A DNA stretch of 40,389 nucleotides from a virus. Within the stretch, counting starts at the first letter, position 1, and the number at the start of each line of letters is the position of its first letter. Positions 1 to 40,389 of the stretch are shown here, piece after piece. The notes under the pieces were generated by a model. That model searched no databases. It saw nothing but the letters and a program-made list of their open reading frames with translations, and was not told the origin of the DNA. The translations under genes were made by a program, and so were the position numbers. The stretch is taken from positions 1 through 40,389 of IMG/VR virus record IMGVR_UViG_3300037882_005271. One strand, written 5' to 3'.

Positions 1-18
1 ACGACGCTCTTCCGATCT
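1..18 (+). other. Residual Illumina adapter sequence
   Basis: ACGACGCTCTTCCGATCT is exactly the 3' end of the Illumina TruSeq read-1 adapter. It is not biological sequence. It marks the left edge as a read or assembly end, so nothing should be inferred about a genome terminus here. Confidence 0.97.
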
Positions 19-216
19 CTATGGCTTTTAGGCGCACGCCAGAGGGCTAATGCAGGATATATGTAATGGCCTCCCTATGTACACACCTTCAGGGTGACCA
101 TTGCAGGAGCCAAAGGCTCCCCTATGAGCTATGAGTGTGGGATGTGACAGGGATAGGAGCTAAGTACCATGTACTGCGGATAGCCCGGCCGTATGCGGGT
201 CACCATAGTTTATAGT
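19..216. other. Non-coding or chimeric left-end segment
   Basis: I see no credible gene between the adapter and the terminase stop codon; the best minus-strand ORF is about 25 codons. The stretch looks more GC-rich than the adjacent gene and holds several short hairpins: GGAGCC-AAA-GGCTCC at 106-120, AGTAC-CAT-GTACT around 162-174, and a CCCG/CGGG pair around 184-199. In related phages the portal gene would normally follow the terminase here. Either the segment is genuine non-coding phage DNA or it is a chimeric read end; the adjacent adapter makes the second a real possibility. Confidence 0.5.
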
Positions 217-1815
217 TTATATTCTATACATAAGTTGTTTCTCAAACATACCGTATGTCATCATATCAAGCGCATCACTATAGTGTGTTGACTCTTCTGC
301 GGGAAACTTGTCATCATGTTCAGACTTCTTGTCTTTTCCAAACCCATCTTTCCTTGCTTCAGTACCAGCCAAACCCATAGAAGTAAGCAGATACCTGGCA
401 TTTTCCCTGTTAAAACGGAGTACTCTTGCATACCATCCATTCTCTTGTAAAAGGTTACCATACATTCTGTACTTTGATTCATGGTCCGGCGCTTTACCTG
501 TGTACATCTGCTCAACTACCCAACCATTATTTGAAAGTATGTTGACTACATCATCGCATTTAGCTGTATCATTCTCTCCACCTACTGCAGTATGATCGTA
601 CCAAAAGTATATCATCCTTCTTTTGAAGGGTTTATAGTAATCACAGAATAGTACTAATGCTTCTTTCAGTTTACCAGGATAGAGTGCATGGATATTATTA
701 ACAATCCTGATTACCTTACCATCATCCTGTGCAATAACTATACAATGTATTCTCTTGTTGTAGTCAATAGATATATGCAATGGTAATTCATTATTGATAT
801 CGCCGTCCTTAAGGCAATTAAATGATAATCCTGGTTCATAAGTCTGTCTGTCAAAGTACTCATCGTTTTCAGAAAAGTATCCATGCTTATCTTCATTCAA
901 ATCAGGATAAAAGCCGTTCTCTACCTTTTTAGGCCTTATATTCAAGATCTGAGTATCAAACTGAAACAATGTGGTATCTCTCAATTGCTGCTTTATGTAA
1001 TCGGCCCCCAATGCAGCTATGTTATCTAAAGTACTGGCTTCATGATAATACAGCAGGCCTTTTCTAAGGGTATTAATTTCATCCTTAACGATATTAATTT
1101 GTTTTTCAATTTCTTTTTTTTGCTTACTATTTGCTTTAAAATATGCCTGTTTTAACTTAAAAATGGCTGTTTGGTACTTCCAAATATCCGTTACGGCAGA
1201 TACATTCATCTTATCTGCCCAATCCAACAGCCATCTGCCTGATGTTCCCACAGGCATGTCTGACACAAATAAAAGACCATGATGGTAAGGATTATTTTTA
1301 AAAGCAGGAAGTATGCCACGATTTGCAGGAAAAAGCTCAGTTTTAAGGCGTTCCTCGTTAAGTAATTTTGCCTCATCGCCAGCAATCCAGTCGATTGTAA
1401 TACCATTAGATGAACCGGGACGCTCCTGGCTTACTAAGTGCGCACCAGCACCATTAAACCAACTTACAAAATATTTGTAATCCAATGGCGGTCTATAAGG
1501 TCCTTCCCATTTCCATCTTTTTTTAAATGCAGCATCCGGTTTTTGTCCAATGAGATAGTGCTGGCCCATTTTGTAACCTAACAGTTCCCATCCTGCAATT
1601 AAACCAGGCAGCGTACGTGTCATTAATTGACTGAAGGTAGCTCCAACTATTACACCAGCGCCACGGGGCATTGTTTTAAAAAAACGGTTGCTGGTACCTT
1701 CAGCCACTACACCTTCAGTTTTACCGGTACCACGGCCGGCAATCAGTACTTCGGTTGGGCTACCGATAATCATGCTTCTCAGCTGAGGCTTATTCCTGTG
1801 CAGTTGAATAACCAT
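217..1815 (-). CDS. terL: Terminase large subunit
   Basis: DNA-packaging motor ATPase and headful or cos nuclease, 532 aa, which is normal for the family. The N-terminal ATPase has a Walker A (GRGTGKT, residues 27-33) and a Walker B ending in DE (residues 147-148, in a GDEAK context). The C-terminal RNase H-like nuclease shows an acidic strand (ISIDYN, about residue 350) and a late SDALDM motif near residue 517. Its ATG shares one base with the stop of the upstream 214-aa gene (TAATG), so the two are probably translationally coupled. It is the last gene of the head/packaging operon in the window. The portal gene expected next is absent, probably lost at the contig end. Confidence 0.93.
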   Translation of the reverse strand: MVIQLHRNKPQLRSMIIGSPTEVLIAGRGTGKTEGVVAEGTSNRFFKTMPRGAGVIVGATFSQLMTRTLPGLIAGWELLGYKMGQHYLIGQKPDAAFKKRWKWEGPYRPPLDYKYFVSWFNGAGAHLVSQERPGSSNGITIDWIAGDEAKLLNEERLKTELFPANRGILPAFKNNPYHHGLLFVSDMPVGTSGRWLLDWADKMNVSAVTDIWKYQTAIFKLKQAYFKANSKQKKEIEKQINIVKDEINTLRKGLLYYHEASTLDNIAALGADYIKQQLRDTTLFQFDTQILNIRPKKVENGFYPDLNEDKHGYFSENDEYFDRQTYEPGLSFNCLKDGDINNELPLHISIDYNKRIHCIVIAQDDGKVIRIVNNIHALYPGKLKEALVLFCDYYKPFKRRMIYFWYDHTAVGGENDTAKCDDVVNILSNNGWVVEQMYTGKAPDHESKYRMYGNLLQENGWYARVLRFNRENARYLLTSMGLAGTEARKDGFGKDKKSEHDDKFPAEESTHYSDALDMMTYGMFEKQLMYRI

Positions 1816-2459
1816 TATCCTGGTATCAATTCGTCAAATAAATCAGTTTTGATATCTACTTTTCTTTTTTTGTTAATATAGGCTAACAACTCAGGTATAT
1901 CAACATCAGGCGCCCCAATAAGTGATGGGTCATAGGTAAATTCATAATTATGGCCTGTAAAGTCAATTCCATCATCTTCGGATTCTTCAGGAAGCAGTTT
2001 AAGCAGATCTTTTATCAAGTTGCCGTAAGCCACTGCATTTTTATGGTCGTTAACTGCAAGGCACTTAGTTCTGGCTTTTCTGGCTATTTCAATTTCAACA
2101 TTCAGCTCAAAATCCCTCTTAAGATTATTAAATTGAGGAAATAATTCTTTGGCTGCTTTTAAATCGTTATATGCCTGGCAAAGGCTGATATTATATGCTG
2201 GTAATTGTACCAGCATATCAATTACATCCTGCTCAGTATACTTACCTGAGCACAGGCTATTATATATAAACTGTATGCGCTCTAATTTTAGCTGCTGATT
2301 TTGGTTTAGTTCAATTTTACTGAACCTGTTTGTGATATACTCACGTATAAGCTGCCAATCTCTTGTTTCAGCCAATAAAATTTCAGTACCAAATCTTATT
2401 TGCCTGGCAGTTGTCATTAACTGCTTTACGCCAGATTTGCCACCGGGTTTTTCACTCAT
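1815..2459 (-). CDS. Packaging-module protein of unknown function
   Basis: A 214-aa, mostly helical, charged protein between the small and large terminase genes. I recognise no catalytic motif. It has an acidic stretch (EESEDDGID, around residues 157-165) and a basic segment (NKKRK) near the C-terminus. It overlaps the TerS-like gene by 8 nt and is coupled to terL by TAATG, so a role in packaging is likely from context. It could be an accessory terminase subunit or a DNA-recognition partner of the 99-aa protein. The assignment to the packaging module rests on position only. Confidence 0.75.
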   Translation of the reverse strand: MSEKPGGKSGVKQLMTTARQIRFGTEILLAETRDWQLIREYITNRFSKIELNQNQQLKLERIQFIYNSLCSGKYTEQDVIDMLVQLPAYNISLCQAYNDLKAAKELFPQFNNLKRDFELNVEIEIARKARTKCLAVNDHKNAVAYGNLIKDLLKLLPEESEDDGIDFTGHNYEFTYDPSLIGAPDVDIPELLAYINKKRKVDIKTDLFDELIPG

Positions 2460-2751
2460 ATAATCCTAATTTTTGGTCTTTCAAATAATCATCTGCTTTA
2501 TTTTGAGCTGGTGTAGAACCAGCTTTTGCCATCTTTATGGTGGCCAGCTTCAATTCATATTCCTGCATGAGGCTGCCCCTGAAATATCTATGGTGTACAT
2601 CGTTTCCTTCAAACCTCAGGCATGACAGAAAAAATGAGGAATCTATGCCCAATATGGCGGCTATCTGCTTAGGAACCATTAATGCTGCAGCTAATTTTTC
2701 TATTTCGTTTAAATCATCTGCTGTAATGTCATTTAAAGATTTTTTCACCAT
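2452..2751 (-). CDS. terS: Probable terminase small subunit
   Basis: A 99-aa protein with an N-terminal helix-turn-helix-like segment (PKQIAAILGIDSSFF, about residues 27-41) and a C-terminal helical part with AKAGSTPAQNKADDYL. The second part resembles the small-terminase pattern of a glycine/proline turn followed by an alanine-rich helix. TerS proteins bind the packaging site and recruit TerL. Location two genes ahead of terL supports the call, although the protein is short for the family. The 3' end overlaps the next gene by 8 nt, and the 5' end overlaps the PLD-like gene by 23 nt. Confidence 0.65.
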   Translation of the reverse strand: MVKKSLNDITADDLNEIEKLAAALMVPKQIAAILGIDSSFFLSCLRFEGNDVHHRYFRGSLMQEYELKLATIKMAKAGSTPAQNKADDYLKDQKLGLYE

Positions 2752-3310
2752 TTTCGATAAGGTTTTTTATGTTATTAATAAAAAATATAGCTACTTCTTT
2801 ATCGCAGGTAACTGTACCTGCTTCAACTCTTGGATTTTTTGTATAGTTGGCACTGCCAATGATGGTTACATAACCACCATCCCATTGAAGTACAGTTATT
2901 TTAGCGTGGCATGCCCCCATTGCTATTTTATCAGCATTGTTCTTAACCAATTGGAATACATCATTTGTTCTTACCTCTGCCCGGTAATCAACATACATGT
3001 ACAGCTCTTTTATCAATCCATTTTGCACGGCCATTATTAGCGGGGAAATAGCCGTATCTCTGATAGCATATGTTGTTATAAATAATGAAGCCGGTGAACG
3101 TGTTACCAGCAGCTCCAGTATTAAATCGTGCATACTCCAATCGCCATCGCTTAAAAAAAAAGTAGTTGTACCATCATTTACAGCCGATACCAATGCAGCA
3201 AGTTTTGCAGGGCTTTTACACAGCACTGTAACCTGTTTGTCATTATTTGCAGTAATCTGACCTCCTGCGGTGCCGATATCTGCTATTTCGCCTGTTTTAA
3301 AGAGTCCCAT
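2729..3310 (-). CDS. PLD-superfamily (HKD-like) protein
   Basis: A 193-aa protein with one phospholipase-D-like active-site signature: HAK at residues 135-137, followed by GSAN at 152-155. Single-motif members such as the Nuc nuclease act as homodimers on DNA or phosphodiesters. The canonical acidic residue of HxKx4D is displaced (an aspartate lies seven residues after the lysine), so activity is uncertain. It has no signal peptide. Lying between packaging genes, it could be a nuclease that trims or protects DNA during packaging, or an anti-host nuclease. It overlaps both neighbours (23 and 28 nt), so it is firmly within the operon. Confidence 0.7.
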   Translation of the reverse strand: MGLFKTGEIADIGTAGGQITANNDKQVTVLCKSPAKLAALVSAVNDGTTTFFLSDGDWSMHDLILELLVTRSPASLFITTYAIRDTAISPLIMAVQNGLIKELYMYVDYRAEVRTNDVFQLVKNNADKIAMGACHAKITVLQWDGGYVTIIGSANYTKNPRVEAGTVTCDKEVAIFFINNIKNLIENGEKIFK

Positions 3311-3969
3311 CTTGCTGATAAATTTTTAATTTTTTCCTGATGCAACTGCATCAATGCAATCCTTTCAGGCGTTTGCTCTTTATTTTTAAGCTTATTATAT
3401 GCTTTACGTGCATTATCCAATGCTGATTTTACTTCAATATCAGGTATGTCAATTTCAGGATTTTGGTCAGGCTGATCAGGAAGCCGGCCGTGTTTTTTTA
3501 CAAAATCAGCCTTATCGTATAATTTGCTCACCTGTTTATACTCTTGTAATACTTCCAAAGCCAGTTTTTTGCGCTGCTCTACCAAATCAGGCCGGTTAGC
3601 ATCATCCATTTCATCAGCAGGAACCAGGCTCATCAGTAAAGCCCTTTTGTTCATACACTCCTTGTAAGCCATATCAGCTTCATACTTGCATGCTTGCAGC
3701 AATTCATCATTTAACACCTCAACAGGTATTGGCAATTCTTTTTTAGTAACAAATGAAGCTGTATGGGCTGGATCCTGTGTTTTTTTTACGGGCTTTTCTC
3801 CTTTATGAGCTGCCAGCAGTAAATCAAACAATTTTTTAGCGGAAAAATTAGTACGGCCTTTTTTAAGGAGTGTCAATATATCAAGGTCGCAGCTATCAAG
3901 TGCTTCGTAAAGCAAAATACCTGCAGCATAATCCCGTTTGCTGTTTAACCATTGCTGTATCAATACCAT
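3283..3969 (-). CDS. Helical head-module protein, unknown function
   Basis: A 228-aa protein of highly charged helices. The last 70 residues (after PDIEVKSALDNARKAY) look like a coiled-coil hairpin. A central proline/aspartate linker (PDQPDQNPEIDIPDIE, about residues 158-173) separates two helical halves. No enzyme motif was seen. It sits in the operon that ends in the terminase genes and overlaps the PLD-like gene by 28 nt. A structural or packaging accessory role is inferred from location only. Confidence 0.72.
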   Translation of the reverse strand: MVLIQQWLNSKRDYAAGILLYEALDSCDLDILTLLKKGRTNFSAKKLFDLLLAAHKGEKPVKKTQDPAHTASFVTKKELPIPVEVLNDELLQACKYEADMAYKECMNKRALLMSLVPADEMDDANRPDLVEQRKKLALEVLQEYKQVSKLYDKADFVKKHGRLPDQPDQNPEIDIPDIEVKSALDNARKAYNKLKNKEQTPERIALMQLHQEKIKNLSARWDSLKQAK

Positions 3970-4009
3970 ACAACAATATTAATTACCGGCGTTCGCCTTA
4001 AAAAGGACG

Positions 4010-4234
4010 CTATTTAAATTTAACTCCTGAGTGATTGTACCACTTGGTTAAGTGCTTTAACAATGATTCTTCAGTATATTTTGGTGGAAGTGGTTGGAAA
4101 ATTTCAAGGATAACAATTATTCCATTTTCAACACGGGCAATTAACCTGGGAGCAGTAAGGCGGGCGATATAAATGCCCGGAACTTTAACATTATCTGCTT
4201 TGGATAAAATATATGTAGGATAATCTCTTTTCAC
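4010..4234 (-). CDS. Small protein of unknown function
   Basis: A 74-aa protein, probably alpha/beta with a central beta-rich part (YIARLTAPRLIARVENGIIV) and a C-terminal amphipathic helix. I do not recognise it. It is the first gene after the terminator at 4246-4270. A TATATTTG promoter box lies only about 5 nt upstream of the ATG, so its mRNA may be leaderless or nearly so. It heads the PLD/TerS/TerL segment. Confidence 0.62.
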   Translation of the reverse strand: MKRDYPTYILSKADNVKVPGIYIARLTAPRLIARVENGIIVILEIFQPLPPKYTEESLLKHLTKWYNHSGVKFK

Positions 4235-4238
4235 TGTA

Positions 4239-4246
4239 CAAATATA
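4239..4246 (-). promoter_or_regulatory. Bacteroidota-type -7 promoter box
   Basis: On the minus strand this reads TATATTTG followed by TACAG, matching the TAnnTTTG -7 consensus of Bacteroidota and closely resembling the boxes at 11946-11953 and 26017-26024 (TACATTTG, also followed by TA). It lies directly behind the hairpin terminator of the tail-tube paralogue, so it probably restarts transcription for the packaging genes. No clear -33 element was seen. Confidence 0.5.
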
Positions 4247-4270
4247 AAAAAACTTCCCCGGAAAGGGAAG
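4246..4270 (-). terminator. Rho-independent terminator after the tail-tube paralogue
   Basis: On the minus strand, CTTCCC (4270-4265) pairs with GGGAAG (4258-4253) around a short loop, and seven T residues follow. It lies 33 nt beyond the stop of the 4303-4851 gene. Confidence 0.75.
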
Positions 4271-4302
4271 CCTTTTTTAATATTCAAAAAACCAACTGTA
4301 TG

Positions 4303-4851
4303 TTATGCAAGCTCTTCTGGGCCGCCAACCACATCGTACAACTGTACATAAGGGTTTTGCCAGGTGATGGTTACCTCGTAGCCTTTTACGCCATTTTTGG
4401 TAGTACCGGTGCTGAAATCTCCTTTAAGATATGCTGCAGTACAATCACATCCTAACTGATACCACATATTGGCCGGGCAGTTGCTATCTTTTACCAGGGC
4501 AATAAGCGGCTGATTGATATAATTGGCAACAGCTTCGTGCAGCTCCTTATAACTGCCGGGGAAAAACAATTTCATTTCAAAATCCAGCTTTTGAAACATG
4601 GTATCCCCTATGGTTTTTGCCATCAGCTCATTTTTTTCGGGAGCCAGCGCCACCCGGGCAAATGCACGTCCTGCTTTAAACTCATGCGGCACACTGATGG
4701 TGATCTGATCGCCCACATTGGTGAAAGGAGCTGCCGGGCATTTTATGCCATTTACAGCAAAATCAGTTACAGGTGCAAGCAGTACATACTCGCTGATGCC
4801 GCTGCCGGTATTTACCGGCGTTACTAAATTTGTATATGCGTATGTTGACAT
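4303..4851 (-). CDS. Tail-tube-like protein (paralogue of 35538-36149)
   Basis: A 182-aa protein clearly homologous to the 203-aa protein of the tail module. Both share, in order, ALAPEKNEL, KTIGDTMFQK, an FxPGSYxxLHE segment, a C-x-Y-x-G turn and DFSTGTTKxGVKGYE. A major tail-tube fold is inferred for both from the position of the other copy directly in the tail module. This copy lies in the head module downstream of the capsid gene and is followed by its own terminator. It could be a second virion tube component, or a head-tail joining or decoration protein built on the same fold. It lacks the C-terminal extension of the other copy. Confidence 0.72.
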   Translation of the reverse strand: MSTYAYTNLVTPVNTGSGISEYVLLAPVTDFAVNGIKCPAAPFTNVGDQITISVPHEFKAGRAFARVALAPEKNELMAKTIGDTMFQKLDFEMKLFFPGSYKELHEAVANYINQPLIALVKDSNCPANMWYQLGCDCTAAYLKGDFSTGTTKNGVKGYEVTITWQNPYVQLYDVVGGPEELA

Positions 4852-4894
4852 TATAAAAAAGTTGAAAGGTGAATAGTAATTTTTTTTGGCCTGT

Positions 4895-5344
4895 TTAAGT
4901 GCCCGTGCTTACCGTTTTTGCTTTTACAAAACAGGTCCACGTAATGGATGTAGCCGCCTTACCAGTAACCTGTACATAAATTTTATTGCCGGAAGATATA
5001 ATACTGAATGTGGCGCCACTGATATCAGTATCGGTGGTAGTGGTAAGTAAATCAGTAACCGTACCTAAGGTAAGCGTACCACGCCGCTTATTAAAACGGG
5101 CCTGCTTTACACCGGTTACTGCATAGGCAGTATCCTTAGCATAACCAATAATGGTTACCTGTATAATGCCGGCTTCATTGGTGCGTAATACAAGGCTGTC
5201 GATATAAACAGGTGTTGCATCTGCAGTTGTTATCCTGTTAGCGACTCGCTCATCGTTATTACGGTTGGTAAACCTTGTAGCCTGTGCCTGGCTGGTTACT
5301 AAAAATGCTGTAAGTGCAATGAGTAATAAAGAAAATCGTTTCAT
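4895..5344 (-). CDS. Exported beta-rich structural-type protein
   Basis: A 149-aa protein with a convincing Sec signal peptide: basic MKR start, hydrophobic core FSLLLIALTAFLV and a cleavage-like SQAQA-T at about residues 18-23. The mature part is threonine- and valine-rich beta sequence. Its last 70 residues (GTVTDLLTT..., YVQVTGKAATSITW) resemble beta modules seen in phage fibre or decoration proteins. A signal peptide on a gene inside a head operon is unexpected. The product may be exported to the host surface rather than built into the virion. I cannot name the family. Confidence 0.72.
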   Translation of the reverse strand: MKRFSLLLIALTAFLVTSQAQATRFTNRNNDERVANRITTADATPVYIDSLVLRTNEAGIIQVTIIGYAKDTAYAVTGVKQARFNKRRGTLTLGTVTDLLTTTTDTDISGATFSIISSGNKIYVQVTGKAATSITWTCFVKAKTVSTGT

Positions 5345-5380
5345 CGTATTATAATTAAAAAATGAGTTAAAAAAATATTG

Positions 5381-5803
5381 TTAAAAAATTTCCTCCAAAA
5401 AGCCCTGCCCATCAATTGCAAGCACACGCTTTACGAGGTCTGCATCTGCTTTAAGGTGCTCGTAAGTGATCACTTCCTCAAAATCGTGCAGGCGAAATTG
5501 TGGTACTACCTGCTTGTACTTTTTACCGCTAAAATCAATCACCTTATCGCCAGCAGCTTTAACCTGGGCTGATGCTAATTGATTCAGGCCTTCTTTAGCC
5601 TCATCCAATTGCGCCTGCAGTTTATCAAAAGCTGTTGTTTTATCATCTACCTGCTTTACCAGGTCTTCATTGCGGGTTTGCAATTCAGCATTGCTTTTTT
5701 TAAGTTCATTTACCTGATTTACCAGGTCTTCAACCTTTAATTTTTCAGCGGCCAATTGCTGATCGGTTGTAAGCTGGCCACTTTTGTTTTCGTTTGCTGC
5801 CAT
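5381..5803 (-). CDS. Coiled-coil head-module protein
   Basis: A 140-aa protein. Residues about 15-80 form a long heptad-type coiled coil (LKVEDLVNQVNELKKSNAEL and following). The last 55 residues form a small globular domain starting at VIDFSGKKYKQV. It lies immediately after the capsid gene across a hairpin, which suits a head-associated minor protein or connector accessory. No catalytic motif was seen. A scaffold-like role is less likely, because the protease upstream already carries a scaffold domain. Confidence 0.7.
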   Translation of the reverse strand: MAANENKSGQLTTDQQLAAEKLKVEDLVNQVNELKKSNAELQTRNEDLVKQVDDKTTAFDKLQAQLDEAKEGLNQLASAQVKAAGDKVIDFSGKKYKQVVPQFRLHDFEEVITYEHLKADADLVKRVLAIDGQGFLEEIF

Positions 5804-5817
5804 AAAAAGTATGTTGT

Positions 5818-5844
5818 GTACTGCCGTTATTATACCGGCAGTAC
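5818..5844 (-). other. Intergenic RNA hairpin after the capsid gene
   Basis: GTACTGCCG (5818-5826) pairs perfectly with CGGCAGTAC (5836-5844) around a 9-nt loop. It sits between the capsid stop codon and the next start. No T-run follows directly on the minus strand, so it is more likely an mRNA-stabilising or processing structure that shapes capsid expression than a full terminator. Confidence 0.6.
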
Positions 5845-5858
5845 GGTTATTTAATTAA

Positions 5859-6824
5859 TTATACCAAATCCCTGTCGTTGGTAAATACCAGGCCATCATC
5901 AATAAAGCCGGCTCCAACCCAAAAATCGGTGTACACTTTTACCTGCCTGTCAACCTTTTCTACTTCCACAATGTTTGCATTGCTGCCTCCTTTAAAGGCA
6001 AGTATGGCGTTCATTTTTGGAGTAGTCCAAATTTTTGTGGCTCCAATCATGCTGCCACGGCCAATTACGCTGGTATTATCTGTATCCTCCACTGCCAGTT
6101 GCTCACTTACCTGGGCATAATTGCTGTTGTACTTCGTACGGCGGCCTTCTTTATACCTGCGGGCCAATGTACGGCTCATGTTTATCTGCAGGTTTTGGTT
6201 CCAGTATAATTCCGGGATACCCTTAGTAAAGTCCTCCACCTGGGTACACCAGGTAAGCGCTGTAGTACTGGGCGCACCGGTGGCTATGGGTGTAATGGTG
6301 GTACCGGTAACGGCATCGTTAATTATTTTTTTAACGCCATTCATAATTTGGTTGGCATTATTGGCTGTGCCTGCAGTGGGTGCTGCAAATACGCCGCTGT
6401 ATATGGCCTGTGTTTCCATATCATGCATTATCTGCCCCATTACGTAGCTTTCAATAAACCAGCGTACAAATGGCCATGTAGTACGGTCAAGGCTGTTGCT
6501 GGTTAAAAAACTCAGCCATTGGTTTTTAAGATCATCAGGGTAAAAAAGCTGATCCACCTTTACATTGTAAAGCGGAATGGCTTTGGGCGTAAATGTAACG
6601 CCGCCCTTTGGTGTAAAAGCTTTTTGAAAGCCCTGCAGCACTTCAGTAAACTGGGTATTGGATTCCCTCAACACGGTATCTTCCGTATCAATTATGGTAA
6701 AAGCGCCTTGTGTTTCAAAGCTTTCACGCAGGCGCTGGTGAATATTGCCCTCGTTTTGGCCAGCATCTATGTAAAATGCACCAAAATCGGTTACTACCTG
6801 GGTGCTTGTGATTGTTGTTGCCAT
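5859..6824 (-). CDS. Major capsid protein
   Basis: A 321-aa protein placed directly after the prohead protease-scaffold gene, the standard position of the capsid gene. The sequence fits an HK97-fold capsid of Bacteroidota phages: an N-terminal arm with FxTQGAF, long central helices (WFIESYVMGQIMHDMETQ, about residues 122-139), an alanine/glycine/threonine-rich loop, and a C-terminal beta part ending in DFWVGAGFIDDGLVFTN. There is no signal peptide or enzymatic motif. The assignment relies on gene order and overall character rather than a diagnostic residue. Confidence 0.82.
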   Translation of the reverse strand: MATTITSTQVVTDFGAFYIDAGQNEGNIHQRLRESFETQGAFTIIDTEDTVLRESNTQFTEVLQGFQKAFTPKGGVTFTPKAIPLYNVKVDQLFYPDDLKNQWLSFLTSNSLDRTTWPFVRWFIESYVMGQIMHDMETQAIYSGVFAAPTAGTANNANQIMNGVKKIINDAVTGTTITPIATGAPSTTALTWCTQVEDFTKGIPELYWNQNLQINMSRTLARRYKEGRRTKYNSNYAQVSEQLAVEDTDNTSVIGRGSMIGATKIWTTPKMNAILAFKGGSNANIVEVEKVDRQVKVYTDFWVGAGFIDDGLVFTNDRDLV

Positions 6825-6855
6825 TATTATTCTTTTTTAAGATGAATGAATTATA

Positions 6856-7269
6856 TCAGGATGCCTTTTCTGTTTTAGGAAGCTTGCTATCGGCCCAGGC
6901 ATTGATGGGGTTATTAGGATCCAGCCAGCTGGCTACCTTACCACCACCGGCTGCTGCTGCCTCATTTTCTGCACTGGTAGCCACATTGCTGCCGCCCTGT
7001 GTGCTTGCTTTACCCCTGAGTGTTTCCAGCTCGGCAGTAAGTGTGTTAATGGTATTGGCCGATGCTGTGGCTGTTTCATTTAATTGCTGCCATTTTGTGT
7101 TAAACTCCTTAATGGTTTCAGTGGCGGTATCCAATGCTGCTGCGGCCTGCTCACCGGCAATTATTGCGGCTTCTACATTGTTAAGCTGAGCTTCAGTAAG
7201 GGCAAATCCCTCATCAACCACAGCAAACTGCGTTGCTTTGGCTGCGCCCATTGTTTTTTCAAATGCCAT
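6856..7269 (-). CDS. Possible separate scaffold product from internal start
   Basis: An in-frame ATG at residue 320 of the protease (MAFEKTMGAA...) falls exactly at the junction of the protease and scaffold domains. Initiation there would give a free 137-aa scaffold sharing the C-terminus of the protease, as with the nested C/Nu3 arrangement of lambda. The junction is serine/asparagine/glutamine-rich. The position is seen directly; use of the start is inference. Confidence 0.4.
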   Translation of the reverse strand: MAFEKTMGAAKATQFAVVDEGFALTEAQLNNVEAAIIAGEQAAAALDTATETIKEFNTKWQQLNETATASANTINTLTAELETLRGKASTQGGSNVATSAENEAAAAGGGKVASWLDPNNPINAWADSKLPKTEKAS

Positions 7270-8226
7270 AGTATTACTATTTTGTTGATTGCTTTTGGTT
7301 TTGATGGAAGCTACCTTTGCCAGCTCAGTAAGTACATCGTTGTAGCTTTTTATGCCATCAATAAGGCCCATGGCTTTTGCCTCTTTGGCAAAATACATTT
7401 TACCGGTTTGCCAGTCATTGCTGGTAAGCCGGGTGCCACGGTCGGATTTTATGCTGTTGATAAACTCAGCAGCCAATACACCCAGCCGCTCTTCTATTAA
7501 AGAAGTATCGCCCTCGTTGGCTTTGCGGTAATCAAGGTTTTTTTCGGTGCTTTGCGGTGCATATACATCCACCACCGGCAGGCCCTGGCTTTTGTAGTAC
7601 TCATTCCAATTGGCAATGGTGGTGTATACACCCACGCAGCCAACCTCATCGGTTTTTTCGGTTACAAATGCTTTTTCTACAGCTGCCAATACCCACATGT
7701 GGGCACTGGCAGCCATACCGCCATTAACCACGCCGTATACAGGCTTTGATGCCCTTGCAGTTTTTATAGCACTTACCAGCTCCACCGGTATGTTGCCCCC
7801 GGGGCCGTTCATATCGAATAAAATGCCGGTAATATTGTTAGCAGCGGCCAGCCTGGTTACCAATGCGCTGTAATCTTTAATGCCATAGCTGCACATACCA
7901 CCGCTTGCCAGCAGCGGCCCATGCAATTTTACAATGGCAATGGCATTAGCGCCAAGCGCACTTATATCCTTGTTATTAAAATAAGGGGAAACAAAAAAAG
8001 CTGTTTGCTGCATACCGGCCTGCATAGCATTGGCACGGGCTTCCTGTGTGCGCAGTTCGCTATCATTGCCTGGTCCATCATCATCCTTATATGCCTGCAT
8101 ACCAAAAAGGCGGGCATCGCCATTGCCCTTCATCACTTCCATTATTAATGGCGTATTGGCCTGCACCCATGTGGAGCTGATGAGCCAATCACTTTTTATA
8201 ATAGAAGCCAGAAATGCACTGTACAT
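6856..8226 (-). CDS. Prohead protease (S49/SppA family) fused to scaffold domain
   Basis: A 456-aa protein. Residues about 95-290 form an S49 (SppA-like) serine protease: KLHGPLLASGG, then FDMNGPGG (about 127-134), the nucleophile Ser174 in GGMAASAHM, and GCVGVYTTIANW (about 197-208). Lys229 is a plausible general base by spacing. After about residue 315 the protein becomes a helical, alanine/glutamate-rich scaffold-like domain. It ends in a glycine linker and a C-terminal WLDPNNPINAWADSKLP tail. It would process and shape the procapsid assembled from the next gene's product. It has an upstream terminator and a start-proximal hairpin, so it probably has its own regulation. Confidence 0.87.
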   Translation of the reverse strand: MYSAFLASIIKSDWLISSTWVQANTPLIMEVMKGNGDARLFGMQAYKDDDGPGNDSELRTQEARANAMQAGMQQTAFFVSPYFNNKDISALGANAIAIVKLHGPLLASGGMCSYGIKDYSALVTRLAAANNITGILFDMNGPGGNIPVELVSAIKTARASKPVYGVVNGGMAASAHMWVLAAVEKAFVTEKTDEVGCVGVYTTIANWNEYYKSQGLPVVDVYAPQSTEKNLDYRKANEGDTSLIEERLGVLAAEFINSIKSDRGTRLTSNDWQTGKMYFAKEAKAMGLIDGIKSYNDVLTELAKVASIKTKSNQQNSNTMAFEKTMGAAKATQFAVVDEGFALTEAQLNNVEAAIIAGEQAAAALDTATETIKEFNTKWQQLNETATASANTINTLTAELETLRGKASTQGGSNVATSAENEAAAAGGGKVASWLDPNNPINAWADSKLPKTEKAS

Positions 8227-8229
8227 GTA

Positions 8230-8248
8230 TGCGTAATTTATTTACGCA
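8230..8248 (-). promoter_or_regulatory. Hairpin abutting the protease start codon
   Basis: TGCGTAA (8230-8236) and TTACGCA (8242-8248) form a perfect 7-bp stem with a 5-nt loop, ending 3 nt before the ATG of the protease gene. It could limit ribosome access or set the 5' end of the capsid operon mRNA. Confidence 0.45.
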
Positions 8249-8273
8249 ACAAAAATGCCCGCTGCCGGGCATT
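8249..8273 (-). terminator. Rho-independent terminator ahead of the capsid operon
   Basis: AATGCCCG (8254-8261) pairs with CGGGCATT (8266-8273). On the minus strand the stem runs directly into a T-run (TTTTTG). It lies 28 nt after the stop of the 8302-8784 gene. Confidence 0.75.
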
Positions 8274-8301
8274 GTATAAAGGACAAAAAAGCGGGATTTT
8301 A

Positions 8302-8784
8302 CTACACAGGGTACACAGGCGATACATCGGGGCTATCCATGGCCAGCAAAATACTTACCACCGTGGCATTATTACTGCCATTGCTTTGCCAGGTAAATGT
8401 AAGCCCGGCAGATGAACGGCCCACAATACGCAACCGCCCATCTTTATGTTTTACCAATGCCACCACCTCGTGATGCATAAGTGTATGCAATATTTGCAGC
8501 TCAGCACTGCCGGCAGCATTAAGGTTTCCACCTGCAGTAATGCTGTACCAATTACCGGGCTTACCATTTTTAGGCTTTTCGTCAAAAGAAAAAGAAGCAG
8601 GTACCAGTTGCAGGTTAAGCCAGTACTTACCAGCATCCAGCAGCGGCAGCACGGTAGCTTCCCCGGTATATTCATCAATATTTGCATCGGCCATTATCCA
8701 GGTGCAAGGCACTAACTGTATGGCACATATGCCCTCGTTGTAAGGGCCTGTTACTAATTGTAAATCACTATATATATTTCGCAT
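8302..8784 (-). CDS. Conserved-looking phage protein, unknown function
   Basis: A 160-aa beta-rich protein without signal peptide or catalytic motif. The C-terminal half (RLRIVGRSSAGLTFTWQSN and a following VVSILLAMDSPDV segment) resembles beta-sandwich domains of virion components. It is the last gene before the terminator at 8249-8273 and follows the 8794-9309 gene by 9 nt. A minor structural role is inferred from position at the start of the head module. Confidence 0.68.
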   Translation of the reverse strand: MRNIYSDLQLVTGPYNEGICAIQLVPCTWIMADANIDEYTGEATVLPLLDAGKYWLNLQLVPASFSFDEKPKNGKPGNWYSITAGGNLNAAGSAELQILHTLMHHEVVALVKHKDGRLRIVGRSSAGLTFTWQSNGSNNATVVSILLAMDSPDVSPVYPV

Positions 8785-8793
8785 ACAACAAAG

Positions 8794-9309
8794 CTAAAAA
8801 CCTTTATCATCCAATGATACCGGCAGGACATTTCGGGAAATAGTTTTGTCGTACAGCAATGGTTTTTGCTGCTTTTTGCGGTACCGGTAGTAATCTTTTT
8901 TCATACTATCAGTTTCCCAATCATCTTCGCTGATGCCCAAAAAAAACCTTACCTGCGTTAAATTGCTTACGAAGCTTGGCAATATGCTAATATAAAAATC
9001 CATGAGGTAGTGAAAAAGGAACTTTATCTGATCTTCAATATACTGGTTAAGGTTTTGCACATTGGTTTCGTTTATACGGCTGCCCCTTACCCTGAAGGTG
9101 CGCATGCTTATAAAAACTTTAATACTGGTGGTATATACCTTACTGCTGTACTCACTTGCACGCTCATTGGTAGCATGCTCCAGCAGGTCGTACAGCTTAT
9201 TACCAATATCATTATCCTTGCTAAGCACCGGGTTAAGCCCGTAGCGGTGAATGATGTAGGCCCTTACATAAGGCTTTACCGGCAGCTCAATACTTATATA
9301 CCCCCTCAT
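8794..9309 (-). CDS. Conserved phage protein of unknown function
   Basis: About 171 aa using the ATG at 9309, which overlaps the upstream stop as ATGA. A longer reading to 9393 lies inside the previous gene and is less likely. The protein begins ISIELPVKPYVRAYIIHRYG and ends with a basic DDWETDSMKKDYYRYRKKQ segment. I associate this pattern with a family found in Bacteroidota prophages, but I know of no assigned function. The basic, aromatic tail would suit nucleic-acid binding. No enzyme motif was seen. Confidence 0.68.
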   Translation of the reverse strand: MRGYISIELPVKPYVRAYIIHRYGLNPVLSKDNDIGNKLYDLLEHATNERASEYSSKVYTTSIKVFISMRTFRVRGSRINETNVQNLNQYIEDQIKFLFHYLMDFYISILPSFVSNLTQVRFFLGISEDDWETDSMKKDYYRYRKKQQKPLLYDKTISRNVLPVSLDDKGF

Positions 9310-9686
9310 ACTGCAGGCGTTTTTGCAATTACCTGGTAATAGTATATGGCCATGGGTGTGGTGTGCACCGTATCGGGGTGCTTTTCCATCCATTGTGCTT
9401 TAAAAGTAAATTCATCCATACCGGTGGCCGGCATGGTGTTTTCATCGGCAATGCCTATAAAGCTAAGGCGCTGTATTTTTATGCAATGCACATACACGCA
9501 GCTTCCATCATCCTGCTTTATTTCGTACACATTGCCAAACTCTTCTTTACCAATTAACCTTTTGGGGGCATAGTTTATTACCGAAAAAAGGTTGCAGGCC
9601 AGTTTATTATTATCATTTGGTACCACCAGTTTTAACAATTTGCAGCCTGCCGGTGGTGTGGCAGGCAAAGTAGTTGTTGCAGTCAT
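9306..9686 (-). CDS. Small phage protein of unknown function
   Basis: A 126-aa alpha/beta protein. Notable segments are KRLIGKEEFGNVYEIKQDDG (about residues 41-60) and a C-terminal WMEKHPDTVHTTPMAIYYYQ. I recognise no family with confidence. It is coupled to the next gene by ATGA and begins 2 nt after the stop of the small membrane protein, so the three genes form one operon. Confidence 0.65.
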   Translation of the reverse strand: MTATTTLPATPPAGCKLLKLVVPNDNNKLACNLFSVINYAPKRLIGKEEFGNVYEIKQDDGSCVYVHCIKIQRLSFIGIADENTMPATGMDEFTFKAQWMEKHPDTVHTTPMAIYYYQVIAKTPAV

Positions 9687-9688
9687 CT

Positions 9689-9904
9689 TTACAATTTTTG
9701 GTTTTTAATGCCCAGGGAGTGATCCCTGATTGTTTTTTCCAAATTATTGATACTTTTATTGTAAGCCCAGTTGCCAATGGTGTAGGTAAGGCTGAGCAGG
9801 CCAAAAAAGCCGCATAATATGCCCCCCAAAAAATCGCCCATGTAAGCGCCAAAAATTGCCAGCAGTATCAGCACTGCCAATATGGCTTTCTTTTTTTTAC
9901 TCAT
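9689..9904 (-). CDS. Small membrane protein
   Basis: 71 aa. A lysine-rich start (MSKKKK) is followed by one long or two short hydrophobic segments (ILAVLILLAIFGAYMG and GILCGFFGLLSLTYTIG) and a charged tail. It heads the operon directly after the repeat-rich region 9951-10190, so its transcription probably starts within or beside those repeats. It could be an accessory holin, a superinfection-exclusion protein or another membrane factor; the sequence does not decide. Confidence 0.62.
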   Translation of the reverse strand: MSKKKKAILAVLILLAIFGAYMGDFLGGILCGFFGLLSLTYTIGNWAYNKSINNLEKTIRDHSLGIKNQKL

Positions 9905-9950
9905 GATAATTTTGATTTTAAAAATTTCGCACCAATTTTTTTACCCAAAG

Positions 9951-10190
9951 TTTGTTACAAGCCAAAAAAAGCCCAAAAAACTGGTATAAGTGGCTGATTA
10001 TCAATTGTACACGATTTGTAACAAATTTGTACAAAACTGTAACAAACTCACAATTTGTTACACATTTTTTGTAACAAATTGTAACAAGTTGTAACAAATT
10101 TGACCATCTTGTTACACTTTTTTACAGAAAGAACTCAATACAGGCGTAGGTTTCATTGTTTTTATTACAATTTGTAACAAATGTAACAAC
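9951..10190. repeat. Cluster of TTGTAACAA repeats in an AT-rich intergenic region
   Basis: About ten copies of TTGTAACAA or its complement lie in 240 bp. They include three head-to-tail copies with exact 10-bp period (10069-10098), palindromic ATTTGTAACAAAT at 10014-10026, single copies at 9951, 10038, 10054 and 10109, and a pair at 10172-10189. The same motif occurs three times at 23141-23177 beside the repressor. The helical-turn spacing suits an iteron-type replication origin or a multi-site operator. The remaining stretch from 10191 to 10283 shows no gene. Confidence 0.7.
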
Positions 10191-10283
10191 AAAAATGCAA
10201 GTCAGCAACGTTTTTTAAAAACTTAAACCACATCCTGCCAAAAAAACAGCGGTAACCAAAGCTGATGGCCCAAAAATGGCCCT

Positions 10284-10323
10284 AAAAAAAGGGGCGGCCG
10301 TGCCGGTAAAAGCAGCCCGCCCC
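10284..10323 (-). terminator. Rho-independent terminator of the 10341-11768 gene
   Basis: On the minus strand, GGGGCGG (10323-10317) pairs with CCGCCCC (10297-10291) and is followed by a run of seven T. It lies 17 nt after the stop codon, which isolates this gene from the repeat region. Confidence 0.85.
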
Positions 10324-10340
10324 GTAAAATACTGCTACTA

Positions 10341-11768
10341 CTATGGCTGCTTAGCAGCGGTTGTAGTGTTGTTCTCGTTTTTTGGAATGTTTAAGCAGTT
10401 GAGTACCTCGTCGAACTGATCATTGGCCTTATGTAAAGGAAGATGGCTGCCTGCCTGCCTGGTATAAAGCTCTTGGGCAAACCACAGGCGGCTTTGCTGG
10501 GTGGTAATTAACTGCCTGTGCAATATATACTGCCTGAAGGCGGGCAGCTCCCGTGCAAAATCATCCATAATGGCTGTATTGGGGCTGCTTATTGCACCGG
10601 GTGCCAGTACCCAAAATTGCGCTGCATCTACATTGGCTCCCATTGCATTGGTATTAATTATAAAGCAGGTAGGGCTGCTGCTTTCGGTTACCGATGCCAG
10701 TACCTCACCTGTGCTGCCATTAAAGCCATCAATGGCAAGCAGGCGCTTGCCTTCAAAATTAACGGCAGTATCGCCCTGATTATATATATGTACAAATTCA
10801 CTGCCCATCAGCAGCCTTAATAAATGCAGCAGCGTGGTTTTTCCATTGCACTGGCCTGTAAGATGTAAAACCGGCAGCTTTTGCATTTTGCTGCACAGCA
10901 GCAGGGTAATATAATCCAGCCCAATTTGATAGGCATAGTACAGGCTTACAGCATTGCTGCCCGGCTGTGTGTAAGTAACTATATGGGTACCAAATATGTG
11001 CTTAATAAAAGCCATAATGCTGCCAAATGCCTGAAAAGCCTGCTCAGGCTCTGCATCGGGCAAATTTGTAAGCGCTCCTGCTGCACCTGCACCGGTGGCC
11101 TGCTCAATGTATTTTTTTGCACTAAGCATGCTTTGCATGGCGCCCTGCACCAGGCGGGCCGCCTGCTCGTAAGCTACCCGCTGGGCAGGCTCAAGGTTCA
11201 TATACCCGGCCTTGTGCAGGCTGGTGGTTACCTCATCGGTAAGGGGCTGCATTACACCCATTTGGTAATTAAGCAGCTCCAGCATGCCCTGCTCGGCCAC
11301 CGGCTGCAGGTGCACCATGGCGGTGGCATACAGGTTGCGCAATTGCTCAAAATGGTAGGCGTACACCATACGCTCCTGGTTGGTAAATACCTGGTCATCA
11401 AACCAATCATCACTGCTGGTTACAATGGCCTCAATCAACTCAGCCAGCAGCAGAGCCGTGCGGGGGGCAAAGCGCAGGGGGGTGCTAAACAGCCAGTGCA
11501 GCATATCGGCCTGCCAGTGGGTGCTGCCGGGCTCATCATCGTACACCTGGCAATAATCGGCAAAGCTGGCCATGGCCTGCAGTACCTGTACCAACTGTGG
11601 CCGCAGGTGCTGCGGCAGCTCGGCAAAGCCGGGTGCTACCTGTAGCCGCTGCAATGTTTTGTTAATTACTTCTTTGGCATAAGCAGTGCTTAGCTCACTA
11701 AAATAGGCCTGGATAGCCAGCGCCTGCCAGGGCGTTGCACCCTGTACGTTTTGATTTTCGTTTCGCAT
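10341..11768 (-). CDS. GAxPWQ-family protein fused to a degenerate SF3 helicase domain
   Basis: 475 aa. Residues about 10-160 form a helical domain shared with the 25161-25853 product (GATPWQ, WQADMLHWL at 85-93, a RNLYATAM helix). Residues about 250-450 align with the helicase part of the primase-helicase at 19600-22128: FIKHIFGTHIVTYTQPG, then KLP, a P-loop-like GQCNGKTT (305-312), LLAID (Asp347), a sensor-like INTN and a final ELPAF...SRLWF segment. The P-loop is one residue short, and the Walker B acidic pair DE is DG, so it is probably not an active ATPase. It could regulate or cap the true helicase. It is expressed from its own structured leader and terminates alone. Confidence 0.85.
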   Translation of the reverse strand: MRNENQNVQGATPWQALAIQAYFSELSTAYAKEVINKTLQRLQVAPGFAELPQHLRPQLVQVLQAMASFADYCQVYDDEPGSTHWQADMLHWLFSTPLRFAPRTALLLAELIEAIVTSSDDWFDDQVFTNQERMVYAYHFEQLRNLYATAMVHLQPVAEQGMLELLNYQMGVMQPLTDEVTTSLHKAGYMNLEPAQRVAYEQAARLVQGAMQSMLSAKKYIEQATGAGAAGALTNLPDAEPEQAFQAFGSIMAFIKHIFGTHIVTYTQPGSNAVSLYYAYQIGLDYITLLLCSKMQKLPVLHLTGQCNGKTTLLHLLRLLMGSEFVHIYNQGDTAVNFEGKRLLAIDGFNGSTGEVLASVTESSSPTCFIINTNAMGANVDAAQFWVLAPGAISSPNTAIMDDFARELPAFRQYILHRQLITTQQSRLWFAQELYTRQAGSHLPLHKANDQFDEVLNCLNIPKNENNTTTAAKQP

Positions 11769-11943
11769 CGTAATAACGATTTTATTAATGAAAAAATGAC
11801 CATGCGCTGCGAAACGAAAACCATAATAGAACTAATCCTAAGTGTGGGTTGTTGCCGGGCTACGGCTCGCATGGCCAAGAAGGTAGGCCACTTTGTAATC
11901 AGGAATAACATAGTTCTTTAATTTTAAAATTTCCGTTTCGCAG
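11755..11943 (-). promoter_or_regulatory. Structured leader RNA with alternative start-codon pairing (copy 1)
   Basis: Element C, the predicted 5' end (11943-11930), and start-codon element B' (11767-11755, ATGCGAAACGAAAA) are near-identical, and both are complementary to element B (11820-11807). B:B' is 13 perfect pairs covering the ATG; C:B is 14 pairs including one G-U. A (11876-11868) pairs with A' (11806-11798, directly after B) over 9 positions with one wobble. D (11917-11911) pairs with D' (11834-11828), and a GCCG/CGGC hairpin lies after A. An upstream ORF starts at 11911 (FLAMR overlapping A) and runs through the leader in another frame. The order C-D-A-D'-B-A'-B' matches copy 2. Confidence 0.75.
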
Positions 11944-11967
11944 TACAAATGTATAAAATTTTATGTA
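11944..11967 (-). promoter_or_regulatory. Promoter/operator shared with 26015-26038 (24 bp identical)
   Basis: On the minus strand it contains a TACATTTG box (11953-11946, Bacteroidota -7 consensus TAnnTTTG). Just upstream is the near-palindrome core TAAAATTTTA (11954-11963), placed where a repressor would block RNA polymerase. The flanked core TATAAAATTTTATGTA differs at one base from the operator at 23091-23106. Transcription should begin about 11943-11938, at element C of the leader. Confidence 0.7.
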
Positions 11968-11982
11968 AAAAAGTATTAATTT

Positions 11983-12327
11983 TTAGGGAGGTATTTTAAT
12001 GCTGCCCATTTTTATTAAGTACTCCACATCTTTTACGCTAAGGGGTATTACGGTAAGCAGCGGGTTAATGGCTGCTTTTTTATACGGCTTACTGCGCACT
12101 TTTAACAGGTAGCCCCTGTACTTAAGATAGCCCTCGTGGCAGCTTATATACGTGCCCCGGATAGATGGGCGCAGCCTGCGGTGGCGCAGCTTACCCTGTA
12201 TGCACAGCAGCTTGTACTGCCGCAGGGTAATAGCCTGGCCGTAGCGCTCCTGCAGGCGCTGGGCAAAGTGCGGGTAATGCTGCAGCAATACACTGTGCTG
12301 CAGTGCGCTAAGGTTAAGGCTGCTCAT
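11983..12327 (-). CDS. Small basic protein of unknown function
   Basis: 114 aa, rich in arginine and lysine, with HFAQRLQERYG (about residues 20-30), a basic RHRRLRP stretch and a C-terminal PLLTVIPLSVKDVEYLI. I know no function for this pattern; the basic character would suit binding to nucleic acid. It is the last gene of the early operon, coupled to the 62-aa gene by ATGA, and ends just upstream of the leader promoter at 11944-11967. Confidence 0.65.
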   Translation of the reverse strand: MSSLNLSALQHSVLLQHYPHFAQRLQERYGQAITLRQYKLLCIQGKLRHRRLRPSIRGTYISCHEGYLKYRGYLLKVRSKPYKKAAINPLLTVIPLSVKDVEYLIKMGSIKIPP

Positions 12328-12512
12328 GGCAAGGCTTTGGTTGTATCATCTAAATCAACCCTTTCGAACCGCAGGCGGTATTTTTCGGGGCTGTCTTTAA
12401 AATCAATATCCATTTCTATCAATGGGTTTTCTACCTTTTCATTAATGCATACCTCCAGCAATTTTTTTGCTGCTGCGGCGGCTGCGGCGTGTATTTTTTT
12501 ATCTGTTGTCAT
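12324..12512 (-). CDS. Small acidic protein of unknown function
   Basis: 62 aa. An alanine-rich N-terminal helix (KIHAAAAAAAKKLLEV) is followed by a beta/acidic part with FKDSPEKYRLRFERVDLDD. It overlaps the next gene by ATGA and follows the Dam-type methyltransferase by 5 nt. An antitoxin-like or chaperone-like partnership with the basic 114-aa protein is conceivable from charge complementarity only; no family was recognised. Confidence 0.6.
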   Translation of the reverse strand: MTTDKKIHAAAAAAAKKLLEVCINEKVENPLIEMDIDFKDSPEKYRLRFERVDLDDTTKALP

Positions 12513-12517
12513 ATTGC

Positions 12518-13354
12518 TTAAATTTTAAAAAGTCCGTTTTGCTGTGGTAAATAATTGGTAAAAACTATTTCTTGCACATTGCCACTGCGTATATTATTGC
12601 GCTTTACCGGCAGCGGTGTTTTGTGCCAGGTGGCATACAGATCATTATACAAATCACTTTCGTAAGTGCTTACCATGGCCAGCCCTTTTATATTGCACAG
12701 CTTATTGGCCAAATCAATATGCTGTTGTGTGGTAAACTCAAATTTGTAATCGTTAAAACTGGCCCTTGTTTGCTTTGGATATGGCGGATCTGCATAAAAA
12801 AATGCCTGTTTAAAATCAAGGGTGTGAATGCAGTTGGCATAGTCAAAATTGGTTATTTGAAAGTTGTTTCGCAGTACTTCAGCTACTTGGTGCAATTTTT
12901 CTATGGCATTGTTCCACTTGCTTACAGTTTCGCCACCATGGCTGTTTACCTTTGTTTTGGCCAAATGCCAGCCTTTATTACGCCGCTGTGCGCCCAGGCC
13001 AAAAAAGCTTTGCCGCACCCTTACATAAAAGCGCCGGGCCTGCTCTATTTTACAGGGGCTTGGCTCCCAGCAATTATCATGCTCCTGCTTACTGCAGGGG
13101 GTAAGCAATAAAAGCCGGGTAAGCTCAGCTTCATTATTGCGCAGCACTTCAAAAAAATTGGTGATATCGCTGTTAATTTCGTTGGCAGTTTTTACCACTT
13201 TACCCTGGTAATTAAGCGACACGCTCATGCTGCCGGCAAATAAATCTATCAAATGGGTAAAGCCATGGGGGAAAAGCTGGTACAAATAGTCGAGCCAGGT
13301 GAATTTGCCACCAAAGTAGTTAAAGGCAATTATTTTCGTACTGTTTCCGCTCAT
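12518..13354 (-). CDS. DNA adenine N6-methyltransferase (D12/Dam family)
   Basis: 278 aa. It has the D12-class motif order: NYFGGK near the N-terminus, the SAM-binding motif DLFAGSMSVSL (37-47) and the catalytic motif DPPY (189-192). It methylates adenine N6 in a short target. No partner restriction enzyme is visible, so it is an orphan enzyme. Such enzymes usually protect phage DNA against host restriction or act in regulation. It is coupled by ATGA to the 44-aa microprotein upstream and is preceded by the Gp37/Gp68 and ASCH genes. Confidence 0.92.
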   Translation of the reverse strand: MSGNSTKIIAFNYFGGKFTWLDYLYQLFPHGFTHLIDLFAGSMSVSLNYQGKVVKTANEINSDITNFFEVLRNNEAELTRLLLLTPCSKQEHDNCWEPSPCKIEQARRFYVRVRQSFFGLGAQRRNKGWHLAKTKVNSHGGETVSKWNNAIEKLHQVAEVLRNNFQITNFDYANCIHTLDFKQAFFYADPPYPKQTRASFNDYKFEFTTQQHIDLANKLCNIKGLAMVSTYESDLYNDLYATWHKTPLPVKRNNIRSGNVQEIVFTNYLPQQNGLFKI

Positions 13355-13485
13355 GCTATCAGTTTTTTTACAATCATTTTAAGCAAAATGGCTATATCTT
13401 TTAACCAGAAAATAACTATTGCACCCACGGCCTGCCGGTGCCTGGCGCCATAAGTATAGGGGTATATCTCTTTTTCTTTTTTCAT
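13351..13485 (-). CDS. 44-aa microprotein
   Basis: It starts with MKKEKEIYPYTYGARHRQA and continues with a hydrophobic/amphipathic segment (VGAIVIFWLKDIAILLKMIV), ending KKLIA. Both ends overlap the neighbours as ATGA: its ATG overlaps the stop of the 319-aa gene, and its TGA overlaps the ATG of the methyltransferase. It exactly fills an otherwise empty 127-bp interval. The double coupling is strong evidence that it is translated. A membrane-associated peptide is likely; the function is unknown. Confidence 0.75.
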   Translation of the reverse strand: MKKEKEIYPYTYGARHRQAVGAIVIFWLKDIAILLKMIVKKLIA

Positions 13486-14441
13486 GCTGGATAATTTATA
13501 AAGGCTTTGCCATACAGCAGGTTGCCGCTGTGCTTTTTGCCCATGTTTAAAAATTGGCAGGGGCTATCGCCATTGTCTTTGTTTTCTATCATAGTACCAT
13601 ACGCATCACGCCAGCGGTGGCCCATAAAGCGGCCCGGCTGGCCGGGGTAGGCTTTACTTTCAATAAAATTCATTTGATGCATATCGTATTCATCCAACGT
13701 ACAGGCATCGGTATAATACTCCATTTTAAGTGATGTTGTAAATGGCCGGTACTGCCCCCACTGCTTAAAAAAGAAGGGTACACCGGCAGCCTGGCATTGC
13801 TGCTGCAGGTTGAGCGGCCATGCAGGGTGCATGGGGCTGGCCTTGGCACCACTTTCGCCACCGGCTATTACCCACTGCAATTGGCAAAGCCACTCTACGG
13901 GTAGGTTAATATGGCTGAGCAGCGGCTCGGCACTTATGCCTTTTACTGCTGCCGTGGTGGCCAGCAGGTGCGGTATGCGCTCGTTGGCAGTGGCCTGATT
14001 TTCTGTACTTACTAAAAGCCAGATATTGGGGGCGGTGGCGGCTTCGCCCTCCTGCTGCTGCAGTAATTGGTAAAAGCCCGGTAACCTTTCGCTGCGCTTG
14101 GTAAGTATTATGAAAGTATGCTCCCGTAACTGATCCATTACTGAATATGCCTGCAGCAGTTGTGCATCGGTAATATCCTTGTGAAAAAGGTCGCTCATGC
14201 TGTTTACAAATACCAGGCTGGGCTTTTTCCAGTTAAAAGCCTGCAGCAGCACATCCTTGTGAAATACTGCACCAGCATTAAATGGATGGCTGTATTTATC
14301 CGGCACAATGGCCATCAGCCGCTTGTGCATTACCTCGGCATAGCAAAACTTACAGCCTCGGCTCTTTTTGTGGCAGCCGGTTACAAAGTTCCACACCCGG
14401 CTTACAAGGCCTTGTTTTCGGGTCCATTCAATTTTGCTCAT
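13482..14441 (-). CDS. Phage Gp37/Gp68 (DUF5131) family protein
   Basis: 319 aa. The N-terminus has the family signature IEWT...VTGCHKKSRGCKFCYAE with Cys23, Cys30 and Cys33, resembling an Fe-S-binding CxxxxxxCxxC of radical-SAM type. Other conserved-looking segments are VFVNSMSDLFH, FIILTKRSERL, VIAGGESG and FFFKQWG. The family is common in phages and is usually annotated without a defined reaction; radical-SAM chemistry is an inference. It overlaps the ASCH gene by 14 nt, and the microprotein is coupled behind it. Confidence 0.9.
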   Translation of the reverse strand: MSKIEWTRKQGLVSRVWNFVTGCHKKSRGCKFCYAEVMHKRLMAIVPDKYSHPFNAGAVFHKDVLLQAFNWKKPSLVFVNSMSDLFHKDITDAQLLQAYSVMDQLREHTFIILTKRSERLPGFYQLLQQQEGEAATAPNIWLLVSTENQATANERIPHLLATTAAVKGISAEPLLSHINLPVEWLCQLQWVIAGGESGAKASPMHPAWPLNLQQQCQAAGVPFFFKQWGQYRPFTTSLKMEYYTDACTLDEYDMHQMNFIESKAYPGQPGRFMGHRWRDAYGTMIENKDNGDSPCQFLNMGKKHSGNLLYGKAFINYPA

Positions 14442-15132
14442 TGGTAACCATTTTTAAGGTGAATGAAATAACCCATACCCAGGGATTTGATTGCAGACTT
14501 TCGGCTCCATTAATTATTTGCCATAATGCGTTAAACTGCTCAACAGGCGAATGCCCTAATGGAGGTTTGTCATTAGTTTTTGTGTTTTCCCATTTTTTAT
14601 AAGCTTCAAAATACTCAGTAAATATATCTTTGAAAAACTCAACCGGTACGGTTAATACACCTTCTGAAATGGCATCATCCGTATTTATTTGATTCAATCT
14701 TTCAATACGTATATCAGTTATAATCAGCATCATCCGGCATAATGATACTGGCAAAAACAAGGATGATCTTTTATACCACATTTCCTTATCAGGATAATCT
14801 TTATTTCTGCTTTTTTCAAACAATGCCGGCTTTGTGTTTTCAAAAAGTACCACTTTATCTGATGGCTTAAACTTCCACTTTTGCTTACCTGTTTTTGTGA
14901 TACCATCTTTAACCCATGTACCCCTTCTGTAATGGGTTTCTTTTACATATATGGCATCACCTGGCTTTCCATAAGGGCAAAGGTTATTATCTGGATTGGC
15001 TACAAATTCAGGGGTAAATCCGCCTTCATCCAGCCAGGCAAGCGCCTTGCCCTTTACTAACCTTCTGGTTTGTGTTTTGCGCCCGGAAAGTAAAGCCTTT
15101 ACCATAATGGTGCTGAAAAGTATATTGCTCAT
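14428..15132 (-). CDS. ASCH-domain-like phage protein
   Basis: 234 aa. It starts with the typical ILFSTIMVKALLSGRKTQTRRL, followed by YGKPGDAIYVKETHY (about residues 53-67) and a central RIERLNQINTDDAISEGV segment. This pattern belongs to the ASCH/PUA-like proteins of phages, which are thought to bind RNA or modified nucleotides. It is commonly next to Gp37/Gp68 proteins, as here. Its start overlaps the upstream stop by ATGA. Confidence 0.87.
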   Translation of the reverse strand: MSNILFSTIMVKALLSGRKTQTRRLVKGKALAWLDEGGFTPEFVANPDNNLCPYGKPGDAIYVKETHYRRGTWVKDGITKTGKQKWKFKPSDKVVLFENTKPALFEKSRNKDYPDKEMWYKRSSLFLPVSLCRMMLIITDIRIERLNQINTDDAISEGVLTVPVEFFKDIFTEYFEAYKKWENTKTNDKPPLGHSPVEQFNALWQIINGAESLQSNPWVWVISFTLKMVTNEQN

Positions 15133-15365
15133 AACTTATTTTTTGATGATGTATAAATTTCTGTCAACTGTTCGCTTACGATGGTACAATCAACCGGGTA
15201 CACCCATTGGCAGGGGTTTACCATAAATACCACCGGCACCTGCTTATAATCAGCCCCTGCCCGGGCGCTTAGCTCAGCAGTAAACTCGGTACCGGCTTTA
15301 CCTGCATACCACATTTGGTGGTGCTGTACTTTTTGGCTGATGCGTATGGTATATATTTTTTTCAT
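15129..15365 (-). CDS. Small protein of unknown function
   Basis: 78 aa, a compact beta-rich sequence with HHQMWYAGKAGTEF (about 15-28) and NPCQWVYPVDCTIVSE (about 50-65). It may be a small SH3-like or OB-like barrel, but I recognise no family. It is coupled by ATGA to the ASCH protein behind it and lies 14 nt after the stop of the 100-aa gene, so it belongs to the same early operon. Confidence 0.68.
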   Translation of the reverse strand: MKKIYTIRISQKVQHHQMWYAGKAGTEFTAELSARAGADYKQVPVVFMVNPCQWVYPVDCTIVSEQLTEIYTSSKNKL

Positions 15366-15379
15366 GTATTTTTTAATAA

Positions 15380-15682
15380 TTATGAGAACCGATAGCTTTC
15401 GTCAACTTTAATAATCGTTGTTTCAAATGGAAACCCATCTGCTGCCACCTGCTGTATCATATTCATCAGGTAAACACTGCCGGTAAATACTACATACTTG
15501 AGGCTGTTTAATTCTATTTGCAGATGCAGGCACTTACCGTTGCCTTTTTCTTCAAATTTTGAGCATTCAATCTTATAATCAATCACGTTTATAAGGCGGT
15601 TTAATATGCGGTCAACACTTATTTTATCTCCACTGAAACTTTTTGTATTCACCTTTATTCCGAAGTCGCTAAATTTTTTCAT
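15380..15682 (-). CDS. Small phage protein next to the reverse transcriptase
   Basis: 100 aa, alpha/beta, ending in a segment with GFPFETTIIKVDESYRFS, a PF-TTI pattern I associate with uncharacterised phage proteins. It overlaps the 3' end of the reverse transcriptase by 14 nt. By position it could be a retroelement accessory factor. It does not look like the four-helix Avd protein, being mixed alpha/beta, so I do not call it Avd. Confidence 0.68.
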   Translation of the reverse strand: MKKFSDFGIKVNTKSFSGDKISVDRILNRLINVIDYKIECSKFEEKGNGKCLHLQIELNSLKYVVFTGSVYLMNMIQQVAADGFPFETTIIKVDESYRFS

Positions 15683-16628
15683 GTAATAGTTTTTTCATTA
15701 AGTTTTTACAGTTAGCGTGTTTCATCCATCCGTTGTATGATGCAATGGTGGCCGGGCTGGCTCCTTTGGCCAGCTTACGGGCAAAGTTTTTCTTAATTCG
15801 CTTCCTTAGCCTTGTGTGGGTGTGATAAAACACATACCCTACAAAATCAATACCCCTGCTTGCCACCGGGAAAACCTGGTAGTTACCTTTTACCTGTAGC
15901 AGCAGCCTATCGGCCAGGTACTGCCTAATATCGGCCAGCAACTGGTGCAGCTCTGCTTTGGTTGCGGCCAGTATCACCAGGTCATCGGCATAGCGATAGT
16001 AATATTTAACCCGCTTATCCTCTTTAATCCAATGGTCAAAATAACTCAGGTAAAAGTTTGCCAGGTACTGGCTGAGATAGTTCCCTATTGGCAGGCCGGG
16101 CGCACTGTCAATAATGCCGTACAGCAGCTCCAGCAGGCGGCTGTCTTTAAACTTACGTTGCAGCAGTTGCTTTAGCACCCGATGGTTTACTGAGGGGTAA
16201 AACTTTACAATATCCAGTTTTAAGCAGTATCTGCTGCCTGGCTCATCCCTCAATGCCCGTTTTACGGCATTGGCAGCCGCATGTATGCCCTTCCCTTTTA
16301 TGCAACTATATGTATCGGCTGTAAAATTAGCCACGAAAATTGGCTCCAATACGTTCATTACAGCGTGGTGCAGTATGCGGTCAGGGTAGTAAGGCAGGCG
16401 GTACACTTCCCGTTCTTTTGGCTCATACACTTTAAAGGTGGTGTAAGGGCTGGTTTTAAAATCACCATCCAGCAGTTGCTGGTGCAGCTTCAGCAGGTGG
16501 GCTTCCTTATTCCTGTCATGCACCTTTATGCCCCACTGGCCAGCCTTACCACGGCGGGCAATGGTATCGGCAGCTTGCAAGTTATCGAGGCTGCAAATTT
16601 GTTCAAATAAATTGTTTTCTCTTTTCAC
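15669..16628 (-). CDS. Reverse transcriptase of a diversity-generating retroelement
   Basis: 319 aa, full length for the family. The RT palm has Asp139 in KLDIVKFYPSV, the catalytic YADD at 213-216 and a thumb region starting RGIDFVGYVF. The motif LPIGNYLSQ (179-187) has GxxxSQ, the signature of retroelements that diversify genes, instead of the QGxxxSP of group II introns. It copies the template repeat transcript with errors at adenines and moves the product into the variable repeats. Template and three target genes lie directly upstream in the same orientation, completing the cassette. No group II intron domains (maturase, HNH) are present. Confidence 0.95.
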   Translation of the reverse strand: MKRENNLFEQICSLDNLQAADTIARRGKAGQWGIKVHDRNKEAHLLKLHQQLLDGDFKTSPYTTFKVYEPKEREVYRLPYYPDRILHHAVMNVLEPIFVANFTADTYSCIKGKGIHAAANAVKRALRDEPGSRYCLKLDIVKFYPSVNHRVLKQLLQRKFKDSRLLELLYGIIDSAPGLPIGNYLSQYLANFYLSYFDHWIKEDKRVKYYYRYADDLVILAATKAELHQLLADIRQYLADRLLLQVKGNYQVFPVASRGIDFVGYVFYHTHTRLRKRIKKNFARKLAKGASPATIASYNGWMKHANCKNLMKKLLHEKI

Positions 16629-16741
16629 TTTGGCTTTGCTTTTAAAAGGTCATCTTCCAACATTGAGCCGTACCAATACCCTTTTTGCTTAAATCATTTT
16701 TTGGCATGTTGCCAAGGCCTGTGCTGCCATTATCATCCTCT

Positions 16742-16813
16742 GCAATGCTGGGAGCTGACATTCGTATTCGTATTCCAGTTATCGTAGTCGTTGAACGACA
16801 GGCTGGAACCTGC
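16742..16813 (-). repeat. Template repeat (TR) of the retroelement
   Basis: A 72-nt sequence in the 226-bp non-coding gap between the last target gene and the reverse transcriptase. Read on the minus strand as 24 codons it has 20 adenines and several AAC/AAT codons (FNDYDNWNTNTNV). Compared with the three variable repeats, every difference lies at a template adenine, apart from one boundary base in VR2. The rest of the gap (16629-16741 and 16814-16854) probably encodes the structured retroelement RNA. Confidence 0.95.
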
Positions 16814-16854
16814 ACACAAACAACCTAAGCCCAGGCAGCACACAACCCATTTAA

Positions 16855-17235
16855 TTATTGCAAATACAACCATGCTTTTGCATACAAGTCTGCAAACTTT
16901 TTACCGGCATACTCCGCAGCCTCACTACTGACGAAGCAAAGCCGGGAGCCGACACCCGTATCCGTAAGCCAGCGACCGTAGCCGTGGAACGACAGGCCGG
17001 AACCCGCAGGGCATTCAGCACTTGCTTTTACTTTCATCCACGGATGATATTTATATTGATTGGAGTTGCTCCAATCAGGCTTCCATCCGTTGTTTATTGC
17101 CTGAGTAATAATTACTAACTGGTAGTGGCTGATAATTGCTTCCTGATGTTCTTTTGGCAATCCTTTTACCACTGGCAGGGTTGGATTAATTTTGAGCAGC
17201 TCACAGGCATGCTCAAATGATTTTACTTTTTTCAT
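16855..17235 (-). CDS. Diversified C-type-lectin-like target protein 1
   Basis: 126 aa. The N-terminal part has SFEHACELLKINP, QLVIITQAINNGWKPDWSN and YKYHPW, the scaffold usual for Bacteroidota retroelement targets. The variable region (GLSFHGYGRWLTDTGVGSRLC, split over residues about 77-100) is followed by a constant C-terminus with AAEYAGKKFADLY. The fold is inferred to be C-type-lectin-like, displaying the variable residues for ligand binding. It is closest to the template repeat and is coupled by ATGA to target 2. There is no signal peptide. It differs from the template at 15 adenines. Confidence 0.92.
   Translation of the reverse strand: MKKVKSFEHACELLKINPTLPVVKGLPKEHQEAIISHYQLVIITQAINNGWKPDWSNSNQYKYHPWMKVKASAECPAGSGLSFHGYGRWLTDTGVGSRLCFVSSEAAEYAGKKFADLYAKAWLYLQ
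16936..17007 (-). repeat. Variable repeat VR1
   Basis: 72 nt aligned without gaps to the template at 16742-16813. It differs at 15 positions, all template adenines (for example AAC to CGC, AAT to CTT, GAC to GGC). All other bases are identical. Confidence 0.94.
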
Positions 17236-17606
17236 TTTACAAAGTTTTGATGGTTCATAAAATCAGCCCACAGCTCCGGAAACTGTGCTGCTGAATATTT
17301 AGCCAGCTCTGCCGACTTAAAGCAAAGCCGGGAGCCGACATTCGCATCCGTAAGCCAGCCATCGCAGTCGCCGAACGACAGGCCGGAACCCGGTTCCTTT
17401 TCCTCAAACCAAAGTACATACTTGTACTCATCACTATCACTCCAGTTTGGTACCCATCCTTCATTGAGGGCTTCGGTTATCACCGTGAGCTGGTAATCTG
17501 CCAGCAGGCCACGCCTGTACTTTTCAGGCAAGCCATTCAGGTTGGGCAGTTCGGGGCTTATGCCCAATGCTTTTGCAGCATCTTCAAAATTTTTAATTGC
17601 TTCCAT
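17232..17606 (-). CDS. Diversified C-type-lectin-like target protein 2
   Basis: 124 aa, a paralogue of targets 1 and 3: NFEDAAKALGISP, QLTVITEALNEGWVPNWSD, YKYVLWF, then the variable region (GLSFGDCDGWLTDANVGSRLC, about residues 76-99) and a constant end SAELAKYSAAQFPELW. It carries a cysteine from a template TAC codon (to TGC), a substitution absent from the other two. Its start shares one base with the stop of target 3 (TAATG), and its end couples to target 1 by ATGA, so the three are one translational unit. Confidence 0.92.
   Translation of the reverse strand: MEAIKNFEDAAKALGISPELPNLNGLPEKYRRGLLADYQLTVITEALNEGWVPNWSDSDEYKYVLWFEEKEPGSGLSFGDCDGWLTDANVGSRLCFKSAELAKYSAAQFPELWADFMNHQNFVK
17322..17393 (-). 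repeat. Variable repeat VR2
   Basis: 72 nt aligned to the template. All internal differences (13) fall at template adenines. The first codon (CCG against template GCA) also differs at a guanine, suggesting that the homing boundary lies just inside it. Confidence 0.93.
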
Positions 17607-18091
17607 TATGATTGTTTTATTGTTAAAAAGTCATTATACAAGTCAATGAATTGCTCACCTGCATATCTGGCCAGCTCTGCCGACTTAAAGCAAAGCCGGG
17701 AGCCGACATTCGTATCCGTAAGCCAGCCATCGTAGCCGTGGAACGACAGGCCGGAACCCGCAGGGTTGGCTTTAAAATATGGATAGTACTTATACTGGCT
17801 GCTATTGCTCCAGTCGGGTGTCCATCCTTCGTTTAAGGCTCTGGAAATGATGGTGAGCTTTTGCAAGGCTACACAGGCGGCATTATCTCCGAAAGGATCA
17901 TCTGTACTGATTAAAAAACTGTGCTGCTGTATGCCTAAGACAGCACAGGCATCTTCGTAGCTTTTTACACGCTCCATTATCCCATCTAATAAATTGTATG
18001 CTCCCAACAAATTAGTGAGTAACTTTTTGCCTGCATCATCGGCACTCTGGTACGCTTTTACAGCGTTTACTTTTTCAATTTTGATTTCCAT
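17606..18091 (-). CDS. Diversified C-type-lectin-like target protein 3
   Basis: 161 aa using the ATG at 18091; a GTG at 18127 would add 12 residues but overlaps the methyltransferase stop. An extra N-terminal helical segment (KVNAVKAYQSADDAGKKLL) precedes the common scaffold: SYEDACAVLGI, KLTIISRALNEGWTPDWSN, YKYYPYF. The variable region (GLSFHGYDGWLTDTNVGSRLC) and constant end SAELARYAGEQFIDLY follow. It is first in transcription of the three targets and differs from the template at 12 adenines. The longer N-terminus may serve to anchor or oligomerise it. Confidence 0.92.
   Translation of the reverse strand: MEIKIEKVNAVKAYQSADDAGKKLLTNLLGAYNLLDGIMERVKSYEDACAVLGIQQHSFLISTDDPFGDNAACVALQKLTIISRALNEGWTPDWSNSSQYKYYPYFKANPAGSGLSFHGYDGWLTDTNVGSRLCFKSAELARYAGEQFIDLYNDFLTIKQS
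17690..17761 (-). repeat. Variable repeat VR3
   Basis: 72 nt aligned to the template with 12 differences, all at template adenines. It is nearly a subset of VR1, sharing the CAC-GGC-TAC stretch. Confidence 0.94.
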
Positions 18092-18107
18092 TTTTGATTG
18101 ATTATTG

Positions 18108-19598
18108 TTAATTAAAAGATTCAACACATTGCCCTACCAGCCATTCCATTACTGGCGGCGTTACCGCATTACCACATTGCTTTACCTGCTCCCTGGCAGT
18201 ACCCAGCACCACATAATCTTTATCAAAGGCCATTGCCAGTTTTACTTCTGGTGCTTTTATCATGCGGTAATAGCAATCTTCCAGTGCTGGCCGATGGCCC
18301 TGCTGGTAGGTAACAAGTTGGTGGGTGTCCTGCGTGGTGCAGGTACCTAAAGGATCAGTAATATGTGTGGCCTGCGATGTGCCGTACCAGTAACTGATAA
18401 AACTGCTCCAGCTTTCGTTGGTAATAATGCCATGATACCCTACTGATGTGGCTGTGCTTAAAGGTTCGGTTATTGCCCTTGCAAGGCTGGTGCCTTTATT
18501 TTCTACAATAAAAGGCGGGGTAATTAATGCGCTGCTGTCGGTTGTTGTTTGTGTGGCAAATACTCCTGATACAGTATTGGCATTGCCTGCCGCTTTGGTA
18601 TGCTCCAACCTTACAATAAACGGGGGCGTAACCAGCTTATTGAATGATTGTGTGGGGATGGTGCTGAATATGCCCTGCACAGGGTTAACCCTAAACCCTA
18701 CGCCAGTGCTATGCTGGTCGTTAACAACAAATGGGTTGCCAGAATATTTATCCAGCCCGTAATTACACCTGCGCACAGTGTTTGGCACCAATGGCTTTTC
18801 CCTTTCAGATATTTTTGTTCCTATATCCGACCAATCTATGCAATTGGCAGCAGCATAGTAGTAAGGCTCTACCAGTGTACCATCTACAGGGCATCGGTAA
18901 ACATATTGTGTTTTATATTTTCCAAAATGCTTACCCGGATGTTTCCATGTTTGCACTGCCTGCACATCCTTACCGCACTTGCTGCAATGGGCAGCAGGTG
19001 TGTAATCGAGATTAGGTGCTTTGTTGCCTTTTTTCCAAAATATTATATACATCCTATCCCTGCTTTGAGGGGTTGGCAAAAAGTGTCGGCTGTTGAGATA
19101 AACGGCTTTGTGCTGATACCCTAATGTGTACATTGCATTGAGCCAGGCACTGTACATTATCCATTTACGGGCTTCCACCACATTTTCTACGATGATATTA
19201 TTGTACTTGTGATACTCAGCGAACCTTACCACATCCCACATCGTAGCCCGGCTTCTCTCGGCAGCAGCATCTATCTTACCAGATACGAACATTTCCATTT
19301 GCGTCTGGTGATTCTTTTTACCATTGGATGGCCCGTGGTTGGTACATTCAGGGCTGGTAATCAATATGTCGGTTGATGGATACCGGCGTGGCTCTGATGC
19401 GCTTATATCGGCACAGTCGTGGGCTGTATCTGGGAAATTTGTGTTATGAGTTTCGATGGCTAATTTCCAATGGTTCATGGCCAGTGAAACCTCCAACCCG
19501 CCGCCCATTTTACGGCTAAGATTGCGCACTCCCTGGCTGCTGCCGCCTGCACCGCAAAACTGGTCGGTTACTGTTATGTGTGATTTTTTTCTGCTCAT
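18108..19598 (-). CDS. DNA cytosine C5-methyltransferase
   Basis: 496 aa from the ATG at 19598, which follows the upstream stop by 1 nt; the start at 19616 would lie inside the helicase gene. Motif I is DQFCGAGGSSQG (12-23). Motif IV is SPECTNHG with catalytic Cys85, a PEC variant of the usual PPC. Motif VI is VENV, motif VIII is in PTPQSRDRMY, and motif X is CGNAVTPPVMEW. An inserted segment holds CSKC and a later RCPVDG, a partial zinc-ribbon pattern. No restriction partner is visible, so protection of phage DNA is the likely role. Confidence 0.93.
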   Translation of the reverse strand: MSRKKSHITVTDQFCGAGGSSQGVRNLSRKMGGGLEVSLAMNHWKLAIETHNTNFPDTAHDCADISASEPRRYPSTDILITSPECTNHGPSNGKKNHQTQMEMFVSGKIDAAAERSRATMWDVVRFAEYHKYNNIIVENVVEARKWIMYSAWLNAMYTLGYQHKAVYLNSRHFLPTPQSRDRMYIIFWKKGNKAPNLDYTPAAHCSKCGKDVQAVQTWKHPGKHFGKYKTQYVYRCPVDGTLVEPYYYAAANCIDWSDIGTKISEREKPLVPNTVRRCNYGLDKYSGNPFVVNDQHSTGVGFRVNPVQGIFSTIPTQSFNKLVTPPFIVRLEHTKAAGNANTVSGVFATQTTTDSSALITPPFIVENKGTSLARAITEPLSTATSVGYHGIITNESWSSFISYWYGTSQATHITDPLGTCTTQDTHQLVTYQQGHRPALEDCYYRMIKAPEVKLAMAFDKDYVVLGTAREQVKQCGNAVTPPVMEWLVGQCVESFN

Positions 19599-19599
19599 A

Positions 19600-22128
19600 T
19601 TAAAATGGTAAATCATCGGCTGGTGGCGGTGGTACTGTACCCTCTGGAAGCAATTGAGTTAATTGCTCAGCTTCAGCTCCAATATCAACCGTTACACCGT
19701 CTCTTTCGGTTACAAAATCTTTTCGGTAAAAAACTAATGGCCTGCCATTATCGCTCACTTCAATACGCAGCCTTTCCATTTTCCCATCTTTCATTTGCTC
19801 CACATAATCAGGGTAGCTGTACCGTATCTGCTTTTCTTTTACGTGTATAAATCTATCTACCTCAAAACTCCCTGTATCCTGGCCGTTTGCAAACTTTTGT
19901 AAAGCAGCATTTGTGGCTTCATCTCTTGTGCTAAATTCAGTTTTAGGATCTCCCTGCAGGTAGTATACATGGTATGGCCTCACTTTAAGGTTATCCTGTA
20001 AAATTTTTGCTATGTAGTTTTTTTCGTACCGGTTGCCAAATACCTGCTTATGTATAACTGTTGGTGTCATCTTAATTTCATCATACCCGGTATTTAAAAA
20101 CAGGTTTTCCAGGTAATACCTTATTTCTTTTTCTGCCGTAGGCATACTGTACCTGATGATGCGCTGGCGGGCTTCTGTTTTTAACAGATCAGGGTGAAAC
20201 CACATGCGGCCACTTTCTTCGGTACTTAACTTTCTGCGGTTTAAAAAGCTCAAAAAGGCAGGCATTTCCTCCACGAATGTGTCTAATATGCGTGGGTTTT
20301 CGCTTGTAAGCTGCGGTACTTTTATTACCCAATAACGGATATCATCATCAGTAAGGGTGATAAAGTTCTCTTCGTTATTGGTTATGAGTACAAAAACTAA
20401 AAAGCAATCAAGCTCTACCTGGCTTTTGCCCTTGGCATTCATGTAAATTTTACGGGCAGTACTGAGCGATTTTATTTTGTCAATTACGTGTACCTTATCA
20501 ATTTTCGCCTCATCGCATATAACCACTTTTTTGGTTACCCAATGGGCATTAAAATCGCCAGCAAGGTCGGCATTACCTACAATGGCAACATTACTGCTGA
20601 GCATTATGCGTAAAAAGTTTGCGAAAGTACTTTTACCTGTATTATTTTCTTTACTTACCAGGCAAATGATAGGCAGCTTAAGCCACGGCTGCTGAAACAA
20701 TATCTGCAGGTAATCCAGCGCCATTTCATAAGTATTATGCTCCCGCCTTTCTTTTGTGCCGGGATGCCGGTAGGTAACTGTTTTATTGCCAAAAAGGTGT
20801 AAAATAAACCTCAATATAGTGGGGCAATCCTCATCTGTACATGGCTCTTCATCCGGCTGAATTTCCAACTCATTGTACACATTAAAGCAGTTATTGATTA
20901 TCCTGGCATATTCAGGCCCATGCACCGGCACATTGCAAAACTCTTCATACTTTGCTATGTGCTTAAAAATATTTGCACCATGATCCTGCTTTATCGTGGA
21001 TGTTTTCCTGTTTTTAAAATATTTTTCCAGTTGCTTATACTGGTTGGGTATATTTACCCACTTATAATAATCATCACCCACTCTAAAATATAGCTTGGCA
21101 CTGCTGGGTACTTTTACATCGCAATCTCCTGTTTCTGCATTATAAGCGTACCTGGTTCCCCTAAAAACAAACTCCTTATCTTTTATCTCTGGCCGGCGCT
21201 CGGTATGAAACAAATAAAAATCCTTTACATCCTGCAAATGAAAGTGGCGCCATACTTTACCAAGGCCATGCGTAATATTAAATTTTTTAAAAAATGTACC
21301 TGCAGCACTTACGCTGTGCAGCTCAGTAATTATTTGTTTTTGAGTGGCTTGCTCATTAGAAAAGTAGCATAGCAAATCATCTATCCCTTTAAAATCATCC
21401 CGTGTATGATTGCCGGAAACACTATCCCTGATAGCATCTATATCTACATGTATGAACCATTTTTCTAAATCATAATCATCCAGCAGCGTTTTAAAGGTAG
21501 ATATACTGGTAAAAAATTGTGATGGCCGGGTATAAAGGTCTAAATCAGCATCAATACCTGCATTTCGGCTCAAATCAAGGCAGTCACCATCCGTAAGCCA
21601 TACAATGCGCTTTACCTGGCATGTTTTAATCAAATCCAGTATTTCGGTATGCAGGGCACCTTTTTCGGCATCACGCATGTGAGTAATACTGCTTAGCCCT
21701 ATTATATATGCCCCATGCATATCTGCTTTAAAAGCCTTAAAGTATCCTTCTACCAAAAAAAGTGTGTGTATGCTTGTTTTTTGTTCGTAAGCTTCTACCA
21801 GTTTTGGAGGAAAAAACGGGTATGTGCCAGCTCCCTTTGGCAGTAAGTACTTAGCTTCTTTGCCATTTTTAATAACGGGTGTTTCAAGCCTGGTAATACT
21901 GTATGTTTTGCTCCACCGGCTGCTTTCTGTTTTAAAATTTATTAAGCTGCGCTGCAGGGTGTATAGTAATATTTTTATTCCCTCCGGTACTTGCTGAAAA
22001 ATTTGCATAGGCTCCAGCACGTTTCCATCAGTACCATTGCGCCAAATATTAATATTATTCAGTTCAGCGGTAACGCCGAGTGCATCCATGCGCCTCTGGT
22101 AGTATGATATTGTATCTTTTTCAGCCAT
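19600..22128 (-). CDS. TOPRIM / SF3 primase-helicase (DUF5906-like)
   Basis: 842 aa from the ATG at 22128, which shares a base with the upstream stop (TAATG). The N-terminal part has a TOPRIM-like core: LFLVEGYFKA (Glu about 127) and IVWLTDGDCLD (DGD about 180-182). The C-terminal part is an SF3 ATPase with P-loop KENNTGKST (Lys about 499), Walker B VVICDEAK (about 535-542) and sensor ITNNEEN (about 582). A short acidic/proline tail (PPPPADDLPF) resembles the C-terminal tip of ssDNA-binding proteins. It is the main replication protein recognised here. Its helicase part is the homologue of the degenerate domain in 10341-11768. Confidence 0.92.
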   Translation of the reverse strand: MAEKDTISYYQRRMDALGVTAELNNINIWRNGTDGNVLEPMQIFQQVPEGIKILLYTLQRSLINFKTESSRWSKTYSITRLETPVIKNGKEAKYLLPKGAGTYPFFPPKLVEAYEQKTSIHTLFLVEGYFKAFKADMHGAYIIGLSSITHMRDAEKGALHTEILDLIKTCQVKRIVWLTDGDCLDLSRNAGIDADLDLYTRPSQFFTSISTFKTLLDDYDLEKWFIHVDIDAIRDSVSGNHTRDDFKGIDDLLCYFSNEQATQKQIITELHSVSAAGTFFKKFNITHGLGKVWRHFHLQDVKDFYLFHTERRPEIKDKEFVFRGTRYAYNAETGDCDVKVPSSAKLYFRVGDDYYKWVNIPNQYKQLEKYFKNRKTSTIKQDHGANIFKHIAKYEEFCNVPVHGPEYARIINNCFNVYNELEIQPDEEPCTDEDCPTILRFILHLFGNKTVTYRHPGTKERREHNTYEMALDYLQILFQQPWLKLPIICLVSKENNTGKSTFANFLRIMLSSNVAIVGNADLAGDFNAHWVTKKVVICDEAKIDKVHVIDKIKSLSTARKIYMNAKGKSQVELDCFLVFVLITNNEENFITLTDDDIRYWVIKVPQLTSENPRILDTFVEEMPAFLSFLNRRKLSTEESGRMWFHPDLLKTEARQRIIRYSMPTAEKEIRYYLENLFLNTGYDEIKMTPTVIHKQVFGNRYEKNYIAKILQDNLKVRPYHVYYLQGDPKTEFSTRDEATNAALQKFANGQDTGSFEVDRFIHVKEKQIRYSYPDYVEQMKDGKMERLRIEVSDNGRPLVFYRKDFVTERDGVTVDIGAEAEQLTQLLPEGTVPPPPADDLPF

Positions 22129-22544
22129 TACTTCATAAACATTTTTGTATTCTGTAATTCCTGTTCTTTCAATTTTATATCGTTCCACCACTCTGTAATC
22201 AATACATTTTGTACTTCCATATTTCTGCTTACATACTGGAATACGATATGCTGCAATTTGAACCTCGGTGGTAATGGCACATTCTTATTGTAAAATCTGC
22301 TGAGTAAAGCTGCCTGGTATGCTGCCGGAAAGCCGCAGTTAATAAAAGCAAGTACATCCCTTATTTGTATATACTCTGTAGACCTTATGGCAACTACTTT
22401 TACTATACCCAAAACTTTGTTTTTTAAAATGGCCGTTAGTTCATTACCAATAAAGTATTTCTCATCGTCAAGTGCCCGTAAATCGCTGAAAGTTTCGGCG
22501 AAAAGTTTACCATTATGATTAATTGAAAAATTTATTTCGTGCAT
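22128..22544 (-). CDS. Early-operon protein of unknown function
   Basis: 138 aa. The N-terminal half is beta-rich (NFSINHNGKLFAETFSDL, then ILKNKVLGIVKVVAI); the C-terminal half is helical with FKLQHIVFQYVSRNMEV. I do not recognise a family. It sits between the HTH protein and the primase-helicase in a tightly overlapping operon (4-nt gap before, TAATG after), so a replication accessory such as a loader or DNA-binding factor is plausible. Confidence 0.7.
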   Translation of the reverse strand: MHEINFSINHNGKLFAETFSDLRALDDEKYFIGNELTAILKNKVLGIVKVVAIRSTEYIQIRDVLAFINCGFPAAYQAALLSRFYNKNVPLPPRFKLQHIVFQYVSRNMEVQNVLITEWWNDIKLKEQELQNTKMFMK

Positions 22545-22548
22545 ATAA

Positions 22549-22800
22549 TTAACTTAATGTACTTTTTTTTAAAGCATATTGTAAGCAATCAGATTTATTG
22601 TATCTGTACCGGTTTCCTGCTTTTTGAATATTTATTGTGCCGCCTCTTGTGGTGCAGTTTTTAAGCAATGCGGTTTTTTTTAAACCGGTAATTTTTGTTG
22701 CATCTTCAAGCTCTAACCAAGTATTATTTACACTGGTTGACTGCTGTTTATTTAGCAGATTAATGATGGTATCCAGCTTTTCAATAATTGCAGATAACAT
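22549..22800 (-). CDS. HTH (excisionase/MerR-like) DNA-binding protein
   Basis: 83 aa. A short N-terminal coiled-coil-like helix (IIEKLDTIINLLNKQQ) is followed by a winged helix of the HTH_17 type: WLELEDATKITGLKKTALL, then an NIQKAGNRYRYNKSDCLQYA wing and helix. Such proteins act as excisionases or transcription factors. It follows the Cro-like gene by TAATG. Given the integrase elsewhere in the phage, excisionase is a reasonable guess, but control of early genes is equally possible. Confidence 0.75.
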   Translation of the reverse strand: MLSAIIEKLDTIINLLNKQQSTSVNNTWLELEDATKITGLKKTALLKNCTTRGGTINIQKAGNRYRYNKSDCLQYALKKSTLS

Positions 22801-23072
22801 TATGCTCTTTTTTGTAAGAGTGACATGATATCTTTTACTTTAAAGCTGCTTTGTATAATCATCAGCACATTTATGTGTGCCAGATTTGGGCTTTCACTCT
22901 TTATTTGTTTGGCAATGGCCTGCTCACTTACTCCAAAACTCATAGCAATTGTTCTGCGCAACTGAGGGGTATCAATTTTATTTACCCATTTTGGCTTTAA
23001 TACGTAGGAATGTAAGGGGATAATCACCCTGTTTTTTTTATTACCACTTTGTGGTATTGCTTTTGTTACCAT
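22800..23072 (-). CDS. Cro-like HTH regulator
   Basis: 90 aa. A basic N-terminus is followed by an HTH of Cro/CI type: LRRTIAMSFGVSEQAIAKQI, with later MSLLQKRA. It is transcribed divergently from the CI-like gene across a 147-bp region containing palindromic operators, the classical immunity arrangement. As first gene of the early operon it is likely the lytic-phase regulator acting on the same operators. Confidence 0.75.
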   Translation of the reverse strand: MVTKAIPQSGNKKNRVIIPLHSYVLKPKWVNKIDTPQLRRTIAMSFGVSEQAIAKQIKSESPNLAHINVLMIIQSSFKVKDIMSLLQKRA

Positions 23073-23090
23073 TTTTGTTACTTTTGCATT

Positions 23091-23129
23091 TATAAAATTT
23101 TACGTAAATAAGTAAGTAAAATTTTACTT
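23091..23129. promoter_or_regulatory. Two palindromic operators in the immunity region
   Basis: Site 1 is TATAAAATTTTACGTA (23091-23106). Site 2 is the perfect palindrome AAGTAAAATTTTACTT (23114-23129). Their shared core TAAAATTTTA is centred 24 bp apart, placing both sites on the same DNA face by a little over two turns. Site 1 matches the cores at 11952-11967 and 26023-26038 at 15 of 16 bases. Confidence 0.7.
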
Positions 23130-23132
23130 CGT

Positions 23133-23140
23133 CAAAGATA
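23133..23140 (-). promoter_or_regulatory. -7 box of the early (Cro-side) promoter
   Basis: TATCTTTG on the minus strand matches TAnnTTTG. The predicted start of transcription falls inside operator site 2 (23114-23129), so repressor binding would block it. Three GTAAC/GTTAC motifs at 23141-23177 lie just upstream and match the repeats at 9951-10190. Confidence 0.55.
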
Positions 23141-23219
23141 AGTTACATAACGTAACAAATGTTACTAATTGTAACAAAAACTAAAAAAATAATTATTATT
23201 CAAAAAAATCTACAAAAAA

Positions 23220-23642
23220 ATGACACAGAGTGAAGAATTAACCAAATTGGTTGAAAAAATTCAATTTATTTACAAAAAAAGCATTGAGGAAATTGCGATT
23301 AGCATTGGTTACACCCGGCCGCATCTGTCTAATGCAATGAGTGGCAAAAGAAATGTTAAAAATGTAACATCTGCTTTAAAAAAGAAATACCCTGGTATAC
23401 AAGATATAGATGTACCATCAACACCAGGCGGTATTACAATAATTAATACTACAGACAAATTAATGGAGAAAGTGGTTACTTTTTTGGTTCAGTCTTCGAG
23501 TGCTGCTGCTGTTTCTCTTCAGCAGGTAAAACTGTTGACTTCCCGGCTTGAGGGAAGGGATTTTGACGAAGTAAATCTAACGCTTGATAAGGCAGTTTCA
23601 TTGACTGCTGACAAAGTGTTGGCTGAATTACAAAAGCAATGA
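23220..23642 (+). CDS. CI-like phage repressor
   Basis: 140 aa. The N-terminal HTH of Cro/CI type (ELTKLVEKIQFIYKKSIEEI, then AISIGYTRPHLSNAMSGKRN) is followed by a short linker and a C-terminal helical domain (VTFLVQSSSAAAVSLQQVKLL), probably for dimerisation. There is no LexA-like Ala-Gly cleavage site or Ser-Lys protease, so induction would not be by RecA-stimulated self-cleavage. It diverges from the Cro-like gene over the operators at 23091-23129. It is the natural candidate to bind the TAAAATTTTA sites. Confidence 0.8.
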   Translation: MTQSEELTKLVEKIQFIYKKSIEEIAISIGYTRPHLSNAMSGKRNVKNVTSALKKKYPGIQDIDVPSTPGGITIINTTDKLMEKVVTFLVQSSSAAAVSLQQVKLLTSRLEGRDFDEVNLTLDKAVSLTADKVLAELQKQ

Positions 23643-23988
23643 TTGATTTGGATACATTGAGCATAAGGGTAAAGTTTATAATCAAATTTACCAAATGCAT
23701 GTGTTATAGAAAAGTTAAAGCATTTATAAGTGTATTTTCAAGAGTACACTATTTCTTTACATTAACATCATTTGTAACTAAATGTTAGTCAACCTTTTAA
23801 GTTTAAAAATGTGCGTCCCGTCCGGTCCGCTCTTAAAAAAGTACAGAATATAGACGGGATGCTGGTTTCAGCGTCCCGTCTGTGTTTTGGTGGTGTTTGA
23901 TGGGTAGGTTTGCGAGGCATACCGGCGCATTGCGAAGCATACCGAAGCATATTTTACATTAACACTGCAATAAACCAACACATTAACA
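23643..23988 (+). other. Intergenic region with hairpins and repeats, candidate attP
   Basis: No gene was seen in 346 bp between repressor and integrase. It holds a weak hairpin AGTGTA/TACACT (23729-23750) that may end the repressor transcript. GCGTCCCGTC occurs as a direct repeat at 23813 and 23871. The second copy is part of a 13-bp stem, AGACGGGATGCTG (23852-23864) with CAGCGTCCCGTCT (23869-23881), around a GTTT loop. Two 13-nt repeats GCGA(G/A)GCATACCG (23912-23924, 23932-23944) are spaced 20 bp apart, followed by a partial third. A core flanked by arm-type repeats next to the integrase suits an attachment site, but no host junction is available to prove it. Confidence 0.5.
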
Positions 23989-25107
23989 ATGGCCAAAATA
24001 AGCGTGTACCCATTGCTTTACAATCACCGGAAAGATAAAAACGGGATGATACCTGTGGCCATAAGGGTTACCCGTGGGGGAAAAACTGTTACTGATTTAG
24101 CACTGGGCAGAAAGGTGGCGAGTAATGACTGGAATGTAGAAAAAAAGACCTGTAAAGACAAAATACTGAACGCCCTGATACAAAAAGAAGTGCGCCGTAT
24201 AATGGATGAAATTACCCGCCTGCGGGTGAATGATCAGCCGGTGACGGATGCGGTGATTAAGTTTATTGTAAAGGGAAAAGGCATGCAGGTTACGGTAAAG
24301 GAATTTACCCTGGATATAATGCAAACATGGGCCGGTAAAAAATCTACAGAAACCATACGCATTTATAAAACCGAACTGGATAAGCTGCTGAGCTTTGGCG
24401 GGCAGGCACTTTGCTTTGAGGATATTACACCTGCCTGGCTGCGCCGGTACGAGGCGCACCTGATTGCACTGGGTAATATGCCCAATACCATACACAAGGC
24501 ATGGAAATGCCTGCGCAAAATTATAAATGATGCCATTAAAGAGGGCGTAACCAAGCTATACCCATTTGCCAATTATGATAACCCTGTGTACCAGCAAACC
24601 GACCGTACCTATTTGACTGAGCAGGAAGTAAACCAGGTGCAGGCACTGCTGCTACAGCCATTGCCTGATATACTGCGCCGGGCAGTGCTGTACTTTTTAC
24701 TGGGCTGCTACAGCGGCCTGCGGGTGAGCGACTGGGAAAAGTTTGACGAAACCAAGATGGTGCATGAGGGGCGGCTGCTGCTGCGCACCAAAAAAAATAA
24801 AGAGATTGTAAGCTTTGCCATTACCAGGCCACTGGCGCAACTACTACAGGAGCTGAACAACCAGCCAATGGGTATGGACCGCCACACCTGCAACCGGTAC
24901 CTTAAAGTGGCAGGCAGCATGGCCGGGCTTACAAAAGTGCTTACCAACCATGTGGCCAGGCACAGCTTTGCAGTACGCTGCGCTGAGCTGGGGATTAGTA
25001 TTGAAACCACTGCCAACCTGATGGGCATTACCGTAAAAAGCTGTGGCTACTATTACCGGGTAACCAACCGTAAAACAGACGTTGAAATGGATAAGTGGAA
25101 TAAATAA
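23989..25107 (+). CDS. int: Tyrosine recombinase / phage integrase
   Basis: 372 aa. It has an N-terminal arm-binding domain of Bacteroidota type (ISVYPLLYNHRKDKNG), a SAM-like core-binding domain (about 105-185) and a catalytic domain. Catalytic residues are Arg245 (SGLRVSDWE), a Lys around 268-271 in RTKKNKE, His321-x-x-Arg324 (HVARHSF) and Tyr356 in a YYYRV context. The usual second histidine after glycine (GH) is isoleucine here (Gly346-Ile347), a known kind of drift. It catalyses integration and excision. A bidirectional terminator follows immediately. Confidence 0.92.
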   Translation: MAKISVYPLLYNHRKDKNGMIPVAIRVTRGGKTVTDLALGRKVASNDWNVEKKTCKDKILNALIQKEVRRIMDEITRLRVNDQPVTDAVIKFIVKGKGMQVTVKEFTLDIMQTWAGKKSTETIRIYKTELDKLLSFGGQALCFEDITPAWLRRYEAHLIALGNMPNTIHKAWKCLRKIINDAIKEGVTKLYPFANYDNPVYQQTDRTYLTEQEVNQVQALLLQPLPDILRRAVLYFLLGCYSGLRVSDWEKFDETKMVHEGRLLLRTKKNKEIVSFAITRPLAQLLQELNNQPMGMDRHTCNRYLKVAGSMAGLTKVLTNHVARHSFAVRCAELGISIETTANLMGITVKSCGYYYRVTNRKTDVEMDKWNK

Positions 25108-25131
25108 AGCCGGGCATAAACCCGGCTTTTT
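25106..25131. terminator. Bidirectional terminator between int and the convergent gene
   Basis: AAAGCCGGG and CCCGGCTTT form a perfect GC-rich stem around CATAAA. TTTTT follows on the plus strand, for the integrase, and TTTATTTA on the minus strand, for the 25161-25853 gene. Confidence 0.85.
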
Positions 25132-25160
25132 AAACGAAAAGATGCGAAAAACTATGTCAC

Positions 25161-25853
25161 TTACGCCAATACAAGCTTATCCGGCACTACCAGCACGTTC
25201 ATCATTTCCCGTGCATTTTCTAAGAGGGTGCGGCCTTGTGTGATGATGCCCAGGATATTGCCAAAAATCATTTGCTGCTCAATAGAAAGCTGATTGGTAT
25301 CAATACTATTGAGGCCATCGGCAATATTACGGGCAGTGGGCATTATGTTGCCCAGCTCTACCGTAATGGCGGTACACCACTCATCTTTTACCTGCTGCTG
25401 CATAATGGCCATGGCCTTGCTGTGCAATGTGCGCAGGGCAGTAAAGTTGGTGGTAATTGCTGCCTGCAGCTCTGGGGTAAATGCCTGCCAATCGGGGCTT
25501 ACGCTTAGTACCTGCTCCATAAAATCGTTTAGCATCCAGTAGAGGCGGGGCGGCATTTTATCCAGCCCATCGTACAGCCACTCAAGCGTATCGGCCTGCC
25601 AGCCATCTATTGGTGGCCGGGTGGCCATCCGCTCGTTGCACAGGTTAAAAAAATCTACTACACTGTTGAGCATTTCCGCTGCTTTGGGCTGCAGCTTTGG
25701 CGGCACATTGGCCCAGGCAGGGCTTTTAATAAGGGTATCCCTTATTTTTTTATTAATGGAGCCCGCATAAATGGGCGGCTCACCCGCAAAATACTCGGTT
25801 AATAACTGCGTTTGCCAGGGAATTGCACCCTTTGCTGTGTGATTTGTTGTCAT
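25161..25853 (-). CDS. GAxPWQ-family helical protein (stand-alone domain)
   Basis: 230 aa, homologous to the N-terminal half of the 10341-11768 product: GAIPWQ (9-14), WQADTLEWLY, a DW-F-PEL stretch and LRTLHSKAM in the same order. It is all-helical with no catalytic motif and no helicase domain. It stands alone between the integrase and the cargo gene, convergent with the integrase, with its own promoter, leader and terminator. It may interact with the fused paralogue or compete with it. I do not recognise the family, and no function should be assumed. Confidence 0.82.
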   Translation of the reverse strand: MTTNHTAKGAIPWQTQLLTEYFAGEPPIYAGSINKKIRDTLIKSPAWANVPPKLQPKAAEMLNSVVDFFNLCNERMATRPPIDGWQADTLEWLYDGLDKMPPRLYWMLNDFMEQVLSVSPDWQAFTPELQAAITTNFTALRTLHSKAMAIMQQQVKDEWCTAITVELGNIMPTARNIADGLNSIDTNQLSIEQQMIFGNILGIITQGRTLLENAREMMNVLVVPDKLVLA

Positions 25854-26013
25854 TGAAAAAAAATTTAAGATAAAAAATAGCCATCCGCTGACAACAAATC
25901 ACACAGATCAAATCTGGGGAGAAAGTTACCGGTCTTACCGGTTCGGATGGCTAAAAATTTGAGATTTTTCCCCTTAAGGAGTTTAAAATGATTCATAATG
26001 TAATTTATTGTCA
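25835..26013 (-). promoter_or_regulatory. Structured leader RNA with alternative start-codon pairing (copy 2)
   Basis: Start-codon element B' (25852-25835, TGACAACAAATCACACAG on the minus strand) is an 18-nt perfect complement of B (25906-25889). Element C at the predicted 5' end (26013-25999) matches B' at 13 of 15 bases, and both changes are C to T, so C:B pairing survives by G-U wobble. A (25953-25944) pairs perfectly over 10 bp with A' (25887-25878), which follows B after 1 nt as in copy 1. ACCGGT-AAG-ACCGGT forms a hairpin after A. GGGGA (around 25973-25969) can pair with TCCCC (25920-25916) as D:D'. Confidence 0.78.
25865..25996 (-). CDS. Possible 43-aa leader peptide (upstream ORF)
   Basis: An ATG at 25996 opens an ORF that runs through elements A, B and A' and ends 11 nt before the start codon of the 230-aa gene. 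It contains FLAIRTGKTGNF. The leader of copy 1 has an ATG-started ORF in the corresponding position with FLAMR at the equivalent A element. Translation through B would free the downstream start codon, so the peptide could be a sensing device. Coding is not proven. Confidence 0.4.
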   Translation of the reverse strand: MNHFKLLKGKNLKFLAIRTGKTGNFLPRFDLCDLLSADGYFLS

Positions 26014-26014
26014 A

Positions 26015-26038
26015 TACAAATGTATAAAATTTTATGTA
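26015..26038 (-). promoter_or_regulatory. Promoter/operator identical to 11944-11967
   Basis: 24 bp identical to the copy ahead of the 475-aa gene. It has a TACATTTG -7 box (26024-26017) and operator core TAAAATTTTA (26025-26034). Flanking sequences diverge at once on both sides, so the identity marks a selected control site rather than a recent large duplication. Confidence 0.7.
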
Positions 26039-26123
26039 CTATTTTACAAATATTTTTTAAAAAACAGGATTTTTCCCCTTTACATTGTGCTAAAAAAGGT
26101 ACAGCTTTGCTTAAAATTTTATT

Positions 26124-26618
26124 ATGAAAGTTATACTTACCGCAGTTTTTACTTTTTTATCAAGTGTTTCAATATGCCAGCAATTAGAAATTGATTCTGT
26201 AAGCCAAAGGTATCAGTATACAGAAGTTGTTCAGGCCGATAGTTCAACTAAAGATGCCCTTTTTACAAAAGTGAAAGAATGGATTGCTTTGTCGTATAGA
26301 TCTATGGATGCAGTGATGCAATTGGAAGATAAAGAAACTGGTAAAATGATTGTAAAAGGTAATATGGTTACTACCATGTTTATGCAAAAAGCTTGGTTAG
26401 GCCATACTTTAATTTTTGATTTTAAAAATGGTAAATTCAGGTATGCTTTTACTGATTTTACATATAAGTCATCCAATGGTCAGGGTTATACATATGAGAA
26501 CTATCCTAAAGCATTTTTGAAAAAATTGCTTAGACGAACAGAAGAGCAATTGCAAGAAACAGTGAAGGGATTAAAAGACTACTTACAAAAGAAAAGTGCA
26601 ACCAATGACAATTGGTAA
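26124..26618 (+). CDS. Secreted DUF4468-like cargo protein
   Basis: 164 aa. A Sec signal peptide (MKVILTAVFTFLSSVSIC) is followed by a DUF4468-like domain: YTEVVQADSSTKDALFTKVK, then WIALSYRSMDAVMQLEDKET. These periplasmic or secreted domains are typical of Bacteroidota chromosomes. The gene faces the opposite way to the surrounding tail and paralogue genes and is more AT-rich. Its stop codon directly abuts the stop of the convergent 107-aa gene. This is the pattern of a lysogenic-conversion 'moron'. A TAAAATTTTA core at 26112-26121 lies just before the ATG, but its flanks do not match the other operators. Confidence 0.8.
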   Translation: MKVILTAVFTFLSSVSICQQLEIDSVSQRYQYTEVVQADSSTKDALFTKVKEWIALSYRSMDAVMQLEDKETGKMIVKGNMVTTMFMQKAWLGHTLIFDFKNGKFRYAFTDFTYKSSNGQGYTYENYPKAFLKKLLRRTEEQLQETVKGLKDYLQKKSATNDNW

Positions 26619-26942
26619 TCAAATCCTTTCCAGCATCCACACCATACGCAGGCTTCCCAGGTCGGTAAGGGTAAAGCCAGCTTCAAACAACCAATCGGCC
26701 ACCATTACGGGTGTAAGCTCGGGGCTGGGGTAAGCGGCATACAGCTCAGTAAATATATCATTGGTAGTAAGCATTGTGGCTATGCCTGTACCTGAGGCAT
26801 TGGTATAGGTTTGCTGCAATTTACTGCGCAGGTGCTGCAGCATGGGGCTTAGCTGCTCAGGGCCTGCCGGTGGTACTGCCGGTTGGGTTTCATTTTCGTG
26901 TTGGTTTTCCTGTTCGTTTTGATCATCCTGTACTGTATCCAT
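26619..26942 (-). CDS. Small C-terminal tail-module protein
   Basis: 107 aa. The N-terminal third is a glutamine/glutamate/proline-rich low-complexity linker (about residues 5-30). The remainder is helical (LSPMLQHLRSKLQQTYTN and a final TLTDLGSLRMVWMLERI). It is the last gene of the tail operon, 10 nt after the 606-aa protein, and ends back to back with the cargo gene. The globular part may bind DNA or protein; no family was recognised. Confidence 0.65.
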   Translation of the reverse strand: MDTVQDDQNEQENQHENETQPAVPPAGPEQLSPMLQHLRSKLQQTYTNASGTGIATMLTTNDIFTELYAAYPSPELTPVMVADWLFEAGFTLTDLGSLRMVWMLERI

Positions 26943-26952
26943 ATCATTAATT

Positions 26953-28773
26953 TTATAGTGGCATCATTTCTACCGTTATTACCCCGCTATTGGGTATGCT
27001 GCGCTCAGTTTTTACCGGTACCAGCAGCACATTGTTAAGCTCCACACAGGTGGCAGCATCTAACTGGCGCAGGGTAATGGCATTTATATTCAGCTTCAGC
27101 TTTACTTTTTCGTTTTGCTCAATTACATTTTGCCACTGGCTGTGGCAGCAGGCTGCCAGCCCATCAGCCCCCTGCAGTGCCAGGCTGCGGGGCTGTATAA
27201 TGGCATAGCCCTGGGCGCTGGCATCGGCCTGCTTATTGTGGCTGTAGCTTACGGGTATAAAATGCCCGCTTACCAGCAACTGGCTTATGTAAAACAGGCG
27301 CACTCCAAAGGGGGCTTTTACCTTGCTGCCTACATAGCTGGTATAGCTGCCTGCCTGGGCGCAGGCGGCATAGTACTGCCGCTCGTTAAGCGCTGTGGTA
27401 TTGTTAAACAGCACGTATGTACACAGGGTGCTGCAGCCAACCTTTACCTCCCGCCCGCCTGCACCGCTTTTTACAGGCAGCAGGCCCTCGCTAAATACCT
27501 CCCACAATACCGGGCTGCCGGTGGCATTGGCCACACTGTAGTACATATTATCGGCCAGGCTGTAAGCCACATCATCGGTAGTAAAGGGGCGGCCTATGCT
27601 TAGCGTGGCCAGCTTGCTGTAATTGGCCACGGTGGCCACCAGCTTTTTATCGCCCAGCTCTTTTATATGGCTGCCGGGGTACTGGTCGGCACCATCCCAT
27701 GCATAATCAAGGGTGTAGCCCTCCTGCTCCTGGCTATCGGTACGGCTGCTGGTAAAACTGCTGCTGGCCATGGCATTTATATTTAACACTTTGCGCTGGG
27801 TAATTACCTGCTGCCGGTACACCAGGCGCACGGTGCTGCTGCCTTCAAAAAAGGGGTAGATGTTGAAAAACTGAAAGATGGCTTTTAAAAAATCGGCCAC
27901 GGTTTCGTCGGGTACATGGTTGGCAGGGTTGAGGCTGCGGGTAGTATCCTGGTTGTTTACATATACCTCTATACCATAATTGTTAAACACATGCACATCA
28001 TCCCAGGTATTTTCGCCTACTATGGCACCGGTAACGGCATAGCCATGCTCGTTAAATATGGCATTGATGATGTGCTTAAGCCTGATGAATGGCACGGTAA
28101 AGTAATGGCTGTACTCAGCCGTGCCTGCCACTGCCGGGGTGGATGGGCTGGCGCTTTGTGGCCGGCCAAATACCCAATCAGCCGTGCCACCACCGGTAAC
28201 AATGATATTGTTTACCGTATCTTTTGCCAAAAACTCAGTGGTGTAGCCCGGTGCGCTGGTATTGATAAAGTTTTCTATAGCTACCGGCGCAAAGCTTATG
28301 TAGGGGTGGCCATCGGCCTTAATATCCCTGGCATACTGGCGGCTGGTACGGCTGCCAAAGCTGATGGGGCCACCCAGGTGCAGGGCTGGCATTTTTTTAT
28401 CTTTTATGAGGCTGCCAAAAAGGCCACGCTGCCCGCTTACGCTGGCATTAAAGCTGCCAGTGCTGTAATTGAGGCGGCCGCTTTTTTCCAGTATGGTAAG
28501 CTTGCCACCCTGTATGGCGGGCAGGTTACCATCGTACACATCGCACTTAAAATATGGGGGCGTGCGGGTAAAGTTTTTTATACGCTCGGCAAAGTTGAGC
28601 AATTGGCGGTTATTATCCGTCCATGGTATATCTACCGGCAGGCTGTACTCACCAATGCTCAGCTCTTCATCAAAAATGGGGGCATTATCTTCCACATCCA
28701 GCACGGTACCTTCTTTAAGATCGAGAAAGCCGCTGCGGTAGGGGCCATACACATATATGCTCAGTTTACTCAT
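26953..28773 (-). CDS. Baseplate/tail-tip protein
   Basis: 606 aa, beta-rich, directly downstream of the tape measure, where distal-tail and tail-associated proteins lie. The N-terminus (LSIYVYGPYRSGFLDLKEGT) with IGEYSLPVDIPWTDNN resembles tail proteins of Bacteroidota phages. The middle is hub-like, with PDETVADFLKAIFQFFNIYPFF. No peptidase or glycosidase motif is evident. It overlaps the tape-measure stop by one base (TGATG). The baseplate role comes from order and size. Confidence 0.75.
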   Translation of the reverse strand: MSKLSIYVYGPYRSGFLDLKEGTVLDVEDNAPIFDEELSIGEYSLPVDIPWTDNNRQLLNFAERIKNFTRTPPYFKCDVYDGNLPAIQGGKLTILEKSGRLNYSTGSFNASVSGQRGLFGSLIKDKKMPALHLGGPISFGSRTSRQYARDIKADGHPYISFAPVAIENFINTSAPGYTTEFLAKDTVNNIIVTGGGTADWVFGRPQSASPSTPAVAGTAEYSHYFTVPFIRLKHIINAIFNEHGYAVTGAIVGENTWDDVHVFNNYGIEVYVNNQDTTRSLNPANHVPDETVADFLKAIFQFFNIYPFFEGSSTVRLVYRQQVITQRKVLNINAMASSSFTSSRTDSQEQEGYTLDYAWDGADQYPGSHIKELGDKKLVATVANYSKLATLSIGRPFTTDDVAYSLADNMYYSVANATGSPVLWEVFSEGLLPVKSGAGGREVKVGCSTLCTYVLFNNTTALNERQYYAACAQAGSYTSYVGSKVKAPFGVRLFYISQLLVSGHFIPVSYSHNKQADASAQGYAIIQPRSLALQGADGLAACCHSQWQNVIEQNEKVKLKLNINAITLRQLDAATCVELNNVLLVPVKTERSIPNSGVITVEMMPL

Positions 28774-31700
28774 CAGCTTGCTTTTTGGTTTATGGCGGCG
28801 GCGGCGGCGGCGGCATCAAATACTTCTTCCTGCTCCCGGTATTCTTTAATACTTACTACAGCATGCAGCTTTGTTTTCATGGTTTTAATTTCCTGTGTTT
28901 GCAGGGCCTGCTGTGCTATTAACTGGCGCAGCAGCTCGTTAGTAGCCTGCATACTGCCATCTGCCCCATCATCAGTACCTGCATTGGCCGTGCGGCCTGC
29001 TGCCAGCCCGCCCAACTGCATGCTGCGCACCAGGGCGGGGCTTATGCCTGCCTGCTTTTGCTGCAGCCATTTGGCCATATTTACCACCGCACCACCGGCC
29101 CACTGCACACCGCCTGCCTGGCTATTAAGGGCGCTGGTAATTTGGGCGGGGGTACCGGTAACGGTATACCGGTTACTATCCCGCATGGTACGGGCATTTA
29201 TTACCGCCTCATCCCGCTCAATCATAACGGGTATGCCGCCACTGGCATCACTATGCTTATCACCGGTGGTAAAAAAGCCACCCTTGCCAGCCTCTGGCAG
29301 GGGCGTGCTGGCAATGGCAGCTACTTGTATGCCACCCAATACACCAGCCAATATACTTAATGGCACATTGGGCAATGCTTCTACTATGGCACTTGCTGTA
29401 TTAATTACTGCCTGAAAAATATTCAATGCTTTTTCCCGCTTTGCCTGCCTGCGCTTTATTTCACGCTCCTGCTTATCCTGCTGTTCCTGCAGGTTATTCA
29501 CCAATTTATCATGCTGTGCCTGGCTTATCAGCTTATTATCCAACTGATCTTTAAACTGCTTTTTCTTTTGATTGTTGGCAGCACGGTCTTTTTGCAATTG
29601 CCGCTCTTCCCGATTATTTAAAAGCTGGTTGAGGCTGTTAAAAGCACTTGCTGCAGCATTTACAAAATTCATCACCCTTTCAAACTTTTGCTTAAAGTTT
29701 TCAAGCTCCATATCCTTTATAGCATCATTTTTCTCCTGCTCCTTTAGCTTGTACATTTCGCTAAGCTGATCAGCATGCTCAGTTTCCTGCTTAAACTGCT
29801 CTTCAAGCAATGCCTTTTGGGCTTTTAAATTAGCATCGGTACCAGGGCGTGTTGTAAATACTGCACGCTTTAGTTTAGAAATATTTTCTGATTTAGAAAA
29901 CTCAGTAGCTTCTTTATCTGATTCTTTCCTCTTTTTATTTTCATCAATCTTATTATTGGTAACGGCGGTTTCGGCTGCTTTTTTAAACTGCACCAGGTCG
30001 GTTTCAGCTTTTTTTACCGTGGCGCTGTAATCCTGTGCAATGGTTACCCTGTCGGTAATGGCATCCAGTTCAATCTTCTTTATTTTTTCGTTGTACTGCT
30101 TTTCTGAAATAAGACCTTCAGCATATTGTTTTGATATATCAATCTTAAGCTGGTCAATATATTCTTGATGATAGGAGAGAGATTTTTCGTATTCATCCCT
30201 TTCAATTTCTTCAAATCTTTTCTTTTGATATTTATTAAAAATGGCAGACAATTCAGCTTGTTTTGCTTCGGTTATTTGCTTTTCAGCTTGATCAAACTGG
30301 CTTTTTGTAACTGCATGTTTTGTAAAATAGTCTTTTGCCTTATCCAAAAGCTCCTTATACTTCATGTTTACTGCATCAATTTCGGCCTGATCAATTTCCT
30401 CATTTTTAAGCAATGCACGTTCCTTAATTTTTGAAAGGCTGGTGTAAAATTTATCAGCTTCATCTTTTAGGCTTTTAAGGTCATCGCCATTTTTGCTACT
30501 TGATTTTTCTGGTTTTGTTTTTGGAATTGCCACATTTACGGAAACATTACTTGCACCTGTACCAGGTACTGCAGTTGCACCTGTAGCCACATTTTGCTTA
30601 ATAGTGCCATACAAAATATCAAGGCTTTCTCTTGTTTTTTTGGCTTGCTTTTCAAGGTCTTCCAATTGCTGCACATTGCTGCCTTCGCCTATGCCAAATA
30701 AATCGTATGCCAGGTTTTTTATTACTCCTTTGTTATTACGTACCTCACTTCCTCCTGATACCTGCACTGCAGTGGCACGTATATTAGCAATACCAGCTTC
30801 CTGTTTTGCCAGTTCTTTTTCCATTTCGGCAGTAAGATCATTTACAGCTTTTGCCCGGTTGGTTTCCCGCAGTTTTTTAATGTAAAGGTCCATTATTTCA
30901 ATGCCCTTGGCTGTGGTAAGGTTTTCCAGCGTAAGGCCTTTAAGATACTCCGGGTTAATGTTGATAAGTTCCTGCAATGCCTGCTTACGCTTACCAAGCT
31001 GTATATTGTTATCGCTGGCAATGGCGGTAAGCAGTTTCATTTGCGATTGTGTTTCGCCCACACTTTCGGCCACCCGGGCATCCAGCTCAGCCTGTACCCG
31101 TTTTTCGGCACTCAGTTCTTTTTCTTTAAAAAGCAGTTTATCCAGTATTAATATTAATGCACCAATGGCAATTACAATACCGCCAATAATGCGGGTACTG
31201 CCAGCTAATGCAGCATTATAAATGCGCTGTGCTGCAGTGGCCAGTGTAACCTTACCGGTGGCTACACCTACAATAAGCGCCCATGCACTTTGTGCGGTGG
31301 TGGCAATAGCCGTCCATACGGCTACAGCCCTTGCAGCGATGGCATTTAATCCTTTGGCCACAGTATCCCTGGCTGTAACCAATGCACTTACAATGTATGC
31401 CATGTTTAATAACAACACGCCTGCCAGCATGGTAAGCAGTGCAGCTTTATTTTCAGCTATAAACTGCGGAATATTTTTTATGGCTTTTATAAATGCAAAA
31501 GCCCCTTCAACAGCACCTTTTAAAAAATTGGTAATGCCCGGGCTGGTTATCAGCTTATAAAACTCCTTACCCAGCTTATCAAGGCTGGCGCCAAAGGTTT
31601 CGTTTTTAAGGGCAAATGCTTCGGTAATGGCGGTGGTATTTTTAAGGCTCTCGTTGCCAAGCGTCATTTTAGTACGCATAAATTCGCCATTTTGCCCAAT

Positions 31701-32909
31701 GGCCTGCAGCACACCTACCACCCTTGCACCCTCTTCGCCTGCATCTTTAAAGCTGCTGGCTACTTCGGCAAAGCTGGTTTTATTTTTAGTGAGGCCCTCG
31801 GCAAATTTTACCAGCGCTTCCTGTGGCTTGGTGGCAAAATCGTTGGCAAATTGCTGTATTTCGGCCGATGTTTTGGCACCGGCTATTTTGGCTGCTTTGG
31901 GCAAATCGCTTGCAATGGTGCTAAGCAGTTTTTGTATGGCGGTGCTGCTGCTTTCGCTTCGCTGCCCCAGCTCTTCCAGCCCGGCAGCAAGTCCCACTGT
32001 GCTGCCCAGGCTAAGGTTGGCACTTTTGGCAATACCACTTACCCGCTGGGTAAAATCGGCAATAAAGCCACCACTGGCCACACCGGCATTGGCCAGCACC
32101 ACAAAGCTGTTACCCAGGCGGCTGATATTATCAGCATCTACCTTGCCATCAAACACATTGAGTATTTTACCCAGTTGGGTGGTTATCTGGTCGGCATCGC
32201 CCAGCTCATCGCCAAGTGCCACCACCAACTGATCTACGGCTGCAGTAAAGCCATATATATCTGCCTTGGCCACGCCCAGCTTACCGGCAATAATGGCAAT
32301 TTCACGCAGTTTATCGGTGCTGGTACGGGTATCCAGCTCGCCAAAGCGTTTATTAAGCCTGTCTACCTCTTCGGCAGTAAGGCCACTTACCCGGCGCAAA
32401 TCGGCCAGTGAGTCGCTTAGCTTACCGGCACTGCCAATTATATTCCTGAACTGGCTGCTTATGAACTGAAAGCCCAGGTATGCAGCGGCCATCATGCCAA
32501 ACTGCTTTACCTCATCTTTTATTTTGCTGAAAAAAGAGGCAAAGCCCTGTACCCCATTGCGTACTTCGTACAGCCGGTTTTCTACCAGTTTTATCTGCTT
32601 GCTAAGCTCAGTAAATTCTTTTGTAAACGGGGTAATGCTGCCACGCTGTGCTTTAAGGTTTTTAAGCTCCTGCATCAGCTCCTTTTGTGTAAGTGCAGTA
32701 AGGCCAATACTTTTTTTAAGGGCATCCATATCGGCCTTTACCTGCTTAAGCTCCTTAGCTTTGGCAGCATACTCGGCCGTGCCACGGGTAAGGCCCTTCA
32801 TTTCCTCATTAATATCTGCAGCTTTTTTGCGCAGATTGTTCATCTCGTTTTTTGCCGCATCGCCCTTAATATTTACGATGAGGTTGACGGTATCGGTTCT
32901 TACACTCAT
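28773..32909 (-). CDS. Tail tape measure protein
   Basis: 1378 aa, the longest gene. The N-terminal 130 residues are heptad-rich coiled coil. The TP901-type core follows (LRRVSGLTAEEVDRL about 171-185, then KLGVAKADIYGFTAAVDQL). Hydrophobic helices follow in the middle (LLTMLAGVLLLNMAYIVSAL and GIVIAIGALILIL, about 485-585), then a long charged coiled coil (about 790-1140). An alanine-rich C-terminus ends in a run of alanines. By the usual 0.15 nm per residue rule the tail would be about 200 nm. This gene defines the phage as long-tailed. Confidence 0.93.
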   Translation of the reverse strand: MSVRTDTVNLIVNIKGDAAKNEMNNLRKKAADINEEMKGLTRGTAEYAAKAKELKQVKADMDALKKSIGLTALTQKELMQELKNLKAQRGSITPFTKEFTELSKQIKLVENRLYEVRNGVQGFASFFSKIKDEVKQFGMMAAAYLGFQFISSQFRNIIGSAGKLSDSLADLRRVSGLTAEEVDRLNKRFGELDTRTSTDKLREIAIIAGKLGVAKADIYGFTAAVDQLVVALGDELGDADQITTQLGKILNVFDGKVDADNISRLGNSFVVLANAGVASGGFIADFTQRVSGIAKSANLSLGSTVGLAAGLEELGQRSESSSTAIQKLLSTIASDLPKAAKIAGAKTSAEIQQFANDFATKPQEALVKFAEGLTKNKTSFAEVASSFKDAGEEGARVVGVLQAIGQNGEFMRTKMTLGNESLKNTTAITEAFALKNETFGASLDKLGKEFYKLITSPGITNFLKGAVEGAFAFIKAIKNIPQFIAENKAALLTMLAGVLLLNMAYIVSALVTARDTVAKGLNAIAARAVAVWTAIATTAQSAWALIVGVATGKVTLATAAQRIYNAALAGSTRIIGGIVIAIGALILILDKLLFKEKELSAEKRVQAELDARVAESVGETQSQMKLLTAIASDNNIQLGKRKQALQELININPEYLKGLTLENLTTAKGIEIMDLYIKKLRETNRAKAVNDLTAEMEKELAKQEAGIANIRATAVQVSGGSEVRNNKGVIKNLAYDLFGIGEGSNVQQLEDLEKQAKKTRESLDILYGTIKQNVATGATAVPGTGASNVSVNVAIPKTKPEKSSSKNGDDLKSLKDEADKFYTSLSKIKERALLKNEEIDQAEIDAVNMKYKELLDKAKDYFTKHAVTKSQFDQAEKQITEAKQAELSAIFNKYQKKRFEEIERDEYEKSLSYHQEYIDQLKIDISKQYAEGLISEKQYNEKIKKIELDAITDRVTIAQDYSATVKKAETDLVQFKKAAETAVTNNKIDENKKRKESDKEATEFSKSENISKLKRAVFTTRPGTDANLKAQKALLEEQFKQETEHADQLSEMYKLKEQEKNDAIKDMELENFKQKFERVMNFVNAAASAFNSLNQLLNNREERQLQKDRAANNQKKKQFKDQLDNKLISQAQHDKLVNNLQEQQDKQEREIKRRQAKREKALNIFQAVINTASAIVEALPNVPLSILAGVLGGIQVAAIASTPLPEAGKGGFFTTGDKHSDASGGIPVMIERDEAVINARTMRDSNRYTVTGTPAQITSALNSQAGGVQWAGGAVVNMAKWLQQKQAGISPALVRSMQLGGLAAGRTANAGTDDGADGSMQATNELLRQLIAQQALQTQEIKTMKTKLHAVVSIKEYREQEEVFDAAAAAAAINQKAS

Positions 32910-32951
32910 GCCATAAAATTGGCCATGAAAAACCGCTGCAAAAAGGACAGG

Positions 32952-35111
32952 CTATATAACAATGTAGCCGGTGCCGGGCAGTACAAAAAACGTTAATTGC
33001 TGCACATCGTTGTAGCTGTATGAGGGATCGTAATAATCAGCATATAAAAAGCCATTGTACAATTGCTGCTTAGTGCCTGCTGCTGCTAATGTGTAATCGG
33101 TATCGGTGGAGTTGGTGGCGCCCCAAAAATCCTGCGTGTACTCATTTTGCCTCCAGTTTACCGTAAGGCTGCGGCTGGTAACATCAATAGGTACTGTGCC
33201 GGCAGCATCGGCAAAATAATCTATCCAAACTTCGCCCTGTATATGGCTGCTGTAAGTGCCGGATAATACCACCACATTGCGCTGTACAATTTTGGCATAT
33301 ACATTAGGATCAACCGTACCCACATTGATAAATACCCGCCCGGTATCGGTAAGTGTGCCATCGCTTACGGTATAATCAAAATAATCCTGCCCGCTGTATG
33401 TTAATGAAACCGGCTGGTATGTAACCACGCCGGCAGCATTGATGCTGTAAGTACCACCATCATGGGTAGTGCCACCGGTAACTGCTGTAACGGTGAGGGG
33501 ATCGCCATCGGGATCGTAATCATTACTAATTACACTGCCGGTAAGTGTAATGGGCGATGTAAGCCCTGTGGCCAGTACATAAGTATCATCATTGGCTACC
33601 GGTGCCAGGTTGCCCGATACGGTAAGGCTGATGGTGCTGGCTGGACCTACCTCCATGGGGTTGGTATATTCATTACATATACACCTGCCTGCCACGCTGA
33701 TGGAAGCCGTGCTGCCTAATGCGGCCGGGTTGGTAAATAGCTGCCTGATGGTGCCATAATTACTATAATATACCACGGTAGCGGTAATGCTGCCTGCAAT
33801 GATGGTAACCTGCACAGCATTGTAAGGTAATGGAGCTGCCCAGCTTATTTGCAGGGTATTTTTATTAAGCTGTATGGCGGCAAAGCTTTCTAATGCAGGG
33901 CATGCCCTTGCTACCGGCATTATACCATTTGGTGTAAAAAAATTGTTGGTAAAAGCCCTGCGCCACGCAATGGCAATGCTGATGAGGTTATCGGCATTAT
34001 TATAAAAGGCAATGTTTTTACCATCCCATGCAATGGGCAGCAGGGTATTATTGTACAGCTCCCATTTTTGTGGTGCTAAAAACAGGTCACGCAGGGCCTG
34101 CGCCTGCGGCCGGTTAATAAAGCCGGTATGCCCTTCCTGCAGTACAGTTTCCTCAGTATCTGGTTGTGTAAGCTCAGCATCCATAATGCTGTTTTGCAGG
34201 TAATCGGGCGTAAGGCTGCGCTGTGCATTGGTAAGGGCTATTTCAGTTTTAAAATCAACCTGGCCAAGCAGGCGCTGTGTATCAATACCGCCTGCGCTAT
34301 TGCGGTAAAGCAGCGTAACGGGCTGCTTAAAATACCGGTGGTTAAGTGTATAGGTAACGGGGGCCACTGCATTTAATGCGGCGGCATTATCTACCCGTAT
34401 GGTATAGCTTACAATTTCTTCCACATCCGGCACCAATGCGCCAAGGTTTAACTGCGTAAAACCTGCGGGGCAGCAGCACACGCCCCACAGCGGGGCGGTA
34501 ACCACATCTGCCAGGCTTTCGTACAGCACAGTACCATTATTAAGCAATACATCTATATAAACAGTTTGCGGGCTGTTATCGGCATAAGGATATATCCAGT
34601 ATAAAAAGCGCAGCTCGTCTATACCAGTGCTGGTGCTGCCATACAGCAGTGCCTTTTTTTGCCCGGCAATTACATCGGTAAAAAATTCGCTGCTATGCCA
34701 GTGCTCCATGGCCATGCCTCCTTTAATGGCAATTGCATCGGGTGTGGATTGCAGGGCCTGCACTATATTATTATCCTGTATAAGCAAATAATCAACCCGG
34801 TATTTTTTGCGGTGGCCGCTGGCCAGCACCGGCTTTTGCAAAAAAGGTGGTGGTGTAAAATACTGCAGGTATGGGGCAAGCACCTGGGCCACATCCACCA
34901 GTACCGTGCCTGCATCATTAGGGTAATACTGCTGGTTAAACACCTCATCCCATACATTAGCGGCAGCCTCTACCATTACTTTTACCTGCAGGCGTATATC
35001 CTGCTGCTTTTCTACCGTGCCATAAGGCTGCACGGCAAACAGGTAAGGCATGGCATTGCCGGTAAATGATACACTGTATGGTTGCTTAATTAATACTGCT
35101 GCTATTGCCAT
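32952..35111 (-). CDS. Tail-associated protein with cadherin/VCBS-like domain
   Basis: 719 aa. The first 400 residues are a beta-rich virion-type region (starting KQPYSVSFTGNAMPYLFAVQ). Residues about 510-610 form a cadherin/VCBS-like Ig domain with the hallmark PVANDDTYVL, SNDYDPDGDPLTV and YSGQDYFDYTVSDG. A further beta domain closes the protein (LTVNWRQNEYTQDFWG). It lies between the gp10-like protein and the tape measure, overlapping the former by 26 nt. The Ig-like domain may bind host surface glycans, or simply decorate the tail; the base protein may be a tail-tube extension or chaperone-adjacent component. Confidence 0.75.
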   Translation of the reverse strand: MAIAAVLIKQPYSVSFTGNAMPYLFAVQPYGTVEKQQDIRLQVKVMVEAAANVWDEVFNQQYYPNDAGTVLVDVAQVLAPYLQYFTPPPFLQKPVLASGHRKKYRVDYLLIQDNNIVQALQSTPDAIAIKGGMAMEHWHSSEFFTDVIAGQKKALLYGSTSTGIDELRFLYWIYPYADNSPQTVYIDVLLNNGTVLYESLADVVTAPLWGVCCCPAGFTQLNLGALVPDVEEIVSYTIRVDNAAALNAVAPVTYTLNHRYFKQPVTLLYRNSAGGIDTQRLLGQVDFKTEIALTNAQRSLTPDYLQNSIMDAELTQPDTEETVLQEGHTGFINRPQAQALRDLFLAPQKWELYNNTLLPIAWDGKNIAFYNNADNLISIAIAWRRAFTNNFFTPNGIMPVARACPALESFAAIQLNKNTLQISWAAPLPYNAVQVTIIAGSITATVVYYSNYGTIRQLFTNPAALGSTASISVAGRCICNEYTNPMEVGPASTISLTVSGNLAPVANDDTYVLATGLTSPITLTGSVISNDYDPDGDPLTVTAVTGGTTHDGGTYSINAAGVVTYQPVSLTYSGQDYFDYTVSDGTLTDTGRVFINVGTVDPNVYAKIVQRNVVVLSGTYSSHIQGEVWIDYFADAAGTVPIDVTSRSLTVNWRQNEYTQDFWGATNSTDTDYTLAAAGTKQQLYNGFLYADYYDPSYSYNDVQQLTFFVLPGTGYIVI

Positions 35112-35541
35112 TTTGTAATTCGGTTTTTAATTGCTCAATGGTTTCCTCTGTAAAGCCATAGAGCAGTTTATTTTGCAGCCAGGTAAGCTTACCATAAGCC
35201 ACTTTGCTGTATATTTTTTTGGGGCGGCGCACTGTATCTTTTTGCTGCACTACGCCGGTACCTTTAAGCAGGTTATTTTTAAGGGCGGCACGGGTGGCAG
35301 TAATGCCACCAATGGGGTGCCCACGGCCTGCGCCCATATCTACCATGCGCAGGTATTCGTTAAATGATAGTTCGCTGCGGGGGTTATCGCTTTTAAATAC
35401 CTGGTATGCCAGGCTGTTTACCCCTTCATCGGTTACACCTACACCGGCTTTGCGTGCAGCAGCCCTTATACCTGTAATTACATCAGTATTGTACTGATGA
35501 AGCGATTGCGCCATAAATGATGATAGTAACTGGCGGCTCAT
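35086..35541 (-). CDS. HK97 gp10-like / tail completion protein
   Basis: 151 aa, basic and helical in the N-terminal half (VITGIRAAARKAGVGVTDEG), with RMVDMGAGRGHPIGG (about residues 65-79) and a C-terminal helical end with LYGFTEETIEQLKTEL. Size and position next to the tail tube suit the gp10-like head-tail joining group of siphoviruses. It is coupled to the tail-tube gene by ATGA. The family call is from character and order rather than a diagnostic motif. Confidence 0.62.
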   Translation of the reverse strand: MSRQLLSSFMAQSLHQYNTDVITGIRAAARKAGVGVTDEGVNSLAYQVFKSDNPRSELSFNEYLRMVDMGAGRGHPIGGITATRAALKNNLLKGTGVVQQKDTVRRPKKIYSKVAYGKLTWLQNKLLYGFTEETIEQLKTELQNGNSSSIN

Positions 35542-36149
35542 TCTGCAATTAATACTTTATTGTCTTCAGATAAAATTGCACGGCCATCTTCAGTAATAAT
35601 TGCACCTGCAGGCAGGCCGCTTTCAGTATCGCCATAAAGTAACACCGTACCACTGTAAAGCTGTATGGCATTGTGTGTGGCTTTTATTTTACACTCATAG
35701 CCCTTTACGCCTGCCTTGGTAGTGCCGGTACTAAAATCGGCCACCAGGTAAGCATAATTGCAATTGGTACCTACCTGGTAATACTCATCACCTGCGCAGG
35801 TAGCATCCTGTATTAATGCAATTACCGGTATGTTAATGGCATTGGCCACAAACTCATGCAATTGTACATAGCTGCCAGGTAAAAAAACGGATAGCTCCAC
35901 ATCCATTTTTTGAAACATGGTATCGCCAATGGTTTTGCCGGTAAGTTCATTTTTTTCGGGAGCCAGGGCAATGGTTAAAAATCCTTTACCTGGTAAAAAT
36001 TGATGATTGTTTACAATAGCAACACCGCCTGCATCAGGTGCTTTTATGCCAGTTTTAGTAAACCATGCCACCGGGGCAAAAAATATTTTTTCGGCCACGC
36101 CGCTGGTGGTATTACTGGCCGATGCGAGTGTGCGGAAAATATATATCAT
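35538..36149 (-). CDS. Major tail tube protein (paralogue of 4303-4851)
   Basis: 203 aa. It shares with the 182-aa head-module protein ALAPEKNEL, KTIGDTMFQK, FLPGSYxxLHE and DFSTGTTKAGVKGYE in the same order. It sits at the standard tube-gene position between tail-completion genes and the tape measure. It carries a roughly 30-residue C-terminal extension with repeated ED/DN turns (ITEDGRAILSEDNKVLI), which could be surface exposed. ATGA overlaps link it to both neighbours. Confidence 0.75.
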   Translation of the reverse strand: MIYIFRTLASASNTTSGVAEKIFFAPVAWFTKTGIKAPDAGGVAIVNNHQFLPGKGFLTIALAPEKNELTGKTIGDTMFQKMDVELSVFLPGSYVQLHEFVANAINIPVIALIQDATCAGDEYYQVGTNCNYAYLVADFSTGTTKAGVKGYECKIKATHNAIQLYSGTVLLYGDTESGLPAGAIITEDGRAILSEDNKVLIAE

Positions 36150-36691
36150 AAAAATATGCCGTTTTGTATTGGTTGGTTAAAAGCCGGGTTTTGGGCAAAC
36201 TCAAAATCAAACTCCACCATATAGCCGTACTCCCTGGTAAACAGCCTGCCGGTAGGGATGATGGTAACAGTACTGAAATTGACGGATAAAAATGGCGTGG
36301 TGCATTTATTGGCCCCGGGGCCGTAATGATCCTGCCAAATTTTGTGCAGTATTTGCTCAGCAATGTTATGGGCTGTGTTATATGCTGCCTCCTGATCGGC
36401 AGCATAATCACTATCTGCATGTTGCAAAATCATAAACCCGGCCCGGGGGCGGTTTTTGATATCGTAATGGGTTTCGGCGGTAAGCTGTGTATCAAACAAC
36501 TGAAGCAAGAGTGCAGGAAATGATACTGCCGACTGCAGGCCGTTAACAATTTCATCGGGTGTAAAGCGGCAAAAGCGCATGCCACCTGCAGGGCCGTTGC
36601 CGGTTTCGGTTGCAGGATTGTGCTGCAGCAGGTAGTGCGATACTGCGTGCTGGCGAAAATATCCGGTATATGATAGTACTTTATCGGGCAT
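36146..36691 (-). CDS. Probable tail terminator/completion protein
   Basis: 181 aa from the ATG at 36691; the longer reading starts with TTG inside the previous gene. It is an alpha/beta protein with a central HNIAEQILHKIWQDHYG helix and C-terminal strands SVNFSTVTIIPTGRLF and YGYMVEFDFEFA. This helix-then-strands pattern ending in a 'xEFxFxF' strand, placed directly before the tube gene, is usual for tail terminator proteins. It is coupled by ATGA to the tube gene and overlaps the 271-aa gene by 11 nt. Confidence 0.62.
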   Translation of the reverse strand: MPDKVLSYTGYFRQHAVSHYLLQHNPATETGNGPAGGMRFCRFTPDEIVNGLQSAVSFPALLLQLFDTQLTAETHYDIKNRPRAGFMILQHADSDYAADQEAAYNTAHNIAEQILHKIWQDHYGPGANKCTTPFLSVNFSTVTIIPTGRLFTREYGYMVEFDFEFAQNPAFNQPIQNGIFL

Positions 36692-37496
36692 TTTTGTACA
36701 ATTTTTCAAGTTCCTGCGCCTGTATGGCTTGCTGCTCCAGGTCGAACAGTAATTCTTTTAAAGGGGTGAGCCTTACCTGCTGGCGGGTGCCATTTTTTTG
36801 GCCGGCCGCTGCGTGTATGCACTTGGTAAAGGCAGCGGGGTCCGCTGCATCGTTACCAGTGCCTGCATCGCCAAATACATTGGGAAATACCTGCAGCAAC
36901 TGCTGGCGGCAACCGGCATACCACAGGTAAATGGTGTACAGCTCCCAGGCGGGCAGCTTTGCCATTTTTTTTTGATACTTATCTACCGGCCAGCTTGTGG
37001 CCTGCATGGTATTACTGTTGATGGTAAGGTATGGCTTACCAGCGGGGCGGTACAGTATGGCTGCCAGGTAAGAGAGTGAACCGGCCTGCGGGTTTTGCTG
37101 AAACTGGTGAAAAAATATTTCAGCATCTTCAAACTCAGCTACAGTGATGCTGTTAAAATCATCTGCAGGGCCCAGCATGCACCGCAATGTGCCTGGCAAT
37201 CTTAGTTTTTTATATGGTTGAACAGTGAGGCTGTTACCCTGGTACACAAAATCAAGCAGTGGAAGGCCATTAAGCACACAATCTTCAGCATCTAATTTTT
37301 GCACCAGTTTTTTACTGCCGCTGCGTATTTTTAAAAGCTCCAGAAAAAGCCAGCATTTGCTTTGATGCTCAGTAAAAGATGGAAAGAGTATGCTTTGTGC
37401 CAGCTTGTGCAGCTCAGTAATCATGAGCTCATTCCACGATTGCGGGAAGCTGATTGATTGGCTGCGGCCTGATTGATACAACTCTACTGTAACCAT
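36681..37496 (-). CDS. Tail-module protein of unknown function
   Basis: 271 aa. The N-terminus (FPQSWNELMITELHKLAQ) is helical, the middle has mixed strands and helices, and the C-terminus is a charged coiled coil (LTPLKELLFDLEQQAIQAQE). It is the first gene after the terminator at 37547-37566 and probably the start of the tail operon. Head-tail connector is plausible by position ahead of the terminator and tube genes, but there is no recognisable signature. Confidence 0.68.
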   Translation of the reverse strand: MVTVELYQSGRSQSISFPQSWNELMITELHKLAQSILFPSFTEHQSKCWLFLELLKIRSGSKKLVQKLDAEDCVLNGLPLLDFVYQGNSLTVQPYKKLRLPGTLRCMLGPADDFNSITVAEFEDAEIFFHQFQQNPQAGSLSYLAAILYRPAGKPYLTINSNTMQATSWPVDKYQKKMAKLPAWELYTIYLWYAGCRQQLLQVFPNVFGDAGTGNDAADPAAFTKCIHAAAGQKNGTRQQVRLTPLKELLFDLEQQAIQAQELEKLYKNAR

Positions 37497-37546
37497 AAAG
37501 CTAAATTAGTGTGCTGCCATACAGGCAAAAAGGACATAATAAAGAA

Positions 37547-37566
37547 GCCCCGGTAGAAACCGGGGC
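37547..37566 (-). terminator. Terminator between lysis and tail operons
   Basis: GCCCCGGT (37547-37554) and ACCGGGGC (37559-37566) form a perfect 8-bp stem with a 4-nt loop. On the minus strand the T-rich TTCTTTATT follows. It lies 28 nt after the stop of the 86-aa gene. Confidence 0.78.
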
Positions 37567-37593
37567 CGTTAAACATGGTATATTATCGAAAAT

Positions 37594-37854
37594 TCACAAC
37601 TCAACATTGTTATTTTTCGCAGAATCTTTAATGGCATCATTAATTAAATCAAATAATGCATTATCAAGCGGCGTTTTGGTTCTATCCGCCAACGGAGCAA
37701 CGATTCTAACAAACTGGTTACCGGCAATAACCGCCGCACGATATAAATCAGGATCTTTATCATGCAAACCATCGAGGAGGCTTTCCAGCTTGCTTTCTAA
37801 AATTTCCTCCACTGTGCCTTTAAGGCTGTTCAATACAATTTCACCGAGTTTCAT
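37594..37854 (-). CDS. Small helical protein of the lysis/receptor operon
   Basis: 86 aa, almost entirely helical and charged (MKLGEIVLNSLKGTVEEILE, then LYRAAVIAGNQFVRIV), with no signal peptide or membrane segment. I associate similar small proteins with the lysis region of Bacteroidota prophages but know no function. It is last in the operon, 29 nt after the membrane protein, and followed by the terminator. A 16-nt AT palindrome spans its start region. Confidence 0.65.
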   Translation of the reverse strand: MKLGEIVLNSLKGTVEEILESKLESLLDGLHDKDPDLYRAAVIAGNQFVRIVAPLADRTKTPLDNALFDLINDAIKDSAKNNNVEL

Positions 37855-37883
37855 AAATTTTAAAATTTATTGTGAGTAAAAAA

Positions 37884-38132
37884 TTACTTTTCTGTATCAG
37901 ATTTAAGCTTATCCAGCTCAAACCTTTGGCGTTCCAGTTCCATCTTATGCTTTTTCATTATTTGCCACCTGTTGATGCACATAAAAACAATGCGTACCAG
38001 CAGCATTGCAGCAATAAGGAAAAACAACACATTTGCCCTCCATGTGCCATAATTTTCCAGTATGCCCAAAAATGTGAGCGGTATACCAAGTATGTAAGCC
38101 ATAGCTGTTAATAGTGTTTTAGCTTCGAGCAT
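37884..38132 (-). CDS. Membrane protein, holin or spanin candidate
   Basis: 82 aa from MLEAKTLL; the longer reading (38192) lies inside the previous gene. Two membrane segments (LTAMAYILGIPLTFLGIL and ANVLFFLIAAMLLVRIVFMC) are followed by a charged coiled-coil tail (KHKMELERQRFELDKLK). This topology suits a holin-like or spanin-like partner of the two membrane proteins encoded just upstream. It overlaps the previous gene by 14 nt. Confidence 0.65.
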   Translation of the reverse strand: MLEAKTLLTAMAYILGIPLTFLGILENYGTWRANVLFFLIAAMLLVRIVFMCINRWQIMKKHKMELERQRFELDKLKSDTEK

Positions 38133-38445
38133 TTTTGATGATTGTGTAACTAACATAAATAATGTATAAGGTGAACAAAATGCCAACTGCAAGGGTGTTG
38201 TTCACATAAATTCCTGTAAGGTTTGCAACAAAATCCCACAAGAGCCTTACCAGGCTCAAAATAAAAACCGGGCGCATTGTATTGTGGTACTTTTTTTTTG
38301 AAAACTGCCAAATGGTGAATAAAAAAATACTGTCTTTAGCTTTATCCCAAATAAAATAAATGCTATCCCAGTAATTTACCCCAAATGTTGCCATGGTAGT
38401 AAATACCAGCAATCCGAGTACATAAAATGCTATACTTTTTCTCAT
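38119..38445 (-). CDS. Multi-spanning membrane protein, lysis candidate
   Basis: 108 aa with three to four hydrophobic segments (IAFYVLGLLVFTTMATFG, SIFLFTIWQF, VFILSLVRLLWDFVANL, LAVGILFTLYIIYVSYTI). It is coupled by ATGA to the holin-like protein before it. Three consecutive small membrane proteins suggest a lysis cassette, but this one could also be a superinfection-exclusion protein. Confidence 0.65.
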   Translation of the reverse strand: MRKSIAFYVLGLLVFTTMATFGVNYWDSIYFIWDKAKDSIFLFTIWQFSKKKYHNTMRPVFILSLVRLLWDFVANLTGIYVNNTLAVGILFTLYIIYVSYTIIKNARS

Positions 38446-38714
38446 GGGTTACCGGGTTTTACTGGTGGCCTTTCGCCACCTGGTCCATCATTAGGAGCTC
38501 CAATGCCATATCTTTTATCATTGGGGTTCAGGTAAGCTATGATTACAGGAAGCACCCCAACCAATCCTGCAATTAAAACACGCTCCAGCATTTTAGCATC
38601 CCATGTAAAAAGGCCCTTATTATCATTAAGCAGTACCATCCATGCAGTGAGCATGGATGAAAGAAATAGCTTAATCCAATCAAATAATATGGTTACTGAC
38701 TGTTTTTGTTTCAT
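38442..38714 (-). CDS. Holin-like membrane protein
   Basis: 90 aa. A basic N-terminus is followed by two membrane segments (WIKLFLSSMLTAWMVLL and VLIAGLVGVLPVIIAYL), then NPNDKRYG and a glycine/proline-rich hydrophilic tail. Size, two-helix topology and position beside the esterase and receptor genes fit a holin, which would permeabilise the inner membrane at lysis. No endolysin is adjacent. ATGA couples it to the next membrane protein. Confidence 0.65.
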   Translation of the reverse strand: MKQKQSVTILFDWIKLFLSSMLTAWMVLLNDNKGLFTWDAKMLERVLIAGLVGVLPVIIAYLNPNDKRYGIGAPNDGPGGERPPVKPGNP

Positions 38715-38743
38715 GTTTTTTAAGTTATTTTTTGATGTATTTA

Positions 38744-39574
38744 TTACTGCAAAAAATTATTGGTTAATAAAAAGTCATGTATTCCCATTCCTATTTTTAA
38801 TAATCCATTACCGCTGTAGTGTGTAGAATCAGGAAGCATGTTAACACCAAAATCAACAGGATCTACAAAATGGCAATAAGGAGTATCGGATGCAACTGTT
38901 TCAAAAGCAGCATTTATTACCGTACCACCAGTGGTATATGCATTAAAAGCAGGTATCAACTTTACATTAATCCATGGAGCCGTATCTAAATGTGCAGGAT
39001 GAATCGCTCTTACTCCTGCAATTGTTTGTCGCAATTTATTAAGGTACAATGGCGCATCTGTACTGTTTGAATCACTTTCACCCTGCATCCATACTATTGC
39101 CCTTACTTTAAAAGGTATGCCGCCATCAATAAGATTTTGTATACTCTCATTAATGAATAGCTCCATTTTAGGCCATTCACCACCAGTAGGTGGTAAAAAA
39201 GCATTAATAGCACTACCACCAACGCCAACTTTTACAATTGCTACAGGACGGTTAGTTGATTCATTAACTTTAAACGCCAATGATTGTTCAATGCCATATC
39301 CATATTCCGGATAAGACGCATGCGGTAAATAAATAGTAGCTGTATCAGGCACCTGTAATGGTTGCCATGAGGCCTGCCCTAATCCATTGAAAGGATAATA
39401 TGGCGGCCCAAACCATGCCTTTATATTTGGTTGCGGCGGAATATTTTCTGGCGGCAATGCAGAATAATTAAAATCATCCGGCCTGCCTTGTGCATTACTT
39501 TGCCCGGCAATTATTATTATCTGATGCTGGTTAACAGGGGCCGATTTTGCAACCATTTGAAAAAATCTTCTCAT
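38744..39574 (-). CDS. SASA/CE6-type carbohydrate esterase (SGNH fold)
   Basis: 276 aa. It has the three SGNH-family blocks: GQSNAQG with nucleophile Ser26 (block I), WMQGESD at 162-168 (block III) and DSTH with Asp249 and His252 (block V), completing the catalytic triad. The family removes O-acetyl groups from sialic acid or other glycans. There is no signal peptide. Coupled by ATGA to the receptor-like protein, it probably sits at the tail tip and deacetylates host capsule or O-antigen during adsorption. Confidence 0.88.
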   Translation of the reverse strand: MRRFFQMVAKSAPVNQHQIIIIAGQSNAQGRPDDFNYSALPPENIPPQPNIKAWFGPPYYPFNGLGQASWQPLQVPDTATIYLPHASYPEYGYGIEQSLAFKVNESTNRPVAIVKVGVGGSAINAFLPPTGGEWPKMELFINESIQNLIDGGIPFKVRAIVWMQGESDSNSTDAPLYLNKLRQTIAGVRAIHPAHLDTAPWINVKLIPAFNAYTTGGTVINAAFETVASDTPYCHFVDPVDFGVNMLPDSTHYSGNGLLKIGMGIHDFLLTNNFLQ

Positions 39575-40389
39575 AGGTTTTTCTTTATTTGGTGAATTTT
39601 ACTGCCAACATGAAGAGCTGCTATAAGCCCTTTATAGGTACCGCTGGCACCAGCCATGGTATAAATTGTAACCCAGCTTGTACGATTTTCTGAAGCTTCT
39701 AAAAGAAAATTTGTACCTGATATTTTAGCCCTGAAATACTTTCCGTTATAATTTACGCCACTAAAATTTGAAAAATTTACACCTGTAAATTGAAAAAATG
39801 AAGATTCAATGCTGGCGTAAACAATATTATCTTCTCCTAACACAAAAAAACATCCAGTTGATGGTATCAAAGCAGGCAGTACATCAGTTGTTGAAAATCC
39901 TAAAATTATTCTTTTTGAACCTGAATTACTTATTGGATTTAACATAGCAATCCAATCATTATTACCAAAATTTTCGGTAGTAATGGCACATTCATTTGTG
40001 TTGTAAATAGTTCCAATTTTTTCAAAACCCTGATTTTGTACTTCAAAAACTGTATTATTATAAAGCCAGTGCAGGCCTAAATTATTTGATACAGACAAAT
40101 TTGAGAATGCAGCACAATCATTGCCAGCTGCATCCTGTAATGGATTTAAGCCAGGTGTGTAGCTTATGCTTATTGTGTCATTTTCTGCAAAATCTGCAGT
40201 AACATTTACATATAATTTATCAGTGTTTATTGTTATTTCAGAAATTACTTTACCAGGTACTGTAAAATTACCGATAGCAGGTAAAGAATTTGTATCAAGT
40301 GCTTCGTTATATGTAATTATTATTCTTCTTAAATCAGAAGGTAAAACCTCTGCAGAAAGAAGATTTGGTGCAACTACATCAACAGGCTG
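39571..40389 (-). CDS. Receptor/adhesin protein with SwmB-type Ig domain (5' end missing)
   Basis: An open frame runs to the right edge; the apparent TTG start at 40098 is only internal. The visible 272 aa begin with a SwmB/TIGR02059-like Ig repeat (DVVAPNLLSAEVLPSDLRR, ITYNEALDT, TISISYTPGLNPLQDAAGND). A beta-rich C-terminal domain follows (LHWLYNNTVFEV..., YNGKYFRAKISGTNFLLEAS). Such layouts occur in tail fibres and adhesins. It is coupled by ATGA to the esterase, so the two likely work together at the tail tip. Upstream parts lie outside the window. Confidence 0.8.
   Translation of the reverse strand, partial: QPVDVVAPNLLSAEVLPSDLRRIIITYNEALDTNSLPAIGNFTVPGKVISEITINTDKLYVNVTADFAENDTISISYTPGLNPLQDAAGNDCAAFSNLSVSNNLGLHWLYNNTVFEVQNQGFEKIGTIYNTNECAITTENFGNNDWIAMLNPISNSGSKRIILGFSTTDVLPALIPSTGCFFVLGEDNIVYASIESSFFQFTGVNFSNFSGVNYNGKYFRAKISGTNFLLEASENRTSWVTIYTMAGASGTYKGLIAALHVGSKIHQIKKNL

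Follow-up and report, generated by a model that had tools for sequence, protein, structure and literature searches.

The window analysed here, a linear virus record of 40,389 nucleotides that may be incomplete, comes from a temperate tailed phage of Bacteroidota and holds a genuine diversity-generating retroelement (DGR), apparently intact, in which a single template repeat (TR) is paired with variable repeats (VRs) in three tandem target genes. It belongs to a large and widespread family of cassettes in Bacteroidota phages, in which two targets are the norm and three a minority expansion. Our best explanation, to which we give roughly an even chance, is that of a DGR lacking Avd that diversifies three binders acting after entry, in counter-defence or superinfection control. 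Discussion of phage DGRs has centred on receptor switching; a widespread family with small soluble targets encoded in the replication/methyltransferase region would imply that phages pre-diversify post-entry functions as well.

Anatomy of the cassette and its repeats

The genes run along the minus strand in the order distal, middle and proximal target, TR, reverse transcriptase (RT) and accessory gene, with the following features (positions in the window):

15380-15682, minus strand: accessory protein, 100 aa, phrog_19665; start 14 nt inside the RT stop; OB-like predicted fold
15669-16628, minus strand: DGR RT, 319 aa; GTG start; GxxxSQ and YADD
16742-16813, minus strand: TR, 72 nt with 20 adenines; mutable core about 16751-16798
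16855-17235, minus strand: proximal target, 126 aa, phrog_11581
16936-17007, minus strand: VR1; 15 of 20 TR adenines changed (core 10/15); core about 16945-16992
17232-17606, minus strand: middle target, 124 aa, of proximal type
17322-17393, minus strand: VR2; 14 of 20 TR adenines changed (core 9/15), plus one boundary G to C; core about 17331-17378
17606-18091, minus strand: distal target, 161 aa, with N-terminal extension; ATG at 18091, the open reading frame opening at 18127 with GTG
17690-17761, minus strand: VR3; 12 of 20 TR adenines changed (core 7/15); core about 17699-17746
18108-19616, minus strand: neighbouring C5 cytosine DNA methyltransferase (context, outside the cassette)
19600-22191, minus strand: neighbouring DUF5906/primase-type helicase with a weak Toprim match (context)

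An earlier note, made from the sequence alone, had confined the element to 16742-18091, a span that covers the TR and the targets but leaves out the RT and the accessory gene; its description of a complete DGR is borne out by the TR, the three VRs, the targets and the RT. Realignment reproduced the single TR and three 72-nt VRs that it had reported, all on the minus strand and free of gaps, as well as the restriction of their differences to TR adenines, with the first base at the 5' end of VR2 as the sole exception. The counts it gave for VR1 and VR3 (15 and 12) were right, but that for VR2 (13) was one short. Confinement to adenine sites has hypergeometric P values of 1.3e-11 for VR1, 1.8e-9 for VR2 and 8.2e-9 for VR3, and in an A-tolerant scan of both strands the three VRs scored 52.8-57.4, 30 shuffled windows reaching at most 15.8; a chance repeat as the origin of the TR/VR match was rejected. 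The same scan found no fourth VR in the contig and none in a tail gene. The VRs lie within protein-coding targets near the RT. No Rfam families were found in the window.

Since VRs across the family are nearly fixed to one base at 5 of the 20 TR adenines, 15 adenines are informative in the window, and of these 10, 9 and 7 are changed in VR1, VR2 and VR3, respectively. VR1 and VR3 agree at 11 of the 15 core A sites (Monte Carlo P 0.0015) and VR2 and VR3 at 10 (P 0.008), values that stand at the top of 120 within-phage pairs, for which the family mean is 36%. The three VRs of the window are therefore not fully independent. The same high agreement would be expected of a decaying DGR, in which an RT is present and old VRs have been copied by duplication or recombination rather than by recent retrohoming. 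We think this quite improbable, in that the RT, TR, VRs and accessory gene are intact, the TR is still matched by all three VRs at non-adenine positions, and VR1 and VR2 agree at only 6 of the 15 sites.

A family with paired targets and a bounded mutable tract

A search with the RT only retained 80 viral loci, those listed being 64-72% identical. Recognisable TR/VR pairs were present in 73 viral loci, the window included, and 2115 of their 2146 TR/VR differences fall at TR adenines; 63 of these loci have two VRs, five have three (the window, L007, L035, L043 and L045) and five have one, some of the single-VR loci sitting at contig ends. Among 79 prokaryote-genome loci, nearly all of them titled Bacteroidota, two VRs were found in 46, three in 11 and one in 17, with 2058 of 2091 differences at TR adenines. 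The family layout comprises a distal target (about 155 aa), a proximal target (about 125 aa), the TR and the RT. Multiple coupled targets, which the earlier note had thought uncommon, are thus the rule as pairs, and three-VR loci recur in both sets. In published surveys, multiple VRs were reported for 271 of 948 DGRs (PMC6642488) and for about a seventh (PMC3521204). The nd4 and nd12 phages (tentaclins, PMC10743442) likewise use one TR for two hypervariable targets per phage, but there the targets are unrelated C-lectin receptor-binding proteins, whereas here they are paralogous small early proteins. The VR usually ends 22-27 residues before the target C-terminus in family loci and is internal, in contrast to the C-terminal VRs that Roux et al. 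found to be typical of DGRs (PMC8144416).

A target tree built without the VR columns splits most distal genes from most others (support 0.81), with 114 of 131 other genes and 9 of 107 distal genes on one side of the split. By type, the middle gene of the window is proximal, and it lies closer to proximal genes from other phages than to the gene beside it; that it is a recent copy of the proximal gene was rejected, because each of the two is closer to other phages' proximal genes. Since other three-target loci expand either target type, there must have been several expansions. Extra targets need not be tandem: in L045 the third one, which has a true VR (at 606), is placed some 4 kb upstream of its TR (at 4776). 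One virus contig (L292, G011:C1:1500-8500; L024) seems to hold two DGRs, with an RT and Avd near long open reading frames and an Avd-less early cassette about 25 kb away.

We mapped the mutable tract on 242 VRs from 66 TR clusters, anchored on the VGSRLC motif, with positions counted relative to its Gly codon. Non-adenine TR positions between about -38 and +6 almost never differ from the VR, and outside this interval mismatches increase; the tract so mapped would span about 50 nt in the middle of the VR. At synonymous sites inside it, the bases opposite TR adenines are mixed (three of each at +2). At the edges, the synonymous site -55 is G in 111 of 113 VRs (30 TR clusters), and +11, a four-fold synonymous site with an adenine in the TR, has T in 157 of 163 VRs (40 TR clusters). 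TR adenines at 0 and +7 nearly always correspond to a G in the VR, coding the conserved Gly and Arg, a constancy that protein selection can explain. At each of the fixed edge differences between TR and VR (-55, -49 and +11) the TR base is an adenine, synonymous sites included.

These edge adenines resemble the IMH marker differences between TR and VR at the 3' end in BPP-1 (PMC3240598) and are unlike hypermutation; IMH/IMH*-like fixed differences are present at the 3' end of VR and TR. A BPP-1-type hairpin or cruciform after the VR was not seen in a simple test limited to 50 nt of single strand (mean z -0.5, with 8% below -2). The boundary map separates the TR adenines that report mutagenesis from fixed markers that inflate A-site counts.

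Comparison of closely related loci bears on activity. Loci L010 and L011, which are 99.3% identical, differ at 9 of 44 VR positions opposite TR adenines and at 0 of 115 elsewhere in the VRs, and outside the VRs at 0 of 81 TR positions and 9 of 2779 others (Fisher 1e-12 and 5e-6 for the contrasts). The pairs L035/L043 (31/58 vs 2/172) and L074/L075 (23/45 vs 2/118) agree. Because near-identical relatives differ in their VRs only at TR adenines, the cassette family is, by this comparison, active, and this copy may be active too. The search for VR variation in related contigs that the earlier note had proposed thus yielded adenine-specific variation among family pairs, although an exact TR scan of viral contigs found no phage near-identical to this one. 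Relatives in cultured Bacteroidota (e.g. Niastella caeni, Pedobacter arcticus and several Flavobacterium) make the cassette testable.

The reverse transcriptase and a candidate accessory protein

The RT carries LPIGNYLSQ and YADD, as expected from the GxxxSQ signature and YADD already reported for it, and in 79 related genome RTs SQ is present in all, YADD in 76 and YCDD in 3. It matches RVT_1 and, at 1.1e-123, phrog_1423. Its best PDB sequence match is 8ub7_A (E 2.3e-47), which we take to be the BPP-1 DGR RT, with group II RTs far behind at about 5e-21; judged by such matches, it stands nearer to DGR RTs than to group II or retron RTs, and identification as a retron or group II intron was rejected. 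NCBIfam matches to the RT were all under the cut-off, and its PADLOC match was generic only. The nearest RTs in the phage collection, 50-55% identical, are those of crAss-like phages (cr52_1, cr115_1), which differ from the window in having the RT within the structural/lysis region; its neighbour in cr52_1 is a tail protein annotated as major-tropism-determinant-like.

The accessory protein of about 100 residues, which the earlier note had missed, is an addition of the present analysis, and it may possibly have been described before. Its gene, which overlaps the RT stop, is present in 41 of 59 viral loci and adjacent in 55 of 79 genome loci. In the phage collection, all 20 records with an accessory match have it beside or inside the RT gene (by annotation or position), and all 80 best loci of a search with the accessory protein, a query itself drawn from DGR cassettes, have an RT just upstream. 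The predicted model (pLDDT 90) has the strand and helix order b-b-b-a-b-b and is OB-like; Foldseek returned the OB domains of RuvBL, HIN and RPA among its weak hits, none at E <= 0.001. The family has a mean pI of 8.6.

Avd is not universal in DGRs. No Avd was found in the window with PF22296 and phrog_3206, which detected the BPP-1 positive control (a record located by a short RT peptide, 67% match) and which were used in place of PF05635, dropped as an Avd probe for being silent on BPP-1. Among 32 records with this cassette, the Avd models matched in one, there beside a second RT. BPP-1 shares with the window the TR/RT logic, adenine specificity, RT homology and 3' TR/VR marker differences (PMC3240598), but its only VR is at the C-terminus of a tail protein and is followed by a hairpin, and it possesses Avd, whereas the VRs of the window are internal. 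BPP-1 bbp4 was rejected as a homologue of the accessory protein, to which it is unrelated, though bbp4 too overlaps brt.

Hankyphage p00 (BK010646) has a DGR RT of the same broad type, 434 aa long, in which the accessory protein is the C-terminal domain, matching phrog_19665 at 3e-18 and scoring 97.9% in hhalign; it differs from the window in its tail-fibre target, its one annotated VR and the fusion. The hankyphage DGR has been shown to be active, and Avd is marked in its published figure (PMC12135933); bAvd models found none in p00.

DGR accessories named in the literature consulted are Avd, HRDC and MSL (PMC10053308). The accessory protein described here probably assists at the RT/cDNA step where Avd is lacking, and it offers a testable route to Avd-independent retrohoming. 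A bolder and still tentative proposal, which we rather doubt as a whole, is that it represents a new DGR accessory class, separate here and fused in hankyphage, that would replace Avd as the partner of RT, template RNA or cDNA, and that the Avd-less branch would be a post-entry system, in which a pair of hypervariable soluble proteins tracks intracellular defences.

Targets, genomic setting and probable function

The cassette is flanked upstream by the primase/helicase and the C5 methyltransferase and downstream by DUF5131 and a Dam-like methyltransferase, with structural genes lying away from it (tape measure 28773-32909, head protease 6856-8226). Similar surroundings recur in relatives, where the commonest annotated families among 132 neighbour genes are methyltransferases, helicases and primases, with a few terminase and portal genes and no tail family among the top 25; the placement in an early operon rather than the tail module, asserted in the earlier note, agrees with this. 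The three targets match phrog_11581 at 3e-22, 6e-25 and 4e-37. A hydrophobic segment of TM or signal type was absent from all 91 family targets, as would suit proteins acting within the cell. For the targets, Pfam yielded no informative match, NCBIfam matches were at chance level, and a PDB sequence search with the target profile returned no match; no nucleic-acid-binding domain was recognised in any of these searches. For the distal target, AF2 gave a model (pLDDT 83) of low confidence at the VR, which matches uncharacterised phage proteins only; no PDB fold match was found for it at E <= 0.001 that would indicate a C-lectin fold, but the VR segment is one that tail targets share through a common TR. 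The hypervariable segment is bordered on one side by a predicted beta hairpin and on the other by the conserved VGSRLCF motif.

Small soluble proteins made together with replication and methyltransferase genes would be poor candidates for receptor binding and good ones for intracellular binding. That the targets act inside the host, as the earlier note suggested, is plausible and is strengthened by their context and solubility; we infer that they are not virion proteins. A non-structural phage DGR target has been reported for Quimbyvirus by Benler et al. 2021 (PMC8008677), so this category is known and the tandem distal and proximal cassette is a variant of it. Quimbyvirus and LoVEphage, the latter Quimby-like to judge by its size, split RT and gene content, share with the window a non-structural target in a methyltransferase-rich early region, phrog_11581 and an A-specific VR. 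They differ in having a single TR for both a tail protein and a distant early gene, and an RT divided among several frames, whereas the present family has two or three tandem early targets together with TR and RT.

The early-region homologues of LoVEphage and Versailles match phrog_11581 at 1.1e-50 and 1e-78, and their VR differences fall at A in 11 of 11 and 14 of 14 cases, those of the tail genes that share the same TR in 11 of 12 and 12 of 13. This sharing of one TR between a tail protein and an early homologue favours a different view, namely that the targets enter the virion as minor components, or are injected, and touch the host surface or periplasm, their location among DNA-metabolism genes saying little about the site of action. 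Among the phage DGR targets that have been characterised, the majority are tail proteins (PMC8144416), the tail and early VR segments of these two phages are 67-71% identical over 38-39 residues, and the early homologue is annotated as a tail protein in one record. That label, however, derives from the VR segment, and over its full length the protein matches phrog_11581; beyond the VR the tail protein is unlike the family profile (hhalign 5.5%). Given also the early-region position in many unrelated relatives and the soluble character of the targets, we consider a virion role unlikely.

The targets might instead act on phage or prophage regulation, in the choice of repressor or replication partner or in prophage-prophage exclusion, rather than on host defences. 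The phage is temperate, with an integrase and an upstream regulator-like gene, and the cassette sits among replication genes; but nothing ties the targets to a repressor, and the searches that recognised no nucleic-acid-binding domain in them also speak against such a role, to which we assign a low probability.

Post-entry counter-defence is the function that we favour, in view of a setting rich in methyltransferases and of the precedent in Quimbyvirus, regulatory or superinfection roles being possible too. In the mechanism that we propose, TR RNA would be copied by the RT with misincorporation at adenines, presumably with the OB-like accessory protein at the RT/cDNA step, and the cDNA would replace the middle 50 nt or so of the VR in each target gene. 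The products would be three small soluble paralogues, one distal in type and extended at its N-terminus, the other two proximal. Their most likely partners after entry are variable proteins of the host or of rival phages, so that progeny would carry a library of binders, as tail-fibre DGRs provide for receptors.

Some minor features of the contig lie outside the cassette. Positions 1-18 of the window read ACGACGCTCTTCCGATCT, presumably the end of an Illumina adapter, and these first bases are probably untrimmed. Clearly similar proteins are encoded near opposite contig ends (4303-4851 and 35538-36149), sharing LAPEKNEL..KTIGDTMFQK and LPGSY..LHE motifs, and are probably paralogous structural proteins. 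Two genes with similar starts (GA-PWQ...), at 10341-11768 and 25161-25853, flank the early region and are possibly related.
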